Positions 1 to 64,000 of a stretch of 64,000 nt of DNA are shown piece after piece (within the stretch, counting starts at the first letter, position 1; the number at the start of each line of letters is the position of its first letter). Location of the stretch: positions 1 through 64,000 of the forward strand of contig CAIMVD010000100.1 in the NCBI GenBank assembly GCA_903844815.1. The letters run 5' to 3'. A model generated the notes under the pieces. That model was not told the origin of the DNA and searched no databases. It worked only from the letters and a program-made list of their open reading frames with translations. Source of the DNA: an uncultured Bacteroidota bacterium (GTDB taxonomy: Bacteria; Bacteroidota; Bacteroidia; Bacteroidales; VadinHA17). Made by a program: the position numbers and the translations under genes.

Positions 1-1
1 C

Positions 2-199
2 GATAGCGACAGTACCGGGTCATTAACAGGAAATATCGTCGGGCTTATGCTGGGAAAGTCAGCAATTCCTTCCCGCTGGGCCGACAGGCTTGAAGGCGGG
101 GATATTGTAATTCAAATGGCAGAGGATCTTCACACACGGTGTAAGTCGGATTCTCATAAAATAGATAAGGAGTGGTTCAGAAGATATCCTCCAACCTGA
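2..199 (+). CDS. ADP-ribosylglycohydrolase family protein, C-terminal fragment cut by window edge
   Basis: This is the last 65 codons of a gene that begins before the window; the frame is open from base 2 to a TGA at 197-199. The peptide starts with DSDSTGSLTGNIVG, which matches the C-terminal metal-binding motif of the DraG/ARH ADP-ribosylglycohydrolases (D-[ST]-D-[ST]-x-G-x-x-x-G-x-x-x-G). It continues with the usual IPxxW and LE(G)GD elements. Members remove ADP-ribose from proteins or small molecules using two Mg ions held by these Asp residues. The gene converges on the GH43 gene. Family assignment is good; the substrate cannot be judged from this part. Confidence 0.8.
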   Translation, partial: DSDSTGSLTGNIVGLMLGKSAIPSRWADRLEGGDIVIQMAEDLHTRCKSDSHKIDKEWFRRYPPT

Positions 200-249
200 A
201 AAGAGAAGCCGTATGAGAAGCATACTTTCGGGTCCGTAATACAAAGGAA

Positions 250-1215
250 TTATTTGACCCTTTGTCCTGCAACACCTGTTTTGGTCATAACGACCTGTTT
301 TATCATTCCTGAATTATCGAACTCCATCCTGTCGATGCTGACCTCTCTCGAATTACGGTCAGTTTCATTCAACGGACGGCGGTGATAGACAATATAATAA
401 TCATCGGTTCCCGGCACATGAATGACTGAATGATGGCCTGCTCCGGTGGCAATCGAAGGGTCCTGCCGGAGTATCTTACCAACCCTTTTGAATGGACCGA
501 AGGGGGAATCAGAGATGGCATATGCAACGCTGTAGTCGGGGCCCGTCCATCCGCCCTCCGACCACATGAAATAGTATTTCCCGTTACGGATGAACATGAA
601 GGGACCCTCAACATATCCTTCCGGGGTTATCTCCTTGAACATGGTTCCATCGGGTAGTGGTTTAACTGACTTAAAATCATCATTAAGTTTAACGATATTG
701 CAATGCCTCCATCCGCCATAGATTAAATAATACTTTCCATCGGCATCCCTGAATGCAAACTGGTCGATTGGCTGGGCTCCGTTGTAGAATTTGTCAATCA
801 GAGGTTTTCCAAGCCAATCCTTATATGGCCCCGATGGAGAATCAGACACCGCAACCCCAATACCGCCATATTCTTTATCATTCTGAATATCGTTCGCTCC
901 GAAGAAGAAGAAATATTTGCCGTCCTTCTCAATGACCGACGGGGCCCACATAGCCCTTTTTGCCCATTTCACCGATGCCGTATCGAGGATGTTTTCATGC
1001 TTTGTCCATTTCACAAGGTCAAATGAAGAGAATGCATCGAAATGTACCTGCTTATTGTATGGAGCCGAAAAGGTGGGAAAGATCCAGTATTCGTTGTTAA
1101 TTACAACCGCTTCGGGATCGGCGTACCAGCCCGGGAAGACGGGGTTGCCGGAGTTTTGTGAGGTCCCGGTTAATCCAGTTATAATGACAAAGAGAACTGT
1201 TAAAAATTGCTTCAT
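250..1215 (-). CDS. Glycoside hydrolase family 43 protein, secreted
   Basis: This is a 321-residue five-bladed beta-propeller glycosidase of family GH43, the family of arabinofuranosidases, xylosidases and arabinanases. I chose the ATG at 1215 because it directly precedes a signal peptide (MKQFLTVLFVIITGLTGTSQ); the frame stays open 18 codons further upstream. The three catalytic acids are visible: Asp in PGWYADPE (base), Asp in PIDQFAFRDADG (pKa modulator) and Glu in VEGPFMF (acid). Other propeller blades show WAPSV and the repeated SDSP-GP. It probably acts in the periplasm or outside the cell on plant or microbial polysaccharide. No SusC/SusD genes lie nearby, so no polysaccharide utilisation locus is evident in the window. 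Confidence 0.9.
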   Translation of the reverse strand: MKQFLTVLFVIITGLTGTSQNSGNPVFPGWYADPEAVVINNEYWIFPTFSAPYNKQVHFDAFSSFDLVKWTKHENILDTASVKWAKRAMWAPSVIEKDGKYFFFFGANDIQNDKEYGGIGVAVSDSPSGPYKDWLGKPLIDKFYNGAQPIDQFAFRDADGKYYLIYGGWRHCNIVKLNDDFKSVKPLPDGTMFKEITPEGYVEGPFMFIRNGKYYFMWSEGGWTGPDYSVAYAISDSPFGPFKRVGKILRQDPSIATGAGHHSVIHVPGTDDYYIVYHRRPLNETDRNSREVSIDRMEFDNSGMIKQVVMTKTGVAGQRVK

Positions 1216-1356
1216 CGTTTTTGAGTTTAGGTGATGCAAGATATAACATATCAGGGAAATATGAAGCATTAATCAATTCCTGGCAAATTCAAAATATGAT
1301 GAGATGTAATATATTGATTATTAATATCGGCCGGCAAATTATTTCCGTAATGACGT

Positions 1357-1473
1357 ATGAAATATGATCTGGCCGGATTCTGGTCTCGGAGGATTGACAG
1401 GGAACACAGGTTAGTCTATCAGGTTGCAGAGAATGAGATTCTAATTTACAGTTGCCGGTATCACTATGATTAA
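1357..1473 (+). pseudogene. 5'-truncated yoeB toxin remnant
   Basis: A 38-codon frame encodes the C-terminal half of a Txe/YoeB-family mRNA interferase. It contains YDLAGFWSRRI, then REHRLVYQV and the final SCRYHYD, with the stop at 1471-1473. In intact YoeB (about 84 residues) these are the segments carrying the active-site Arg, Glu and terminal His-Tyr. An in-frame stop lies just upstream of the first ATG (1357), and I could not find the N-terminal half in any upstream frame. No YefM antitoxin is present. It is a dead fragment of a toxin-antitoxin module, not an expressed gene. Confidence 0.85.
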
Positions 1474-2184
1474 TAGGTAAAGTTATCTTTTGGAGTTATA
1501 ATAATGTCTCTGGTTTTTTGAGATCAGAGGCCTTACATAATGACCATTTCTCAAAACAATTATTTGTATCCCAGATCAATTATCGAGGATAAAAGCATTG
1601 TTTCCTAATGCTTTAGGTTCAATATCACTTTTGATTATAATTCTTGATAGATTTATTATAAATACTCTTTTCAAGCATTATCAACGGATCCGAATTGTTT
1701 AATTCAAGCTAAATAATACTGATTGGTAAATCTGTATAATTATAAATGTTTATGGGTCTTTTTTTGTATTTTCTTTGAAGTAGGAGACACCTGATTGTAG
1801 AATTTTTTTCCGAGAAAAAATACTGAAAGGACTGGCTTTGAGATTCTGAATTCGTCAGAAAGTATTTTTTGCATAAGAATTTTGTGCGATAGGGCAATAG
1901 TTTAAACAGAATCATTTGTCCCGGGTTTTCACATTATTAGGCTTAAAAACGGAAATGCATTTGAGTTTAAAGAGATAATAAAGCAACCGATTGGGGTAAT
2001 TAATCTGGAGTTAAGGTTGGACTCGAGTGTTTTTATTAACCAATGAATTAACCAAAAAATTGAGGGTCATATCAGGTTGACCGCCTTGAAAAATGATGGA
2101 ATAATTTGTGGAGACCGGAGACCACTTTAAAAAACGGGGCGGAACCGAAAAGCCAAAAGAGTAGGAGATCTAAATCAAATATTT
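1474..2184. other. Non-coding stretch upstream of the outer membrane protein gene
   Basis: These 711 bases are A+T-rich, with stops in all frames. The only longer open frame (1709-1915, minus) has no recognisable content. The region contains copy A of a direct repeat (1711-1790) whose partner is at 12154-12233. No promoter with a good TAnnTTTG element stood out before the gene at 2185. Confidence 0.5.
1711..1790 (+). repeat. Imperfect 80-bp direct repeat, copy A (partner 12154-12233)
   Basis: Aligned without gaps by eye, this matches 12154-12233 at about 59 of 80 positions. Both copies share the core ACTGATTGGTAAATC and, exactly 55 bases from the start, TTTTGT-TTTTCTTTGA (one differing base at the dash). 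In this copy the small inverted repeat around GGTA is imperfect. The two copies lie on either side of the block 2185-12147. Confidence 0.6.
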
Positions 2185-2673
2185 ATGAAAGTCAGGATTT
2201 TATTGTTAGTTGTTTTGTCTTTTATTGTATTATCTGTAAATGCACAAAGTAATAAAGAAAAGCCATTTAAAATGGGGATCGGTTTTTCAGGGGGCCTTCC
2301 AGTTGGTGATATGTCGGAAGCCAGTCTGGCTTTGGGAGCTGATTTAAAGGTTCAATATTCGATTACTTCTGCTTTGGCCATTACCTTAAGTGCAGGTTAT
2401 GTTGATTTTCCAGTGGAGTGGCAGTTTGGTAATGCGGGATTGATTCCTGTTATGGGTGGAATACAGTATAATTTTTATAAAAAAATATACGTCAGTGCGC
2501 AGGCCGGTGTTTCATTCCCATCTCAAGGTGGTGATAGCAGTCCCTTTACTTTCGCACCTGGAATAGGTGTAAATGTATCAAACCATTTTGATCTATTACT
2601 AAAGTACCAATCTGCAACAGAAGATGGATATAATATCTCTTTTGCAGGTATTAGGGTTGGGTTAACTTTTTAA
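2185..2673 (+). CDS. Small outer-membrane beta-barrel protein
   Basis: This is a 162-residue protein with a clear signal peptide (MKVRILLLVVLSFIVLSVNAQ). The mature part has alternating hydrophobic and polar strands typical of a small OmpW/OmpX-like barrel: a glycine-rich first strand (MGIGFSGGLPVGDMS), VQYSITSALAITLSAGY, GIQYNFYKKIYVSAQAG and the C-terminal strand FAGIRVGLTF ending in Phe. It is likely an outer-membrane protein of unknown role. A 360-base gap separates it from the SPFH operon, so co-transcription is uncertain. Confidence 0.75.
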   Translation: MKVRILLLVVLSFIVLSVNAQSNKEKPFKMGIGFSGGLPVGDMSEASLALGADLKVQYSITSALAITLSAGYVDFPVEWQFGNAGLIPVMGGIQYNFYKKIYVSAQAGVSFPSQGGDSSPFTFAPGIGVNVSNHFDLLLKYQSATEDGYNISFAGIRVGLTF

Positions 2674-2781
2674 TAAATCTGACTTGGCACATGACAATAA
2701 ATAGTAACGCATTGATTGTTAGTATAATATGTCGTAAATGGCAATAAAAAGCATTCACTGGCCTGGATAAAGCATTGATAT

Positions 2782-3010
2782 TCAGTTAATTGAAACCAGA
2801 GGGCCAGTGTCTTTTTTAAAATGAGCGAAAGGGTCGAAAAAAATCAATTTTATCAGGTACGTTACCGGGGTTCTTTGGAAAGGCAACAGACGCGATAACG
2901 TCATCTGGCACATCTGGATTTGCCCGATAGATAATCCAAGCCAGTGTAGAATCAAAATGATCCAATTCTTTTCCCGATCGCACGAATCCAAAGAATACAA
3001 GCAGCCAATC
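2782..3010 (-). pseudogene. Possible frameshifted gene fragment of unknown family
   Basis: Reading the minus strand, one frame runs from about 3010 through GKELDHF, DSTLAWIIYRANPD, VPDDVIASVAFPKNPG and VPDKIDFF. At a run of seven T it would continue sensibly only after a one-base shift, as FFDPFAHFKKDTGPLVSIN ending at 2782. Removing one base from the T7 run joins the two into a fragment of roughly 75 residues that reads like real protein. An in-frame stop closes it upstream. I do not recognise the family. It could be a decayed gene end, or chance in the 360-base gap 2674-3033, which otherwise holds nothing I can identify. Confidence 0.3.
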
Positions 3011-3033
3011 ACAAATTTTAAAAAAATATTATT

Positions 3034-4311
3034 ATGGCAATAATTGATTTAGTCAGATGGTCACCTCAGGGAAATCAAACCATCTATGCATGGAAATACC
3101 AGGAAAAAAATCAGTTACCAGGCGAAGCCACCAATCTTAGTACATATACGCAGCTTATTGTGCAGGAATCGCAAGAGGCGATCTTATTCTCTAAAGGACA
3201 AATTGTTGGTAAATTTGGACCTGGTAAGCATACCCTGAACACCGAGAACTTACCAATTTTGAGAAGCTTATATGGTATTCCCTTTGGTGGTAAAAATCCT
3301 TTTACAGCAGAGGTATGGTTTGTAAATAAACTTCAACCGTATAATATTGACTGGTCAATTGACAGGATGGATATTCACGATGCTGATTATAATACAGGTA
3401 TTCCATTAGTTGCCAATGGTAGATATGGCCTTAAAATTACTGATGCAGAGCGATTTTTAATAAAAATTGTTGGAACTAAAACAACTTTTGACCAAAAGGA
3501 CCTGACAGATCAGTTTTTTGGAGAATTCTCAACAAAAACAAAGTCAACTTTAATGCAATTTATGATAAAAAACAAAATTGGATTAAAGCAAATCTCAGCA
3601 CATTTAGATAACATTTCAGACCATTTGAGATCAATTATGCTGCCATTTTGGGAAAGTATCGGTTTTGAACTAACCAAATATTATATCACGAGTATTGAAA
3701 TTGACGGTTCAACTGAATACGGGAAAAAAATACTTGACGCAGTATCAAGACAAAGCGCACAGGCGATTGGAGGCTACACCTGGCAACAGTCGCAGGCAAT
3801 GGAAATTGCAAAAGATGCTGTTGGTGGCATGTCTGAAGGTAGTGGTGGTTTATTAGGAGCCGTAGTTGCTTCAAATATGATGGGGGGATTAGGTGGTGGC
3901 GGTGGAATTATGCAACCACAATACAATCAACCAACCTTTGGATCAAATAATCAAGGACAACAAGGAAGTACAACACAACCAGTTGCACCCGTTCGTGAGG
4001 TATACTGTTCAAATTGCTCAAAAAGGTTTGCAAGCAACTTAAGATTTTGCCCGTTTTGTGGCGATGAATATGATGCTTGCCCTAAATGTGGGACGGATAA
4101 TGATAAAAACGCTAAACGATGCGTTAGTTGTGGATTTCAATTACAGCAAGGGCTAAGTTTATGTACAAATTGTAATTCACCCATAGTCCCAGGAAGTTCA
4201 TTTTGCGGCTCTTGTGGAAAACCGCAGGCTGATGATAAATGTACCCGCTGTGGTAATCAATTAGTTGCTGGAATTAAATTTTGTCCTAAATGTGGTCAAA
4301 AAAAATTATAA
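3034..4311 (+). CDS. SPFH/band-7 domain protein with C-terminal zinc ribbons (YdjI-like)
   Basis: This 425-residue protein has three parts. Residues about 20-245 form an SPFH (band 7/stomatin-prohibitin) domain of the group often annotated 'virion core protein', recognisable by QESQEAILFSKGQ, the FGPGKHTL turn and the NGRYGLKI strand. A Gly/Gln-rich linker follows. Residues 325-421 carry eight CxxC knuckles (CSNC, CPFC, CPKC, CVSC, CTNC, CGSC, CTRC, CPKC), which would build four zinc ribbons. There is no signal peptide or TM segment, so it should sit on the cytoplasmic face of the membrane. In Bacillus subtilis a similarly built protein, YdjI, works with membrane proteins YdjG/YdjH and PspA in membrane stress. 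It is first in a tightly spaced block (17 bases to the next gene), so it is probably the organising protein. Confidence 0.85.
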   Translation: MAIIDLVRWSPQGNQTIYAWKYQEKNQLPGEATNLSTYTQLIVQESQEAILFSKGQIVGKFGPGKHTLNTENLPILRSLYGIPFGGKNPFTAEVWFVNKLQPYNIDWSIDRMDIHDADYNTGIPLVANGRYGLKITDAERFLIKIVGTKTTFDQKDLTDQFFGEFSTKTKSTLMQFMIKNKIGLKQISAHLDNISDHLRSIMLPFWESIGFELTKYYITSIEIDGSTEYGKKILDAVSRQSAQAIGGYTWQQSQAMEIAKDAVGGMSEGSGGLLGAVVASNMMGGLGGGGGIMQPQYNQPTFGSNNQGQQGSTTQPVAPVREVYCSNCSKRFASNLRFCPFCGDEYDACPKCGTDNDKNAKRCVSCGFQLQQGLSLCTNCNSPIVPGSSFCGSCGKPQADDKCTRCGNQLVAGIKFCPKCGQKKL

Positions 4312-4328
4312 CATAAAAATCCAATAAA

Positions 4329-5042
4329 ATGAATGCGAAAAAAATAGTACCATTTTTGCTGTTTCTATTTGGGGAAGCATTGATAATTGTTTGCTTTCTT
4401 CATTTCGGAAGAAAACTTCCGAACGATGTATTGACACTCAATATTGTTGTATCCTCAATTATCTACGCGCTGTATTTCATTGACATAATTATTCCCTGGG
4501 TTAATTTTAAAGATAAATCGCAGAAAACTATTGGTTCTATTGGCCTAAGATGGTTCTTTACTTTCTTATATATGCTTCTTGCTATTGGGGCAATGAGATT
4601 TTTTTACACTAAAGAACCAGATATTCATATTACAACGCAATTATTAGTGCATGGAACTCTCTTATTTCTTCTTACACTCGGTTTATTTATGGCTGTTTCT
4701 GCCTCAGGTAAAGTGCAAGAGATATTTATAGCAGAGAAACAAAATCGTGACCGTATTGAGGAAATGAAAAAAACGACTAAAGAAGTTCAGTTAAAATTAG
4801 ACAAATTGAAAAATATTCCGGTTGACATTATTACAAAGATGAGTGAAATTCAAGAGAATCTAAGATATATTTCACCATCCGATAATAGTAGTGCAATAGA
4901 ATTAGAGATGAACTTCATTACTCAAATGGAAGCCGTTAACAATTGCCTTTTCGATAGTCCACTGAATTTTGAAAGAATATTGGAAAATATCAAGAATTGC
5001 GAACGCACTTATAAAGAAAGAAAACAAATTTTTTCTAACTAA
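4329..5042 (+). CDS. Four-TM membrane protein with C-terminal coiled coil, unknown function
   Basis: I do not recognise the 237-residue product. The N-terminal half has four hydrophobic segments (about residues 5-27, 33-60, 71-93 and 101-126), the first beginning IVPFLLFLFGEALIIV. From about residue 130 the chain turns charged and heptad-like (EKQNRDRIEEMKKTTKEV), ending in a cytoplasmic helical domain. No catalytic motif is visible. It lies 17 bases after the SPFH gene and 21 before the large coiled-coil gene, which suggests a membrane anchor or partner for the SPFH protein. Confidence 0.75.
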   Translation: MNAKKIVPFLLFLFGEALIIVCFLHFGRKLPNDVLTLNIVVSSIIYALYFIDIIIPWVNFKDKSQKTIGSIGLRWFFTFLYMLLAIGAMRFFYTKEPDIHITTQLLVHGTLLFLLTLGLFMAVSASGKVQEIFIAEKQNRDRIEEMKKTTKEVQLKLDKLKNIPVDIITKMSEIQENLRYISPSDNSSAIELEMNFITQMEAVNNCLFDSPLNFERILENIKNCERTYKERKQIFSN

Positions 5043-5063
5043 TGTAAATTAAAAAATGAAATC

Positions 5064-7325
5064 ATGACAGGTAAAATTTTCACTGAATCAAGTAATGTCT
5101 ACCAGGATCAGGCTAAGATATTATTTACCTATTATCAGCAAATGGCTGAAAAAATAGTTCAAGAAGAAGAGCGTTTTGAGAAAGAAATAGCAAAACTTGA
5201 AGAAGAAAAATCAGTTTTAAATCAGGATTTGGCAAAAGCCAAATTATGGAAATGGGTACTTTGTATTCTGATCATTACTTTCATTTACTTTTTAATTAAA
5301 GAAAACGGGATTGGTAAACAAATTGCTTCTCTTGACGAAAGAATCAATGTATTCAAAAAACTGCATAAGGAAATCTTCCGTGATTATAAAGTAACCAAAT
5401 TGGGCGTTGCATATGTCCCGATTGCCGATCAAATTAAATATGAGAATAAAAGCTTTATAGTTGACCATACTGGTATGGTTGATGAATCAATTGTTACACT
5501 TCAACTATCAAGGCAGAATGATCTTTTAATTGGAACAATTTCAGATTTAGAAACTTTGTCTGCAGAAGCTCCATTGGTTGAAACTTCAAATGAAATCGAA
5601 GAAATCGCCACAGAAAAATATTCTCGTTCTATGCAACAGATAAACCAGCATGATTATTTTGGCAAACTCGAACGTTCATTACGTACAATATCTTATTGCA
5701 TGGACGATTTAGATGTAACAACTGTTGCTTTACCTCTTGTGGCTAATGATAGTAATTATCTTGGATTCATTAAAGAATATTCCACTTCCAACATACTTGA
5801 AAATGCACCAGTTCTTAAGGTTTTCAATACTCAAAAATACAATGCAGAAATTGCAAAATTTCAAGAATTGAATAAATTAAAGGATTCTTTATCAAGACAT
5901 ACTGCTCAATTTGAAGATGTCTTAAAAGGTCTTATGATAACGATGGCAAATTCAGTTCAGGCAATTTCTGCATTAAAAATTGCCTCGACTGATAAAATCG
6001 TGTTTGAATCAAACAAGGTTCTTTATAAAATTTTGAAATCACCTTATAATCATTATTCGCCTGTTTTGGAAGCTTCCGAAATTGAAAGAATAAGAAATGA
6101 AAATTTTAATTATGGCGATGCTGTTCAGGATTATGTTCCATTCCAATTAAAAGATAGTTCAAGGGTAAGGTATAATTTATTATCTGATACATGGGTGGCC
6201 GAAGATGGGAGCACAACAAATTTCCCATTTGGCATACACCAAATTCATGAAGAAATTGTTGCTCCGATTGTGCAAAATTTAATGAACGAAACAAGAATTG
6301 AAAGATTGAAAATTTATAATCACATTAAAGATCAAAAAATAAGTTACTTGAATAAGTGGCATCAGGATACAGAAGATTTTTATGGGAGAAACAGATCAGA
6401 AAGTGCTGATCTAATCAATTTAATGCGAGCAAGTTTAAGAGACTATGTTGCTGCATATAATACTTTAACTTCATTAAAGAAAACAGAAGATAGCATGGCC
6501 CAATCAGGTGGCTCGCTTGATTCAACTGTGGTTACTGTTTCCGAAAATTCAGCAGAAGTATTTGCCGCTTTTGAATTGCAATCCAAAGAATTTCAAAATG
6601 TACAACTTGATTTTGAAAACTATATGGAGCGCCTTAAAGAAGACATTGATGTTAAAGCTGGTAAATTTGAACATATTGATTATTATGATGCACTTCTTCG
6701 TGATGGAAACTCAAGGGATACAGCTGTTGCAGCAGGAGGAATACATGAATTAGAGGAAAGAAGGAAACCGCTTATTACTATTAATCCATTGTTTGCAAAA
6801 GTTTCTGAAATACCACCTACCCCAAGTATTGAAGATCTTACTTATGAGCATATTTCTTTAAATCTTCCAATTATTGCTCAAAATGCGCTTAAAGAACTTG
6901 AAGAAGATTTAGTTTCTGAGCCAATTATAATTGTTAAAGAAATTACCAGTAATAATAATGTTGACAATTCTACCAACACCGAAAAAGCCGTGGATGACAA
7001 TATTAATAGTTTGAGTTCTGATGAAGAAGATATTATTACTTATGATGATGATGATGATATACCAGATGAGGAAGAAGTAAATTCCGAAGAAAATTTTGAA
7101 GCCAATGATATTGACAGTGATGAAGAAACAGAAAACGATGATGAGGGATATACGGAAGCGGAGCTTGAGAAACTATCAGATTCTGAGATAAGAGATATAC
7201 TAAGTAAATGGGGACTAGAGCCTTTGGAAGTATTTGACAGAAATGAAGCCATATCAACAATTCTTGAAGCGCAAGAAAATGCAAACGAGGATGAAGATGA
7301 GGATGCAAATAAGACCAATAATTAA
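5064..7325 (+). CDS. Large coiled-coil, single-TM protein with acidic tail and SAP/HeH-like motif
   Basis: This 753-residue protein of unknown function starts with a strong coiled coil (about residues 28-60, EEERFEKEIAKLEEEKS). One TM helix follows (about 62-78, WKWVLCILIITFIYFLI). A long mostly helical body extends to about residue 630. From about 650 the chain is extremely acidic, with runs of Asp and Glu. Embedded in that tail (about 697-737) is a predicted helix-turn-helix segment, LSDSEIRDILSKWGLEP followed by RNEAISTILEAQ. It resembles SAP/HeH/Rho-N-type small helical domains that bind nucleic acid or act as adaptors. The protein could link the membrane to a cytoplasmic partner. It is in the same block as its neighbours (21-base gaps both sides). 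Confidence 0.75.
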   Translation: MTGKIFTESSNVYQDQAKILFTYYQQMAEKIVQEEERFEKEIAKLEEEKSVLNQDLAKAKLWKWVLCILIITFIYFLIKENGIGKQIASLDERINVFKKLHKEIFRDYKVTKLGVAYVPIADQIKYENKSFIVDHTGMVDESIVTLQLSRQNDLLIGTISDLETLSAEAPLVETSNEIEEIATEKYSRSMQQINQHDYFGKLERSLRTISYCMDDLDVTTVALPLVANDSNYLGFIKEYSTSNILENAPVLKVFNTQKYNAEIAKFQELNKLKDSLSRHTAQFEDVLKGLMITMANSVQAISALKIASTDKIVFESNKVLYKILKSPYNHYSPVLEASEIERIRNENFNYGDAVQDYVPFQLKDSSRVRYNLLSDTWVAEDGSTTNFPFGIHQIHEEIVAPIVQNLMNETRIERLKIYNHIKDQKISYLNKWHQDTEDFYGRNRSESADLINLMRASLRDYVAAYNTLTSLKKTEDSMAQSGGSLDSTVVTVSENSAEVFAAFELQSKEFQNVQLDFENYMERLKEDIDVKAGKFEHIDYYDALLRDGNSRDTAVAAGGIHELEERRKPLITINPLFAKVSEIPPTPSIEDLTYEHISLNLPIIAQNALKELEEDLVSEPIIIVKEITSNNNVDNSTNTEKAVDDNINSLSSDEEDIITYDDDDDIPDEEEVNSEENFEANDIDSDEETENDDEGYTEAELEKLSDSEIRDILSKWGLEPLEVFDRNEAISTILEAQENANEDEDEDANKTNN

Positions 7326-7346
7326 ACTCATTTAAATCTTAAATTT

Positions 7347-8261
7347 ATGGCAACATTTAATTATACAGTAGATACTCAGCCTATGGCTGAAGAAATAAGT
7401 AGGGTGTCGCACCATGTGAACGCTACTACTGGCGCTGTGGTTGCAATGCAAACGGCTGTAATTCTAGCCGAGGGCAAAGCTGCTGACCACGTTTGCAACA
7501 ATGTAAATAAGGGTTTTTACTCTCTAATACGCTCTCAGATTTCGCAGAAACTTGCAAAGCTACAAAGTGAGGTTGATTCTAATCTCATGCAGCTGGTTCA
7601 ACAAAAAAACGCTTTGCTTGGCATTAAGACCCGTATGCAACGAGATTACAACATGATTTCAAGCAGGTATATAAAGTTATTTAATGGTCTTAATACAAAT
7701 TTAAAGAACCGAGTTTTTGAACTTGATAAACCAACTATTGACTTTGCTTGCAAAGAAATTGATAAAGTTACAAACAGAACAAAGTACCTTACTGCAACCG
7801 TTCCGATTACTCAATTGGAATCAATTACTGCAAGTCAGAGAATCATCGCATCGAATATCAAACTGAGAGGTTTGAATGTGATAAATTCAATGAGATGGTT
7901 CATTCACGAAATGAATATGCAGAAAAAACTGACTGACCAGATTTTAATAACTGATGCCAGTTCAATAGAATCTGCAACATCATTTATACCTATTGTAATT
8001 TATGAGTGCAACAGAGATAAATCAGACCAGAAGAATATCGAAATAATTGTTTCGGATATTGAGATAGATAATCTTACCAGGTCTGCAATAAAGAACAAGG
8101 CATATACAGAATTCGCTCAACTTAACTGGTCACAAAAAGGGGTTCCAATACAAGAAATAAAAAGCGAGTTCAGTAAATTGATTTCATCTTCTGCTAAGTC
8201 TTCAAGAATCAAAGATTTAGCAATGCAATTATTTCAGGCTAATAATTATCAAACTACTTAA
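7347..8261 (+). CDS. Unknown protein, paralogue of the next gene (copy 1)
   Basis: The 304-residue protein has no signal peptide and no TM helix. It is clearly related to the product of 8273-9340. Shared elements in the same order are a TTGAVVAMQTA / LTGAVVATEVA segment, GFYSLIRSQISQ / GFFSYIRSEISQ, a long helix, SSRYIKLFNGLN / SGRYVKIFDDLN, and the near-identical NRVFELDKP. The N-terminal part looks helical and amphipathic, so oligomerisation is plausible. I know no characterised member. It follows the large TM protein by 21 bases and its paralogue starts 11 bases after it. Confidence 0.7.
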   Translation: MATFNYTVDTQPMAEEISRVSHHVNATTGAVVAMQTAVILAEGKAADHVCNNVNKGFYSLIRSQISQKLAKLQSEVDSNLMQLVQQKNALLGIKTRMQRDYNMISSRYIKLFNGLNTNLKNRVFELDKPTIDFACKEIDKVTNRTKYLTATVPITQLESITASQRIIASNIKLRGLNVINSMRWFIHEMNMQKKLTDQILITDASSIESATSFIPIVIYECNRDKSDQKNIEIIVSDIEIDNLTRSAIKNKAYTEFAQLNWSQKGVPIQEIKSEFSKLISSSAKSSRIKDLAMQLFQANNYQTT

Positions 8262-8272
8262 ATGATAAAGAT

Positions 8273-9340
8273 ATGAGTTATACCAGAAATTATCGGGAAA
8301 CTATAACAGTGAGTGGTTCAAAAACCGTTTCTGTTTCATATCCTGCCTCACAAAATGGCGGTAGCACGTCAACCACAGTTTATTATACAGAAGAAGTTCC
8401 GGTTAGTGTAAATATCCATGTCGACACAAATCCATTTGATATAAGTGTAAACCATGTAAATGGCAATGTTGACTTACTTACAGGTGCGGTTGTAGCTACT
8501 GAGGTAGCGGAAATTGCTGCAAAAGCAACGAATGCTATTAAAGTTGGCGACACGATTGTTAATGGTTTTTTTAGCTATATCCGTTCAGAGATTAGTCAGC
8601 AAATTGCAGAACTTTCTCAAAACATTGATGCTCATCTAATGCATTTAAAGGAATTGGCACAGTCTTGTCTTTCTAAGAAAAAACAAATGGAAGGTGATTA
8701 TCTCAGAATTTCAGGACGTTATGTGAAAATATTTGATGATCTAAATAATGAATTGTCAAACAGGGTTTTTGAATTAGATAAACCTGCATTTGTTTTTAAG
8801 AAAGAAACGGACAATCAAAAAATAAGAACATCATCCAACGATTTGGTTAATACTGTTACAATAGGCGGAATAGAAAGCAGCGCTTTATATTCAAAAATTG
8901 GTGCATCAATTGCAAAAAAAAGAGCATTAGACACGATTAATAAAGCTAAAGTGTTTCTCTGGCAGCAAAGGAAGCTTAATACAACAATTCAGCAAAGCAT
9001 GCTTAACGAAAGTGTACCATGCTCAATCTATGCTCCATGCTGTTATGTTGAGACAAATAATGCCAACAATCAGATTGATAAGACTATTTACACTACTGAT
9101 TTCTTATCTGTGCTTAAAGATAAGAGCCGGAAGAATGAAATTGTCGAGCAATTTTCATCAAACTCTATTGCATGGAGCAAGCCATCACAGGACACACAAA
9201 AGAATATAAGTTTGTATTTCAATACAGAACTTAATAATGCTTCAACTGTAAATGATCAACATTCTTTACGTGTTCGAGAGATGATTCAGGAATTAGCAAG
9301 TAAAGCCACAATTAGCGTAATTAATTTTCAACAAATTTAA
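8273..9340 (+). CDS. Unknown protein, paralogue of the previous gene (copy 2)
   Basis: The 355-residue protein aligns with the 304-residue upstream product over most of its length, with the NRVFELDKP signature conserved. It differs by an extra N-terminal segment of about 60 residues rich in Ser, Thr, Tyr and Val (for example YRETITVSGSKTVSVSYPA), which looks like beta-strands. Two copies side by side suggest a tandem duplication followed by specialisation, perhaps into a hetero-oligomer. No enzyme motif is visible. It lies 11 bases after copy 1 and 12 before the bactofilin-like gene. Confidence 0.7.
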   Translation: MSYTRNYRETITVSGSKTVSVSYPASQNGGSTSTTVYYTEEVPVSVNIHVDTNPFDISVNHVNGNVDLLTGAVVATEVAEIAAKATNAIKVGDTIVNGFFSYIRSEISQQIAELSQNIDAHLMHLKELAQSCLSKKKQMEGDYLRISGRYVKIFDDLNNELSNRVFELDKPAFVFKKETDNQKIRTSSNDLVNTVTIGGIESSALYSKIGASIAKKRALDTINKAKVFLWQQRKLNTTIQQSMLNESVPCSIYAPCCYVETNNANNQIDKTIYTTDFLSVLKDKSRKNEIVEQFSSNSIAWSKPSQDTQKNISLYFNTELNNASTVNDQHSLRVREMIQELASKATISVINFQQI

Positions 9341-9352
9341 AAATATAAAAAA

Positions 9353-10327
9353 ATGAATGAATTAAAAGAACTTCGTTTTAATGAAACCAATATCCAACTT
9401 AAAGACAATTTGGTAAAAGGGTCAATACTTCCGGAAAAGATAGCCGAACTTGACAGGACAATAACAATACAGGGCAATTCTATTATTGAAGGTGCTGTAT
9501 ATGCTCATAAATTGGAAATTCAGCAAGGTGATTCAGAGATTAAAGGAGCTGTATTTACTCACCTTGAAATGTATGTGAATAGTGAAGCAAAAGGCAATAT
9601 CTCATTTAAAAAGAGTGTAGGTTCTGCTAACTCAATTGTATCCAGAGCATTAAATTGTAATCTAATGTTTTATTCAGACATAAATGCAAAAAGTGTGACT
9701 TTGTACAATGCTTTTGTCGCAGGTAGCATATATGCCGATGAAATTATTTTGCAAAATTGTGTGGTAATAGGTGGTGTGTTTGCAACACAAAACATTGATA
9801 TTACTAATTCTATCATTGGTACATTTAATAGTCCATCTGTTAAAGCTGCACAACAAGTATGGTTATTACTTCCAAGTGCATTTTCAATTGAAAAGATTAT
9901 CACAATACCTGGTACAAAGTTTTTCAATCTTAGTTTGGCCGATCTGGGTTCCTTATTTAAAGGCAGTAAGCAGTCAATTAATTCTGGCAAAATAGAAATG
10001 AACCTTAATACTGACGAAGTTAGAACAACACTTACAAATGAAGAAACGCAAAAATCCTTACGTAGCTATACTGTTATTGGTAAAGTATTAGCAGCGGATT
10101 TATTAGATTTTGACAAATTTCAAAATCACTTTTTACTGGCCGCTGCAAGTCTGGGCTCACAATTGCTTAAAAATTATGACCTCGGAGTAAATGATAAGGG
10201 CGAACCAGTTACTCTAACCTTCGATAAAATCAGGAATTTCTTTTTTAACATACTCCTTGGTAAAATTGAGATTCAAGAAATCAATGGGAAGTTTGATATT
10301 TCTGATATTACAGGTAAATTTAATTAA
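9353..10327 (+). CDS. Bactofilin-like beta-helix protein
   Basis: The 324-residue protein has, from about residue 25 to 170, short repeating strands with a hydrophobic residue every second position: IQGNSIIEGAVYAHKLEIQ, SEIKGAVFTHLEM, FVAGSIYADEIILQ, CVVIGGVFATQNIDI. This is the pattern of polymer-forming bactofilins and related right-handed beta-helices, in which each turn has an I-x-G-x-[VI] core. The C-terminal 150 residues are not recognisable and contain a predicted helical segment (DLLDFDKFQNHFLLAAASLG). Bactofilins form cytoskeletal filaments on the inner membrane and often guide cell-wall enzymes. That would fit the L,D-transpeptidase in this block. Assignment as a bactofilin relative is inferred from pattern only. 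Confidence 0.6.
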   Translation: MNELKELRFNETNIQLKDNLVKGSILPEKIAELDRTITIQGNSIIEGAVYAHKLEIQQGDSEIKGAVFTHLEMYVNSEAKGNISFKKSVGSANSIVSRALNCNLMFYSDINAKSVTLYNAFVAGSIYADEIILQNCVVIGGVFATQNIDITNSIIGTFNSPSVKAAQQVWLLLPSAFSIEKIITIPGTKFFNLSLADLGSLFKGSKQSINSGKIEMNLNTDEVRTTLTNEETQKSLRSYTVIGKVLAADLLDFDKFQNHFLLAAASLGSQLLKNYDLGVNDKGEPVTLTFDKIRNFFFNILLGKIEIQEINGKFDISDITGKFN

Positions 10328-10504
10328 TGACTTTATGTTTTAAATAACATACACCCCTTAAAAATAGGAGAAGAAAATAATTGCATTCATGTGGATCCGA
10401 TTACTCGCTGGATAAGGTATTCATTATAATTATTTGATCTTTTCATTATTATGATATTGAATTTGTTGTAGTTTTTTAGCTATAGTGTATAAAATCCTAT
10501 ATTT

Positions 10505-11542
10505 ATGATAAAATCAGTTTGTTCAAAATGTGGAAGCGAAAAAAGTTTCAATGATGATAAATTAGGAAAGAAATTTCGATGCCCTAATTGTGGAAATGTT
10601 GTACAAATCATAGAAACTAAACCAAGTTTTAACAACGCAAAGGAAGTAAAACCGGAACCTAATAGTGGAAATATTGGACAAATCTTAGAAAGCAACTCAA
10701 ACGACACATCAGCTAAGTTGCCAACTCATTCAAATGATTTGGTCAAGGCGCCACTCCAAAAGTCTAGTGTACAAACCCATACAAGCTTTCCTTTGAAACA
10801 GGTAATTGTTGCTGCATCACTTTTAATTATTACAGGAGGCTTTCTAATCTATCTTTTGTTGTTAAAACCCTATTTGGCAGATAAAAATGCAAAAAGGTAT
10901 TATACATATATAGATAATTTGATTATGCGCTCATCGCAGGTTGCAGGAGTAGATTATAATATTCTGCAGAAATTGAATTATGGAACTGAACTTCTGGCAT
11001 ATAACCAAAATCCTGAAAATGAGGAATGGCTTTTTGTTAAAGCCAATGGAAAAAAGGGATATATTTCGTCACAATTCATATTGAATAAACGTGATTTTTA
11101 TGAACTTAATGGAATTTTTGGTGATGTAGAATCAAAAGAAGCTATTTTAACTGCAAAATGCAGAAAAGCTTTGCTTAACTATTTTCAGGATAGTATAAAT
11201 AGGAATATTATGGGTAAAATTGATCCTCAAATTCAACTTGAGATCTATGGTACCCAAAAAAACAGAGAAACCTGGCAGGTTTTTTCAAGGGGAAAGGACA
11301 TCAATCCTAATACAGTTGCATACCCTAGAATTACTAATCCTAATTCAAAATTTAGTGATTTTGCTTGTATTATAAAGAATGTATCTACAAATAAAAGGAA
11401 ACTATTGCTTTTCTCCTTTTCTGAGGAAGGAGTTCCGAGCCTGGCTTATGAATTAGATGCCCCTGATGAAGGATACATCTTATCTATTATAAGGCCAGTA
11501 AGAAATGGAAATAATCAGCCCGTTGTTAAATATACAAATTAA
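10505..11542 (+). CDS. Zinc-ribbon, single-TM, SH3-like domain protein
   Basis: The 345-residue protein begins with a short zinc ribbon (CSKCGSEKSF then RCPNCGNVVQ, residues about 5-35) of the MJ0042 type. A polar linker and one TM helix (about residues 100-122, VIVAASLLIITGGFLIYLLLL) follow. Next comes an SH3-like module (about 150-195, LNYGTELLAY, EEWLFVKANGKKGYISSQFI) that would lie outside the cytoplasm. The C-terminal part is unassigned. SH3b modules often bind peptidoglycan, and the following gene, 5 bases away, is an L,D-transpeptidase, so the two probably act together at the wall. A 177-base gap before this gene may hold its own promoter. Confidence 0.7.
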   Translation: MIKSVCSKCGSEKSFNDDKLGKKFRCPNCGNVVQIIETKPSFNNAKEVKPEPNSGNIGQILESNSNDTSAKLPTHSNDLVKAPLQKSSVQTHTSFPLKQVIVAASLLIITGGFLIYLLLLKPYLADKNAKRYYTYIDNLIMRSSQVAGVDYNILQKLNYGTELLAYNQNPENEEWLFVKANGKKGYISSQFILNKRDFYELNGIFGDVESKEAILTAKCRKALLNYFQDSINRNIMGKIDPQIQLEIYGTQKNRETWQVFSRGKDINPNTVAYPRITNPNSKFSDFACIIKNVSTNKRKLLLFSFSEEGVPSLAYELDAPDEGYILSIIRPVRNGNNQPVVKYTN

Positions 11543-11547
11543 TTGAA

Positions 11548-12147
11548 ATGTGGATTAAAAAGAGAGATCTTTTACTCTGGGTATTAATATTAATTCCGTA
11601 TCTCTGCCTCGCTCCGGCATATTGGTATTATTTATTGCGATTGAAACAAATTGAGAATTCTTCATTTTTAATTATTGATAAATCAAATTTTACACTTTCA
11701 CATTATAATTTTAAAGGCGAGCTGCTACAGAAATCAAAAATAGCAATAGGAAAAAATCCCGGGAATAAATTAGAAATTGATGATTTGAAAACACCGGAAG
11801 GTATTTTCAGAATTGCTGGATTTGAGAATTCCTCTGCTTGGTCACACGATTTTGAATTGGATTCATTTGGAAAGATAGAAGGTGCATATGGCCCATTTTT
11901 TATACGTCTTGATGTACCAGGTCAGAAGGGTATTGGTATTCACGGAACTTATGATGATAGTTCAATTGGGTCAAGAGCTTCAGAGGGATGCATCAGAATG
12001 TATAATAAGGACATCGTAAAACTGGTTAAACATTTGAAAACTGCTTCGATTGTAGTTATCATTCCTGGTATGGATGATCAGAAAGTAGATTTTGAGTTGG
12101 TAAATAAAACGAAGAATACCCGGTCAGAAAAAGTAAACACAAAGTAA
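11548..12147 (+). CDS. Membrane-anchored L,D-transpeptidase (YkuD domain)
   Basis: The 199-residue protein has an N-terminal TM anchor (about residues 8-28) and a YkuD domain. The signature is complete: His132 in GIGIHGTYD, then Ser145, Gly147, Cys148 and Arg150 in SEGCIRM. The Cys is the nucleophile that forms 3-3 peptidoglycan cross-links or attaches proteins to peptidoglycan. At 199 residues it is compact, with no LysM or other binding module, so a partner may supply wall targeting; the SH3-like protein encoded 5 bases upstream is the obvious candidate. It is the last gene of the block. Confidence 0.88.
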   Translation: MWIKKRDLLLWVLILIPYLCLAPAYWYYLLRLKQIENSSFLIIDKSNFTLSHYNFKGELLQKSKIAIGKNPGNKLEIDDLKTPEGIFRIAGFENSSAWSHDFELDSFGKIEGAYGPFFIRLDVPGQKGIGIHGTYDDSSIGSRASEGCIRMYNKDIVKLVKHLKTASIVVIIPGMDDQKVDFELVNKTKNTRSEKVNTK

Positions 12148-12153
12148 TCAGAG

Positions 12154-12233
12154 AAATACTACTGATTGGTAAATCAGTAGAAATCCAACTTTTCAAGGTT
12201 CGGATTTTGTCTTTTCTTTGATATTGGAACAAC
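12154..12233 (+). repeat. Imperfect 80-bp direct repeat, copy B (partner 1711-1790)
   Basis: This copy begins 7 bases after the L,D-transpeptidase stop codon. It aligns without gaps to 1711-1790 (about 59 of 80 identical by eye). Unlike copy A, its hairpin core is perfect (see 12159-12180). The two copies bracket the 2.2-12.1 kb block. Confidence 0.6.
12159..12180 (+). terminator. Hairpin after the eight-gene block
   Basis: CTACTGATT and AATCAGTAG form a perfect 9-bp stem around a GGTA loop, 11 bases after the stop codon of the L,D-transpeptidase gene. The position suits transcription termination or mRNA 3'-end protection. No uridine run follows directly, so it may not work as an intrinsic terminator by itself. 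Confidence 0.45.
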
Positions 12234-12360
12234 GGATCGTATATTCTCTTTAAAATGAAGTTTTGTTGATTCCCGATGAAAATTCGTTCAAAAACTTAGG
12301 CTGTTATGTTAGCAAGACTATCTAATACATTGTCTTTTAAAATCTATAAACAATAATAAA

Positions 12361-14145
12361 ATGAAGAATAAAATTTCTTTCCTGTTATGTCTCCTGACAT
12401 TTTTATCTTTAAATACATTTAGTCAAACTGCATTGCAATGGGCTAGAAACTATAATGATCCTATTAATCAGACTGATCGCATAATTGATGCAGATTTTGA
12501 TCCTCTGACAGGAAATACATATGTTACAGGTTCAAGCGACAGCACCAATGGTATTAATATAGTTACAATTAAATATTCGTCTGACGGTCAAATAGTGTGG
12601 CGTAAGCGATTTGCAGGTCCGCAATTTCAGGATTCTCCTAATGCTATAAGATTTGACCAGGTAAATAATGCTGTTTATGTAACTGGTAAAAGCAAGGGGA
12701 GTACAACTAACTTTGATTGGATAACAATTCGTTATAACGCATTGACTGGGGCAATGGTTTGGTCAATGAGCTACAATGGGACACAAAATAGTAACGATGA
12801 AGCAATAGATATAGATATTGATGCTACCGGAAATATTTATGTAATTGGGAATGTTTTAGAAAATTGTGCCGACCATTTAACTACCAAGACAATCAAATAC
12901 AATCCGGAAGGAGTAGTCTCATGGAGCAAGTCAATTACAAGTACTCTTTGTTCTTATGATGAATTGGCATACAAAGTCACGGTAAACGGGAACAAAGCAG
13001 TAGTGATCTATAATGAAAGAAGCGGACAGTCATATACAGCACATGTTTTAGGATATTTCATATCAAATGGCGCGTGTACAAGTACTTTATGTTCAACATT
13101 TGCACTTGGTACTTCATCCTCTACGCCAGGTTATTATTCAATAGATTTTGACGGATTAGGGAATGTATATATCGCTGGATATGGTTTATCTGTGGCAAAG
13201 TTAAATACTGATGTTTATAGTTTAGTCTGGAATAAAAGTTATATAGGAACCAGGTCAGGATGGGCTAATAACATTGTTGTTGATCAGAACAACTACAATG
13301 TATATGTAACAGGTTATTTGCAAACTTCTGTTGGGAATAATGATATTTATACAATTAAATATAATTCATCAGGAGATAGTATATGGACAAAAAAATATTA
13401 TGGAGCAGGTAATGGAGACGACACGGGATTATTAATAGCAAAGGACAATTTAACCAATCCGAATATTTATGTAACAGGTTATACGACTCAGAGTAATGGA
13501 AAGAAGCTGATCACTACCATAAAATATAATAATAGCGGAAGTCCATCATGGTCAGTAAATTATGGTTGCAGCGCTAATGACAATATTCCCGTAAGAATGT
13601 TCAGGGACCCGAGCGATATGATTTATATAGCCGGAACAAATAGTTGCAATAACACTTATGAGGACTTTTTAACTCTGAAATATTGTACGACTGCTCCTGC
13701 CACGCCGGTAATTTCTCAGAATGGTGATGTTTTACAATCCAGTGCGGCAACAGGATATCAATGGTTTGATCAGAATGGTTTGATAGCCGGGGCAACCGGT
13801 CAGTATTATACTGTGATCTCAAATGGTAACTACTACGTTAAAACTTCGAATGGATGCTATTCAGAGCCTTCAAACACAATAAGTTTTGTCACCGGAATAG
13901 AAGAATTTGTAAATAACCGGATTATTAAAGTTTACCCAAATCCCGTTTCTAACGAATTAACCCTTGAGATCAAAGATTGTGCTGAAGAGACGGATTTCGA
14001 AATTATTAATATGACAGGCACAATAGTTTATAAGGGGAAATTTGCTGAAAGGACTGTCGTGAATACATCTAATTTTAGTCCAGGTATTTATTATATTAAA
14101 ATTGGAAATGGAAGGGCGTTTGAATTTAAGAAGATTGTTAAATAG
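12361..14145 (+). CDS. Secreted SBBP-like beta-propeller protein with T9SS C-terminal domain
   Basis: The 594-residue protein has a signal peptide (MKNKISFLLCLLTFLSLNTFSQ). A series of repeats of the form NxYVTGxS...TIKYNxxGxxxW (about residues 50-450) corresponds to SBBP/beta-propeller blades. A short Ig-like stretch (VISQNGDVLQS, YQWFDQNG) comes next, then a type A T9SS sorting domain (about residues 523-594, IKVYPNPVSNELTLEI to PGIYYIKI). It should cross the outer membrane by the T9SS and stay at the cell surface or be released. The ligand is unknown. It is separated from the upstream block by about 210 bases and is probably transcribed independently. Confidence 0.85.
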   Translation: MKNKISFLLCLLTFLSLNTFSQTALQWARNYNDPINQTDRIIDADFDPLTGNTYVTGSSDSTNGINIVTIKYSSDGQIVWRKRFAGPQFQDSPNAIRFDQVNNAVYVTGKSKGSTTNFDWITIRYNALTGAMVWSMSYNGTQNSNDEAIDIDIDATGNIYVIGNVLENCADHLTTKTIKYNPEGVVSWSKSITSTLCSYDELAYKVTVNGNKAVVIYNERSGQSYTAHVLGYFISNGACTSTLCSTFALGTSSSTPGYYSIDFDGLGNVYIAGYGLSVAKLNTDVYSLVWNKSYIGTRSGWANNIVVDQNNYNVYVTGYLQTSVGNNDIYTIKYNSSGDSIWTKKYYGAGNGDDTGLLIAKDNLTNPNIYVTGYTTQSNGKKLITTIKYNNSGSPSWSVNYGCSANDNIPVRMFRDPSDMIYIAGTNSCNNTYEDFLTLKYCTTAPATPVISQNGDVLQSSAATGYQWFDQNGLIAGATGQYYTVISNGNYYVKTSNGCYSEPSNTISFVTGIEEFVNNRIIKVYPNPVSNELTLEIKDCAEETDFEIINMTGTIVYKGKFAERTVVNTSNFSPGIYYIKIGNGRAFEFKKIVK

Positions 14146-14183
14146 CTTATCTTGCTTCTGAAATCTGTAATAAAACTGCAACA

Positions 14184-14218
14184 CCTGCCTTTGAATTTTA
14201 TGGCACATCAAAGGCAGG
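14184..14218 (+). terminator. Terminator-like hairpin after the T9SS cargo gene
   Basis: CCTGCCTTTGA and TCAAAGGCAGG form a perfect 11-bp stem with a 13-base loop, 39 bases after the stop codon. Only a weak pyrimidine tract follows. It is the strongest hairpin in the gap 14146-14360. Confidence 0.55.
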
Positions 14219-14360
14219 CTTACCCTTCAATTGGATTGAAATAAAAAATAGTGTAGATTGTGATCTGTTCAGTTGATCCTGGCATACCATGCATAAGACC
14301 AGATAACATATGCAATTTCAGGAATTAATATTTTTTGACGAACCAATAACTCCCCATAAA

Positions 14361-16010
14361 ATGAAAAGACAATATTTGTTAGTTGCCTTTTTGCTGGCGT
14401 TTTTACCATCCTCTTTTGGTCAGAACAAAGCCACAGCTATACCATCGACTTATGATCGAAGTTCGCTTACATTGATTCACATTAACAACATTGAATCAAA
14501 AGTCAAAGAACAGTTTTTAAACGTAAAAGTTCCGGACAAATACTTTGAAAACAAAATTGACCTTAAATCGATTCAACTATCACAAAACACCGGGAATAAA
14601 AATTTTGACCCAAATAGTATCACTGAAATACTCAACAGGGAGAAAATTGGCGCTAAAATAATCTCATACTGGTACTCCCGGCAGGGAGATGGAACAATGA
14701 GCGCTGACAGGTTTCTTGAAAGAGGAATGTATAATGCCACAGATGCAGATGTATTAGAAGCCAAAGGAACAAAACGTGGCGTCGAGGCGATCAAAGATTA
14801 CGGTGATAAACTTATAAGTAATAGTTTTGCCGTTGTCCTTGATTATTACGCTCTTAGGGAAATCAACGAAGGAAATAGCAGGGGTTGGTATTCTGATGTT
14901 AAGTTGTATTTGTTCAAGGTTGTTTTCGATGATGCAACTCAGGCAAAATTGTATAATGAGTGTTGGATTTATACAGACGATTCTGCTGAAACAAAAGCTA
15001 AGAAGAAGACAGCTTTTGACCAGATGAATTTCAGAATGGAATATGTCTCCCAGGCATCTTCACCTGTCTCTGAACAGGATTTCATAAATCCACCGGCAAA
15101 TACAATTACATTAACGCAGGATCAACTTTTGGAAGGTGTTTTACAGACAGGACTGGATAATTGTCTTAATAAAGTTGAGAATAATGTCGAGGCAATGAAA
15201 GTAAAAGCTTCAATTTACCAGACTAATCCACCAAGGGCAAAAATCGGTGAAAAGGAAGGCTTGAAAGTCGATCAGCTTTATTTTGCATATGAATATGTAT
15301 ATAAAGAAAAAACCAAAAGCACAAAAGCTCTCAGAAGAAGTGAATTAAGGGCAAAAAATGTCGTAAATAATTCAGGTATCGCGAGTGGTTCATCAGGTAT
15401 GTCCACCTTTTACCAGGTGGCTGCCGGTCATCTCCATACTGGGTTTACGCTTCAGCAGCATAATGAATTAGGAATTGGAGTATATTTTGGAAGTGAATTT
15501 GGGAATATGGGTGGTCTTTCAGCACGTATTGAGAAAAGAACGGGAGGTATCCCTGCAATGTACATATTTATTGAGGGAAGCATGCAGAATAAAATTTACT
15601 ACTCTATGCCAGATAAACAAAGTTATCTGCTGTCGTCTCAAAAGGTTTATTTTATTCGTGGTGATCTGGGAGTTGCGAAAGGTATACGTCTTATCAGGAC
15701 ATTGGAACTGGCTCCATATGTCAGTATTGGATATGAGGCAGCCAAAAGTAATGATTGGAAAAACAATGCCCAATTCAATGGAGACATGTTAGGATCGTTG
15801 TATTGGAAATATGGCGCTAATTTATCACTTAACCTCAGATACAATATTCAATTAGTCGGTGGGGTCGGAGGGTACTTATTCCTCTACGCGGAAGATAGTA
15901 AAGGTGAGATAACAATTGGAGGACAAAAAGCTAATTACGATTATTTTTTCAGGGACAGAGCGTGGGGTGAAGCCTTTTCAACCTATGCCGGAGTGAGGGT
16001 ACAATTTTAA
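14361..16010 (+). CDS. Secreted protein with C-terminal beta-barrel-like region, unknown function
   Basis: The 549-residue product starts at the ATG at 14361, giving a signal peptide MKRQYLLVAFLLAFLPSSFGQ; the frame is open 17 codons further upstream. Residues about 60-330 form an unrecognised domain with the segments EILNREKIGAKIISYWYSRQ and DKLISNSFAVVLDYYALREI. The last 190 residues alternate like outer-membrane strands (HTGFTLQQHNELGIGVYFGSEF, LNLRYNIQLVGGVGGYLFLY) and end in TYAGVRVQF, with the terminal Phe typical of barrel proteins. It is likely exported to the outer membrane. Confidence 0.7.
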   Translation: MKRQYLLVAFLLAFLPSSFGQNKATAIPSTYDRSSLTLIHINNIESKVKEQFLNVKVPDKYFENKIDLKSIQLSQNTGNKNFDPNSITEILNREKIGAKIISYWYSRQGDGTMSADRFLERGMYNATDADVLEAKGTKRGVEAIKDYGDKLISNSFAVVLDYYALREINEGNSRGWYSDVKLYLFKVVFDDATQAKLYNECWIYTDDSAETKAKKKTAFDQMNFRMEYVSQASSPVSEQDFINPPANTITLTQDQLLEGVLQTGLDNCLNKVENNVEAMKVKASIYQTNPPRAKIGEKEGLKVDQLYFAYEYVYKEKTKSTKALRRSELRAKNVVNNSGIASGSSGMSTFYQVAAGHLHTGFTLQQHNELGIGVYFGSEFGNMGGLSARIEKRTGGIPAMYIFIEGSMQNKIYYSMPDKQSYLLSSQKVYFIRGDLGVAKGIRLIRTLELAPYVSIGYEAAKSNDWKNNAQFNGDMLGSLYWKYGANLSLNLRYNIQLVGGVGGYLFLYAEDSKGEITIGGQKANYDYFFRDRAWGEAFSTYAGVRVQF

Positions 16011-16140
16011 TTTCGTAACTGATCAGTGATTTCAGTAATTGCATTTAATACTCCAGATATCTTATTTTTTTGATATTTCCAATATCAATTAATAAGCATC
16101 TTCTTATACTGGACATAAATATTTCTTATTCTCGAGAATA

Positions 16141-16448
16141 TCAAATCTGACGTCCAACAACCTCCTTTATCCGGTTTTTGAAGGAAAATGAATAACTTTC
16201 TTTAAATGGAAATCCTTAAAAAACCTGCGTTTAGCCGGGATTCATATACTTTCAGCATGGGAAACAGTGCATTAAAACTATTTTATTTAGAAGATAAGAT
16301 ATTCTGAATAACCATTTTGTAAATCATTAAATTTAGTGGTGTTTTATGTTTCGAAATTAAAAATACTCCTCCAGCTTCATTTTTTTAGCAACCGGGAAGG
16401 CATAAGATTCACCTGTTACAGAAAATATTGTGGCACATCTAATGTCTG
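16141..16448 (+). repeat. Long direct repeat, copy 1 (partner 17504-17814)
   Basis: About 310 bases match 17504-17814 at roughly 85-90% by eye, both starting TCAAATCTGACGTCC and ending ACATCTAAT-TCT (two differing bases at the dash in places). The block contains GCGTTTAGCCGGGATT and CTATTTTATTTAGA, with no open frame. In the second copy it directly precedes the start codon of a TPR regulator gene, so it looks like a duplicated promoter/leader region. Here the gene that should follow is absent. The two copies enclose the toxin-antitoxin pair. Confidence 0.85.
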
Positions 16449-16904
16449 GATTATTGAAAATTTGAAAAATGATGAGTTTTCTTTGAGACACTAATTACTT
16501 AGGTTCGGAAGTTACAAATTTTTAGAACTTTTATGTTTAAGAAAAATCTTATAGTCACGGTTGTAAAATAATTCAATCATCTGAATTTATTTGTAAATTT
16601 GGAGAAAAAAGAAAAGATAGTAAAAGGACAAAATAGCGAAATACTGGTCAGATTTTTTGTGAGAATTAAACTTCAATAATTCAGACAATTCTTGATCATC
16701 TGCGACAGGAAAAATTGACTTCGGAATCAACTGCCATGAAAGGTTATATTGACGGACTTTTAAAAGAAGTTAAAAAAGGATGTTGGAACAGGTCCGAATG
16801 TGAAAATTGACTGAAGTATTAAAACGGGCAGAAATAAAAGAACTTTTGTAAAACCCGGATATTTATTAGGGGATCAGTAGATTTAACATTACAACAAAGA
16901 AATT
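16449..16904 (+). other. Non-coding region with a possible decayed gene before the antitoxin
   Basis: No intact gene is visible. From about 16680 to 16880 there are protein-like pieces in more than one plus-strand frame (LDHLRQEKLTSESTAMKG, then DVGTGPNVKID, a stop, and SIKTGRNKRTFVKPGYLLG). They could be the remains of a frameshifted and interrupted gene. I do not recognise it, and chance remains possible. Confidence 0.3.
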
Positions 16905-17144
16905 ATGACATATACATTTCAAATATCAGACGTTTCTCCACAATCACAAGGAATAATAAACATGCTTTTAGCATTGTCGAAAGATTACGATTTCTTAAAA
17001 GTGCTTACAGAACCAGACGAAGAAAGAGAATATGAATTAAGCCCCGAACAGGAAAATGAATTGGACAGGCGTTATAAAAACTTTCTTAAAAACCCACAAA
17101 ACGGCAAGTCCTGGAACGAAGTAAAGCAGACACTTTTAGCATGA
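16905..17144 (+). CDS. Antitoxin, addiction-module component family
   Basis: The 79-residue protein resembles the addiction-module component antitoxins. The C-terminal half carries the diagnostic pattern YELSPEQENELDRRYKNFL, with a SWNEVKQ ending; in this family that helix wraps the RelE/ParE toxin. The N-terminal part would be the dimer or DNA-binding portion. The stop overlaps the toxin start by four bases (ATGA at 17141-17144), so the two are translationally coupled and probably autoregulated. Confidence 0.8.
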   Translation: MTYTFQISDVSPQSQGIINMLLALSKDYDFLKVLTEPDEEREYELSPEQENELDRRYKNFLKNPQNGKSWNEVKQTLLA

Positions 17145-17458
17145 AAGTGAAGAAGAAGCCATACGAAATTATTATTTCTCCCGAAGCAGAAAATGAGTTA
17201 AACATTTCAAAAGAGTTTTACGATAGCAAACAGGAAAATTTGGGCAAAGGCTTTGTAAAAGAAGTAGATAATACTATTGATAGGATTGCTGAAAATCCTG
17301 AACAATTTCCGAAAGTAAAACAGAAACAAGTAAGGAAAGCAAGAGTAAACAGGTTCCCATTTGGGATATATTTTGCTGTGAAAGATAACTTAATAAACAT
17401 TTTAGCTGTTTTTCATTATAACAGAAACCCAAAGAAACTAAACAAGAGATTGAAGTAG
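17141..17458 (+). CDS. RelE/ParE superfamily toxin
   Basis: The 105-residue toxin of the RelE/ParE fold shows the typical elements: YEIIISPEAENELN (strand 1 and helix 1), FVKEVDNTIDRIAENPEQFP (helix 2, with the usual NPxxFP), and the C-terminal strands VRKARVNRFPFGIYFAVKD and ILAVFHYNRNPKK. This pattern is closer to the ParE/plasmid-stabilisation branch than to YoeB, so gyrase or ribosome could be the target. The gene is full length, coupled to the antitoxin, and the pair sits between two copies of a 310-bp direct repeat. Confidence 0.85.
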   Translation: MKVKKKPYEIIISPEAENELNISKEFYDSKQENLGKGFVKEVDNTIDRIAENPEQFPKVKQKQVRKARVNRFPFGIYFAVKDNLINILAVFHYNRNPKKLNKRLK

Positions 17459-17503
17459 TTTGGCAGCGAAGAGTGCTCCTGTTTTTCTTCAGGTGCCAGT
17501 ACG

Positions 17504-17814
17504 TCAAATCTGACGTCCTATAACCTCCTTAATCCGGTTTTTGAAGAAAAATGAACTATTTCCTTAAAATGGAAATCCTTAAATAACCTGCGTTTAGCCG
17601 GGATTATTATACTTTCAGCATGAAAAACTGTGCGTTAAAACTATTTTATTTAGAGGCTATGATATTCTGAATAACCATTATATAAATCATTATATTTAGT
17701 GGTGTTTTAGGTTTGGAAACTAAAAATACTCCTCCGGCTTCATTTTATTAATCACCGGAAAGAGTATAAGTTTCACCTGTTACAGAAAAATCATTGTGGA
17801 ACATCTAATATCTA
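17504..17814 (+). repeat. Long direct repeat, copy 2, leader of the TPR regulator gene
   Basis: This is the partner of 16141-16448. It ends 6 bases before the ATG at 17821, so it forms the whole upstream region of that gene. It includes a candidate promoter: TATATTTA, one base from the Bacteroidota -7 element TAnnTTTG, with TCTG 21 bases upstream. It fills most of the 362-base gap after the toxin gene. Confidence 0.85.
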
Positions 17815-17820
17815 TAATAT

Positions 17821-18912
17821 ATGAACCATGATCTGTCCTCCTGCAAAACATTCCCGGTTTTCAGATTAAATTTCATAAACCCCCTGAAAAGGCAGAATCT
17901 CAGTTTTTCATGTTTTTCATTTTGTGTAATCCTCTCTTCCTGGATTAATCCTCTTCTTTCACAACAACATAAAACCGATTCCTTGCTAAATTTATTAAAA
18001 ACCTCAAAGCCTGATACAAACCGAGTTAAGATTTATTACTATTTGTCAGATTCCAACTATGATTCGGATCCTTACAAATCAATTGAATATGCAAAAGAGG
18101 GATTAAGTCTTTCTGAGGAAGTCGGATTCGATCATGGAGCCAGCATCTGCCTGAATGCAGTTGGCCTTGCTTTTAGTCAGCTTGGGAAATTTGATTCTGC
18201 ATTATTCTATTTTAAAGAGAGATATAAAGTAGTCAGTGAGTTGGATGACAAAATGGGAATAGCTTCAACGTATGACAATCTTGGAATAACATATATTCAT
18301 TTTGGAAAAGTAGACTCCGCCCTTGCTTTACGATTGAAGGCTAATGAAATTTATTTATCCTTAAATAAAAAGGATTTACTTGCAAGCGGATACAATTGGA
18401 TTGGTAATATCCATAAGGAAAAGGGGGATTACTCATTAGCCCTTGAATACTTCATGAAATCATTAAAAATTTATGAAGATGAAAACGATAAGGAAAATGC
18501 CGGATATCCCCTTCTAAATATCAGCAGCATATACAGATATATGAAGGATATATTACAGTTTCAGGAAAAATCTTTGAAAAACAAGAATCTTGCAATACTT
18601 ATCTCTGGTTCTGGAGCTGGAATTGTACTGTTAATGCTTTTTTTGGGTGCATTCTTTTACGTAGGCAAGGATCGGGCCTATAAAAACCTGGTCTACCAGA
18701 ATCTTGTCATTGCAGATGAAAGACTCAAAGAATCAATGATCAAAAATTCTTTCATTGAGCGACCTGTTGAAATTGCTGAGAATGGGAAACATACTAATTC
18801 CATACTTGACGAGGAACATAAAAAACAGATATTGAATTGCTTACAGGAATCAGTAAAATCTAAGGTATTTACAGAGCCAAATCTTTCGATAGTGACATTA
18901 GCCGAAAGATGA
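17821..18912 (+). pseudogene. TPR sensor/regulator lacking its C-terminal AraC domain
   Basis: The 363-residue product has an N-terminal hydrophobic export segment, then at least four tetratricopeptide repeats (about residues 65-235; for example AVGLAFSQLGKFDSALFYF and WIGNIHKEKGDYSLALEYF). A TM helix (about 258-280) and a short cytoplasmic part complete it. It ends in FTEPNLSIVTLAER followed by a stop. In Bacteroidota TPR-TM-AraC hybrid regulators this sentence, [DE]PNLTLxxLAE, opens the AraC-type helix-turn-helix, which then runs another 90 or so residues. Here it is missing, and the next gene begins on the other strand 34 bases later. The TPR block also appears short before the TM. It is probably a truncated, non-functional regulator. 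Confidence 0.7.
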
Positions 18913-18946
18913 AAAACAAGCTTAACTAAATTCTGAGCTATAATCT

Positions 18947-19696
18947 CTAATTTTCAGAAAGAGGCTGGCCATCAAACCCCGCCCTTACAAACTTCCGTGC
19001 ATTGGGGAATGCAAGTTCGGTCTGTTTCCTTATTTCGGAAAGAATTATAAGGAATCTGATTATCTCGTCTTCATGTTCCGACAACTTTTCCATGGCTACC
19101 GACCAGGCTGCTATAAGCCTGTCGATGGCAATCAGTGCGATTTTGGCTGAACCGTTGGAGTCGGTCTGGATTTCATCCGATTCATCTTCATCGATACCTG
19201 TCAGAGCCCGGAAGATCTTTGCAGAGATGAAAAAGTTATAGAAATAAATCACCTCAAAGGCTTCATTATACCTTGAGTCACTCTTTTTATTCCCTGGAAT
19301 AATGTCGAAAACATCAGTATCATTTTCTCCGGGTTTATTCTTTTCGAGCCACTTGTGTATCGTAAAAGAAAATTCATATACTTTTTTATACAGGGGGTGT
19401 TCCCTGGGGTCATACTCTTCCGGAGGCTCCAGATTCTTTATTTCTTCCGGATCCAACCCCATTTTTTCCATCATCTCATCAAGCATCAGCATCGTTGCTT
19501 CGAAAACATTGTGAAGGTAATCCCATAATTCCGGACCATCTTCAGGAGCGTCTTTTGAGGAAGCAAAGTTCAGACATCTGGTAGTGAATGAGCATCGTTC
19601 ACACCACCGGTCACAATAATTGTAAATACCCTCAATATTATCTTTATTTTGGGCAAGTTTATGCATCCGGTCTTTCATTTCGGAGGGAGAAAGCAT
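18947..19696 (-). CDS. Conserved hypothetical protein with N-terminal Cys cluster
   Basis: The 249-residue soluble protein is of unknown function. The N-terminus has four cysteines in YNYCDRWCERCSFTTRC (about residues 27-41), a spacing that could bind zinc or an iron-sulfur cluster. The rest is mainly helical and acidic (EEIKNLEPPEEYDPREHP; ALTGIDEDESDE). There is no signal peptide. It stands alone, convergent with the truncated TPR gene and about 260 bases from the acyl-CoA dehydrogenase gene. Confidence 0.7.
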   Translation of the reverse strand: MLSPSEMKDRMHKLAQNKDNIEGIYNYCDRWCERCSFTTRCLNFASSKDAPEDGPELWDYLHNVFEATMLMLDEMMEKMGLDPEEIKNLEPPEEYDPREHPLYKKVYEFSFTIHKWLEKNKPGENDTDVFDIIPGNKKSDSRYNEAFEVIYFYNFFISAKIFRALTGIDEDESDEIQTDSNGSAKIALIAIDRLIAAWSVAMEKLSEHEDEIIRFLIILSEIRKQTELAFPNARKFVRAGFDGQPLSEN

Positions 19697-19889
19697 AGTA
19701 AAATATTTTGATGCAACTGACGATGCAAATTACAAAAAAAACTAAATAAAAATAGCTTTTGCTTAACCGGAATTCATCACCCTGAAAATAATAAGAAAAA
19801 CAGTGCAACTCCTAATAAACTCCGGGTAACACCGTGGTAAAGCCCTCTGATAATAAATTCCAATTAACCATAACGGCCTTAAAAAAGTC

Positions 19890-19933
19890 AAAGGCCGCAA
19901 AGAATATATTCCATATACTCTCGTGCGGCCTTT
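19890..19933 (-). terminator. Rho-independent terminator of the etfBA-acyl-CoA dehydrogenase operon
   Basis: On the minus strand AAAGGCCGCA pairs with TGCGGCCTTT (perfect 10-bp stem, 24-base loop), starting 21 bases after the dehydrogenase stop codon. A GACTTTTTT tract follows. This is a convincing intrinsic terminator. Confidence 0.8.
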
Positions 19934-19954
19934 ACCCTAATTTTATAATAACTT

Positions 19955-21661
19955 CTATTCCTGTTTAAATCTTCCCAGATCATTGATATTTGAGATCCTT
20001 ATCCTTTCGGCTCTCGCCTTGTTTTCGGAACGGGCAATGCGCAAAAATATCTCGAGTGATTTCCAGTAGTCGTGATTCCTGTTTGTATCATGCATGAGCA
20101 TATATCCCATTATGATATTGGCAGCCATCTCAACCATCCTGCGTGCATGAAAATCGGTATATTCATTGTCGCCAACAACAGTCACCATCTTCACCGTCTC
20201 TTCAAACTCCTCGGTCAGGTTGATAAGTGTACGACGATAGATCTGCAGTTCGGGCTTTATCTCGACCATTTCATAATCACGTATGGCAGCTAGGTAGCCA
20301 CCCGTTGTGATTCCCCTTATGGCGGCAACCATCTGCAACTGCGTGGTGCCTTCATAAATTGTTGTGATCCTGGCATCGCGGTAGATGCGTTCGATGGGAT
20401 ATTCCTTCATGAACCCCGATCCTCCATGGATCTGAAGAGAGTCATATGCCATGCTGTTGCAATATTCCGAAGAAATTCCCTTCACAAGCGGAGTAAAGAT
20501 GTCGGCAAGCTTCTGGTATCTCTTCATCTCTTCCTGCTCAGGCTTTGTGAGAGGGTTTTCGTGGGCGATGAATCCATAGGCCTTGTATATATCAACAAAA
20601 CGTGTAGTTTCATAAAGTAATGACCTTATAGCATCGAGCCTGGCCTTCATTGAAGAGACCATCTCATATACAGCGGGGAACTTTATTATGGGCTTTCCAA
20701 ACTGCTCTCTTTCACGTGCATAGGCAATGGCTTCACGGTAGGCGGCCTCGGCTATTCCCACAGATTGTGCGGCGATACCCAGACGGGCACTATTCATAAG
20801 GGACATTACATATTTGATGAGTCCGAGCCTCCTCTGACCCACCAGTTCTGCAGGGGCATTGCGGAAAACAAGCTCACAGGTCGGCGATCCGATAATGCCC
20901 ATTTTATGTTCTATACGGCGTACGGTAACTCCCTTTGAGGCTCTGTCGTAAATGAACATTGATAAGCCGCGGCCATCGGTCGAGCCTTCCTCGCTCCTTG
21001 CAAGTACGAGGGCAATGTCGCCGTCACCGTTTGTGATGAAGCGTTTTACCCCGTTGAGGTACCACCGGTCTTCTTTCTCATTGTATGTTGCCTTAAGCAT
21101 TACAGCCTGCAGGTCCGATCCTGCATCAGGCTCGGTAAGGTCCATGGCCATTGTTGCCCCCTGGGTAATACGGGGCAGGTATTTTTCTTTCTGTTCGTCG
21201 GTAGCAAATTCATGTATTGTCTCGGCGCAATCCTGCAAACCCCAGATATTGACAAAGCTGGCATCAGCCCTTGATACAACATCTGCGATCATTGTGTATG
21301 GTACACTGCAGAAGTTGAGCCCGCCATATTCACGCGGCAGTGTAAGCCCCATGAGGCCTGCTTTCCGTATTATATCCAGGTTGATCTGGGTGCCGCTGGC
21401 ATAGTTTACCCCGTTCTCATCGAGTGTTGGTCCTTCCTTATCCACACCGTCGGCATTGGGGCCGATGACAGTGGCGCAGATCTCGCCAACGATTTCCAGA
21501 ATCTTGTCGTAGTTGTCGAGTGCATCCTCAAAATCAACCGGAGCAAAGTCATATTTCCCCTGATCGGCATATTGGCGTTCCTTTAGAGCCACAATTTTCT
21601 TCATCAAAGGATGGGTCAGGTGGAACCGCAGATCGGGATTATCGAGATAAAAGTTGTCCAT
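19955..21661 (-). CDS. Acyl-CoA dehydrogenase, long form
   Basis: This is a 568-residue FAD-dependent acyl-CoA dehydrogenase that introduces the alpha-beta double bond into acyl-CoA and passes electrons to ETF. The flavin/substrate segment AMDLTEPDAGSDL and the catalytic Glu in TIYEGTTQLQ (about residue 437) are present. It is about 180 residues longer than the common 380-residue type, with an internal insertion and a helical C-terminal extension, as in the long bacterial forms. It is the last gene of a minus-strand operon with etfB and etfA (41 bases from etfA). In an anaerobe it may run either in fatty or amino acid oxidation or, with a bifurcating ETF, in enoyl-CoA reduction. Confidence 0.92.
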   Translation of the reverse strand: MDNFYLDNPDLRFHLTHPLMKKIVALKERQYADQGKYDFAPVDFEDALDNYDKILEIVGEICATVIGPNADGVDKEGPTLDENGVNYASGTQINLDIIRKAGLMGLTLPREYGGLNFCSVPYTMIADVVSRADASFVNIWGLQDCAETIHEFATDEQKEKYLPRITQGATMAMDLTEPDAGSDLQAVMLKATYNEKEDRWYLNGVKRFITNGDGDIALVLARSEEGSTDGRGLSMFIYDRASKGVTVRRIEHKMGIIGSPTCELVFRNAPAELVGQRRLGLIKYVMSLMNSARLGIAAQSVGIAEAAYREAIAYAREREQFGKPIIKFPAVYEMVSSMKARLDAIRSLLYETTRFVDIYKAYGFIAHENPLTKPEQEEMKRYQKLADIFTPLVKGISSEYCNSMAYDSLQIHGGSGFMKEYPIERIYRDARITTIYEGTTQLQMVAAIRGITTGGYLAAIRDYEMVEIKPELQIYRRTLINLTEEFEETVKMVTVVGDNEYTDFHARRMVEMAANIIMGYMLMHDTNRNHDYWKSLEIFLRIARSENKARAERIRISNINDLGRFKQE

Positions 21662-21701
21662 TTTTACAGATTCTAATTTTACCGTAAGTTCTTACAGATG
21701 T

Positions 21702-22721
21702 TTATTTTGTATTTTGCTTATAGTATCTGATCATCTTCGGGATGACCACCTCGAGTTCGCCGGTGATTACATAATCGGCAATTTTATTAATCGGAGCGCC
21801 CGGGTCATTGTTTATCGAAACGATTAGTGAGGAATCCTGCATCCCGGCAATATGCTGGATCTGGCCGGAGATCCCGCAGGCAATGTAAAGTTTTGGTCTC
21901 ACCGTTACTCCCGTCTGACCGATCTGACGGTTGTGTTCTGCATAACCCGCGTCAATAGCGGCACGTGAAGCTCCTACCTCGCCTCCGATTGTTTCGGCAA
22001 GCTGGTGAAGAAGCTGGAAATTCTCCTTTGAACCTACACCATATCCGCCGGCAATTATTATCGAGGCATTCTTGATATTGATCTTCGACTTCTCCATGTG
22101 TCTTTCAATGACTTTGACAACAAAGTCGTCATCGTTGACATAATTTGAAATATCGAGTCTGATTACTTCACCCTTATGATTATCGGAGTAGATTTCCTTT
22201 TTCATTACCCCTTCGCGTACGGTTGCCATCTGAGGGCGGTGGTCGGGATTAATGATGGTGGCAACGATGTTCCCGCCGAAGGCAGGCCTTATCTGGTATA
22301 GCAGGTCCTTATATTCAATTCCTTCGCGCTTGTTTTCGTGATCCCCTATTTCAAGGCTGGTGCAATCGGCGGTGAGTCCGCTCTTGAGTGCGGAAGAAAC
22401 TCTTGGACCAAGGTCGCGGCCGAAGGTCGATGCTCCTAGCAGGGCAATCTGAGGTTTCTCTTCCCTGAAGAGTTTAACGGTTATAGAGGTAAATGGAAGT
22501 GTAGTATAAATATCGAGACGGGGATCGTCGGCAATCCACACCTTATCGGCTCCGTACATATAGAGCTGGTTTTCTACGCCTATGAGATTATGACCCATGA
22601 CCAGAGCCTCAAGGCTGCAATGAAGCTGATTCGCCAGAGAGCGGCCTTTGGTCAGAAGTTCGAGGCTTACATCAGCGACTTTTCCCTCGTCCAGTTCACA
22701 AATTACAAAAAGGTTGTTCAC
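21702..22721 (-). CDS. etfA: Electron transfer flavoprotein alpha subunit
   Basis: The 339-residue EtfA shows the C-terminal FAD domain: QIGQTGVTVRPKLYIACGISG, then IQHIAGM and the INNDPGAPI turn, all characteristic of alpha subunits. The start codon is GTG (22721). It pairs with the EtfB encoded 44 bases upstream, forming the electron acceptor of the downstream acyl-CoA dehydrogenase. It differs clearly from the second EtfA encoded at 62477-63445, so the cell has two specialised ETFs. Confidence 0.93.
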   Translation of the reverse strand: MNNLFVICELDEGKVADVSLELLTKGRSLANQLHCSLEALVMGHNLIGVENQLYMYGADKVWIADDPRLDIYTTLPFTSITVKLFREEKPQIALLGASTFGRDLGPRVSSALKSGLTADCTSLEIGDHENKREGIEYKDLLYQIRPAFGGNIVATIINPDHRPQMATVREGVMKKEIYSDNHKGEVIRLDISNYVNDDDFVVKVIERHMEKSKINIKNASIIIAGGYGVGSKENFQLLHQLAETIGGEVGASRAAIDAGYAEHNRQIGQTGVTVRPKLYIACGISGQIQHIAGMQDSSLIVSINNDPGAPINKIADYVITGELEVVIPKMIRYYKQNTK

Positions 22722-22765
22722 AGTGTTCTTCTTTTAAGGATTTAACAGTTACTGAGAGGCCCCGA

Positions 22766-23641
22766 TTAACCCAGGGTATGATTATCGATAAGTTCCTTCA
22801 TGAAGGAGTTGATATTCTCGTCATCGGGTCTGATTACCATGGTCTCCTTGGCCTGGAAGACAATATTTTCGATCTTCTTAACCTTGGTTGGTGAGCCTGA
22901 AAGGCCGAGCTGTTCTATGTCGGTTTCAATATCGTTCACGCTCCACTCGGGGATATCGAGATAAGGCCTGTCGTTATAAAGCGTTATATAATCGTCTGAT
23001 GAGTCCTGTCGTTCGGTGACTGTACGCGCATGCTTGTATTTCATGAGGGCTTTGGCGTTACGCGGGCGGCAGTCGGGTGCTGAACTGTTAACAGTAAGTA
23101 CGCATGGCAGGGGAACCTCAACAGTCTCAACACCTCGCTCCAGACGTCTTTTAACAGTAAGTTTGTTTTCTTTGAGGCCCAGGATCTCCTCCACATATGT
23201 AACCTGCGGGACCGAGAGTTTCTCAGCCACCTGTGGACCGACCTGTGCGGTATCGCCATCGATAGCCTGACGGCCGGCAATGATAATGTCGAAGTCTTTA
23301 ATTTTCCTTATGGCACATGCCAGAGCGTAAGAGGTGGCCAGGGTATCGGCTCCTGCAAAGGCACGGTCGGTAAGTAGTACGCCTCCGTCGGCACCACGGT
23401 ATAGTCCTTCACGGATTACCTCTGCTGCTCTTCCCGGGCCCATTGTAAGGAGGGTTATTGTTGTTCCTGGAAAGCTCTCTTTAAGTCTGAGTGCCTGTTC
23501 GAGGGCATTCAGGTCCTCGGGATTAAAGATGGCCGCGAGTGCAGCCCTGTTCACGGTTCCATCGGCTTTCATGGCATCCTTACCCACATTGCGGGTATCA
23601 GGAACCTGTTTTGCCAGAACCACGATTTTTAAACTTTTCAT
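22766..23641 (-). CDS. etfB: Electron transfer flavoprotein beta subunit, bifurcating-type motif
   Basis: The 291-residue EtfB is the first gene of the etfB-etfA-dehydrogenase operon. It starts KIVVLAKQVPDT and carries GRQAIDGDTAQVGPQ, the nucleotide-binding loop found in EtfB of clostridial butyryl-CoA dehydrogenase complexes that bifurcate electrons from NADH. Ordinary ETFs of the mitochondrial kind read differently there and bind AMP instead of a second FAD. The sequence therefore suggests, but does not prove, electron bifurcation. A promoter -7 element lies 35 bases upstream (23676-23683). Confidence 0.92.
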   Translation of the reverse strand: MKSLKIVVLAKQVPDTRNVGKDAMKADGTVNRAALAAIFNPEDLNALEQALRLKESFPGTTITLLTMGPGRAAEVIREGLYRGADGGVLLTDRAFAGADTLATSYALACAIRKIKDFDIIIAGRQAIDGDTAQVGPQVAEKLSVPQVTYVEEILGLKENKLTVKRRLERGVETVEVPLPCVLTVNSSAPDCRPRNAKALMKYKHARTVTERQDSSDDYITLYNDRPYLDIPEWSVNDIETDIEQLGLSGSPTKVKKIENIVFQAKETMVIRPDDENINSFMKELIDNHTLG

Positions 23642-23675
23642 AAAGTTCGGGTCTTTTTCATAAAAAATTAGAGCG

Positions 23676-23683
23676 CAAATATA
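23676..23683 (-). promoter_or_regulatory. Promoter -7 element of the etfB operon
   Basis: On the minus strand TATATTTG, followed by C, matches the Bacteroidota -7 consensus TAnnTTTG exactly. It is 35-42 bases before the etfB start codon. I see no good -33 TTTG at 19-21 bases. Confidence 0.6.
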
Positions 23684-23898
23684 ATAGAATGTGACATTAA
23701 GAATGAAGTATTCGAAAAAATAATTTAATAATTAAGCTTATCAGCATGTTTTTCGGCAGGAAATCCGGAAGAAGGGAGATTCGTCGCAATCTGTTATTTT
23801 TCTGTGTGATGGGAAGATGAGAATATCCAGGTGAAGGAGAAATAAAATAACCAGAAAAAGTATATAAAACACTTATACGGCGGCACGGTCGAAAAATA

Positions 23899-25233
23899 TT
23901 ATTTTTGCTTTCTGACTATCTCGTCGAGGATTTCAATAATATTCTCATTCTTAATAATTAATAATCCAACACGCTCTTTGGAGATCCCCTTTTTAAGTTT
24001 AAAATCATAAACCGGATGATTATTTATGAGCTCAGATTCGAAACATCTGAACATTATAGATTCTTTATTATCAATAGTTTCTGCAACTTCCAGAATGTGT
24101 GTTGAAATGAAAAAGAAATTGTTCCGGATCTTAGCTAAAGCTGAAATAATTATCAATGATGCATCATAAGCATCTTTTACATTTGTCCCGCGGAATAGTT
24201 CATCAAATATGATAAAGAGCTTCTTTTCAATGTTAATCTTTGTTACCAGATCCTTGACTCTCTTTACTTCCGAATAAAAATGGCTGTATCCCATATTCAG
24301 ATTATCAGTAAGGTTGATAGTTGTAAATAATCCGTCAAACAGAGAAATGGTAAGTTTTTTTGCCGGAACGGGAAATCCGATATGGGCAAGATAAATCATT
24401 AGTCCCATTGTCTTGAGAAAGGTAGATTTTCCTGACATATTGGGACCCGTAATAAAGCACAGGTTTGAGTCGTTATTGAATGTGAAACTATTTGGAATAG
24501 AAGAAGATAAAAGGGGATGATTTGCTTCAAGAACCTCAAACGCTGGTTTTGCCTCAGAACTATAAACTGGCAAAGTAAATCCATTGTTTTTCATTAATTT
24601 ACTTAGGGTCTGAAGGATGTCAATCTTGTAAACGATATCTAATATTTCCCTTAAAGCAGGTTTCCCTGAAACTCTGAAAAAATTGTCAAGGTTATTTATT
24701 TGAGTAAAACTTAAATCATTTGATTGCTTTAAAACTTTCTTTAGTGACCTGTTTTCTATAAAGTTTTGAATTTTGTCAAAGTCCTGATTCAGCGTTTCAG
24801 GAATGTGTACTAATCTTGCTTCTGCTACAAACAAAACAAGTTTGTTCAGCAATCTGATAATATGTAATATTCCTTCAGAAATTGTATTGTAATTATTGTC
24901 AGGGTTAAGTTTGTTTATTACACTGTCCATAGCAGCATCAATAATATTAGCCTTAAGGGGAACTCTCTGGTTTCTTAGATACCATTCGATATAGTCAAGT
25001 TGTCCGGAGTTCAGAGAGATAAAACAGTCATTAAGAAAGAAAAAATTTACTCCTGTTTTTCTGTTTTCCAGAAATTCCAGATCTGAAACAGGAGAGCCGA
25101 ACACTTCGTGAAGTAGCTCTCGTCCGCCAATAGTAGCAGTCCGGCTGTAGACTGATAAAACTGATATTCCGTTTCTTTTCTCAGGGAAAAGTTCCAGATC
25201 CCTGATTGTCTGTTTGTCAATGTCAAAATTCAT
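23899..25233 (-). CDS. Short MutS-related ATPase
   Basis: The 444-residue protein has the MutS core/clamp helices and the ATPase domain but no N-terminal mismatch-recognition domain. Walker A is GPNMSGKSTFLK, Walker B FIIFDELFRGTN, and the His switch follows in STH. Full-length MutS is about 850 residues, so this is not the classical mismatch-repair protein; it resembles the truncated MutS-like ATPases common in Bacteroidota. Without the recognition domain and without a visible Smr domain, its DNA substrate is unclear. It is monocistronic, with about 250 bases of spacer downstream. Confidence 0.85.
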   Translation of the reverse strand: MNFDIDKQTIRDLELFPEKRNGISVLSVYSRTATIGGRELLHEVFGSPVSDLEFLENRKTGVNFFFLNDCFISLNSGQLDYIEWYLRNQRVPLKANIIDAAMDSVINKLNPDNNYNTISEGILHIIRLLNKLVLFVAEARLVHIPETLNQDFDKIQNFIENRSLKKVLKQSNDLSFTQINNLDNFFRVSGKPALREILDIVYKIDILQTLSKLMKNNGFTLPVYSSEAKPAFEVLEANHPLLSSSIPNSFTFNNDSNLCFITGPNMSGKSTFLKTMGLMIYLAHIGFPVPAKKLTISLFDGLFTTINLTDNLNMGYSHFYSEVKRVKDLVTKINIEKKLFIIFDELFRGTNVKDAYDASLIIISALAKIRNNFFFISTHILEVAETIDNKESIMFRCFESELINNHPVYDFKLKKGISKERVGLLIIKNENIIEILDEIVRKQK

Positions 25234-25468
25234 GATGTTGTCTTTGGGTCAGGGCAAAGTGCATGGAAACAAAGCAAATAATATCTCATTACTTCTCAAG
25301 TCAAAAAACACTTTGTGGTGTAATCTCTTTAAGAATAACGAATCATATTAATATATATTTCAATGGCGTTTAAGGAATATTATTACCAAACATGAAGGAG
25401 TATTTTGCCACCGAAAACACTCTATTTCCTTGTGTTTAACCCCCCAACCCCCCAAGGGGGGATTTAAA

Positions 25469-25591
25469 GATCCTGTTGCCCTCTTCAAAGGCAACCCGGG
25501 AAGATTCCCTCTGTTTCACCTGAAGGATTTCGACATGTCAACGGGTGCCATGAAACCGGTAGGTCTTGGAACTGTCTCGTACCATAGGTTT
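25469..25591 (+). pseudogene. Fragment of a sugar phosphate isomerase/epimerase gene
   Basis: Forty-one codons encode DPVALF, NPGRFPLFHLKDFD and PVGLGTVSYHRF. This corresponds to the C-terminal active-site strand of xylose-isomerase-like TIM barrels, where Bacteroidota secreted members read PGRFPLxHVKDMD...VGxGxIDFxxIF. Neither the preceding 200 residues nor the following end is present. The fragment passes directly into a dispersed repeat at 25589. It is a relic. Confidence 0.75.
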
Positions 25592-25632
25592 AAACACAAA
25601 GGACGCGAAGGTTTGAATTAAGGGCACAAAGG
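25589..25632 (+). repeat. Dispersed CACAAAGG-type repeat, copy 1
   Basis: TTTAAACAC-AAGGAC-CGAAG (one base differs at each dash) and, 8-9 bases later, AAGGGCACAAAGGA are shared with 29920-29962. It belongs to the same loose family as the repeats at 63454-63480 and 63956-63982. Confidence 0.6.
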
Positions 25633-25650
25633 AAGGCTGTTGAAAGACAA

Positions 25651-26193
25651 CTACTTCGGGCCCTTTGATCCTTTTGTTCCTTTTGTATCTATTTTCTCAA
25701 GTCCTTCAAGATCCTTCATACCTATGTCTTTCGAGAGGTTTGAGATGGTTTTCATGTCGAGGTCCCCCTTGATTGAAATAAGAGAATTGCCGCCTGGTCC
25801 GCCGGTAACTACGAGCAGTTCGGTAATAATATTTCCGGCTTGACGAACCAGAAACCTTGTTATATCAGGGCCTTCCTTTACAAGCATCAGCTCCTCATAA
25901 ACTGTGAAATCGATTTTCTTATTCAGCTCCGTATAAAAATTGAGGTCTTTATTCAGGGTGGAATCTTCCACTGAGAGTATCTTAATCGATTTGAGACTGT
26001 TCATTACATTGCCGGCTTCCTTGTCAGCGTCCTTATTATTTGCAAACATACCAAGCATCTTGCCCGAGATTGAGACGACAGTGAACCCCTCTTTTTCGGA
26101 GTATTTGTCGAACATTGCATCGATGGGATTGGTCTGGGCCTGAATACTGAGGGCCAAACCAAGAAAAGCAACAGATAAAAGCAACTTCTTCAT
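25651..26193 (-). CDS. DUF4252 protein, secreted
   Basis: The 180-residue protein starts at 26193 (signal peptide MKKLLLSVAFLGLALSIQAQ); an in-frame ATG 8 codons upstream would overlap the previous gene. The body matches the DUF4252 pattern: IDAMFDKYSEKEGFTVVSIS, a lysine/aspartate-rich middle, YEELMLVKE, and near the end LLVVTGGPGGNSLISIKGDLD. It ends in repeated KGTKGSKGP. DUF4252 proteins occur near ECF sigma/anti-sigma pairs in Bacteroidota, as here. Function is unknown; a periplasmic or surface location is likely. The gene is last in a four-gene minus-strand cluster and has a paralogue at 27335-27835. Confidence 0.85.
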   Translation of the reverse strand: MKKLLLSVAFLGLALSIQAQTNPIDAMFDKYSEKEGFTVVSISGKMLGMFANNKDADKEAGNVMNSLKSIKILSVEDSTLNKDLNFYTELNKKIDFTVYEELMLVKEGPDITRFLVRQAGNIITELLVVTGGPGGNSLISIKGDLDMKTISNLSKDIGMKDLEGLEKIDTKGTKGSKGPK

Positions 26194-26197
26194 TGTA

Positions 26198-26785
26198 TTA
26201 TTTTTTAAAATTTTCATTTACTTCTTTTCCCGATTTTTCAAGAGGTTCCAGCACATTCCCGAGATCTTCGAGATTTTTTCCGATTTTCCCGGTCGACCTG
26301 CTAACAGTCTTGAAGCTTCGTGAGGTTATCTGATCAATTTTTCTTACGGGTTCCAGGGCAGCTGCACCACGGTTCATTTTCTCAGAGACATCAAGGAGTA
26401 TCTTTATCGTTTCGGCATAGGCAATTTTCGGATCGGTGAATGTATCCTCCTCATCACTCCTGTGGATGAAGAAGAACCATGATCCGACCAATATAAGAAC
26501 TGTTGCGGCTACGCTCAGCCAGGGCAGGAACGATCTCCGTAATCCGGAAGAATCAGTACTATGTTCAGTTGCGTCGATCGCGGACATTATCCTCGATTCA
26601 AAGTCTAAGGAAAGTGCAGGAATATCTACGGCTGATTCATAATAACCGAAAACAGCCCTTTCGGCTTCATAGCCTTCTGGAACATCCTCATTTATGAAAA
26701 GTTCCCTTAAGGCCTGTTCCTCCTCTTCGGTACTCTCTCCGTTATAGTACCTTTCTATCTGCCTGTCCAGTTCCCCTCTGTTCAT
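26198..26785 (-). CDS. Anti-sigma factor-like single-TM protein
   Basis: The 195-residue protein has a cytoplasmic N-terminal helix region (RQIERYYNGESTEEEEQALRE) similar to the short anti-sigma domains of Bacteroidota. One TM helix follows (about residues 85-105, FLPWLSVAATVLILVGSWFFF), then a periplasmic helical tail. Its start overlaps the sigma factor gene by 44 bases, the usual arrangement of an ECF sigma factor with its antagonist. It probably holds the sigma factor at the membrane until a signal arrives. No FecR domain is present. Confidence 0.75.
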   Translation of the reverse strand: MNRGELDRQIERYYNGESTEEEEQALRELFINEDVPEGYEAERAVFGYYESAVDIPALSLDFESRIMSAIDATEHSTDSSGLRRSFLPWLSVAATVLILVGSWFFFIHRSDEEDTFTDPKIAYAETIKILLDVSEKMNRGAAALEPVRKIDQITSRSFKTVSRSTGKIGKNLEDLGNVLEPLEKSGKEVNENFKK

Positions 26786-27284
26786 TTTGATATTTATTAA
26801 ATTCATCCCTTATCATTTTCCTGCCTCTCGACAATATTACCCTCAGGTTATTTACAGTCTCTTTAGTTTTTTCAGCAATCTCTTCATACGAAAATCCCTC
26901 AATATCCCTGAGCATTATTACCCTTCTGTAAATTTCGGGCAGACTGTCAATTATCCTGTGAATAATTTCATCAGATTCCTTGTTTACCATCTCCTGCTCC
27001 GGGGAAGGAGATGAAGAAACAACGTAAAGCTGAGAACTGCCTTCATTATTGAAAATGTTCTTTCCCTTTCTTACCTGGTCGATGCAATGATTTTTTACCA
27101 TTGTTGTTGCCAGTGCATCGACACTGTTATATTCCCCAAGCCTGTCCTTCAGTTTCCAGAGCTTTATAAAAACTTCCTGAACGGCATCTTCCGCCTCCTC
27201 CTGGTTTCGGAGGATGCGGAAGGCATAACCATAGAGTCTATGACTAAGCTGATGGACAAGTTCATTGAAATCAATCCTGGTCAT
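26742..27284 (-). CDS. ECF RNA polymerase sigma factor
   Basis: The 180-residue sigma-70 factor of the ECF type shows region 2 (FRILRNQEEAEDAVQEVFIK) and region 4 (LPEIYRRVIMLRDIEGFSYEE, then the helix-turn-helix IAEKTKETVNNLRVILSRGR). I chose ATG 27284; a TTG lies 5 codons upstream. It probably directs its own cluster (sigma, anti-sigma, DUF4252), though the flanking DUF4252 gene 50 bases upstream is separate. The 44-base overlap with the anti-sigma gene indicates translational coupling. Confidence 0.9.
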   Translation of the reverse strand: MTRIDFNELVHQLSHRLYGYAFRILRNQEEAEDAVQEVFIKLWKLKDRLGEYNSVDALATTMVKNHCIDQVRKGKNIFNNEGSSQLYVVSSSPSPEQEMVNKESDEIIHRIIDSLPEIYRRVIMLRDIEGFSYEEIAEKTKETVNNLRVILSRGRKMIRDEFNKYQNEQRGTGQADRKVL

Positions 27285-27334
27285 TACCGCTTCAGACAAT
27301 TATTTCAGTGCTTTAAAGATAACTACATTGTCAA

Positions 27335-27835
27335 TTACCTGGTATTCGCAGTAAAACTGAAGTTATGGTTATGTTTTGCATTGTTTGAAAGCCTTTTAGC
27401 CTCATCAAGGGTCATGTTACCTTTGATCTGGATCAGAGCATTATCGTTGCCGCCTGCAATTAGCAGGAATTCCCTGAATTTCCTGCCCTCGGTTCTGACA
27501 AGTATCCTCAGATCCTGATCTGATTCCTTTACCCTCATAAACTCTTCGTAGTTATTCAGATCAATGTCGCGGATGACCATATCATAAAAGTTTTCAACCT
27601 TCATGTTCTCATCATCCTGAGTCAGGATACGTATTTCGGTAATATTGGCAGGCATCTGGTTATCATCGTCATTGTCGCTCATACAGGCTGCCAGTTTACA
27701 CAGGGAACCGTTTATTGTAACGGTTGTGAACCCGTCCCTGCCTGCATACTTTTCAAAGAGAGAATCTATTGATTTTTGTGCAGATGCAATATTGATTGCA
27801 ATCATCAGGGCGGAAAACAGGAGTATTTTTTTCAT
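27335..27835 (-). CDS. DUF4252 protein, secreted (second paralogue)
   Basis: The 166-residue protein has a signal peptide (MKKILLFSALMIAINIASAQ) followed by the DUF4252 opening IDSLFEKYAGRDGFTTVTI. It ends with the family's LLIAGGNDNALIQIKGNMTLDEA. It is clearly paralogous to 25651-26193; the two enclose the sigma/anti-sigma pair. An Asp/Asn-rich insert (MSDNDDDNQ) replaces the lysine-rich stretch of the other copy. Paired DUF4252 proteins may be targets or signal partners of the sigma system. Confidence 0.85.
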   Translation of the reverse strand: MKKILLFSALMIAINIASAQKSIDSLFEKYAGRDGFTTVTINGSLCKLAACMSDNDDDNQMPANITEIRILTQDDENMKVENFYDMVIRDIDLNNYEEFMRVKESDQDLRILVRTEGRKFREFLLIAGGNDNALIQIKGNMTLDEAKRLSNNAKHNHNFSFTANTR

Positions 27836-27905
27836 GGCGTGCGTTTTTAGTTTTAACTCTTTTTATATCGATGACGCAGCCAAAGGTTTTTCATTACAGA
27901 TTTTG

Positions 27906-27929
27906 CGACAGAAAATTTATTTTCTGTCG
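27906..27929. terminator. Perfect inverted repeat after the fusion gene
   Basis: CGACAGAAAA and TTTTCTGTCG form a perfect 10-bp stem around TTTA. It lies 28 bases after the stop of the minus-strand fusion gene (27957) and upstream of the DUF4252 gene. It is probably a terminator or mRNA-end hairpin, although no clear uridine run follows. Confidence 0.5.
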
Positions 27930-27956
27930 ATTCCCTTAGTGTCCTGTAAAACACCT

Positions 27957-29894
27957 CTAATTACTCGTAAGTCTCGCAAATCTCCTGTTCGATTCCGGGA
28001 AATCGACTCCGCTGGCAATCAGTACTATGATTCCCATTACTGTTCCCAGCACGAGGGATAAATAATTAAATTGGAAAGACAGAGTCGTTTCACTGTGAAA
28101 GGTGGTTAAGATTGCACCAATAACAATGTTTACCATAGCGATCCACTGGTAGATCCTCATTCCTGCCCAATAAGGTGTTTGTGCCTCGCCCCGCAACGAT
28201 TCCTCAACGAACCGTCCAAGACCATTGAGGATAAAATAAATTCCGGTAATGAATACGGCAGGCATTCCAAGGGTGAATAATCTGATGAGGATCAGTCCCG
28301 AAAAAATATTTGATCCAATGGAATAAAGTTGGGTAGGGTGCAGGGCAACTCCGTTCAGTCCCGAAATCTTATTTACCCTTGAAAGTGGATGGGTAAACCG
28401 GATTCCTATCCATTCCGGGCATGGTTTCCCATGACAGCATCCCTGGACAAGGCATCTCAGGCGGCCTGTTGCCTGAATCCATGGACCTGCCATAGCGAGT
28501 GCTCCCATAAGGGTGAAAAAGCCAAGATCTGAGAATGCTGCAATGAGGACGCAACCGATGATCCCTCCGGTAAGTCCTCCATAGTAACCGTATGGCCTGA
28601 GGAGCTTCGGCGACCCTTCAATTAACTGGGCCCATAATCCGGCGCCGATAATTACGAGGATCAGAATTATGAATGCGGCAATTGCATATCGTGGACCAAG
28701 GAATGAGCCTGCTATCGCCATTCCTGCAAATCCCGCTGCTCCGCCGTAGAGGCCATGGTTTATAATCCTTACCGGCCCGATCCTCCATTCCTTCCAGCTG
28801 TTGGCGAGATGCTCCGCCTGCCGCCTGATCATGTTCCATATTTTCTTCCTGCTAAACACAATACCAACTATGACAAATCCTGCAACGACATCTGCCACAG
28901 AGTGATTCCCGGTTGTAATGCAACTGACTGAGATGAGCACGGTGATTAAATACCAGAGCCATACGAAGTATTTAATTGAAAGAGAAAAATACCTGGCGGC
29001 TATAAAAGCCCAGATTACATGAAAAGATGGCAGGGCGCCTGCTTCTCCGTCGAAGGAGCGGTCCATCAGGATCAGATTGCCAAAAAAGCTTCCGGGTATC
29101 ACCTCCCTCTGTTCAACAAAGAAAGGGAAGACAAAGTAGATGATTCCGCAGACTATGGTTGCGAGCCATGTATCTCCAATAAATGATCTTAACTGACCCC
29201 TTGTGCCAATCACCAGAGGTACCATTACCACAAAAAGGTAAGTGAAGAGATAAAAGGCCGCCGAGAATTCCCAGATGGACAGATCCATCTCAAAGGGAAG
29301 ATTAGTGGCAATTGCACCTTTTGGGACCCCTGCATAAATAAATGCTTCATAGACCATTCCCCAGGGAACAAAGGCCAGGAGAAGGGCAGAGATCCTTTCG
29401 CTGAATGAAGGGAGTTGGTCGTCGGAGGGAGGTAATGAAAAGAATGATCTGTATTCCTGCTCACCAAAGAGGGCCCTGGTCCTTTCATTCTCAAATCCTG
29501 CAACATAAGCAATTGTCATTAAAGTAAACAGAGGGCTAACCAGCCATAGTCCTGATGCAGAATGGAAAATAACCGATATTCCAAAGCAGATGAGAACGGC
29601 TCCGGAGTAGATCGGATGCTTTGTGATTGAATAAATACCCTTTTTAACAAGTTTCTCAGGCGGATAGGCGTTCATGGGCAATCCTTTCCCATATACCCAC
29701 AGAAAAATCATTCCTGAAAGCATAAGTATCAGACCCGCTATTGAGAGGATATACCCGGATAAGGAATTATCAGGCACCGGAAGATTTATGAGACCCCCGG
29801 TGGCTTTTGACCACAATACTAAAAGAACCGGTAATGCAACAACAAACAATAGTCCGTATAATGTTTTTCCCAGATAGGATTTGTTTGCTTCCAT
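27957..29894 (-). CDS. Three-domain membrane fusion: ICMT-like, PAP2 phosphatase, Lgt-like
   Basis: The 645-residue polytopic membrane protein joins three enzyme families. Residues about 45-155 match the isoprenylcysteine carboxyl/phospholipid methyltransferase family: VKKGIYSITKHPIYSG and ENERTRALFGEQEY. Residues about 200-350 are a PAP2 phosphatase of the AUR1-like type: PSFH at 289-292 and GNHSVAD at 329-335. Residues about 375-640 resemble prolipoprotein diacylglyceryl transferase: GRLRC (477-481), GCCHG, HPTQLY (519-524) and the RFVEESLR segment. Each motif set seems complete, so all three parts could be active on lipids or lipid-linked substrates in the inner membrane. The gene stands alone. 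Normal Lgt is about 280 residues, and the cell presumably has a separate one. Confidence 0.85.
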   Translation of the reverse strand: MEANKSYLGKTLYGLLFVVALPVLLVLWSKATGGLINLPVPDNSLSGYILSIAGLILMLSGMIFLWVYGKGLPMNAYPPEKLVKKGIYSITKHPIYSGAVLICFGISVIFHSASGLWLVSPLFTLMTIAYVAGFENERTRALFGEQEYRSFFSLPPSDDQLPSFSERISALLLAFVPWGMVYEAFIYAGVPKGAIATNLPFEMDLSIWEFSAAFYLFTYLFVVMVPLVIGTRGQLRSFIGDTWLATIVCGIIYFVFPFFVEQREVIPGSFFGNLILMDRSFDGEAGALPSFHVIWAFIAARYFSLSIKYFVWLWYLITVLISVSCITTGNHSVADVVAGFVIVGIVFSRKKIWNMIRRQAEHLANSWKEWRIGPVRIINHGLYGGAAGFAGMAIAGSFLGPRYAIAAFIILILVIIGAGLWAQLIEGSPKLLRPYGYYGGLTGGIIGCVLIAAFSDLGFFTLMGALAMAGPWIQATGRLRCLVQGCCHGKPCPEWIGIRFTHPLSRVNKISGLNGVALHPTQLYSIGSNIFSGLILIRLFTLGMPAVFITGIYFILNGLGRFVEESLRGEAQTPYWAGMRIYQWIAMVNIVIGAILTTFHSETTLSFQFNYLSLVLGTVMGIIVLIASGVDFPESNRRFARLTSN

Positions 29895-29919
29895 GATTGA
29901 TTTACATATTTAATTTCTT

Positions 29920-29962
29920 TTTAAACACGAAGGACCCGAAGTGTGCAACAAGGGCACAAAGG
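29920..29962 (+). repeat. Dispersed CACAAAGG-type repeat, copy 2
   Basis: This matches 25589-25632 with few differences (TTTAAACACGAAGGAC, AAGGGCACAAAGGA). It lies in the 151-base gap between the fusion gene and the next minus-strand gene. Confidence 0.6.
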
Positions 29963-30045
29963 ATTCCCTGAGAAGGCTTTGTTTCAGGTATCATATTCTT
30001 TTCTTGTAATTCTGCTATCCCATTAAACCATTGTCTTTAATGAAA

Positions 30046-30855
30046 TTATTTTTTCCAGATAACGGTCTCGTATAATGACCATCCGGTAGCTGCCGTTTGA
30101 TTGTCGATGGTTAATGCAGTCCTTGCCTTGTATTTTGTTTCAACTGAATTTAAGATTCTGTTTCCGGGGATGAGCTTTAGCAACGGGTAATTTGAAAGAA
30201 TATCCGAAAGTTTGCCTTTTCTTATTGTATATCTCTTCTCAAAGTTAAGTGAAAATGATCCGCTGCCAAAAACTATATTTTCTTCCTCAATAACCGCGTC
30301 ATTGTATTCGGTCCCATTGCAGAAGATTCTGTTCAGATGGGTTGAACCTATCCAGTTGAGCCAGATAATGACATAATCTTCCGAAAGGAATCGGCCCCAT
30401 CTAAGCTCATCGAACGGAAAACCGGCAGGGTTCATTGTAAAGGATAAGGTCTCCGCGTAACCGGTTCCTTTATAAGTATTATTGTTGTAGATTATTTGAC
30501 TTTCGGCCATTGGGTGGTGGCAGTTCCAAAACAGGTTGCAGTTCCGATCTGTGGCAAGGGTTACCGGAGGCAGGGGGGGTATTTTCCTTTTCCAGCTTCC
30601 CTTAAGATGAAGGATGTGGTTGTAAAAGATTATGAGGTCTTTAATAACCGGCTCTCCTGTTTTCTTATGTGATGATTTTTCAATTATTATACCGGCGGGA
30701 TCAGAAAAGAGCAAAGCCGAATAGTGAAACCTTAAGAAGTGGAATTTTAATTCGGCACGGTAGATTATAAAACAGTTGCCATAATTGTCAATACAATCAA
30801 GATCTAGTTTTTCGAACTTGAAGCTCGATGGTTTAGAGGGTTTTATTGGTTCCAT
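30046..30855 (-). CDS. Hypothetical protein, possibly AttH/CrtC-type lipocalin-like
   Basis: The 269-residue protein has no signal peptide or TM helix. I chose ATG 30855; the frame is open to a TTG at 30951. The chain is beta-rich with many Trp and Tyr. The segments GTGYAETLS, LRWGRFLSEDYVIIWLNWIG and the closing TGWSLYETVIW recall the AttH/CrtC (carotenoid-hydratase-like) double-lipocalin fold, which often carries small hydrophobic compounds. The match is by pattern only, and no carotenoid genes are nearby. It stands alone, followed upstream by a palindromic repeat. Confidence 0.6.
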   Translation of the reverse strand: MEPIKPSKPSSFKFEKLDLDCIDNYGNCFIIYRAELKFHFLRFHYSALLFSDPAGIIIEKSSHKKTGEPVIKDLIIFYNHILHLKGSWKRKIPPLPPVTLATDRNCNLFWNCHHPMAESQIIYNNNTYKGTGYAETLSFTMNPAGFPFDELRWGRFLSEDYVIIWLNWIGSTHLNRIFCNGTEYNDAVIEEENIVFGSGSFSLNFEKRYTIRKGKLSDILSNYPLLKLIPGNRILNSVETKYKARTALTIDNQTAATGWSLYETVIWKK

Positions 30856-30951
30856 ATCCGGGTTTTCAGGTAACAGATACGATAGAAAACAGGTGTCAGG
30901 AGTAAATTTACGAAATTGGAGGGAATTTTGGATATGATCTGAAAAAAACAA

Positions 30952-31026
30952 TTTACCACGGAGTATTACGGGGTTAACAGGGTCTCACCTGAAGGCCTAA
31001 AGCCCATAATGTCACTCCGTGGTAAA
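30952..31026. repeat. 75-bp element with perfect 13-bp inverted ends
   Basis: TTTACCACGGAGT (30952-30964) and its exact complement ACTCCGTGGTAAA (31014-31026) enclose 49 bases that include a GGCC-TAAA-GCC mini-hairpin. A run of A follows on the plus strand. It sits between two minus-strand genes and resembles the CCACGGAG-type dispersed palindromes common in Bacteroidota intergenic DNA; it could also shape mRNA ends. Confidence 0.65.
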
Positions 31027-31053
31027 AAAAACGATTTTGATTATCGTCGTTAT

Positions 31054-31503
31054 TTACGAAAGGAGCTCTTTAACTTTAACGGAAATGTCGCGTCCGTCGG
31101 CCTTGCCGGCCAGCTCTTTTGAGGCAACGCCCATAACCTTTCCCATTTCTGCAGCCGTCTTTGCCCCTAAACGCTCAATAATCTCCCTTACAACGATAGT
31201 GAGCTCCTCGTCGGTCATCTTTGCAGGCAGGTATTTCTCAAGCACATCAGCTTCAACAACCTCTTTTTCATAAAGATCCATCCGGTTCTGCTCCTTATAG
31301 ATTACAGCAGATTCCCTTCTTTGCTTCACAAGCTTCTGGATTATCTTCAGTTCCTCATCTGACGTAAGTATCGAACCGGCTCCCTTCTCGGAACGGGCGA
31401 GTACGAAGGCAGTCTTGGCTGCCCTGATAGCTTCAAGGGAAACCTTATCCTTTGCTTTCATGGCTTTTATCAGATCGGCGGAGATTTTTTCGGTAAGTGA
31501 CAT
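31054..31503 (-). CDS. GatB/YqeY domain protein
   Basis: The 149-residue protein starts at ATG 31503; an open frame continues 22 codons further upstream but lacks family similarity. It matches YqeY over its full length: ISADLIKAMKAKDKVSLEAIRAAK, ISSDEELKIIQKLVKQRRES-like second helix, KYLPAKMTDEEL, and the C-terminal MGKVMGVASKELAGKADGRD. The domain is the tRNA-binding tail of GatB found here alone; its role is thought to be linked to tRNA or translation. A near-consensus promoter lies upstream on the minus strand: TATCTTTA at 31547-31554 with TTTC 19 bases before it. Confidence 0.9.
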   Translation of the reverse strand: MSLTEKISADLIKAMKAKDKVSLEAIRAAKTAFVLARSEKGAGSILTSDEELKIIQKLVKQRRESAVIYKEQNRMDLYEKEVVEADVLEKYLPAKMTDEELTIVVREIIERLGAKTAAEMGKVMGVASKELAGKADGRDISVKVKELLS

Positions 31504-32204
31504 AATATGAGATTTTAGTTGTACAAAAGTTCTTTGTTTGGTGTTATAAAGATAAGCTAAGGCAGCCATAATTGAAAATGATTACACTCTGACTTTTTGA
31601 TTAAGATTTCCAGACTCATCCGGATCTGCAAATTGTATAAGTAGCAATGGAGACAGGTTAAGTATTCTCCGAGAGTTTAGTAAATACTACCGGAAAATAA
31701 ATAAATAGTTTAGATTTTTTTTAGTATTTGATTAATGGCTATAAATTCAGCATGAACAATATAATAATGATGACTAACTGTCAAAATAATGCGACTAATG
31801 AACTAAATATTTGCTAAAACAATCAAAATAAATGTGTTTAATCTTCTCCGAAAAAGTTATGCCCTTGACTTTAATGTTATTGTTTCCTAAATTTATGAAG
31901 CTTTTAACCAACTCACTTATTTGTTTAAGAGCTGAGTCTGTAATAGCAAAGCATAAAATAGTCTTAAAAAGGCTGTAATAATCAGAAGGACAGTTTAATA
32001 CATCATAAATTATCCTGTGACTGACGGGGCGGAAGCGTACCCGGCCGGCAATAGAACCGGTTAAACAAATCCCTTTCTATTAAGCAATTTTAGTTCTTCT
32101 TTCCTTAATCAGAAGCCGTTGTATAAATCATTTTCATGATTCTACGGTTATCTTTTTTCCATGTTTTCAATCTGTCTATTTTTTCTGACTAAAACCCATA
32201 ACCT
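31504..32204. other. Intergenic leader region of the exopolysaccharide locus
   Basis: These 701 A+T-rich bases contain no credible gene. The left end holds the minus-strand promoter of the YqeY gene. The right end leads into the plus-strand export gene at 32205. A TATCTTTT is the best -7-like element there, without a TTTG partner. Its length suggests a long untranslated leader, but I cannot identify a riboswitch or antiterminator signal. Confidence 0.4.
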
Positions 32205-32969
32205 ATGAAATCCGTTCTTTTCATTGCAATATTATTGTTATCTCTCTTATTTACTTCCTGCATAACTGTACGTAAGCTGACCTACCTTCAGAAAACCGGA
32301 ATTTCCGCTGACACTGTTGCCGCAGCCATACCTGAAGATTATAAAATTCAGCCATTCGACAACCTTTTCATCAGGGTTGCAACACCCGACCCTAAATGGG
32401 CGGACATGTTCAACACGATGCAGACAAATTCATCGGGGATCAATGTTACTGAACAGAGTGCCGATCTCATAAGTTATTCTGTAGATACTGAGGGTAATAT
32501 TGAACTTCCGTATGCAGGTAAAGTAAGGGTTGCCGGGAAGACGCTTGGCATGATAAAACCTGAAATAGAAAATACGCTTAAGGCATACGTTGCAGATGCT
32601 TCCATAACAGTTAAGCTGGTTAATAATTTCATAAGTATTTTGGGGGAAGTACGTACTCCTGGCAGGTACCTGATATACAAGGACCGAATGAATGTTTTCG
32701 AGGCCCTTGCTTTAGCAGGTGACCTCGATGACTTCAGTAACCGGCAAAAACTGCAGATCATCAGACAGATAGAAGGCGGCAGCATTGTCAGGGAATTTTC
32801 CATCAACGACAGAAACATTCTTGCTTCGGAGTTTTATTATGTTATGCCCAACGATGTTATTTATGCTGAACCTGTTAAGGGAAGGTTTTTCAGGATGAAT
32901 GAATTTCCGTACTCTGTCATCCTTAGTACAATAACAACATTTATACTGATACTTAGCTTCATAAAGTAG
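32205..32969 (+). CDS. Polysaccharide export lipoprotein (Wza-like)
   Basis: The 254-residue outer-membrane export protein has a lipoprotein signal (LLFTSC, lipidated Cys about residue 22). The Poly_export domain follows (DYKIQPFDNLFIRV, SYSVDTEGNIELPYAGKVRVAGKT), then an SLBB domain (FISILGEVRTPGRYLI, ALALAGDLDDFSNR). A C-terminal hydrophobic helix ends the chain, as in Bacteroidota Wza homologues. It forms the outer-membrane channel for the polymer made by this locus. It opens the cluster, with the Wzc-type kinase gene 43 bases downstream. Confidence 0.92.
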   Translation: MKSVLFIAILLLSLLFTSCITVRKLTYLQKTGISADTVAAAIPEDYKIQPFDNLFIRVATPDPKWADMFNTMQTNSSGINVTEQSADLISYSVDTEGNIELPYAGKVRVAGKTLGMIKPEIENTLKAYVADASITVKLVNNFISILGEVRTPGRYLIYKDRMNVFEALALAGDLDDFSNRQKLQIIRQIEGGSIVREFSINDRNILASEFYYVMPNDVIYAEPVKGRFFRMNEFPYSVILSTITTFILILSFIK

Positions 32970-33012
32970 CCAGGTGAGTTTATCAAAAAAATATTTTAAT
33001 ACAGAAATAGTC

Positions 33013-35439
33013 ATGTCTGAAGAAAAGTCCGGAAACCAGTTGACAGGTAACACATTCCATAAATCTGATGAACTGATAGATCTGCGCAGGATCATAGCGA
33101 TGGCGCTCAGCCACAAGTATTTTTTTATTGCAACAATACTGTTTGCGCTTGTTACAGCCTATATCTTTGGCTATTTAACAATGCCTGTTTTCAGAACATC
33201 AGCCACACTTCTTATCGAAGAGGAGAAAAAATCCACTGCTACCGGAAACGAACTGGTAATGGAAGGCTTCAGCCTTATGGCAGGGATGAAAAACCTCGAC
33301 AACCAGATAATGATACTGTCATCACGGTCTCTTGTTAACCAGACTCTGAATCAACTTCCATTCGACACGAATTATTATTTCCAGGGCTTATTCAAGAAGA
33401 GATCGCTATATCCTGTTCGTCCCATAGCTATAATATTTGAGAATGGGAAGAAGCTCCCAGAAGATGTTGTCTTTGCCATGAAGTTGCTGGGAAATAACAA
33501 GTTCAGCCTTGATGCCAAATCAGGAGGCTCATTTGAGATTCATAAAAAAGCTTCTTTCGGAGAGTCTATTGAATTCGGCGGAGGCAGGTTCCGTATTGAA
33601 AGGAAAGACTTTGGCTGGGCATTCGGCAATGACAAAAAGAAGCTATATTTTACCATTCACAGCCGAGATAAACTTATTGAGAGTTATTTAAAAAGGTTGG
33701 TTATTGATCCGGCTTCGAAAAAAGGGACGATAGTAAGGGTAAGTCTTGAGGGGACCAATAAAAAAGCTGATCTGCACTACCTTAATAAAATGACTGAGAT
33801 TTTTCTGAATATATCGCTTGATAAGAAAAACAATGAAGCAATAAGGACGATTCAATTCATAGATGAACAGTTGGCAGGTATATCGGATTCGCTTCTTTTT
33901 ACAGAGAACAAACTGCAAAAGTTCCGGTCAAGGAACAGGGTTATGAACTTGTCGGCCCAGGGTCAGGTGATCATTGATCAGGCGATGAATCTTGAAAACG
34001 AGAAGGCACGTCTGGCAACCGAAGCAAACTATTACGGCTATCTGGCAGAATACCTTGAGAAAGATGAAACCGGAGAGGTCCCGATTGCCCCTGCAACAAT
34101 GGGGATAACCGACCCGGGACTTACAAATCTGGTTGCGGATCTTGCCAAAGCTCAGGGAGAGTTGTACAGCAAAGGTATGGGAGATAAGAATCCAATGCAA
34201 AGCCAGCTCACCCAGCGTGTTCAGAATATTAAAGTTGCACTTTCTGAAACACTCAAGGGTGTAATGAGAGCCAATAGTCTTTCGGTTAAAGAAAACCAGG
34301 ATCAGATTCGAAATATCAACGAAGAGGCATCTGCTCTGCCCAGAACTGAAAGAGAACTTCTGGGGATAGAGCGAAAATGGAAGCTTAACGATGAACTCTA
34401 TACTTTCCTTCTTGAGAAGAGATCTGTCGCACAGATGCAAAAAGTGTCAAACGTAGCCGATAATGAAATGATTGACTACCCTGCAACTCAAAGTATGCCG
34501 GTAAAGCCGAATATGGCCCTTATCTATTTATTTGCACTTGCTGCAGCGATTGGCATCCCTTTTCTCTGGCTGTTTTTCTCCGAAATCCTTAGTGTGAGAA
34601 TCACCAGTATTGAAGAAATTCAAAAAATTACAGATCTCCCCATTTCAGGCCAGATACTACAGAGCACGCTGAAAAAAAGCACCGTAGTATTTGACGCTCC
34701 TGATTCCCCTGTTTCTGAATCATTTCGCCTGCTCAGGTCCAGGATGAAGTTCTTTACAAAAGATATCAAATCACCGGTTATTCTGGTTACCTCATCAATC
34801 CCTGACGAAGGAAAAACTTTCACGGCAATTAATCTGGCATCAGCCTACAGCCTTATGGGCAGAAAGACTATACTTCTGGGATTCGACCTACGAAAACCAG
34901 GAATTTATCATGATTTCGGACTTGATAACAAACATGGATTATCAACATGGCTGATTGGACATGACAGGCTTGAAGACGTCATAAAGAAATCGGGACATGA
35001 AAATCTTGATATAATAACATCGGGGGCTATCCCTCCGAATCCTGCGGAGCTTACAGCACTTTCAAAAACAGAGGAACTGTTATCGGTTCTGAGGGGGAAA
35101 TATGACTGCATTATTATTGACACCGCCCCCATAGGGTCAATTTCCGACACCTTTCACCTGGTTTCCCTGGCTGATGCATGCCTGCTTGTAGTAAGGGAGA
35201 ACTTTTCCTTCAAGGATCTGCTCGCAAGTGTGGCAGCCGATCTGAAAATAAGCAGGGTGAAGAGCTTAAGTCTTGTGATTAACGGTATAGAACCGGGGAG
35301 CAACCGTTATGGTTACTCAGGAAAATACACCTATAATTATAAGAATACAAAAAAGAATCACCACGATGGGTTGCTGAAACCGCTTGGAGTACCCATTACT
35401 ACTACTCCGGAAATTGAGGAGGTGATTAGAAAAGCATAA
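33013..35439 (+). CDS. Polysaccharide co-polymerase/tyrosine kinase (Wzc-like)
   Basis: The 808-residue protein has a Wzz domain with TM helices at each end (about residues 40-60 and 500-525), a long periplasmic coiled-coil region, a GNVR-type segment, and a cytoplasmic BY-kinase. The nucleotide-binding motifs are Walker A SSIPDEGKTF, A' LLGFDLRKP and B CIIIDTAPIG. Near the C-terminus is a tyrosine cluster (RYGYSGKYTYNYKN), the autophosphorylation site in this family. I prefer ATG 33013; a GTG at 32974 would add 13 residues. It controls chain length and connects Wzy assembly to Wza export. Confidence 0.92.
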   Translation: MSEEKSGNQLTGNTFHKSDELIDLRRIIAMALSHKYFFIATILFALVTAYIFGYLTMPVFRTSATLLIEEEKKSTATGNELVMEGFSLMAGMKNLDNQIMILSSRSLVNQTLNQLPFDTNYYFQGLFKKRSLYPVRPIAIIFENGKKLPEDVVFAMKLLGNNKFSLDAKSGGSFEIHKKASFGESIEFGGGRFRIERKDFGWAFGNDKKKLYFTIHSRDKLIESYLKRLVIDPASKKGTIVRVSLEGTNKKADLHYLNKMTEIFLNISLDKKNNEAIRTIQFIDEQLAGISDSLLFTENKLQKFRSRNRVMNLSAQGQVIIDQAMNLENEKARLATEANYYGYLAEYLEKDETGEVPIAPATMGITDPGLTNLVADLAKAQGELYSKGMGDKNPMQSQLTQRVQNIKVALSETLKGVMRANSLSVKENQDQIRNINEEASALPRTERELLGIERKWKLNDELYTFLLEKRSVAQMQKVSNVADNEMIDYPATQSMPVKPNMALIYLFALAAAIGIPFLWLFFSEILSVRITSIEEIQKITDLPISGQILQSTLKKSTVVFDAPDSPVSESFRLLRSRMKFFTKDIKSPVILVTSSIPDEGKTFTAINLASAYSLMGRKTILLGFDLRKPGIYHDFGLDNKHGLSTWLIGHDRLEDVIKKSGHENLDIITSGAIPPNPAELTALSKTEELLSVLRGKYDCIIIDTAPIGSISDTFHLVSLADACLLVVRENFSFKDLLASVAADLKISRVKSLSLVINGIEPGSNRYGYSGKYTYNYKNTKKNHHDGLLKPLGVPITTTPEIEEVIRKA

Positions 35440-35488
35440 TAATCCGTATTAAGAACCATGCTGTTAGCATTAATTTTGGTTAAGAGAT

Positions 35489-36406
35489 ATGAATGCTGAA
35501 ATATTTGCCGAATGGCTGCGACGCCAGGGACACAGGGTTTATAAAACATCCTGCAGTTACTGGTACGATGCAGCTCCCAGAGTTTTACAGGCCTTCCCAT
35601 ACCATTGGCTGATAACTCCCGATGAGCAGGAAACCTGTGGCCTTATGGTCGATCACAGGATTCTTGCCCTGCGATATTCAACTCCTTCCGATTTCCGGGA
35701 GGGGAAAATGAGTTATCACATTGTTCTGGATAAATGTTATGATCTTCACATGCTGAATAACAAGGCACGAAATGGAGTAAGGCGGGGACTGGAACATTTT
35801 ACGGTGGAGGAGATTTCATTTACCCGTCTGGCAAAGGAAGGATGGGTTCTGCAGGAAGATACACAGATTCGTCAGAATCGACAGGGGAGTCTTTCGCAGA
35901 AGCAATGGGAAATTCTTTGTCGTTCAGCTGACGATCTGCCGGGCTTTCATGCCTTCGCTGCCATTTGCGGGGGTGAGCTTGCAGGGGCATTGATTGTATG
36001 CCGTATTGATGACGTTTTTTCGGTTCCTTACGCAATGAGTCACTGCCGTTTCCTGCAAAATCATGTAAATAATGCGCTGTTCTTTAAAGTCTGCTGTGAT
36101 CTGCTGAGACAGGAAAAGATAACCGGGATCTTTTTCTGCGTAGAGTCTCTCGACGCACCGTCTCATAACGACGATTTTAAGATCCGTATGGGTTTTGAAC
36201 CAAGGATGGTAAGGCAACGCGTTGAAATCCATCCGTATCTGAAACGTTTGGTAGTTCCCTCGTTTCACAACGGAACACGCATGCTTCTTAAACGATTCCC
36301 GTCAAGTCCTCAACTCGCAAAGGCAGAGGGTATGCTCCGGTTTTACTTCGACGGGAAGCGACCGGTTTATGAACAACCCTTGCCCGTGTGTCTGGTTACT
36401 CAATAA
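35489..36406 (+). CDS. FemAB/GNAT-like acyltransferase
   Basis: The 305-residue cytoplasmic protein has the fold signs of FemAB-type acyltransferases: LHMLNNKARNGVRRGLEHFTVEEIS (helix that follows the N-terminal domain), PGFHAFAAICGGELAGALIVCRID and a C-terminal MGFEPRMVRQRVEIHPYL. Members of the family transfer amino acids or acyl groups. In an exopolysaccharide locus it may decorate a sugar. It lies 50 bases after the Wzc gene. Confidence 0.7.
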   Translation: MNAEIFAEWLRRQGHRVYKTSCSYWYDAAPRVLQAFPYHWLITPDEQETCGLMVDHRILALRYSTPSDFREGKMSYHIVLDKCYDLHMLNNKARNGVRRGLEHFTVEEISFTRLAKEGWVLQEDTQIRQNRQGSLSQKQWEILCRSADDLPGFHAFAAICGGELAGALIVCRIDDVFSVPYAMSHCRFLQNHVNNALFFKVCCDLLRQEKITGIFFCVESLDAPSHNDDFKIRMGFEPRMVRQRVEIHPYLKRLVVPSFHNGTRMLLKRFPSSPQLAKAEGMLRFYFDGKRPVYEQPLPVCLVTQ

Positions 36407-36457
36407 AAAGGAAAGAACTAAACATATTATAATTAATTCTTTATACCCTCTGCGTAA

Positions 36458-37018
36458 ATGTTTCAGCAAAACAATATCAGAAAAGACGGGAATAGTTCGG
36501 TTGTTCCCGGTCTCTGCCAGCTTTTCACTGTTCCGAAACTGGCCACTGGAAATTCAGTGCAGCTCGACAGGTCTCTTACCGGATATTTAAAGTGCAATCT
36601 TGCAGTTCCATGGAACCTTTACGCAAAAAAATGGGTGAAGAGGTTTTATTACAAATACTTAGGCAGAAAAGGGGAAGCCCCTTTTCAGGCTGCTGCAAAA
36701 GTCTTTGCCCCGGCTTTACCTTTTCAAAAAGGCGATCGTGTCCGTGTAAGATCGGTCGGTGATATTAACAGCACTTTAGACCCTTTCAGTGAATTGAAGG
36801 GCTGCGCATTTCTTCCTGTGATGCACCAGTATTGCGATACGGAACAAAGGATTTTCAAAGTAATGAAACGCTTTGTCGACGAACGCGATTACCGACCTAA
36901 AAAGACAAAGGGCATTATTCTTCTTGAAAATATTGTATGTGACGGGACTCCGTTATACGGCGAATGTGACCGGTGCTGCTTTCTTTTCTGGAGGGAGGAA
37001 TGGCTTGAAAAGATTTAA
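36458..37018 (+). CDS. Conserved small protein of exopolysaccharide loci, unknown function
   Basis: The 186-residue protein has KGDRVRVRSVGDINSTLDPF, LKGCAFLPVMHQYCDTEQRI, FVDERDYRPKKTKGIILLEN and the Cys-rich ending YGECDRCCFLFWREEWLEKI. I have seen this combination in small proteins encoded inside Bacteroidota polysaccharide clusters, but no activity is known to me. Conserved Cys residues (CAF, YCD, CDRCC) suggest metal binding. It is followed by the flippase gene after 10 bases. Confidence 0.7.
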   Translation: MFQQNNIRKDGNSSVVPGLCQLFTVPKLATGNSVQLDRSLTGYLKCNLAVPWNLYAKKWVKRFYYKYLGRKGEAPFQAAAKVFAPALPFQKGDRVRVRSVGDINSTLDPFSELKGCAFLPVMHQYCDTEQRIFKVMKRFVDERDYRPKKTKGIILLENIVCDGTPLYGECDRCCFLFWREEWLEKI

Positions 37019-37028
37019 TGTAAGAACA

Positions 37029-38297
37029 ATGCAGGACATTTTAAGAAGAGTGAAGGAAATTAAAGAAAGGCCGGCTTCCAGAACCCTTTTCGGGAATTTT
37101 ATTTCGCTGAGCCTGCTTCAGGTTGTAAACTATCTGCTTCCTCTTATTACACTGCCTTACCTTACTGGAATTATCGGAGTCGACATGTTTGGTTTACTTG
37201 CAATTGCGGCGGCTATAGTTGTATATTTTCAGACCTTTATTGATTTCGGATTCGATTATACTGCTGCAAGAGATATAGCTAAAAACCAGCACGATATCGA
37301 CGCAGTCTCAAAAATATTCTGGACAGTCTCAGTTACTAAGTTAATACTGATGTTTGCCAGTCTGATTATTCTCGTTTTAATGATAATTCTGATTCCTTAT
37401 TTCAGGGAGCATGATGTTTTGATTCTGTTAACATTTCTATATATCCCCGGCCGTATTTTATTCCCGGAGTGGTTTTTCCAGGGAATGGAAAAAATGAAAT
37501 ACATTACTATCCTGAATGTGGCCGCAAAGCTCCTTTTTACAATATTGATCTTTGTCTTTATACGTGAAAAGGCCGACTATATCTTTCAGCCTTTGCTTAT
37601 TGCTGCAGGCTACCTGGCCTCAGGAATAGCCTCTGTCATTGTAATTATCCGGCATTTCAGAATAAGGTTCTATCGTCCTGTAGGAAAAGATATCAGGGAG
37701 TCGCTCAATGACAGTTTCGACGTTTTTATCAACCTCCTCATGCCTAATCTTTACAATAATCTTTCGACCCTTCTTCTTGGATTCTGGTGGGGCAATTCAG
37801 CCGCAGGCATCTTTGAAGCAGGGAAAAAAGTAATTCTGCTATCAGAACAGGCTCTGCAGGTTTTATCAAGGACTTTTTTCCCCTACCTGGCCAATAACAT
37901 AAGGAATCATCATGTGTTCAATAAGATAAGCTTATCGACAGGTGTTTTCTTTATGCTGATGTTTCTGGCAGGAGCTGATCTTTTTGTGAAAATATTATTT
38001 ACGGAAGAATTCGCTCCCGCTGTTGCTATAATCCGTCTGATGGCGGTAAGCCCTGTCTTGTTCTCGGTTATGAATTCGTTCGGGACAAATTATCTTATCC
38101 TGATGCATAAGGAGAGATTATTAAGGAATATAACACTCGTGTCATCACTAATCGGTATGATAGTAGCCATTATCATGATCCTTGACTTTAAGGCAGTTGG
38201 AGCAGCCATAACCCTCGTATTTGTCTGGAGCCTGCGCAGCATATTGTGTTTTGTTTATTCAGGAAAGACCAGACTTGAATTATCGCTAAATGATTAA
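37029..38297 (+). CDS. Oligosaccharide flippase (Wzx-like)
   Basis: The 422-residue MOP-superfamily membrane protein has about 12 hydrophobic segments. It opens LFGNFISLSLLQVVNYLLPLIT-like with LPYLTGIIG, the usual N-terminal pattern of Wzx flippases, and later has FLYIPGRILFPEWFFQGMEKM. I chose ATG 37029, since the frame extends upstream into the previous gene. It would move lipid-linked repeat units across the inner membrane. It overlaps the CapA-like gene by 8 bases. Confidence 0.9.
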   Translation: MQDILRRVKEIKERPASRTLFGNFISLSLLQVVNYLLPLITLPYLTGIIGVDMFGLLAIAAAIVVYFQTFIDFGFDYTAARDIAKNQHDIDAVSKIFWTVSVTKLILMFASLIILVLMIILIPYFREHDVLILLTFLYIPGRILFPEWFFQGMEKMKYITILNVAAKLLFTILIFVFIREKADYIFQPLLIAAGYLASGIASVIVIIRHFRIRFYRPVGKDIRESLNDSFDVFINLLMPNLYNNLSTLLLGFWWGNSAAGIFEAGKKVILLSEQALQVLSRTFFPYLANNIRNHHVFNKISLSTGVFFMLMFLAGADLFVKILFTEEFAPAVAIIRLMAVSPVLFSVMNSFGTNYLILMHKERLLRNITLVSSLIGMIVAIIMILDFKAVGAAITLVFVWSLRSILCFVYSGKTRLELSLND

Positions 38298-39423
38298 GAT
38301 ACTTGCAGCAGGTGATTTTTGTCCGGTAAACAGGATTGAGAAACTTGTTTCCGGCGACAACATTGATTTGATATATAATGACTTTATGCCTATCCTTGAA
38401 GGAAATGACATAAATATTGTCAACCTTGAATGTCCTCTTGCAAACCAAAAAAGCCCGATACCGAAAATAGGGCCCTCCCTCATTGCAGGAGAGAAATGTA
38501 TTGAAGCATTAAAATATGGAAATTTCAACCTCCTGACCTTATCGAACAATCATATAATGGATCAGGGTGAAGCGGGACTGAATTCAACAATAAGGCTTTG
38601 CAGGGAAAACAATATTGGAACCCTGGGCGCCGGACGTAATGAAAATGAGGCATCTGTTATCCTTTACAGGGAAATCGGGAACCGCATTTTTGCCTTCTTA
38701 AATTTTTCAGAGAAGGAATTTTCAGCTGCTGACCATGATAAACCAGGATCAAACACCTTAAATCCGGTAAGGAATTATTACAGTATCATGGAGGCCCGCA
38801 GAGCTGCCGATTACGTATATGTTTTTGTTCATGGCGGGCATGAAGATTATAGTTTACCCAGTCCCCGGATGGTTGATACATACCGGTTTTATATCGATGC
38901 AGGAGCAGATTTTGTTATCGGGAATCATACTCATTGCTTCAGCGGGTATGAGAAGTATCAGAAAGGTTTAATCTTTTATAGTCTTGGTAATTTTATTTTT
39001 GACTGGGATGATAAAAGAAACTCACCCTGGAATTCAGGGTACTGTGTTAAATTCATGTTCAGCGACAAGGATCACTCCTTTGAAATATTACCTTACAGTC
39101 AGTGTAACGAAAAACCAGGTTTGTTCCTGCTTAATCCTTCTGAAAAACAGGTTTTTGAAAGAGATCTTGAAAAACTAAACGGTATTATCGCCTCCAATGA
39201 TCTTCTCCTCCGGGAATGGGAAAAATTCGTACTGCAAAAAAAAGATTTCTATCTGATGAACTATGAATTTAACAGCTCCAGATTATTTCGTGCTGCCCGT
39301 TCAAGGAAACTTATTCCTTCATTTCTATCCGGAAGGAAAAAACTCATGCTGCTTAACTTTCTGCAGTGCGAATCGCACCGCGATCTGGCTATAGAAAGTC
39401 TGAAAACTAAAACCGGCAAATAA
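38290..39423 (+). CDS. CapA-family (poly-gamma-glutamate synthesis type) metallophosphatase-like protein
   Basis: The 377-residue protein is of the CapA/PgsA calcineurin-like family. Metal-site motifs are AAGDFCP, NIVNLECPLA, LSNNHIMDQG, VFVHGGHEDY and VIGNHTHCFSG, followed by YSLGNFIFDWD. CapA helps make or export poly-gamma-glutamate in Bacillus, but relatives occur in many capsule loci with unclear roles. There is no signal peptide here, so it is probably cytoplasmic. The ATP-grasp ligase gene starts 1 base after it. The two together suggest amide-linked decoration of the polymer. Confidence 0.85.
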   Translation: MIKILAAGDFCPVNRIEKLVSGDNIDLIYNDFMPILEGNDINIVNLECPLANQKSPIPKIGPSLIAGEKCIEALKYGNFNLLTLSNNHIMDQGEAGLNSTIRLCRENNIGTLGAGRNENEASVILYREIGNRIFAFLNFSEKEFSAADHDKPGSNTLNPVRNYYSIMEARRAADYVYVFVHGGHEDYSLPSPRMVDTYRFYIDAGADFVIGNHTHCFSGYEKYQKGLIFYSLGNFIFDWDDKRNSPWNSGYCVKFMFSDKDHSFEILPYSQCNEKPGLFLLNPSEKQVFERDLEKLNGIIASNDLLLREWEKFVLQKKDFYLMNYEFNSSRLFRAARSRKLIPSFLSGRKKLMLLNFLQCESHRDLAIESLKTKTGK

Positions 39424-39424
39424 A

Positions 39425-40450
39425 ATGCTTGCAATACATATCAGAAAAGAGAGCTTCTCCGACAGATGGATTGAATATTGTCAATCAAGGAAGATAGATT
39501 TTATTAAAGTTAATATCTATGATTCAGGCATTATAAGCCATTTGCTGAAGAGTAATGTAAAAATATTGCTGGCCCATCCTACCCACGATGATTATAAGAC
39601 GAGTCTGATCTCGAAATCAATTCTTCTGGCAGCAGAGAAGGCTGGCATTAAGGTTTTTCCCGACACTCAAAGTTACTGGCATTTTGATGACAAATTATCG
39701 GAAAAATACCTTTTTGAAGCTCTTGGAATACCTCATATACCGACTAATGTCTTTTATTCGAGGGATGAAGCGCTCGAATGGATGTTAAAAGCTACATTTC
39801 CTGTCGTCTTTAAACTCCGGGGAGGAGCGGGGGCGCAGAATGTCTTTTTACTCAGGAACAAAAAGGAGGCAACTTATTATATAAACAAGATGTTTTCAAA
39901 AGGATTGAATCCTCAGCGTTCTCCATTGCACGACTTTAAAAACAAGATAAACAATCATAATGCAAACAGGGACTGGAGAGCAGCTTTCAAAAGGCTTCCC
40001 GGAACAATCAGAAACATTATGTCTATGAACAATGAAATGCACCGGGAAAAAGGATACTTTATGGTACAGGATTTTCTGCCGGATAATAATTATGATATCA
40101 GATCAGCCATTTACGGTGAGAAGGCTTTTATCTTCAGAAGGATAAACAGGCCTGGTGATTTCAGGGCTTCAGGCAGCGGTGTACGCAATTACGAATACCA
40201 CGAGTCCTTTGAATCACTCGTTGATCTGACATTTAAAGCCGCCCGCAAAATAGGAACTCAGGCTATGTCGTTCGATATCCTCTTTGGCAGGGATAAAAAG
40301 CCTTATATAAATGAGATCAGTTACACCATGCCTGCACAGCCGATTTATGAAAATGAAGGATACTGGGATTCATCCCTTGTATTTCATCCCGGCCCTGTAT
40401 GGCTCGAAGATATTATTATTGAGCATGTTTTAGGGTCAAACGGGCAATGA
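39425..40450 (+). CDS. ATP-grasp ligase (RimK-like)
   Basis: The 341-residue protein has the ATP-grasp order: FDDKLSEKYLFEALGIPHIPT (helix before the fold), FPVVFKLRGGAGAQNVFLL (nucleotide-binding strands and loop), YFMVQDFLPDNNYDIR and, near the end, FDILFGRDKKPYINEISY with the metal-binding Asp and Glu/Asn. These enzymes form amide bonds through acyl phosphates. Its position after the CapA-like gene and before Wzy (4-base ATGA overlap) indicates a role in the polysaccharide, perhaps adding an amino acid. It is not a close copy of the second ATP-grasp gene (52454-53704). Confidence 0.85.
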   Translation: MLAIHIRKESFSDRWIEYCQSRKIDFIKVNIYDSGIISHLLKSNVKILLAHPTHDDYKTSLISKSILLAAEKAGIKVFPDTQSYWHFDDKLSEKYLFEALGIPHIPTNVFYSRDEALEWMLKATFPVVFKLRGGAGAQNVFLLRNKKEATYYINKMFSKGLNPQRSPLHDFKNKINNHNANRDWRAAFKRLPGTIRNIMSMNNEMHREKGYFMVQDFLPDNNYDIRSAIYGEKAFIFRRINRPGDFRASGSGVRNYEYHESFESLVDLTFKAARKIGTQAMSFDILFGRDKKPYINEISYTMPAQPIYENEGYWDSSLVFHPGPVWLEDIIIEHVLGSNGQ

Positions 40451-41667
40451 ATTTCAACACTTCAGCTGGCAGCACTCTTGTAGGCTTGTACCTGTTCAGC
40501 GTACCGGCATTTTCCTACTCCGAAGATCTTGGTTTGAATAAGATACCGCAAATACTCGGAGTTCTTGTTGTAGTCTATGCTCTTTTTAACCTTATTCAGG
40601 TCCCACTGATTTCTAAAAACCGGTCGGTGCTGTTTTATTTTCTCTTTACTTTATGGAGCATAACAACTTATGCATTTGCCTTTTATCAGTCAGAAACAGG
40701 AAGTTTGGTAACACTCCTGAAAGTGGCTACAATTACAGGAGGTTCCGCGATCCTGATAAAAAACGATTCAGATTTCCGTCGTACAATATCAATTTTTTTC
40801 TTCTCCATTTTCCTTACATTTCTGATTAACCGTAATGATATTATGAACCTGAGTCAGATGAATGAAATAACTGATAACGACAGGTTTGAAGGCACATTTG
40901 CAAATGCAAATACAGCAGCCCTGTACTGCCTGGGAATAATCTGGGTCGGATTTACCCTGCTTCTTACTGGAAATTTCCCGATAATATTACGTCCTTTAAT
41001 AATTGCCGGGATCTTATTATCGGTTGTCATTGTCATTTATTCAGGTTCGAACAAGGGACTTCTCGGGATGGGTTTTTTTTCTGCCGCTGTTGCCTGGATC
41101 ATGATTCAGAGGTATAGATTCACAAGATTTAAGAAATTTGTTTTTGCACTGGTCATTCTGGGCGGAACGGCTTTGATCGTGAATTTCATTGTCACTTCTC
41201 CTTTTTTCTTCAGGGTTCAGACTATGTTTACCGGAGATAATGAATCTTCAGTTACAAGGGTTTTCTTATTTTCGGAAGCAATAAAAGTATGGAGCAGTTC
41301 CTTAAAGAATATTCTAATTGGAATCGGATTCGATAACTTTCGTTTTTACAATCAGCTAAGAGACTATTCGCATTCGACAATTACCGAAACGCTTGCATGC
41401 ACGGGGCTGATTGGTTTTGTACTATATTTCTCAAGCTTTCTTTGTTTGTTTTTAACCTATCTGCGCTCATTCAATAAACAAATCTCAGGGCTGAAAACAA
41501 CTGTAATTCTCGTATTCTGCTTTCTGTGCCTGATACTGTTCTTTAATTCTGCTGCGGTAATGCTTGATGACAGGTTATTCTGGCCTCTTCTTGGCGTCAT
41601 AAGTGGGTATGGAGTTGTTTTAGGAAAACAGGATGAATGTGGCAGGGTTCTCATCGCGGAACATTAA
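40447..41667 (+). CDS. O-antigen polymerase/ligase family protein (Wzy-like)
   Basis: The 406-residue polytopic protein has about ten TM helices and the Wzy_C-like periplasmic loop. After it come LIGIGFDNFRFYNQLRDYSHSTITE and LACTGLIGFVLYF, which is the region preceding the last TM helices in O-antigen ligases/polymerases. It would polymerise repeat units in the periplasm. The 4-base ATGA overlap with the ligase gene indicates one transcript. Confidence 0.88.
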   Translation: MNFNTSAGSTLVGLYLFSVPAFSYSEDLGLNKIPQILGVLVVVYALFNLIQVPLISKNRSVLFYFLFTLWSITTYAFAFYQSETGSLVTLLKVATITGGSAILIKNDSDFRRTISIFFFSIFLTFLINRNDIMNLSQMNEITDNDRFEGTFANANTAALYCLGIIWVGFTLLLTGNFPIILRPLIIAGILLSVVIVIYSGSNKGLLGMGFFSAAVAWIMIQRYRFTRFKKFVFALVILGGTALIVNFIVTSPFFFRVQTMFTGDNESSVTRVFLFSEAIKVWSSSLKNILIGIGFDNFRFYNQLRDYSHSTITETLACTGLIGFVLYFSSFLCLFLTYLRSFNKQISGLKTTVILVFCFLCLILFFNSAAVMLDDRLFWPLLGVISGYGVVLGKQDECGRVLIAEH

Positions 41668-41700
41668 CAGGGCTAAAGAGGCAGTTTATTCAATAGTATT

Positions 41701-42804
41701 GTGAAGATTCTTTGCGTTATCGACAGTTTGATCTGTGGCGGAGCACAGCGGCAGCTTACTTTTTTGGCGGAAGGTTTTAAGGAGAGGGGTAATGATGTCT
41801 CTTTTCTGGTTTATCATGACCTTCCTTTCTACAAGCCTGATCTGGTGAGAACCGGAATTCCTGTAAACCTGATTCAGGAAGGAAACTATCTGATTCGTAT
41901 TATAAAGATGAGACGATTCATACGCCGGGGCAATTTCGATGCCGTGCTTTCATTTCTGGAGGCTCCCGGTTTTATTTGTGAAGTATCCGGCTTCCCTTTC
42001 AGAAAATGGAAACTTGTGGCAGGAGAACGGAGTTCCGATCCCGCAATTTCAAGGTCCTTAAAACTGATGGTGTTCCGCTGGTTTCACCTCTTTGCCGATT
42101 ATGTTGTTGCAAATTCTGATTTTAACATTAGTCAGGTTCAAAAAGTAAATCCTTTATTAAAAAAAACAAAATGCAGACTGATATATAACATTGTGCATTT
42201 AAACGCTGTGGATCGTAAACCTTATGAAGGGAATAGTATTAAAAATTCCGGTATGAACATTCTTGTTGCAGCCAGGCATACCTTTACCAAGAACCTGAAT
42301 GGATTAATTGAAGCACTTGCCCTTCTCGACAAGGAGGAGCTTGATAAAATTCATTTTCACTGGTATGGGGATTATATAACTGAGCCCTTCAACGACGATT
42401 CTTTTCCCAAAGCGAAGAATAAAATAAAGGATTTTGGTCTTGATGATAAGATTACATTTTACCCTGCCACTGAAAATATTGTAATGAGGATGCAGGAATG
42501 CGATGCCGTAGCTCTTTTTAGCCTGTATGAGGGTCTTCCAAATGTTTTATGCGAAGGTATGGCCTTAGGCAAACCAGTAATCAGCTCAGATGTGTCGGAT
42601 ATGAAAAAAATCCTTGGGTATGATCCGAATCTTTTATGCGATCCATATAGTCCGCAATCTGTCAGGAATGCAATACGCTATTTGTTGAAACTTGATTCAG
42701 TACAGTTAAGCCGGATCGCTGCCGAAAATAAGAAGATAGCTAAATCAAAATTTGAAAGGGAAGCAATAATATCGGAATATCTTCAATTATTTGAGAATAG
42801 CTGA
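41701..42804 (+). CDS. Glycosyltransferase family 4
   Basis: The 367-residue GT-B enzyme starts with GTG at 41701. The N-terminal CVIDSLICGGAQRQLTFLAEG is a typical GT4 first strand and glycine loop. The C-terminal domain has the nucleotide-sugar motif LFSLYEGLPNVLCEGMALGKPVIS, the E-x7-E region. It adds a sugar to the lipid-linked unit in the cytoplasm. It is the first of three consecutive GT4 genes. Confidence 0.88.
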   Translation: MKILCVIDSLICGGAQRQLTFLAEGFKERGNDVSFLVYHDLPFYKPDLVRTGIPVNLIQEGNYLIRIIKMRRFIRRGNFDAVLSFLEAPGFICEVSGFPFRKWKLVAGERSSDPAISRSLKLMVFRWFHLFADYVVANSDFNISQVQKVNPLLKKTKCRLIYNIVHLNAVDRKPYEGNSIKNSGMNILVAARHTFTKNLNGLIEALALLDKEELDKIHFHWYGDYITEPFNDDSFPKAKNKIKDFGLDDKITFYPATENIVMRMQECDAVALFSLYEGLPNVLCEGMALGKPVISSDVSDMKKILGYDPNLLCDPYSPQSVRNAIRYLLKLDSVQLSRIAAENKKIAKSKFEREAIISEYLQLFENS

Positions 42805-42844
42805 CCGGATTCCCAGACTGACTGAAAGTAACCTGTGTGAGAAT

Positions 42845-43981
42845 ATGAAAATTCTGCTTATTGCACCCTTGCCTCCGCCGTCGAGCGGGATAGGAAGCTG
42901 GACCTCGAATCTCTTGGAGTACTATTCAGGAAACGCCGGTCGTTTCGAACTTATTCATCAGAATACAGCCTTAAAATATCGTAATATACTGAAAAATGAC
43001 TTTTGGAACAGGTGGTGTATTGGTGTAAGGGAATCAATAAGGGTGATTTGCGAAGCGCAAAGAAATATCAAAACTTATTCTCCCGATGTTATACATCTGA
43101 CCAGCAGTGCATCTTTGGCGTTGCTCAAGGATTTTGTGATCCTGAAAATGGCCGGATTAAAAAGAATACCATTGATTATTCACTGGCACTTTGGCCGAAT
43201 ACCATTACTGGCAAAAAAAAACAACTGGGAATGGCGACTAATCCATTATCTGTTGAGGAGAATCCGGTCCGGTATTGTAATTGATCCGGAATCTTACAAT
43301 ACGCTGATCAGATACGGTTTTAACAATACAGTTTTTGTGCCAAACCCGGTAAGCCTGGATGTTGAAAAAAGGATCAGTAACAATCCAGGGGGTGAAGATC
43401 AAATCCGGCAGTGCTCACTTCTTTTTGCAGGTCATATTATTCGGGAAAAGGGTGTTTATGAGTTAACAAAGGCCTGCACCGGAATTCACGGAAAAATAGA
43501 ACTTCGTCTGGTTGGGCCGTATGAGCAGAGTGTAAAAGCAGAACTGGAAAAAATTGCAGATGAGAAGGACAATGGGAATTGGCTGAAATTCACAGGTCCT
43601 TTAACCAATGATCAGGTCCTTGACCAGATGATTAATTCTCAAATACTTGTATTGCCTAGTTATACTGAGGGCTTTCCATATGTTGTTGTTGAGGCTATGT
43701 CAATGGGTTGTGCTGTAATTGCTACGGGAGTAGGCGCAATTCCTGAAATACTGGCCGGGGGGACCAAAGCGCCATGCGGAATTTGCGTTCCTGTTAAAAA
43801 TGCAGAAAAGCTCGGTGAGGCTATTGAATATTTACTAAGGAGTCCACAAATCATACTTGAAATGGGAGGCAGGGGTGTAAGTCGGATTCTGGAAAATTAC
43901 ACACTCGATAAAGTGGTTTTACAATATGAGTCCTTGTGGGAAAATGTTGTAATAAATTCTGAAACAGGTTTTGCCGGTTAA
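42845..43981 (+). CDS. Glycosyltransferase family 4
   Basis: This is a 378-residue GT-B enzyme. I chose ATG 42845, giving MKILLIAPLPPPSSGIGSW, the classic start; the frame opens 18 codons earlier inside the previous gene. The C-terminal domain shows LLFAGHIIREKGVYEL, LRLVGPYEQS and the E-x7-E motif LPSYTEGFPYVVVEAMSMG. Donor and acceptor cannot be told from sequence. The stop is 6 bases before the next glycosyltransferase gene. Confidence 0.9.
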   Translation: MKILLIAPLPPPSSGIGSWTSNLLEYYSGNAGRFELIHQNTALKYRNILKNDFWNRWCIGVRESIRVICEAQRNIKTYSPDVIHLTSSASLALLKDFVILKMAGLKRIPLIIHWHFGRIPLLAKKNNWEWRLIHYLLRRIRSGIVIDPESYNTLIRYGFNNTVFVPNPVSLDVEKRISNNPGGEDQIRQCSLLFAGHIIREKGVYELTKACTGIHGKIELRLVGPYEQSVKAELEKIADEKDNGNWLKFTGPLTNDQVLDQMINSQILVLPSYTEGFPYVVVEAMSMGCAVIATGVGAIPEILAGGTKAPCGICVPVKNAEKLGEAIEYLLRSPQIILEMGGRGVSRILENYTLDKVVLQYESLWENVVINSETGFAG

Positions 43982-43987
43982 ACAGGA

Positions 43988-45214
43988 ATGAAAGAGAATA
44001 AGTTTATATTAATAATTTCAGCCAACTTCCCTCCTGAACCGGTGGTAGCGGCCTCTTTGTCGGAGGAACTTGCGGAGGCGCTTTCGGCCGACAGGAAGGT
44101 CAGGGTTCTGACTCCGGAACCATCGCGTCCTTTGGGATTCACCTTCATGAATTCTATCTGTAGGGAAAAGAGCTATGAACATATTGTGGTTGATTCATTC
44201 ACCTGTCCAAGATCGACGATAGTGGGGAGGATGGCCGAAAGCTTCAGTTTTGGCAGACATGCTTCACGACATATAAAGAGATACCGTGATTCCATTCAGT
44301 GTTGTTATGTTGCTGCATGGCCTTTGCTTGCCCAGTATTTAATTATCAGAACTTTGAAAAAATACTCTATTCCTTCAGTTGTTCACATTCAGGACATCTA
44401 TCCGGAATCTTTATCAAACAGAATCCCGTTACTCGGAAATTTTGTAAAGAAAATACTTTTACCATTTGACACGTATGTACTAAAAAACTCAACTAAGGTG
44501 ATTGCCATATCAAAAAATATGCGCAACAATTTTATTCAAACACGCGGAATAGAGGGGGATAAGATTGAGATAATAGAGAATTGGAAAGATGAGGAGGAGT
44601 TCCTGTTTAGGAAAAAATCCGGCGAATCAGATTTGAAGAATAAAATCAAACCCGGCTCTTTTGTTTTTATGTATCTGGGAAATATTGGTCCGGTAGCAGG
44701 TGTCGACCTTTTGATCAGAAGCTTTGCGAAGGCAGATATCAAAGATTCCGCGCTTGTAATAGCCGGTTGCGGACCGGCTAAAAATGAATGTATAAGACTG
44801 GCTGAAACGATAAGCTGCTCCGGAATTAAGTTCTGGGAAGTTCCTTCAGGTGAGATGCCGGCAGTACAGGAAATTGCCGATGTTATGTTATTGCCCGTAA
44901 AAAGTGGTGCGGGAATGAGCTCGGTTCCTTCAAAACTTCTCGCGTACATGTTTTCAGCAAAACCTGTAATAGCCTGCGTCGATGAGAACAGTGACACTGC
45001 ATACGCAATAAAAGAGTCCGGCTGCGGATGGGTACTCCCTCCGGAAAATACAGGTATTCTGGCAGAAACAATGAAGAAAGTCGCATCACATCAAAACGGG
45101 AATCTTAAAACTTATGGAGAGAACGGGTTAAGATATGCCACTCAGTTCTATTCATCAAAAAGGAACCTGCCGAAACTGGTCTCGGCAATTGCCCGGGCAG
45201 AAGCCTGCCTTTAA
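43988..45214 (+). CDS. Glycosyltransferase family 4 (WcaI/WbuB-like)
   Basis: This 408-residue GT-B enzyme begins ILIISANFPPEPVVAASLSEELAEAL, as in WbuB/WcaI-type transferases. The C-terminal domain carries FMYLGNIGPVAGVDLLI, LVIAGCGPAKNEC and, in the donor site, VKSGAGMSSVPSKLLAYMFS in place of the ordinary E-x7-E motif. That variant is usual for this branch, which often transfers fucosamine- or fucose-type sugars. A donor with an amino group would agree with the aminotransferase encoded downstream. Confidence 0.88.
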   Translation: MKENKFILIISANFPPEPVVAASLSEELAEALSADRKVRVLTPEPSRPLGFTFMNSICREKSYEHIVVDSFTCPRSTIVGRMAESFSFGRHASRHIKRYRDSIQCCYVAAWPLLAQYLIIRTLKKYSIPSVVHIQDIYPESLSNRIPLLGNFVKKILLPFDTYVLKNSTKVIAISKNMRNNFIQTRGIEGDKIEIIENWKDEEEFLFRKKSGESDLKNKIKPGSFVFMYLGNIGPVAGVDLLIRSFAKADIKDSALVIAGCGPAKNECIRLAETISCSGIKFWEVPSGEMPAVQEIADVMLLPVKSGAGMSSVPSKLLAYMFSAKPVIACVDENSDTAYAIKESGCGWVLPPENTGILAETMKKVASHQNGNLKTYGENGLRYATQFYSSKRNLPKLVSAIARAEACL

Positions 45215-45230
45215 AAATCCGGCACGTAAA

Positions 45231-46214
45231 ATGGCAAAAATGATCCTCTCAAGACTGACCGACAGACTATACCTGAAACAATGGCTTATAGGAATTTGTC
45301 GGGGAAACATTAGCGAGATTATGGAATCCAGAATATTTAATGCTGATGTTGACTGGATACCACTGAGTTCTCCGGGATATTATAGTGCCGATCCTTTTCC
45401 TTTTATTACCGATGAAGGAACCATAGGAATTCTTTATGAGGACTTCGGGCTTGACGAATACTACGGGAAGATATCTTTAATGAGTATAGACGAGAAATTA
45501 ATCAGGGTCAGCCAAAAGGTCATTTTAGATACGGGAAGCCACCTCTCATACCCTTTTATCTTCAGGGAGGAAGGGAGGATCTTTCTTTTTCCGGAGGCCG
45601 GCCACAGTGGAAAATTGACCTGTTATGAATATGATTCCTCAGAACAGTCAGCCTCTCCACTCACTGATATATTGGGGCTGCCTCTCCTTGATCCGACAAT
45701 TTTAAAGTATGAAGATAAATACTGGCTTTTTGGGACAATGCAGGGTAAAGATATGAACAGCAAGCTCTATATTTTCTATTCCAGCAATCTGTTAGGGCCA
45801 TATTATCCTCACCGGTGCAATCCTGTGAAAAATAACAACGACGGATCGAGGCCTGCAGGTAGTTTTTTCAGGGTCGGGAGTGAGATCTTCAGACCTGCTC
45901 AAAACTGCAAAACACAATACGGAGAATCAATTTCAATATTCAGGGTTAAAGTGCTGAATGAAAATGAATATGCCGAGGAATTTCATATGTCGATAAATGT
46001 TGGAAGCAATATTCAGTTCAGTAATATAATGGCCATCCATACTATAAATGTGATTAATGATATTATTGTTATTGATGGCCTGAGATGGACGTTCTCACCC
46101 GCCGATCAGTACAGGGTTTTTTTCAAAAACAGGGCTGACCGCCTGCAGGTAAAAAAAATAGAGGAAGAAGCAGGCATAATTCATTTCGTCAGAACAGGAA
46201 ATATTATTACCTGA
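45231..46214 (+). CDS. GINT-like glucosamine inositolphosphorylceramide transferase family protein
   Basis: The 327-residue protein starts at ATG 45231 (the frame opens 32 codons earlier within the preceding gene). It has a five-bladed propeller look similar to GH43/GH32 proteins: YYSADPFPFITDEGTIGILYE, SHLSYPFIFREEGRIFLFPE, LLDPTILKYEDKYWLFGT and RPAGSFFRVGSEIFRPAQ. This is the pattern of the plant GINT1 C-terminal domain and of bacterial relatives in polysaccharide loci, where it probably acts as a sugar transferase. The activity in bacteria is not established. Confidence 0.7.
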   Translation: MAKMILSRLTDRLYLKQWLIGICRGNISEIMESRIFNADVDWIPLSSPGYYSADPFPFITDEGTIGILYEDFGLDEYYGKISLMSIDEKLIRVSQKVILDTGSHLSYPFIFREEGRIFLFPEAGHSGKLTCYEYDSSEQSASPLTDILGLPLLDPTILKYEDKYWLFGTMQGKDMNSKLYIFYSSNLLGPYYPHRCNPVKNNNDGSRPAGSFFRVGSEIFRPAQNCKTQYGESISIFRVKVLNENEYAEEFHMSINVGSNIQFSNIMAIHTINVINDIIVIDGLRWTFSPADQYRVFFKNRADRLQVKKIEEEAGIIHFVRTGNIIT

Positions 46215-46318
46215 CCGTAATTGTCAGTTCAACTGACTTCACTATAATCTCCGAACATTAATTCAATAAATCGCTAAGTTACTTTCTCTGCAATTATTAT
46301 TAACATTAATATATAGAT

Positions 46319-48481
46319 ATGAAAAAGAGAGTATTGGTAACCGGAGGTGCAGGTTATATTGGGTCTTTTGTCGTTAATATGCTTCTTGACAGGGGCTATA
46401 ACGTGGTTGTGCTCGACAAGTTGCTTTATGGCAATAAAGGATTGAATTCATTTCGCGGAAGAGAAAACCTTGAGTTTATTCTCGGTGATGTAACAGACCA
46501 GGAGACGGTGGATAAAGCGATAGAGGGTGCAAACTGCGTTATTGCACTTGCAGCCATAGTCGGAGATCAGGCTTGCGCAGTAAATGAAGAGATTACCTGG
46601 GCCATAAACTATAATTCCGTAAAGATGCTTGTCGATGCATCAATAAGGAATAATGTGACCAGATTTGTTTTTACATCTTCATGCAGTGTCTATGGCTGTA
46701 ACGGTAACACCAGATTCCTGACTGAGGCCTCCGAACTTTATCCTGTTTCCTTATATGCCCGAACAAGGATTAAATCGGAAGAGTATCTGCACGAGCATAG
46801 GGATTCTCTTTCTACGGTCATTCTTAGACTGTCGACTGTATTTGGACTAAGCCCCAGAATGAGATTCGACCTCGTTGTCAATACAATGACAGGCAGGGCA
46901 GTAAAAACAAAATCACTTACTGTAAACGGAGGAAGTCAATGGAGGCCTTTCGTGCATGTCAGGGATGTGGCCCGAGCAATTGTAATGGCTTTGGAAGCAG
47001 ATGATGTTCATGCACGAAATGAGGTTTTCAATGTAGGATGCACCGACAGCAACTACCAGATATCAGATGTGGCAAAACTGATAGCGGAGGAGGTACCTAA
47101 AACCAGGATTATCGAGAGCACTGACTGTGCTGATTTGCGCAACTACAACTGTATTTTCGACAAGATCCATAAGAAATTGAATTTTAAGACAGAAACAAGC
47201 GTCAGAGATGGAATCAGGGAAATGGCAAGATTTGTTAAAAACCTCAACCCTGATATTAATGCTCCCGAGTACAGTAATTTTGAAGTATGGAAGGAATTGG
47301 GTAAGGCTGACAGGTTTATACCTTACTCATTGCCTGAAATTGCCGATGAGGTGAGGGCTGAACTGGTTAAAACACTTGAATCGGGATGGCTTTCAATGGG
47401 GCCCAGAACCCGGCTTTTTGAAGAGAAAATAAAGGAATATTTTAACGACAGCAGTCTGGAAGTCATTGCAGTCAGCAGTTGTACTGCCGGGCTGCATTTG
47501 CAGCTTCTCGCAGCAGGTATAGGCCCTGGTGACGAAGTAATAACCTCCCCCCTGACTTTCTGCGCAACAGTGAATACAATACTTTATACCGGGGCAACTC
47601 CTGTCCTTGTAGATGTGGACCCATTAACCTTAAATATCGACCTTAATCTTCTCGAGGCAAAAATCAATGAACGTACAAAAGCAATTGTGCCGGTTTATTA
47701 CGGAGGGCAGGCAGTTGATCACCTGAAGCTTAAGGCTCTTGCCGATCGTCATGGATTACTGATACTGGCTGATGCGGCTCATGCAATGGGAGCAAAGTAT
47801 GACGATAAGTTTTGTGGCACATATGAGGACTCCGCCGCTTTCAGTTTCTATGCAACAAAAAATATGCCCATCGGCGAGGGAGGAATTGTCACAACTCATA
47901 ACCATGAAATGGCTGATAAGATTAGATATCTTCTGTTGCATGGAATGAACAGGGACGCCTGGAAGCGTTTTTCAGAAACCGGTTCATGGTATTATGAGAT
48001 TATCGATCTCGGATACAAGTATAACTTTACTGATATGCAGGCAGCCATTGGGATTCATCAGCTTGCAAAGGTAGATCAGTATAATAGTCTGAGAAGAGAA
48101 TACGGAAGGAAATATGATGAGGCGTTCAGTTCAATCCCCGGTATCAGGCTTCATGGCCTTGACCCACGTGCTTACTGTACGCGGCATATTTATCCTGTAA
48201 TTATCGATGAGAATATTTTCGGGATAAGCAGGAATAGTTTTATGGAGAAACTAAAGGAACAAAAAATAGGTACCTCGGTTCATTATATACCTATACATCA
48301 TCATCCCTACTACAAACGTGTCTTGAATATCAATCCTGACGAATTGGCCATTACTGATGAGATTTTCAGGGGATTGGTTTCATTACCTTTATACTCAAAA
48401 ATGACTATTGCCGATGTTACCAGAGTTATCAGCAGGGTTAACCAGATTATTAATAGCAGCGTATGTGTTATGAAAGGATGA
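46319..48481 (+). CDS. Fusion of NAD-dependent sugar epimerase/dehydratase and DegT-type aminotransferase
   Basis: The 720-residue fusion has an extended SDR domain at residues 1-315: GGAGYIG at 9-15, SSCSVYG at 120-126, and YARTR at 146-150, where the usual YxxxK is YxxxR. Residues about 335-715 are a DegT/DnrJ/EryC1 aminotransferase: SCTAGLHLQL, DAAHAMG and the PLP Lys514 in SFYATKN. Separately encoded versions make amino sugars by oxidising or epimerising a nucleotide sugar and then transaminating a keto group, so the fusion could channel the intermediate. About 100 bases of spacer lie before it. The product fits an amino sugar for the polysaccharide. Confidence 0.88.
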   Translation: MKKRVLVTGGAGYIGSFVVNMLLDRGYNVVVLDKLLYGNKGLNSFRGRENLEFILGDVTDQETVDKAIEGANCVIALAAIVGDQACAVNEEITWAINYNSVKMLVDASIRNNVTRFVFTSSCSVYGCNGNTRFLTEASELYPVSLYARTRIKSEEYLHEHRDSLSTVILRLSTVFGLSPRMRFDLVVNTMTGRAVKTKSLTVNGGSQWRPFVHVRDVARAIVMALEADDVHARNEVFNVGCTDSNYQISDVAKLIAEEVPKTRIIESTDCADLRNYNCIFDKIHKKLNFKTETSVRDGIREMARFVKNLNPDINAPEYSNFEVWKELGKADRFIPYSLPEIADEVRAELVKTLESGWLSMGPRTRLFEEKIKEYFNDSSLEVIAVSSCTAGLHLQLLAAGIGPGDEVITSPLTFCATVNTILYTGATPVLVDVDPLTLNIDLNLLEAKINERTKAIVPVYYGGQAVDHLKLKALADRHGLLILADAAHAMGAKYDDKFCGTYEDSAAFSFYATKNMPIGEGGIVTTHNHEMADKIRYLLLHGMNRDAWKRFSETGSWYYEIIDLGYKYNFTDMQAAIGIHQLAKVDQYNSLRREYGRKYDEAFSSIPGIRLHGLDPRAYCTRHIYPVIIDENIFGISRNSFMEKLKEQKIGTSVHYIPIHHHPYYKRVLNINPDELAITDEIFRGLVSLPLYSKMTIADVTRVISRVNQIINSSVCVMKG

Positions 48482-48582
48482 CCTTTCCTGCACCACAAAG
48501 GTGCACCTGACTCAGTTTAGATTCGTCCTCCGGAATATGTTTCAAGAATATTCTAAAAGGACTATAATTATTCGGTATAAAA

Positions 48583-50313
48583 GTGGTGAATCTGGAATTA
48601 AAAATTGTCAGGGAAAAAAGTGCGCTGGAATTCCTGAACGATAAAACCTTTATCTCGCAATGGGAGGGGCTTTCGAAGCAGAATGGGAAAACTACGATAA
48701 TTCAGGAACCACCCTTTGTCATAACCTGGTACCGTCAATATGCCGACAGCTATGAACCTGTTCTTATTCTGGGTTTTAACGGCAATTCCGAATTGGTTGG
48801 TATTATGCCCCTGGCATTTTCAAGAAAGGATAATTATCTGACACACGCTGGAGATGGTCAGGCAGAATATCATGGGTGGATATGTAAAAAAAATGCTGAA
48901 CAGGATTTTCCTGTTCAGGCGCTTATCGCCGTTAAACACAATTTCCGGATAAGGAAATGGCAGTGGAGGTGGATGCCTCCCGGATCTCAGGTCGACTGGC
49001 TTTATTCCGATGAACTCAAAAAAGAGAAGATTTTTGTCAGAGTTGTTGGAAAAGAATCACCGGTTCTTGATTTAAACGATAAGCATAAAATTGAAAAAAT
49101 AATACGAAACAAATCCATTCGAAATAAAATCAACAGATACAGTCGGGAAGCCAATTTTTATATTGAAAGAATAACTTCACGGGAAAACGCCGGAAATGTC
49201 TTCGATATCCTTTCAGGCCAATGTGACTTCCGTCAGATGGCAACTCATGAAATAACGCCATTTGCCAGTGATCAAAATAAAAAGCGGTTTTATCTTGAAC
49301 GGATGAATTTTCCTCATAATAATCATTTTACCGTCTTATGGTCAGGAAGTAACCCGATAGCATTCCATTATGGAGCCTGTGATTCCGATACAGTTTATCT
49401 AGGGCTTTCGTCATATGATCCGGTTGAAGAGAGGAATTCCCCGGGAACAATACTTATGATCAAGCTTATAGAACTCCTGAAAGAGGAAGGGTATAAATAT
49501 TTTGATCTTACCCCTGGCGGAGATAAATATAAGGAGAGATATTGCAGTTTTCACCGGAGATTATATCTGCCTTCAGTTTATTTTTCAAGAAAAGATAAAC
49601 TGATCGATGATTTCAGATATTTTCTGAAAGAGGGGATCAGGAAACTTTTATATTCAGCAGGTGCCGAACCTGCCGATGTCAGTAGAAGAGTACGTAATGC
49701 GTTCTGTTTCTTAAGAAAAATCAGGGAGACACCTCCATTGAAAATTGTCAGAAAATTTATTTCAATATTCTATAAAAAAACCATTTATGTTTCCTGCAGG
49801 TGTTTTTCGGACGACCTGCTTCAGAATGACCGTAAGGCCGATGCTGGCATACGTGTTAATAGCTATACAGATCTGATGTTTTACAACGGTTCCGATCCCT
49901 GGCTCAGAAAGAGTATTCTTCTGACAACGGCGATAAAGAGGTTTTCGTCAGGAGAGAAACTGTACACAATTGTAAGAAACGGGATACTAGCCCAATATGG
50001 ATGGATGGCACGGAGAAGTATTGACAATGAGTTTCCGGACTTTAAAACAGGGTCAGATCATCCTGAAAATGGTTTCATTCTGTATGATTTTTTTACTGAA
50101 CCGGGTTTTAAAAGGCAGGAATTGATTTCAGAAACTCTTGAGAAGATGCTCTCTGACTGCAGGCATGACGCAGACAGGGAAGTCTCCGTCAGTTATCATG
50201 GCAATGATGATCACCTGGGATGTGAACTGGAAAAGAGGGGATTCAGGGTTTATCATAGGATGAGTATCACCAAAGTCCTTGGACTAGTCATGAGGAAGAC
50301 TATGGATAATTAA
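48583..50313 (+). CDS. Tandem GNAT/FemAB-like acyltransferase
   Basis: The 576-residue protein starts at GTG (48583 or 48586). The N-terminal 340 residues match BioF2-like/CelD-type acetyltransferases found in exopolysaccharide loci: FVITWYRQYAD, GIMPLAFSRKDNY, IRNKINRYSREANFYIERI, and EEGYKYFDLTPGGDKYKERY. Residues about 400-570 form a second, shorter GNAT-like unit (DFFTEPGFKRQELISETLEK, ending in KRGFRVYHRMSITKVLG). A protein with two acyltransferase units probably modifies the amino sugar made by the upstream fusion enzyme. Its stop is 1 base from the convergent beta-helix gene. Confidence 0.78.
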   Translation: MVNLELKIVREKSALEFLNDKTFISQWEGLSKQNGKTTIIQEPPFVITWYRQYADSYEPVLILGFNGNSELVGIMPLAFSRKDNYLTHAGDGQAEYHGWICKKNAEQDFPVQALIAVKHNFRIRKWQWRWMPPGSQVDWLYSDELKKEKIFVRVVGKESPVLDLNDKHKIEKIIRNKSIRNKINRYSREANFYIERITSRENAGNVFDILSGQCDFRQMATHEITPFASDQNKKRFYLERMNFPHNNHFTVLWSGSNPIAFHYGACDSDTVYLGLSSYDPVEERNSPGTILMIKLIELLKEEGYKYFDLTPGGDKYKERYCSFHRRLYLPSVYFSRKDKLIDDFRYFLKEGIRKLLYSAGAEPADVSRRVRNAFCFLRKIRETPPLKIVRKFISIFYKKTIYVSCRCFSDDLLQNDRKADAGIRVNSYTDLMFYNGSDPWLRKSILLTTAIKRFSSGEKLYTIVRNGILAQYGWMARRSIDNEFPDFKTGSDHPENGFILYDFFTEPGFKRQELISETLEKMLSDCRHDADREVSVSYHGNDDHLGCELEKRGFRVYHRMSITKVLGLVMRKTMDN

Positions 50314-50314
50314 A

Positions 50315-52249
50315 TTACCGTTTGTTGTTTGTCGCAATAATGAATCTGGAGGATTCTATTATTGTTGATCCAGACAATGTAACAATATAAATTCCGGGAA
50401 GCAGCGATGAAATATCAAAATTACACAGATTGTTTTCAGCATTTTTGCTGGCAATAAGCTGGCCATTCAGATTAATTAAATTCAGTTTATAGTTTATATA
50501 TGGATCATCAATAAAAACAACCAATTCATCCCTGTTGGTAATCAGATCGAGGGTTTTAATTCCTTCTATCTTTATTTTAAAAACCGCTTCAGTACCAGAA
50601 CCATCATTCGCTTTTGCAACAGCTGTTACATTCCCGCTGCTGATGGAAGTTACCAGACCTGCGGAGCTAATTGAAGCATGCCCCGATTCATTTACTAAAG
50701 ACCATGTTACAGTTTTATTTGAAGCATTCATGGGCAATACTGAGCTTTTTAACTGAAGGTTTCTTCTGAATCCTCTGATTACAGAATCCCCCTCTTCCGA
50801 GGTAACCAGGATCCTGGTTACCTTTATCTCCTCTCCTTCAACACTGTATTCACAACCGCCAAGATCAGGGCTGAAATCACGTGTACTTCCGAAGAAGTCT
50901 GCCGGCACTGTGCTTATTGTCTTTCCGGCGTTTATCGCAGGTGAATTGGCAGTTAATCTGAAATAGTCAGCAGTAAGCTCCCCAGGACCTGTGCTACCCG
51001 TTTTTGAAAGCCGCGGGTCACCTGTTCTGTCTCCTTTTCCGGCAAGAGCCGAAGGAGGAGAAGATGACCAAAGGTTATTCGAGAAGGAAATCTTTGACAA
51101 TGATCCCATCACTTTCCACGGGTTGCCATTGGTGTTTATAAAAATGTTGTTTTCAATCTTAGCACTTTTTGTTACAGATCCGTCTGAGATGCTGTTGCCA
51201 GCCTGCAGCTGTCCGTTCACTATTGTATTATGTGCTATCAGAACATTGTCGAGCCCGGAACCGGTAACTCCGGTCGACCAGAAAGCCCACAGGTCTGCAT
51301 TGTAAATTAAGTTATTAATTACGGTGTTGTTTGCTGAACGGGGTTTGTCAGCCCTCTCATCGCCAAGAGTAAAAGGCCTTCTCTGGCCCACCTGATTTCC
51401 CGGAGTATTATAAACAATATTTCGTTGCACCAGTACGTTCCTGGCATCGGAAACATAGAGATTAACCGACCAGTTATCATAAATAATATTGTCCTCAATA
51501 ATTGTTCCTTCGGCTTCAAAGGTGGAAATACCTTCCCCCCAGTTATTGAAAACTATGTTGCGGCGGATTACAGCTCCCGAAGTTATTCCGTCGGACGGGC
51601 TTCGAGCAGCACTCAGACCGGAAGCCCAGCTTCCGGAGCCGGGATTTTGTGAATTGGACATGGCAGCCTGCCATATTGAGCAATCTTCCACAATGCTGTA
51701 ATCACCAAGGGCAATAATTCCGTTTTCCCGGCAATGGTGAACTTTCAACCTGCTAACCTTGTTGTGACTACCATAAATCTCAACCCCGGCGCCGCCTTCA
51801 TATTTCCCGCTCATATTGGAATTCCTGACTTCAAAACCAGAAAAATAAATATAATTACCCTGCAGTTGAACAAGCGAACTCCAGTTCCCTCCAGGCAGGC
51901 TGTTCTGGCCATCGATTACGGCTGTCTCTCCTTCATATCCTGATATGGTTACCGGCAAAACATTAGTTCCGGATTGTGATATCGTTACCTTTTCAACATA
52001 GGTTCCTCCCCTGACATAAAGAAAGTCACCAGCCCTTAATTTCAAGATGCCTTTCCCAATTGTCTTAAACGGACGTGTCAATGATCCCGGGTTTGTATCG
52101 CTGCCCGAAGCCGATACATAATAGACCGATCCAAATGTCAAAGTGACTGATGAAATAAGCAGCGATGAGAGAAGAATAGAAAACTGTCCGTACCAGTTGG
52201 ATCGTATCCGAATTAAGATGATCCAAAGAAGATTTTTACCTGTTCTCAT
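50315..52249 (-). CDS. T9SS-exported right-handed beta-helix protein with Big_2 domain
   Basis: The 644-residue protein has a long N-terminal signal region (about residues 20-40 hydrophobic). A pectate-lyase-like right-handed beta-helix follows (about 45-440; YYVSASGSDTNPGSLTRPFKTI, FSGFEVRNS, repeated NIVFNNWGE / NIIYDNW turns). A bacterial Ig-like domain follows (about 465-560), and a T9SS sorting domain ends the chain (LNLINLNGQLIASKN ... LLPGIYIV). The beta-helix fold binds or cleaves acidic polysaccharide, so it may act on the polymer of this locus at the surface. It is encoded opposite to the cluster. Confidence 0.85.
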   Translation of the reverse strand: MRTGKNLLWIILIRIRSNWYGQFSILLSSLLISSVTLTFGSVYYVSASGSDTNPGSLTRPFKTIGKGILKLRAGDFLYVRGGTYVEKVTISQSGTNVLPVTISGYEGETAVIDGQNSLPGGNWSSLVQLQGNYIYFSGFEVRNSNMSGKYEGGAGVEIYGSHNKVSRLKVHHCRENGIIALGDYSIVEDCSIWQAAMSNSQNPGSGSWASGLSAARSPSDGITSGAVIRRNIVFNNWGEGISTFEAEGTIIEDNIIYDNWSVNLYVSDARNVLVQRNIVYNTPGNQVGQRRPFTLGDERADKPRSANNTVINNLIYNADLWAFWSTGVTGSGLDNVLIAHNTIVNGQLQAGNSISDGSVTKSAKIENNIFINTNGNPWKVMGSLSKISFSNNLWSSSPPSALAGKGDRTGDPRLSKTGSTGPGELTADYFRLTANSPAINAGKTISTVPADFFGSTRDFSPDLGGCEYSVEGEEIKVTRILVTSEEGDSVIRGFRRNLQLKSSVLPMNASNKTVTWSLVNESGHASISSAGLVTSISSGNVTAVAKANDGSGTEAVFKIKIEGIKTLDLITNRDELVVFIDDPYINYKLNLINLNGQLIASKNAENNLCNFDISSLLPGIYIVTLSGSTIIESSRFIIATNNKR

Positions 52250-52453
52250 CCCAGAAGTAATTATAAAAAAATCTTACCTAAATTTACTTTATGATTTACC
52301 TTATTCAGTTTTAATTTACTAATTTACTAAATTATTGCACTTAACATGGTGTTTTTCCTGAAAATGAATTCTTAAAAACCTGAAAATTGTATAAGTAAAC
52401 TCGGGATAATAATAAAGCAAACCCGCTTATTATAAATTAATCAACCAACCAAC

Positions 52454-53704
52454 GTGAAGATTATTAGTGGCGCATTATCTAAAGTACTAGAATTCAGATA
52501 TTTCAGGGTATTTTTTGCCAATATTTATCCGTTATGTAAAAAATTGAAATTTATTGAATTGCTCCGGAAACTTAATGGCGGCAGCATTAGCGATATGTAT
52601 GTCAATAAGGGAGTTCAAAAGAATCTCCCGTTCAGGACCTATGATATTGAGAACTTAAATATTCAGGAGACTATTGACAGATATACAATAGATCCGAAGA
52701 AGCTGGTTAAAATTGACAGGAAATACAAATTTGGGTTTCTGGTCGATACTGATATCGATTTAAGTGATTTCAGGCAAGCATGCAAGGCTCTTGATGCAGA
52801 TGATACATATTATGATATAAAAGATCCGGATCTCTTTAAGAAACTAAAAATGAGCGATTGTGACGGTCTTTTTATTTATCCGTTTTCCAATGTCTTTCTG
52901 ATGAGCGTATTTCATGAAATCACCTGTCTAATAGAAACAGAGACCGATCTGAAAGTCTATCCTTCGGTTCGTGAGCTGAATATTTATGAATCGAAACGGA
53001 CACTTGCAAGTTTTCTTTTAATTAATGGTATTCCCCATCCTGCAACCTCTGTCTTCTATGATTTTAAACGGGCCAGGGCATTTTTTGAAACATGCAGTTA
53101 CCCTGTTGTTTTTAAGACTCATGCCGGGGCAAGTGCCACAGGTGTGGAAATCTTAAAGAATAAGAAAGCGGCTGTCAGGCTGGCAAAACAAATGTTCTTT
53201 AAATACTACCTGCGAAGAATGGAGACTGAGAAACGGTCAGCTGAATGGGGCTATATGCTTATTCAAAAATACATTGAGGGAGCAAAGGAATATAGAGTAA
53301 TTAAAGCAGGAGATTCCTGGTTTGGTTATCAGAAATGGAAAGAGGAAAATCAGACCTTTTTCAGCGGGAGCGGACTATGCCGGTATTCCGTGCCCCCGTC
53401 TGAAGATTTGCTTAATTTCTGCCATGCGATTGCCAAAAAGTACCAGTTTACAACAATGTGCTTCGATATCTTTCAAAACGAGACTGGTGAGTTTCTTGTA
53501 AATGAACTTCAGACCTGGTTCGGGAGCTATGATCCAACAGAACTGTATGTTAAAAACATTCCTGGCCGATACAGGAATATTGAAGGTATTTGGACTTTTG
53601 AAGCTGGTTTATATAATGTTTATGGTAGCAATCTTCTCCGTCTGGCTCATTTTATTTCACTGTTGAATGAGGAAGCGACTGTGCATGAAATGCAACTTTC
53701 CTGA
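52454..53704 (+). CDS. ATP-grasp ligase, second in the locus
   Basis: The 416-residue protein starts with GTG (52454). The ATP-grasp region covers about residues 170-390: ESKRTLASFLLINGIPHPATS, YPVVFKTHAGASATGVEIL, YMLIQKYIEGAKEYRVIK and TMCFDIFQNETGEFLVNELQTW. An N-terminal domain of about 150 residues is not recognised. It probably joins an amino acid or similar group to a sugar or carrier, as inferred for the other ATP-grasp in this locus. Its last 53 bases (53652-53704) overlap the 3' end of the convergent oxidoreductase gene. Confidence 0.82.
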   Translation: MKIISGALSKVLEFRYFRVFFANIYPLCKKLKFIELLRKLNGGSISDMYVNKGVQKNLPFRTYDIENLNIQETIDRYTIDPKKLVKIDRKYKFGFLVDTDIDLSDFRQACKALDADDTYYDIKDPDLFKKLKMSDCDGLFIYPFSNVFLMSVFHEITCLIETETDLKVYPSVRELNIYESKRTLASFLLINGIPHPATSVFYDFKRARAFFETCSYPVVFKTHAGASATGVEILKNKKAAVRLAKQMFFKYYLRRMETEKRSAEWGYMLIQKYIEGAKEYRVIKAGDSWFGYQKWKEENQTFFSGSGLCRYSVPPSEDLLNFCHAIAKKYQFTTMCFDIFQNETGEFLVNELQTWFGSYDPTELYVKNIPGRYRNIEGIWTFEAGLYNVYGSNLLRLAHFISLLNEEATVHEMQLS

Positions 53705-54779
53705 ATTCATCCAAATGTTCTGCAGTTTGGGTCACCAGTCGCTGAACCCTTAAACCGTGTTCTATACCGGGCACGAATGATCCGGTGTCGTGGCCGGTGA
53801 GGAATACATAATGCGCGTGTATCATCGAGCGAAGCCAGCCCGGAGGTACATGTCCAGACGGGAAACTGGTCACTGGCTTATAGTTGCTTCCCGACATTTT
53901 TCTGCTCCATTCTCCTGTTTCCTCGAGATAATACTCAAAGTAGTCAGGAGTATGCGTGGAATAACGGAGCGCTCCCTTCTCAGCAAACAGTTCAAATGAG
54001 AGCAGGTCTCCGGTTCCGGAACTTACCCTGCTGGCAGCCAGGGTGCCTGCTGCACCTGTAGCCCCATCAACGAGATTAATGAGGCTGAAAAGGTCAGAAC
54101 CAGCCGGGACATCCTCAAATTGGCCTGCCTGTATTGCGCTTATTATGCTCAGATCATTTCCAAGGAAGGCTGTCGCCAGGCTTATTGCATGCGATCCCAG
54201 GTCAGCCATGGCACCTCCGTCGGGAGCAGGTGTAAGCCTTGACTGGCGTTTATCGCGGTACTCTTTCCTGAGATAGTCGCTGTGATAATATTTAAAGTCG
54301 AAATGAACGGGCTTGCCTGCAATGCCTGAAAGCCAAAATTGAAGCGCCTCCCTGATAGCTGGAGCGAAAAGGTACTGAAAACCCACCTGTATTTTTACAT
54401 GTGGGTTATTTTTTGCAATTTCTGCAATGGACTTTTCCTCTTCAGCGCCCGAGCATACAGGTTTTTCAAGGTATATTCTTTTAACAGAATCCATCCCCAT
54501 TACTGCCTTTAAATGTTCATAATGCACCTTGTTGGGGCCAAGAATATAAACAGTATCGATAGTTTTATCTGCAAGGAATTCATCAATATCTGTTGCCTTT
54601 GAAAACCCGAATTGATTCGAAAAAGATTCGCGGCTTGCCCTTGTGGCCGAACTAACAGAGGCTAGTTCAATGACAGGAGAGTCGTTGTAATAATACTTCA
54701 GCGAATTAATTGAAAGGGCATGTGAACGGGCAATCCCGCCTGCACCAATAAATCCGGCAATGATTTTTCCCTGGTCCAT
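53652..54779 (-). CDS. Gfo/Idh/MocA-family oxidoreductase
   Basis: The 375-residue NAD(P)-dependent dehydrogenase of sugars or sugar derivatives has the Rossmann start AGFIGAGGIARSHALSI and the family motif YLEKPVCS, with the Lys that acts in catalysis. The C-terminal domain holds GGAMADLGSHAISLA, with the Asp and His expected near the substrate. It could work on a nucleotide sugar for the adjacent cluster, or belong to the minus-strand housekeeping array, 12 bases after the transporter gene. Its 3' end overlaps the ATP-grasp gene by 53 bases in opposite orientation. Confidence 0.88.
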   Translation of the reverse strand: MDQGKIIAGFIGAGGIARSHALSINSLKYYYNDSPVIELASVSSATRASRESFSNQFGFSKATDIDEFLADKTIDTVYILGPNKVHYEHLKAVMGMDSVKRIYLEKPVCSGAEEEKSIAEIAKNNPHVKIQVGFQYLFAPAIREALQFWLSGIAGKPVHFDFKYYHSDYLRKEYRDKRQSRLTPAPDGGAMADLGSHAISLATAFLGNDLSIISAIQAGQFEDVPAGSDLFSLINLVDGATGAAGTLAASRVSSGTGDLLSFELFAEKGALRYSTHTPDYFEYYLEETGEWSRKMSGSNYKPVTSFPSGHVPPGWLRSMIHAHYVFLTGHDTGSFVPGIEHGLRVQRLVTQTAEHLDEFRKVAFHAQSLPHSTVK

Positions 54780-54791
54780 ATTTAACGGAGT

Positions 54792-55643
54792 TTATTCAGC
54801 AGGTTCAACGTGTATTGTAACTGTCAGGTTATCATACTGGCTGGTAAGCTCATTTTCTATCTTATCGCAGTATTTGTGCGCGTTTCCAACCGATACGTCA
54901 GAAGGAATTTCAACATGCAGGTCGAGAAACCTGTAGTTGCCTGCTAACCTGGTCCGCAGATCATGATAACTTACTTTCAGCGCCTTTAAAGTATTCTCAA
55001 GGGTTTCAATTTCATCTAAACCCCATGCGGTATCGAGAAGGGGAGTGAATGCTTTCGTCAGGAGAAAATATGCTTCACGTATTATAAACAGGGCTACAAG
55101 AATTGCGACTACAGGGTCGAGCCATTCAATTCCTGTTAACATGATCAGGCCCAGACCGACAGCCACGCCAAGGGAAGTGTAAACATCTGTTTTAAGATGA
55201 AGGGCATCAGCTTCCAGAGCAACTGAGTGTGTCTCACGAGCTACTTTGTATAGTCTTTTTGAAACGATCGTGTTGATTATAGCCGAAATAAACATAACAA
55301 TGGAACCAATGGCAATCGACCGGAGCTGTATTTCTTCGCCCAATAGTTTATTTACAGCCTCAAACACGATCCAGATGGCGGCTATGAAAATAAGAATGGC
55401 TTCAATAACGCCCGAAATATTTTCAACTTTGCCGTGTCCGTAAGGATGTCTTGAGTCAGGCGGATTATCGGAGACTCTTACGGAAAAAAAAGCAATAATG
55501 GATGCTATCAGGTCCATTGAAGAGTGTATTGCTTCAGAAATGATGCTGACCGATCCGCTCATAATTCCGGCAGCCAGCTTCATAATTATGAGCAGGGTAT
55601 TTGACATAACTGAAAGTCGGGCAATCTTAACTTTGGCATTCAT
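54792..55643 (-). CDS. Cation diffusion facilitator transporter
   Basis: This 283-residue CDF-family metal/proton antiporter has six TM helices and a cytoplasmic ferredoxin-like C-terminal domain. Metal-site motifs are visible: HSSMDLIAS (TM2) and HLKTDVYTS (TM5), with HPYGHGKVE in the loop after TM2. The C-terminal domain ends with VTIHVEP. Substrates are usually Zn, Fe, Mn or Cd. Gaps of 12-14 bases to both neighbours indicate an operon with the DUF362 and Gfo/Idh genes. Confidence 0.92.
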   Translation of the reverse strand: MNAKVKIARLSVMSNTLLIIMKLAAGIMSGSVSIISEAIHSSMDLIASIIAFFSVRVSDNPPDSRHPYGHGKVENISGVIEAILIFIAAIWIVFEAVNKLLGEEIQLRSIAIGSIVMFISAIINTIVSKRLYKVARETHSVALEADALHLKTDVYTSLGVAVGLGLIMLTGIEWLDPVVAILVALFIIREAYFLLTKAFTPLLDTAWGLDEIETLENTLKALKVSYHDLRTRLAGNYRFLDLHVEIPSDVSVGNAHKYCDKIENELTSQYDNLTVTIHVEPAE

Positions 55644-55657
55644 TGTTTTACCGGGTA

Positions 55658-56776
55658 TCAGACAGTTATCAACTCGTAATCTATGTTGCCAAGGCCTATT
55701 TTCACTGCATGTTCGAGCCCTGATTCCCAGAAAGTATCGGGATGGGCTTTTTTGAATTTGTCGAGGCCTTCCATTGTTCCCTGGTCATGACTTTTGCATA
55801 TTCTGCTGCCAGCAAGCGCAGGAGCGGCTGTTACCATGTCGGCACAAGCCTTGTCGAGTGCAACCGGATCGAATGATGCAGCCATTCCAATGTCGGACAC
55901 GAGCGGATAATCGTTAGCCGGGAAACAATCGCAGTCGGGCGAAACATTCATTATGAAATTAATATGAAAGCACGGCTTGTCTTTTACAACAGCCAGTGTA
56001 TATTCTGCAATTCTCTTGCATGCGGTCTCAGTTGCGTTCTGCCAGACAACCTGTGCTGAATCGTACTGGCAAACGGCAACGCACTGACCGCAGCCAACGC
56101 ATTTTTCATAATCGATATGGGCAATATTGTCATCTCCCACAACAACAGCACCGTAATTGCAATTCTTTTCGCAAATAGAGCAGCCGGTACAGTTATCTTC
56201 ATTAATCCTTGGAGATGACGCCGAGTGCAGGAAAAGCTTTCCGCCTACCGAAGCACAGCCCATGCCAAGGTTTTTCAGGGCACCGCCAAAACCTGTCATC
56301 TCGTGTCCCTTAAAATGGTTCATCGAGATTATAACATCAGAATCGGCAATGGCGCTGCCAATTTTGGCTGAGGTACAGTATTCTGTGTTCAGCTCAATTT
56401 CACGGTATTCGGTTCCTTTTATGCCGTCGCCTATTACAACCGGACATCCGGTTGCAAGGGGATTGTAACCGTTTTCAAAGGCTGCCTCAAGATGCATTGG
56501 TGCATTTGAACGTCTTCCGTGATAGAGAGTATTGCAGTCTGTCAGAAACGGGATGGCCTCTTTTGCCTTAAGATATTTCACTATCTGTGCGGCATAGTTT
56601 GGTCTGAGGTAAGCCAGATTTCCCGGTTCCCCGAAATGAATCTTAATCGCTACTATTTTCTTCTGAAAATCGATCTCCCCGATACCCGCCTTAATTACAA
56701 GCGTCTCAAGTTTTTTCAACAGATTTTGCGATGGTTTAGTCCTGAGGTTCGTAAACCACACCTTCGATGAAGCCAT
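55658..56776 (-). CDS. DUF362 protein with two 4Fe-4S ferredoxin clusters
   Basis: The 372-residue protein has an N-terminal DUF362 domain (KVWFTNLRTKPSQNLLKK, FTDCNTLYHGRRSN-like with His and Asp, NHFKGHEMTGFGGALKNLGMG) and two ferredoxin motifs, CTGCSICEKNC and CVGCGQCVAVC (about residues 195-240). It may move electrons or bind another cofactor; its precise function is unknown. It is 12 bases after pfkA and part of the same transcript. Confidence 0.88.
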   Translation of the reverse strand: MASSKVWFTNLRTKPSQNLLKKLETLVIKAGIGEIDFQKKIVAIKIHFGEPGNLAYLRPNYAAQIVKYLKAKEAIPFLTDCNTLYHGRRSNAPMHLEAAFENGYNPLATGCPVVIGDGIKGTEYREIELNTEYCTSAKIGSAIADSDVIISMNHFKGHEMTGFGGALKNLGMGCASVGGKLFLHSASSPRINEDNCTGCSICEKNCNYGAVVVGDDNIAHIDYEKCVGCGQCVAVCQYDSAQVVWQNATETACKRIAEYTLAVVKDKPCFHINFIMNVSPDCDCFPANDYPLVSDIGMAASFDPVALDKACADMVTAAPALAGSRICKSHDQGTMEGLDKFKKAHPDTFWESGLEHAVKIGLGNIDYELITV

Positions 56777-56788
56777 ATTTAATATTTT

Positions 56789-57769
56789 CTAAACAGAAAG
56801 AATTTTCGCCAGATCAACAAGGTTATGGTTCACATCTTTATGAAGCTTAACTGCTTTCCTGAAAGGTACGAGTGTTATCTCCCCGTTCGATATTCCAACC
56901 ATTACGCTCTTCTGATCATCAATAAGAGCTTCAACAGCTGCGTGTCCCAAACGGCTGGCATTAACCCTGTCCATCGCCGACGGTGACCCTCCCCGCTGAA
57001 GGTGGCCGAGAACTGAAACCCTGATATCGTATTCCCTGAAGTCGTCCTTTAACTTTTCCGCAATAGCAAAAGCTCCGCCTCCTTCATCACCTTCAGCAAC
57101 AATTATGATGTTGCTCGATTTTTTGCGGGAATTGCCTGTCTCAATCATTGCCTTCAGGTTTCTCTCTTCACCTTTAAGCTCAGGTATAATAATCGCTTCA
57201 GCTCCTGTGGCAATTCCGCTGTATAAAGCGATAAAGCCGGCTTCTGCACCCATTACTTCAACGAAAAACATCCTGTTGTGTGCGCTTGCAGTGTCTCTGA
57301 TCTTATCGATGGCTTCAACCACTGTATTCAGTGCCGTGTCGTAGCCAATAGTATAATCGGTACCATAAATGTCATTGTCAATTGTGCCGGGGATACCTAC
57401 AAACGGTATGTCGAACTCCTCGTTGAAAAGCCTTGCCCCGGTAAATGATCCGTCACCGCCGATAACAACCACGCCATCGATCTGGGCCTCTTTCAGGTTG
57501 TTATAAGCTTTTTGCCTTCCTTCCGGTGTTCTGAACTCCTCGCACCTGGCAGTCTTTAATATAGTTCCGCCTCTCTGGATAATATCACTTACGCTATGTG
57601 AATAAAGCGGGCTGAAATTCGCATCTATCATTCCCTGATAGCCGTGACGAATTCCTATTACCTCAAGTCCGTTATAGATTGCCGTTCTTGTAACACCACG
57701 AATTGCTGCGTTCATACCAGGGGAATCACCTCCTGATGTCAGGACTCCGATTTTTTTAATTTTTGCCAT
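56789..57769 (-). CDS. pfkA: ATP-dependent 6-phosphofructokinase
   Basis: The 326-residue enzyme phosphorylates fructose 6-phosphate in glycolysis. The start ATG 57769 is supported by the canonical start KKIGVLTSGGDSPGMNAAIRG and by a promoter just upstream; the longer frame would add 39 non-homologous residues. Catalytic regions are VIGGDGSFTGA (Gly for ATP use), IPGTIDNDIYGTD and MGAEAGF. It is full length for a bacterial PFK-A. It has its own promoter (57793-57823) although it follows ispH in the same direction. Confidence 0.95.
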   Translation of the reverse strand: MAKIKKIGVLTSGGDSPGMNAAIRGVTRTAIYNGLEVIGIRHGYQGMIDANFSPLYSHSVSDIIQRGGTILKTARCEEFRTPEGRQKAYNNLKEAQIDGVVVIGGDGSFTGARLFNEEFDIPFVGIPGTIDNDIYGTDYTIGYDTALNTVVEAIDKIRDTASAHNRMFFVEVMGAEAGFIALYSGIATGAEAIIIPELKGEERNLKAMIETGNSRKKSSNIIIVAEGDEGGGAFAIAEKLKDDFREYDIRVSVLGHLQRGGSPSAMDRVNASRLGHAAVEALIDDQKSVMVGISNGEITLVPFRKAVKLHKDVNHNLVDLAKILSV

Positions 57770-57792
57770 AAAATCTATGTAAAATTCGGGTA

Positions 57793-57823
57793 CAAAGTTA
57801 ACATTATTTTTTTGGCCTACAAA
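57793..57823 (-). promoter_or_regulatory. Promoter of pfkA
   Basis: On the minus strand TTTG (57820-57823) and TAACTTTG (57793-57800) are 19 bases apart, a full match to the Bacteroidota primary sigma consensus. The predicted transcription start leaves a leader of about 17 bases before the pfkA ATG. Confidence 0.75.
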
Positions 57824-57843
57824 TAGCCGGAACTTTGCAGTTT

Positions 57844-58716
57844 TCAGATATTCGAAATCAGGTCTCTGATATTTTCTATCAGCCACTTAGGTGTTGAAGT
57901 TGCACCGCAGATTCCTGCTGATTTTTTACCGGTAAACCATGCCTGATCAATCTCTTCTGGTGAGGATACAAAATAGGTCAGAGGATTAACGCTTTTACAA
58001 ATTGAGTAAAGCATTTTGCCGTTCGAGCTTTCCGTTCCGCTTACGAAGACAATTATGTCGTGTCTCCTGGCGAACTCTTTAAGATGCGGCTCCCTGTTCG
58101 ATACCTGTCCGCAAATGGTTTTATGAGTTTTGAGGTTGGTAGCGGGGTCAGCGCCTTGTTCTGCCATTTTTTTACCAAGTTGTTCCGAAAGAACACGGTA
58201 TTCTTCAACACTCATTGTTGTCTGGGAAAAGAGAAAAACCGGTCGCCTGACATTTATATTCCCAAAGTCGGCAGCGCTGGTTATGAGAATACCTTCGTTA
58301 TTTATCTGACCCAGAAGGCCTACTACTTCCGCATGCCCCGGCTTGCCGAATAGCACGATTTGTCCTCCGGAATCCCTGATTTTTAACCACGCTTCCCTGA
58401 TCCTTGACTGCAGCCTCCTTACAATCGGACAGGTAGCTTCAATAATTGTTATATTGTTTTTTGAAGCCATAATATAAGTCTCGGGCGGTTCGCCATGAGC
58501 CCTGATGAGTACCTTGCTCCCGGTGAGATTGCTTAATTCGTCATGGGAAACCGAGACCAGCCCCAGAGATGAAAGTCTTTCAACCTCCTTGTCATTGTGA
58601 ACAATCTGCCCCAGGGAATATACTTTCTCTCCGCTGGCGAGAGCTTTTTCAGCAATCTCCACGGCATTTTGTACTCCGAAACAGAATCCCGACTGTTTGT
58701 CAATTTCAACTTTCAT
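57844..58716 (-). CDS. ispH: 4-hydroxy-3-methylbut-2-enyl diphosphate reductase
   Basis: The 290-residue iron-sulfur enzyme is the last step of the MEP isoprenoid pathway. I chose ATG 58716 (KVEIDKQSGFCFGV). The three cluster cysteines are present in FCFGV, EATCPIV and KTICGQVS, and the C-terminal GATSTPKW matches the family. It overlaps the cmk stop by about 11 bases, so it is coupled to it. Porin-like and kinase genes upstream are in the same order. Confidence 0.94.
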   Translation of the reverse strand: MKVEIDKQSGFCFGVQNAVEIAEKALASGEKVYSLGQIVHNDKEVERLSSLGLVSVSHDELSNLTGSKVLIRAHGEPPETYIMASKNNITIIEATCPIVRRLQSRIREAWLKIRDSGGQIVLFGKPGHAEVVGLLGQINNEGILITSAADFGNINVRRPVFLFSQTTMSVEEYRVLSEQLGKKMAEQGADPATNLKTHKTICGQVSNREPHLKEFARRHDIIVFVSGTESSNGKMLYSICKSVNPLTYFVSSPEEIDQAWFTGKKSAGICGATSTPKWLIENIRDLISNI

Positions 58717-59401
58717 TTTGCATCTTGTTGAGCATTTGCAGGAACCAAACCATCTGCTCTTCAACAGTCATCCTGCTGTTATCGAGGATAACCGCATCAT
58801 CAGCTCTTCTCAGAGGACTTATGTCCCTGTTTTCATCGGCTATATCCCTGGCAACAATATTTTTCCTGACTTCATCAAAATCAGTAACAATGCTTTTTCC
58901 TTTAAGTTCATCGAGTCTTCTCCTGGCTCTTATATCAGCCGATGCAGTCATGAATATCTTAATATCGGCCTCGGGAAATACAACGGTTCCGATGTCTCTG
59001 CCGTCCATGACTATGCCCTTTCCTTCACCCATCTTCTGCTGGAGTTCCACAAGCCTTTCGCGCACTTCGGCTATCATGCTGATCCTGCTTACGTGAGATG
59101 CGACTTCCAGGCTACGGATCTCCCTCTCAACATTTTCACCGTTAAGAAAGGTCTCATCCCCTTCAAGTTCAGGGTTATGCAAGAATTCGATATTGATTTT
59201 CTTAAGGCCTTCAATTATGCCGGCCCTGTTAATTTCATCATTCAGTATGAGATTGTTCCTCATGCAGTAAAGGGTGACGGCCCTGTACATTGCTCCGCTG
59301 TCGATATAAATGTAATTCAGCAGTTTTGCTATCGATTTTGCAAAAGTGCTTTTTCCGCACGATGAATATCCGTCAATGGCTATTATAAGTTTCTTCTCCA
59401 C
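58706..59401 (-). CDS. cmk: Cytidylate kinase
   Basis: The 231-residue (d)CMP kinase shows Walker A GYSSCGKST, the CMP-binding region SGAMYRAVTL and GVVMDGRDIGTVVFP-like DGRDIGT, and the lid Arg cluster RARRRLDE. I prefer GTG 59401, which directly precedes the conserved KKLIIAIDG strand and lies 7 bases after the porQ stop. The open frame up to 59506 overlaps porQ and is not homologous. It sits in a porQ-cmk-ispH string. Confidence 0.93.
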   Translation of the reverse strand: MEKKLIIAIDGYSSCGKSTFAKSIAKLLNYIYIDSGAMYRAVTLYCMRNNLILNDEINRAGIIEGLKKINIEFLHNPELEGDETFLNGENVEREIRSLEVASHVSRISMIAEVRERLVELQQKMGEGKGIVMDGRDIGTVVFPEADIKIFMTASADIRARRRLDELKGKSIVTDFDEVRKNIVARDIADENRDISPLRRADDAVILDNSRMTVEEQMVWFLQMLNKMQNES

Positions 59402-59408
59402 AGCTTCT

Positions 59409-60443
59409 TTAGTTTCTGTTCCTTTTATATATTTTCTCGGGGCGGAAAACAAGTGAAATATTGCTTGACGATCCGGCAAGGTGATATGTTGCCCTTCCGA
59501 ATTCAATATCAGCCCAGGTTGTCTTTATTCCGAACCCCCATGATAATCCAACGGTGGATACCTTTGATTCTATCTGTAATTCGCTTCTTCGCTGATAATT
59601 ATATCCGCCGCATAAATAGAAGTTCTTATGAGGTATAAGTTCGACGCCCGCTATCAGGTGCCTTAGAAGGTTTTCGCCAAAGTCCTCACCCGCAGTGCTG
59701 GGCGGCAATGGTGTGGAAGCGGAGGTATACTTATGAGTCAGATCAAATTTCTCAAGATGCCTGTAGGTAAGTGAAAAGCGGAAAGGCGCATGGGCAAGCC
59801 TTTGTGTAACACCTGCCTGGATCTCAAATGGCAGATTCTGATGTTTTTCTCCGGCATAGGTTGTTAGCTGAAAACCTGCATTCTTAATAACAAGCCCTGC
59901 CGAGAGCAGATTTGAATTGCTGTGCCATGCTGCTCCGATGTCGGAGGCTATGCCTATTGACGTATAATCCTCGAGGTGCGACAGAACCGGCTTTAGATTT
60001 ATGCCAACCGTTACCGATGAATTTATCTGAAATGAATAGAGCAGATTGAAGGCATATTCCGATGCATGAAAGCTACCCGTAATAGTTCCAGTTGGATCGG
60101 CTTCGGTGAACGAGCCATAATTAAGATATGTGAGGCCTAAAGCAAAATTGCCAATAAAAGGATACGACCTCGAATACATGGCCATGCCATAATTTATCCC
60201 GGCAAAATAATTTGTATAGTTCAGGGAAGCCGACTTGCTCATTTCTGCACCAAGCAGAGCCGGATTTTGAGAAGAAAGGTTAAGGTTTCCTGTACTAATC
60301 GAAACATTTGAACCACCGAGGGCAGTAACAAGGGCTGAATGAGTGAGGTTAAGAAACTCATAAACATTGTCGCCGCCAGTCTGCGAAAAAACCCTTGTTG
60401 TTAAAATCAGTAAAAGGAAAATATTTCCTGTCCTTTTTATCAT
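59409..60443 (-). CDS. porQ: Type IX secretion system protein PorQ
   Basis: The 344-residue outer-membrane beta-barrel protein of the T9SS has a signal peptide (RTGNIFLLLILTTRVFSQ) and the family start VYEFLNLTHSALVTALGGSNVS, shared with PorV/PorQ, followed by barrel strands. In known systems PorQ works with PorZ in attachment of A-LPS to cargo. Start ATG 60443 fits the promoter just upstream (TTG at 60461 is an unlikely start because it falls within the -7 element). Two T9SS cargo proteins in this window (12361-14145 and 50315-52249) would depend on the same system. Confidence 0.9.
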   Translation of the reverse strand: MIKRTGNIFLLLILTTRVFSQTGGDNVYEFLNLTHSALVTALGGSNVSISTGNLNLSSQNPALLGAEMSKSASLNYTNYFAGINYGMAMYSRSYPFIGNFALGLTYLNYGSFTEADPTGTITGSFHASEYAFNLLYSFQINSSVTVGINLKPVLSHLEDYTSIGIASDIGAAWHSNSNLLSAGLVIKNAGFQLTTYAGEKHQNLPFEIQAGVTQRLAHAPFRFSLTYRHLEKFDLTHKYTSASTPLPPSTAGEDFGENLLRHLIAGVELIPHKNFYLCGGYNYQRRSELQIESKVSTVGLSWGFGIKTTWADIEFGRATYHLAGSSSNISLVFRPEKIYKRNRN

Positions 60444-60458
60444 AATCTGAAATGATCT

Positions 60459-60491
60459 CAAATATAATACGAATTTATTTAAACGATCAAA
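60459..60491 (-). promoter_or_regulatory. Promoter of porQ-cmk-ispH
   Basis: On the minus strand TTTG (60488-60491) and TATATTTG (60459-60466) are separated by 21 bases, a full match to the Bacteroidota consensus. Transcription would start about 8-10 bases before the porQ ATG. Confidence 0.75.
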
Positions 60492-60538
60492 CTGTGTAAA
60501 TTATTATCAATGAATAGGATAAATATGTCCAGACGGAA

Positions 60539-61462
60539 TCATGCTGTGTGGCCTGAAAGTGCTACAGCCTCGTTTACTGCCTTTTTGCTTCCATTCATCT
60601 GTGAAAGGAACAATCCGGAAACCACAATCACCATCCCGGTTATGTTCTGAAAAGTAAGCTTATCTCCTAGCAAAATAAATGAGAATAGTGCCGTAAAAAC
60701 AGGAATACAGTTCGAAAAGACGTTTGCCTTCGTTATTCCTATTTTGCTTACCGCAAAGGCGAAAAAAATAAAGGCTCCGCATGAAGCAAATATCGAAAGC
60801 TCTATTATGGGCTTGAACATTTCAAAGTTAAACCTGGTATTCATAAAATCCTGAAAGTCAAGAATAAAAAACAAGGGCATAAAGAGAAGGGTGCCGATTA
60901 TGTTCTGAGTATTTACAATATGAACGGGACTGTAGGAGCCCACAAGTTTACTTAAGGTGAGGTTGTAGCCTACGGCCGAGACAACCGCAAGACAAAGCAA
61001 AGCCAGCCCTTTGAGATTAAATGAAAGGCTTCCGTCGATATTCAGGATGAAAACCAGTACACCCATGAACGATAGTATAATACCGGCGTAATTTATACGG
61101 TGAAGCCTTTCGCCAAATATTATCCATGTGGCTATTGTGGCAACTACAGGTATTGTTGAGATGATAACAGAACAGATAGTTGCCGATACATACGTAAGTC
61201 CGAAACTCTCCCCCAGGAAATAGATGAAGGGCTCAAACAGTGCAAGCATCAGAAACAACCTGCGGTCTTCCTTTCGCACCCTGACAAATTTGCCTGTGGT
61301 TATCAGATAGGTAGTGAGCATAATCACCGAGAATAACAGCCTGATAAAAACAATAGTCAGTGGTTCAAATGTTTTGTTCGCTTCTTTAAACCAGATAAAG
61401 GAGAAAGCCCAGAATATCATCGACAGCACCAGTGCGCCGTAAATTTTCACTTTATTACTCAA
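60539..61462 (-). CDS. EamA/DMT-family transporter
   Basis: The 307-residue inner-membrane protein has ten TM helices in two EamA repeats: VLSMIFWAFSFIWFKEANK with LTIVFIRLLFSVIML in the first, and LLCLAVVSAVGYNLTLSKL with FFAFAVSKIGITKANVFSNCIPVFTALFSFILLGDKLT-type end in the second. The start is a TTG at 61462 or a GTG at 61450. It exports or imports small metabolites; the substrate is unknown. It is monocistronic, divergent from the second etf pair. Confidence 0.88.
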   Translation of the reverse strand: MSNKVKIYGALVLSMIFWAFSFIWFKEANKTFEPLTIVFIRLLFSVIMLTTYLITTGKFVRVRKEDRRLFLMLALFEPFIYFLGESFGLTYVSATICSVIISTIPVVATIATWIIFGERLHRINYAGIILSFMGVLVFILNIDGSLSFNLKGLALLCLAVVSAVGYNLTLSKLVGSYSPVHIVNTQNIIGTLLFMPLFFILDFQDFMNTRFNFEMFKPIIELSIFASCGAFIFFAFAVSKIGITKANVFSNCIPVFTALFSFILLGDKLTFQNITGMVIVVSGLFLSQMNGSKKAVNEAVALSGHTA

Positions 61463-61612
61463 TTTTTTGCTTTTAATGAACCATCTTTTTTTGATGATGC
61501 GAATTTATATCTAATATCATTAACCGGAACTAATCCTTATTCTTTTTTGAAAGGGTTAATAAATCTTGCAAGTGATTTGCCTGTAAAAATAAATGCTTCC
61601 ACCGGCCTTTTA

Positions 61613-61620
61613 TTATATTT
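61613..61620 (+). promoter_or_regulatory. Promoter -7 element of the second etfBA pair
   Basis: TATATTTG, an exact match to the Bacteroidota -7 consensus, lies 75-82 bases before the etfB start at 61695. No clear -33 TTTG is present at the proper distance. Confidence 0.5.
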
Positions 61621-61694
61621 GTCTGAGTAAGGCTTATCTTTTATACACTGCCATTGTTGCTATACGTCACCTTTTAAATTACATTTTAGAAAAT

Positions 61695-62444
61695 ATGAAA
61701 ATTCTGGTTTGTATCAGCATTGTTCCCGACACCACCATGAAGATCAGGATTGGAGGCGACAAAAGGTCCATCGATACTGTAGGTATCCAGTGGATCATTA
61801 ATCCATGGGATGAATTATCCCTTACCCGGGCGCTGGAGCTGAAAGAGAGTTCATCCGGGGCAATTAAATCGGTTACTGTCATTCATGTCGGGACAGCATC
61901 ATCGGAACCTGCATTAAGAAAAGCCCTCGCCATAGGCGCCGATGACGCAATAAGGGTAAATGCTGAACCATCCGATGCTTACTTTACAGCAGCTCAGGTC
62001 GCTGAGATGGTTAGTAAAGAGAAGTTCGACGTAGTGTTGTGTGGCATCGAATCGAGCGACTTTAATGGCTCGGCAGTGGGAGGAATGATTGCGGAGTTTC
62101 TTGACATTCCTTCGGTGTCAGCGGTTTCGGATATTAAATCAGATGCCGGAACAGTTATATTGACCCGCGAGTTTGATGGCGGTAAGGAGGAAGTAACTGT
62201 TCCGGCCCCCTTTGTAGCAATAGTGCAGAAAGGCATTGCAAAAGAACCCAGAATAGCATCCATGAGGGGCATCATGAATGCCAGATCGAAACCGGTCAGA
62301 GTTGCGGAGCCTATAGCCATTGAGCCTCTTACCTGCATAGCCATGTTTGAAAAACCTGAAGCACGTCCCGGTTGCAGATTCATCGATGCGGAGAATGCGG
62401 GTTTGCTGATCGAACTCCTGCACGACGAAGCAAAAGTAATCTGA
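61695..62444 (+). CDS. Electron transfer flavoprotein beta subunit, second type
   Basis: The 249-residue EtfB starts at ATG 61695 (KILVCISIVPDT); the frame is open 34 codons earlier without similarity. It contains SIDTVGIQWIINPWDELSLTRA and IGADDAIRVNAE, with CGIESSDFNGSAVGGMIAEFL where the bifurcating type has DTAQVGP. So it differs from the EtfB at 22766-23641 and probably serves another dehydrogenase or an ETF:quinone oxidoreductase. The 32-base gap to the alpha subunit indicates an operon. No dehydrogenase gene is adjacent. Confidence 0.9.
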   Translation: MKILVCISIVPDTTMKIRIGGDKRSIDTVGIQWIINPWDELSLTRALELKESSSGAIKSVTVIHVGTASSEPALRKALAIGADDAIRVNAEPSDAYFTAAQVAEMVSKEKFDVVLCGIESSDFNGSAVGGMIAEFLDIPSVSAVSDIKSDAGTVILTREFDGGKEEVTVPAPFVAIVQKGIAKEPRIASMRGIMNARSKPVRVAEPIAIEPLTCIAMFEKPEARPGCRFIDAENAGLLIELLHDEAKVI

Positions 62445-62476
62445 TCAATAGTTTGTAAAAAGAAATTTATTGCGAA

Positions 62477-63445
62477 ATGTCAGTTTTAGTATATACCGAG
62501 AATTGGGACGGTAAGTTCAAAAAGCTTTCCTTCGAACTTGTTTCGTATGCAACAGAGGTCGCAAAAATGTTAAATACATCTGTTTCTGCAGTTTCGATAG
62601 GAAATGTTGCATGGGAAGAACTGAAGAAACTGGGTAACTATGGAGCTTCAAGGATTATCAGTATCCAAAGCGGACATTTAGCTACTCTCGATAACCAGGC
62701 TTACACAAGCGTTATTGCAGAAGTATCGCAGAAAGAGAATGCAACTGTCCTTATTTTCCCGAACAACAACACGGGAAAAGCTATCGCTCCCAGGCTATCA
62801 GTAAAATTAAAGGCCGGAATAGGTTCAGGGGTAAGCAGGCTGCCTTTGTATACCCATCCTTTTACTGTTTACAAAAGGACATATTCGGGAAATGCTTTTG
62901 CACATCTTGTAATTAATTCAGACATCAGGATCCTTACTCTGGCGCAAAATTCATTTGGTATCACTGAAACACCCAATAATTGCGTTATTGAGAACTTAAG
63001 TTCCGCATTTGACAATTCAACTGGGAAAACGGTTCTCAGGGAGGGACAGAAACAAAGCGGAAAGATCCTTCTTACTGATGCCGACATCGTAGTCTCGGGT
63101 GGGAGAGGAATGAAGTCTCCCGACAACTGGCCCGCACTCGTTGAGCTGGCGTCTTTTCTGGGAGCAGCAACAGCCTGTACCAGGCCAGTTTCGGATGAAG
63201 GCTGGAGGCCTCACGAAGAACATGCAGGACAGACAGGAAAGATCATCGCTCCAAACCTTTATATTGCGGTTGGAATCTCGGGAGCTACACAGCACCTTGC
63301 AGGCATAAGTTCATCTAAATGCATCGTCGCCATTAACACCGACAGTAATGCCCCGATTTTCGAAGCGGCACAATACGGCATTGTTGGCGATGCAATGAAG
63401 GTGCTGCCAAAACTTGTAGCTGCTGTTAAGGAAATAAAAAAATAA
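62477..63445 (+). CDS. Electron transfer flavoprotein alpha subunit, second type
   Basis: The 322-residue EtfA has the FAD-domain signatures ADIVVSGGRGMKSPDNW, EEHAGQTGKIIAPNLYIAVG, GATQHLAG and INTDSNAPIF. It pairs with the EtfB 32 bases upstream. Compared with the other EtfA in this window, the central and N-terminal parts are quite different, so the duplication is old. The pair stands without its dehydrogenase. Confidence 0.92.
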   Translation: MSVLVYTENWDGKFKKLSFELVSYATEVAKMLNTSVSAVSIGNVAWEELKKLGNYGASRIISIQSGHLATLDNQAYTSVIAEVSQKENATVLIFPNNNTGKAIAPRLSVKLKAGIGSGVSRLPLYTHPFTVYKRTYSGNAFAHLVINSDIRILTLAQNSFGITETPNNCVIENLSSAFDNSTGKTVLREGQKQSGKILLTDADIVVSGGRGMKSPDNWPALVELASFLGAATACTRPVSDEGWRPHEEHAGQTGKIIAPNLYIAVGISGATQHLAGISSSKCIVAINTDSNAPIFEAAQYGIVGDAMKVLPKLVAAVKEIKK

Positions 63446-63453
63446 GAAAAAAA

Positions 63454-63480
63454 TGCCACAAAGGCGCTAAGACACGAAGG
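63454..63480 (+). repeat. 27-bp dispersed repeat, left of GxxExxY gene
   Basis: TGCCACAAAGGCGCTAAGAC followed by ACGAAGG. It starts 9 bases after the etfA stop. Its reverse complement matches 63884-63910 at 22 of 27 positions, and a direct copy with one change lies at 63956-63982. Confidence 0.8.
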
Positions 63481-63486
63481 GGAGAT

Positions 63487-63882
63487 ATGGAGAGACTACT
63501 AACATATGAAGAGGAAGAGATTGGGAAACAAATAGTTCACTCTTCTTTCATTGTACATAAGGCCCTTGGTCCCGGATTATTGGAAAAAGTATATGAGGTT
63601 TGTCTTTGTCATGAATTAAGAAAGCTTGGGTTGAATGTAGAACGGCAGCTTGATATCCCGATTGTTTATGACGGGATTACTTTTGATGAGGGATTGAGAC
63701 TCGATCTTCTTGTTGAAAAAAAAGTTATTATTGAATTAAAGGCTGTTGATATTGTGAATCCTGTATGGGAGGCTCAGATAATTAGCCACCTTACTTTAAC
63801 AGGAAAGAGACTTGGCTATTTAATAAATTTCAATGTACCTTTGATTAAGGAAGGAATAAGAAGATTTGTAAATACTAAATAG
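63487..63882 (+). CDS. GxxExxY family protein
   Basis: The 131-residue protein carries the naming motif GLLEKVY (G-x-x-E-x-x-Y) after the helix QIVHSSFIVHKALGP. The second half has LRLDLLVEKKVIIELKAVD, a D...E-x-K arrangement that resembles PD-(D/E)xK nucleases. The function is unknown. The gene lies between two inverted copies of a 27-bp repeat, with a third copy downstream, and its A+T content is similar to its neighbours. The layout suggests that the gene with its repeats has behaved as one small unit. Confidence 0.88.
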   Translation: MERLLTYEEEEIGKQIVHSSFIVHKALGPGLLEKVYEVCLCHELRKLGLNVERQLDIPIVYDGITFDEGLRLDLLVEKKVIIELKAVDIVNPVWEAQIISHLTLTGKRLGYLINFNVPLIKEGIRRFVNTK

Positions 63883-63883
63883 A

Positions 63884-63910
63884 CCTTAGCGTCTTCGCGT
63901 CTTCGTGGCA
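63884..63910 (-). repeat. 27-bp dispersed repeat, inverted, right of GxxExxY gene
   Basis: CCTTAGCGTCTTCGCGTCTT followed by CGTGGCA is the inverted partner of 63454-63480 (22 of 27 positions). It begins one base after the stop codon of the GxxExxY gene and is followed by a run of A, so it could also act in the transcript as part of a stem with the upstream copy. Confidence 0.8.
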
Positions 63911-63955
63911 AAAAAAAATGCTCAATAAAGAAAGGTGGAAAAAGGAAATCAGGGA

Positions 63956-63982
63956 TGCCACAAAGGCGCAAAGACACGAAGG
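63956..63982 (+). repeat. 27-bp dispersed repeat, third copy
   Basis: A direct copy of 63454-63480 with one difference (CGCAAAG for CGCTAAG). It lies 18 bases from the window end, so any further unit is out of view. Confidence 0.8.
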
Positions 63983-64000
63983 ACTTGTTGAAATGCTTTT

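What the first reader, a model, noticed from the sequence alone, without database searches (positions are those of the whole stretch)
3034..12147. Candidate undescribed envelope-scaffold system: SPFH-zinc ribbon, membrane coiled coils, bactofilin-like protein and L,D-transpeptidase
Eight co-directional genes, most with 5-21 base gaps (one 177-base gap), encode an SPFH/zinc-ribbon organiser, a four-TM coiled-coil protein, a large one-TM protein with an acidic tail, two paralogues, a bactofilin-like beta-helix protein, a zinc-ribbon/TM/SH3-like protein and an L,D-transpeptidase. SPFH proteins of this kind work with membrane proteins in Bacillus membrane stress (YdjFGHI), and bactofilins guide wall enzymes. 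I know no described system with this set. Inference: a cytoplasmic scaffold connected through membrane proteins to local wall remodelling or stress response.
Basis: partly seen in the sequence, partly recalled or inferred. Interest (0 to 1): 0.8.

Follow-up and report, generated by a model that had tools for sequence, protein, structure and literature searches.

The report
Mobile six-gene SPFH–bactofilin-like scaffold cassette
Six neighbouring genes of a Bacteroidota genome form a self-contained cassette, found sporadically in other genomes and in one case as the cargo of an integrated mobile element, that probably builds a membrane-attached protein scaffold protecting the cell, while the cell-wall enzyme next to it appears to be an unrelated neighbour.

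Summary
The reading frames are as described, but the conserved unit is six genes, not eight. SPFH/zinc-ribbon, 4-TM, large P3, paralogues P4/P5 and a bactofilin-like gene keep one order in 10 complete loci; four more are cut by contig ends, and one variant lacks the first two genes. The zinc-ribbon/TM/SH3 gene and the L,D-transpeptidase after the 177-base gap were not found in the DNA held around the cassette in 14 other genomes; 9 of these hold 1.9 kb or more behind it.

The cassette is accessory and moves. Where one genome has a 7.85-kb six-gene block, a syntenic relative has 167 bp. In a Lutibacter MAG it is the cargo of a 13.7-kb element bounded by a 15-bp repeat of a tRNA-Ser 3' end; a close copy sits in a genome of another order.

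P3's tail is hypervariable: LEM-like, zinc ribbons or acidic. Restriction or BREX genes lie near 4 of 13 loci.

Best reading: a non-enzymatic, membrane-attached scaffold protecting against phage or membrane injury. That role is inferred.

The parts
3034..4311 (+). SPFH/Band_7_1 domain plus C-terminal zinc ribbons (425 aa); no hydrophobic segment
   Evidence: Band_7_1 119 bits, Zn_Ribbon_1 61 bits, DZR 58 bits; 57-81% identical in 13 other cassette genomes, one cut at the contig end; hydropathy
4329..5042 (+). TM4: four hydrophobic segments, then a C-terminal half without any; least conserved core gene
   Evidence: four segments in 13 of 14 members, five in one; 18 of 232 columns invariant among 10; no family above cut-off
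5064..7325 (+). P3: large protein, conserved body (about 1-615), usually with one hydrophobic segment near 56-78
   Evidence: 64-83% identical in 14 other cassette genomes, one of them only the first 71 residues; no Pfam or NCBIfam match; segment below threshold in L012, L018, L019
6981..7325 (+). P3 hypervariable acidic tail; in the window it ends in a LEM/SAP-like stretch (my reading of the letters, no profile match above cut-off)
   Evidence: tails align poorly; L010/L011 body dN 0.022, tail dN 0.72; LEM 33.7 bits in L016, zinc ribbons in L009 and L014
7347..8261 (+). P4: mainly helical protein with a small C-terminal part
   Evidence: AF2 mean pLDDT 66, pTM 0.22, helix 11-126 with residues 71-110 at 86-91; no family above cut-off
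8273..9340 (+). P5: paralogue of P4 with an extra N-terminal Ser/Thr/Gly-rich stretch
   Evidence: 33% identical to window P4; no family above cut-off
9353..10327 (+). BAC: bactofilin-like beta-strand domain (about 36-170) plus a second part of uncertain fold
   Evidence: Pfam Bactofilin at E up to 0.1 in 8 of 8 members scanned, best 2.3e-4, window protein below cut-off; AF2 strands at pLDDT about 90 from 41 to 140; 64-91% identical in 10 other genomes
10505..11542 (+). Adjacent, judged NOT part: zinc ribbon - TM - SH3-like protein
   Evidence: no hit in the DNA held around the cassette in 14 other genomes, 9 of them with 1.9 kb or more behind it; SH3_3 22 bits, below cut-off
11548..12147 (+). 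Adjacent, judged NOT part: YkuD L,D-transpeptidase with an N-terminal hydrophobic segment
   Evidence: YkuD 62 bits; no hit in the same DNA; segment

Best explanation
A mobile accessory cassette of six genes encodes one cytoplasmic complex held at the inner membrane. The SPFH/zinc-ribbon protein (no membrane segment of its own) oligomerises and is held at the membrane by the 4-TM protein, as YdjI is by YdjG/YdjH in Bacillus. P3, P4 and P5 are long helical parts and the bactofilin-like protein is a beta-helix polymer; together they form a scaffold. P3's hypervariable tail, carrying zinc ribbons, LEM-like motifs or an acidic stretch, is the arm that contacts a changing target. The complex protects the cell when its membrane is attacked, by phage or by other injury, which is why it travels on mobile DNA and is kept under purifying selection. 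Shown: the six-gene unit, its order, its gain or loss as a block, purifying selection, the domain anatomy and the variable tail. Inferred: complex formation, membrane placement, polymerisation and the protective role.
For: Unit: same order in 10 complete six-gene loci, 4 cut loci consistent; no homologue of TM4, P3, P4, P5 or BAC around 20 other SPFH genes. Mobility: block present or absent between syntenic relatives, 7853 against 167 bases. 13.7-kb element with integrase, HTH_17 and DUF5906 genes, bounded by a 15-bp repeat of the tRNA-Ser 3' end, cargo = the cassette. L010 and L011 cassettes have dS 0.32-0.99 although L010's genome falls in the order of G457 (record title 'Bacteroidales') and L011 is titled Lutibacter, Flavobacteriales; window against L010 is 1.26 to saturated. 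Patchy: P3 in 0 of 35 same-genus genomes, 0 of 394 others drawn from the phylum, 6 of 198 in G457's order. Selection: dN/dS 0.025-0.137 per gene for L010-L011. Membrane: TM4 segments; YdjI needs YdjG/H (PMC8581546 passages). Scaffold: beta-strand model and bactofilin matches, helical P4. Protective role: restriction or BREX genes near 4 of 13 loci.
Against: No experiment. In 9 of 13 flanked loci I found no defence gene that I credit; the three later loci (L115, L117, L122) sit among genes that read as housekeeping. L019 has no SPFH or TM4 on its 13-kb contig, so these two are not always beside the other four; its genome was not held. P3's hydrophobic segment is below threshold in 3 of 14. No recognised enzymatic domain in the six, unusual for defence. 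The element boundary is shown in one locus of 15. No match in IMG/VR by four pattern scans.
Confidence: 0.5

Rival explanations
1. A dedicated anti-phage system: the scaffold sits at the membrane, P3's variable tail recognises a phage component or activity, and the assembled complex blocks infection or disrupts the membrane.
For: BrxA 6 kb behind L013 with further genes that read as BREX, a type IIG-like 1650-aa helicase/nuclease 0.6 kb behind L010, a type I methyltransferase 7.4 kb before L018 and a type II/III methyltransferase fragment 7.5 kb before L012; cargo of an integrated element; fast tail; among 15 comparison SPFH loci no restriction or BREX family in the 25 of 54 PADLOC families shown.
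Against: 4 of 13 is modest and post hoc; best PADLOC match of the eight window proteins E 0.015, to a zinc-ribbon stretch of P7; no recognised enzyme or toxin domain; not found in plasmid records (P3, P4, P5) or phage records (P5 only).
Confidence: 0.3
2. A resident-type envelope-stress complex like Bacillus YdjGHI-PspA, that happens to be patchily inherited; it senses or repairs membrane damage and has nothing to do with phage.
For: SPFH plus zinc ribbon plus membrane partners is the YdjI arrangement (PMC11237479 passages); flanks read as housekeeping genes in several loci.
Against: No PspA match among the ten window genes scanned in Pfam; the cassette moves and was not found in any of 35 same-genus genomes, some of them incomplete, unlike a core stress response; P3-P5 and BAC have no counterpart there that I know of.
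Confidence: 0.3
3. The first reader's eight-gene wall-remodelling system, in which the scaffold directs the L,D-transpeptidase through the SH3-like protein.
For: Co-direction and a 5-base gap between the last two genes; low G+C also in the last two genes; different wall- or envelope-linked genes near 4 other cassettes; PMC10945521, seen only as a listing with title and abstract start: a bactofilin cytoskeleton works with an M23 endopeptidase.
Against: Neither gene occurs in the DNA held around 14 other cassettes; 177-base gap at the edge; complete cassettes exist whose listed flanking genes include no wall enzyme that I recognise by eye (L115, L117, L122).
Confidence: 0.07
4. A structural organelle or compartment builder (scaffold for a storage, vesicle or nucleoid-tethering structure) carried as a niche trait.
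For: Only structural or adaptor folds are recognised; LEM-like and zinc-ribbon tails could bind nucleic acid or protein clients.
Against: No client enzyme or cargo gene was seen to be conserved with it.
Confidence: 0.15

Closest known systems
Bacillus subtilis pspA-ydjGHI operon (YdjI SPFH/zinc-finger protein)
   Same: SPFH domain with C-terminal zinc-binding region, no membrane segment of its own, membrane-protein partners in the same operon
   Different: no PspA among the ten window genes scanned; five other partner proteins instead; gained or lost as a block in Bacteroidota
Other SPFH/zinc-ribbon loci in Bacteroidota (24 of 295 other genomes of one phylum draw match over the SPFH part; 17 of these and three from carrier genomes fetched)
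   Same: related SPFH domain
   Different: SPFH 23-38% identical to the window's in 19 of 20 loci, no tblastn hit in the 20th; no TM4, P3, P4, P5 or BAC; in at least 10 of the 20 a gene that reads as zinc-ribbon lies next to it, by eye
Bactofilins (Pfam PF04519)
   Same: beta-strand-rich N-terminal half, weak profile match in 8 of 8
   Different: below the Pfam cut-off in the window protein; 324 aa with an extra C-terminal part of uncertain fold
Band-7 operons linked to PspA and chaperones (PMC11237479)
   Same: band-7 proteins proposed as assembly helpers at the membrane (passages)
   Different: the words 'bactofilin' and 'YdjI' do not occur in that paper's main text (it names the B. subtilis operon ydjFGHL); gene set differs

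Membership tests
SPFH/Band_7_1 family | profile match above the curated cut-off | tested here: met
   119.2 bits, cut-off 24
YdjGHI-PspA envelope-stress system | SPFH protein with zinc region and no own membrane segment | tested here: met
YdjGHI-PspA envelope-stress system | pspA in the operon | tested here: not met
   no PspA match among the ten window genes scanned; flanking genes of the other loci were read by eye, not searched for PspA
YdjGHI-PspA envelope-stress system | membrane recruitment by the operon's TM proteins | not testable with these tools
   TM4 has four hydrophobic segments; recruitment needs an experiment
Bactofilin (PF04519) | profile match above the curated cut-off | tested here: not met
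   window protein 19 bits against 27.9; all 8 members match with E at most 0.1, best 2.3e-4, bit scores of the other seven not shown
Bactofilin (PF04519) | right-handed beta-helix core | tested here: inconclusive
   AF2 gives many short strands with pLDDT about 90 from 41 to 140, but fold comparison was switched off
Bactofilin (PF04519) | polymerises | not testable with these tools
   experiment needed
Known anti-phage defence system | match to a PADLOC model | tested here: not met
   no match better than E 0.015 for any of the eight window proteins
Known anti-phage defence system | location beside defence genes | tested here: inconclusive
   4 of 13 flanked loci; comparison loci none among the 25 of 54 families shown
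Mobile genetic element cargo | integrase and att repeats around the unit | tested here: met
   met in L011; att repeats were not searched for in the other loci
Eight-gene scaffold/L,D-transpeptidase system | last two genes conserved with the first six | tested here: not met
   0 of 14 other cassette genomes within the DNA held; 9 of them hold 1.9 kb or more behind the cassette

The most novel reading that the evidence does not exclude
A new class of mobile immunity or membrane-protection system with no recognised enzyme: an SPFH-organised, membrane-attached cytoskeletal lattice (bactofilin-like polymer plus two helical paralogues) read out by a large protein whose tail is exchanged between zinc ribbons, LEM-like modules and acidic stretches to follow a changing phage or stress target.
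Probability: 0.28. Interest if true: 0.88.

Novelty: new variant of a known kind. Interest (0 to 1): 0.62.

Why it matters
It would be a transferable prokaryotic module built on SPFH and bactofilin-like parts. No paper of the searched library holds both words 'SPFH' and 'bactofilin'. Five of the six window proteins match no Pfam or NCBIfam family above cut-off; one of the five, BAC, matches bactofilin below it, and the other four (TM4, P3, P4, P5) have only weak matches or none. A natural presence/absence pair and a bounded element make its function directly testable by adding or removing one seven-kilobase block.

Tried and rejected
Eight-gene system: rejected as a fixed set after searching the last two genes in the DNA held around the other cassettes. 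Phage or plasmid origin: tblastn of P3, P4 and P5 in plasmids and of P5 in phages, pattern scans of IMG/VR for P3, BAC, P4/P5 and SPFH, and for the L011 primase-like and integrase genes, gave nothing; blastn of 3.9 kb in E. coli genomes gave nothing. Pattern scans find only relatives that keep the patterns, so absence there is weak. Solved structures: no meaningful match for BAC, P4/P5 or P3; SPFH only zinc-ribbon chains at E 0.008 or worse; TM4 was not searched. Promoters: sigma-70-like sites no more than in shuffles (48 against mean 43.0, sd 5.6); a Bacteroidota-type promoter pattern (recalled, from no call) was found whole in 2 of 14 upstream regions and its downstream half alone in 4 more, not in the window, so transcription start is open. 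A membrane segment in P3 as a defining part: rejected (below threshold in 3 of 14; only L018 lacks the stretch altogether).

Defence enrichment: 4 of 10 against 0 of 15 comparison loci gives one-sided Fisher 0.017, and 4 of 13 gives 0.035. These are post hoc. Only the first 25 of 71, 54 and 50 families were shown. The 15 comparison loci were picked by me from 20. The 174-aa L012 methyltransferase fragment was added by me below the size filter. Flank lengths differ. Hits were assigned to genes only for 10 chosen proteins; PDC-S01 and PDC-M37B hits were not assigned. I discounted as housekeeping look-alikes the RecQ hits of L019 and the UvrD/GajB hits of the later loci, and in the comparison set the kinase (PD-T4-6, mad6, C3a189), HerA, MotB/ZorB, MkoA and PDC-S03 hits. 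The comparison ORFs are noisy in G+C-rich genomes. The envelope-gene recurrence has no control. My recollection that proteins like P5 are widespread outside Bacteroidota was not confirmed by any search; the search meant for another phylum (centred on a contig titled Ignavibacteriae) shares genome handles with the Lutibacter order draw, so it was a second draw from the same held phylum.


Full report
Observation. Families above cut-off are SPFH Band_7_1 and zinc ribbons in the first protein and YkuD in the last; bactofilin and SH3_3 are sub-threshold; TM4, P3, P4 and P5 have no Pfam or NCBIfam family above cut-off, weak PHROGs matches (best E 3e-6, to P3's tail, function unknown) and no PADLOC match better than E 0.025. 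The window lies in a 6.37-Mb draft genome of 411 contigs. Naming: SPFH 3034, TM4 4329, P3 5064, P4 7347, P5 8273, BAC 9353, P7 10505, YkuD 11548.

Distribution. P3 was found in 1 of 59 other relatives, a genome of another family (81% identical over 1-621), and in none of the 35 same-genus genomes among them, some of which are incomplete; in 0 of 394 other genomes drawn from the phylum; in 6 of 198 genomes of the order of G457, four of them already known carriers; in 1 of 196 of the order of the Lutibacter genome, that genome itself; in 1 of 9 and 2 of 8 genomes of the families of two new carriers. The P4/P5 profile gave 0 of 394 in the phylum draw and only the known carrier among 148 genomes drawn around L015's genome. 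A scan of 84,980 species genomes by two short patterns gave 11 loci.

The unit. L009 and L017 are the same genome. Counting it once, 15 genomes carry the cassette, the window included. Ten have all six genes in the same order and strand: window, L009, L010, L011, L013, L016, L018, L115, L117 and L122. Four are cut by a contig end and agree as far as they go: L012, L014, L015, L020 (tblastn also sees the start of P4 in L015). One, L019, has P3-P4-P5-BAC behind RecJ- and RecQ-like genes and no SPFH or TM4 on its 13-kb contig; its genome is not held. P7 and YkuD gave no tblastn hit at 1e-3 in 27 fetched stretches (443.5 kb) around the 14 other cassettes. Directly behind the cassette nine genomes hold 1.9-8.3 kb, L016 holds 354 bases, and four contigs end before BAC; the rest of these genomes was not searched for the two genes. 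Twenty other SPFH loci, 17 of the 24 non-carrier genomes that matched over the SPFH part and three second SPFH genes of carriers, gave no hit for TM4, P3, P4, P5 or BAC; 19 of the 20 gave an SPFH hit of 23-38% identity. So this SPFH subfamily and its five partners form one unit, and the last two genes of the finding are most likely neighbours.

Mobility. L117 (genome G816) and its relative G992 (L133) share both flanks at 76-84% DNA identity; between them L117 has 7853 bases (8103-15955) in which the six genes are the only ones I recognise, and L133 has 167. This shows gain or loss as a block; direction is not shown. In L011 (Lutibacter MAG) a 15-bp direct repeat at 1709-1723 and 15414-15428 reproduces the 3' end of a tRNA-Ser gene (15416-15501). 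Between the copies lie a phage-type integrase (1821-3113), an HTH_17 gene, a DUF5906 gene, two genes without a family above cut-off and the cassette. This is one locus of 15; repeats were not sought in the others. The L010 and L011 cassettes match at 87-90% DNA identity only over the cassette, 285 bases upstream and 42 downstream, with P3's tail unaligned. L010's genome G454 falls in the order of G457, whose record title says Bacteroidales; L011 is titled Lutibacter, order Flavobacteriales. Yet their dS is 0.32-0.99, while the window against L010 is 1.26 to saturated. The window's order is probably that of G457: the genome sizes listed for 'same order' recur in the same series. In the window the six genes have G+C 0.339 against 0.409 for the rest, but low G+C continues to about 18000.

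Anatomy and selection. Among the ten complete cassettes the share of invariant columns is SPFH 0.42, TM4 0.08, P3 0.46, P4 0.34, P5 0.24, BAC 0.45; dN/dS (Nei-Gojobori, own script) for L010-L011 is 0.025-0.137 per gene. P3's body has dN 0.022 and dS 0.62 in that pair, its tail dN 0.72 and dS 1.88 over 104 codons of doubtful alignment, so the tail evolves very fast or has been replaced. Nine of 14 tails were scanned in Pfam: zinc ribbons over cut-off in L009 and L014, sub-threshold in L015; a LEM match of 33.7 bits (cut-off 24, no single stretch passing alone) in L016; nothing in L011, L115, L117, L122 and nothing over cut-off in the window. The LEM/SAP likeness in the window, L011 and L014 is my reading of the alignment. 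TM4 has four hydrophobic segments in 13 of 14 members and five in one; P3 has one in 11 of 14. The BAC model (8 sequences) has mean pLDDT 64.8, pTM 0.70, with many strands at about 90 from 41 to 140 and a poor second half; the P4 model (17 sequences) has mean pLDDT 65.8, pTM 0.22 and a long helix.

Surroundings. Defence-type genes within the flanks held: a 1650-aa protein with Mrr_cat_2, ResIII and 13 HA stretches, close to a PADLOC type IIG model, 0.6 kb behind L010; BrxA 6 kb behind L013, followed on the contig by genes that I read as brxB, brxC, pglX, pglZ and brxL (only BrxA was matched by a model) and a TIR protein; a type I methyltransferase 7.4 kb before L018, with genes I read as hsdR and hsdS beyond; a type II/III methyltransferase fragment 7.5 kb before L012. 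That is 4 of 13 loci; the window and L015 are left out. Ten window genes were in the scan, but hits were not broken down by gene, and I recognise no defence gene among them beyond a toxin-antitoxin-like pair. The three later loci gave only UvrD-type hits among the 25 of 50 families shown. Fifteen comparison SPFH loci gave no restriction or BREX family among the 25 of 54 shown; they did give kinase, HerA, MotB and other hits that I discounted. Envelope-linked genes, not orthologous to each other, lie near 5 cassettes: P7/YkuD in the window; zinc ribbon with YARHG, an SH3 protein and an M23 peptidase in L017; YARHG and a borderline SPOR match in L013; zinc ribbon plus TonB_C in L014; FHA plus TonB_C, on the opposite strand, in L018.

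Mechanism. The SPFH protein has no membrane segment; in Bacillus the like protein YdjI needs the TM proteins YdjG and YdjH for membrane foci, and PspA foci need YdjI (PMC8581546, passages seen). By analogy TM4, and often P3, hold this SPFH protein at the membrane. BAC would polymerise as bactofilins do (recalled), P4/P5 would be rod-like linkers, and P3's tail would be the part that meets a changing partner. No recognised enzyme is present among the six, so the complex most likely acts by organising or sealing membrane or by holding a target. Mobility, patchiness, a variable arm and part of the neighbourhood point to protection; whether against phage or other membrane injury is open, and I give equal weight to both.

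Literature. 'SPFH' with 'bactofilin' gave 0 papers; with 'anti-phage' and with 'BREX' one listing each, irrelevant by title; 'SPFH domain', 'Bacteroides' and 'operon' gave three listings, judged by title and abstract start only. Other searches were YdjI with SPFH and zinc ribbon, YdjI with YdjG, SPFH with double zinc ribbon and SPFH with biological conflict or zinc ribbon. PMC11237479 (passages) links band-7 proteins with PspA and does not contain 'bactofilin'; PMC7159879 (passages) has SPFH only in its reference list. PMC10945521 was seen only as a listing with abstract start. Preprints and most subscription papers are not held, so a description there cannot be excluded.

Verdict.

Noticed in passing
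window 4001-18000: Low-G+C stretch (0.32-0.37 per 2 kb against 0.37-0.48 further on) that includes most of the cassette, P7/YkuD and the next genes; may be one acquired island.
   Followed up: partly
window 16905-17458: Small gene pair that looks like an antitoxin and a ParE/RelE-type toxin, by eye only.
   Followed up: no
window 46319-48481: 720-aa frame that reads as an NAD-dependent epimerase fused to a DegT-type aminotransferase, inside a polysaccharide export/glycosyltransferase cluster (32205-53704), by eye only.
   Followed up: no
window 21702-23641 and 61593-63445: Two pairs of frames that read as electron-transfer flavoprotein subunits in one window, by eye only.
   Followed up: no
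L010:15775-20727: 1650-aa protein with Mrr_cat_2, ResIII helicase and 13 HA stretches close behind a cassette.
   Followed up: partly
L013:15247-18954: Three genes with a similar N-terminal stretch and different ends (YARHG; none found; borderline SPOR) between cassette and BrxA.
   Followed up: partly
L104:3998-6391: 797-aa protein that reads as tubulin-like, beside a vWA-like and a protease-like gene, upstream of the L009/L017 cassette; by eye only.
   Followed up: no
L018:10001-12190: P3 in which the hydrophobic stretch is missing and replaced by charged residues, a natural test of membrane attachment.
   Followed up: partly
L010 and L011 cassettes: dS differs between genes of the same pair (0.32 in SPFH and BAC, 0.89 in P4, 0.99 in P5), which suggests mosaic recombination inside the cassette.
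   Followed up: no
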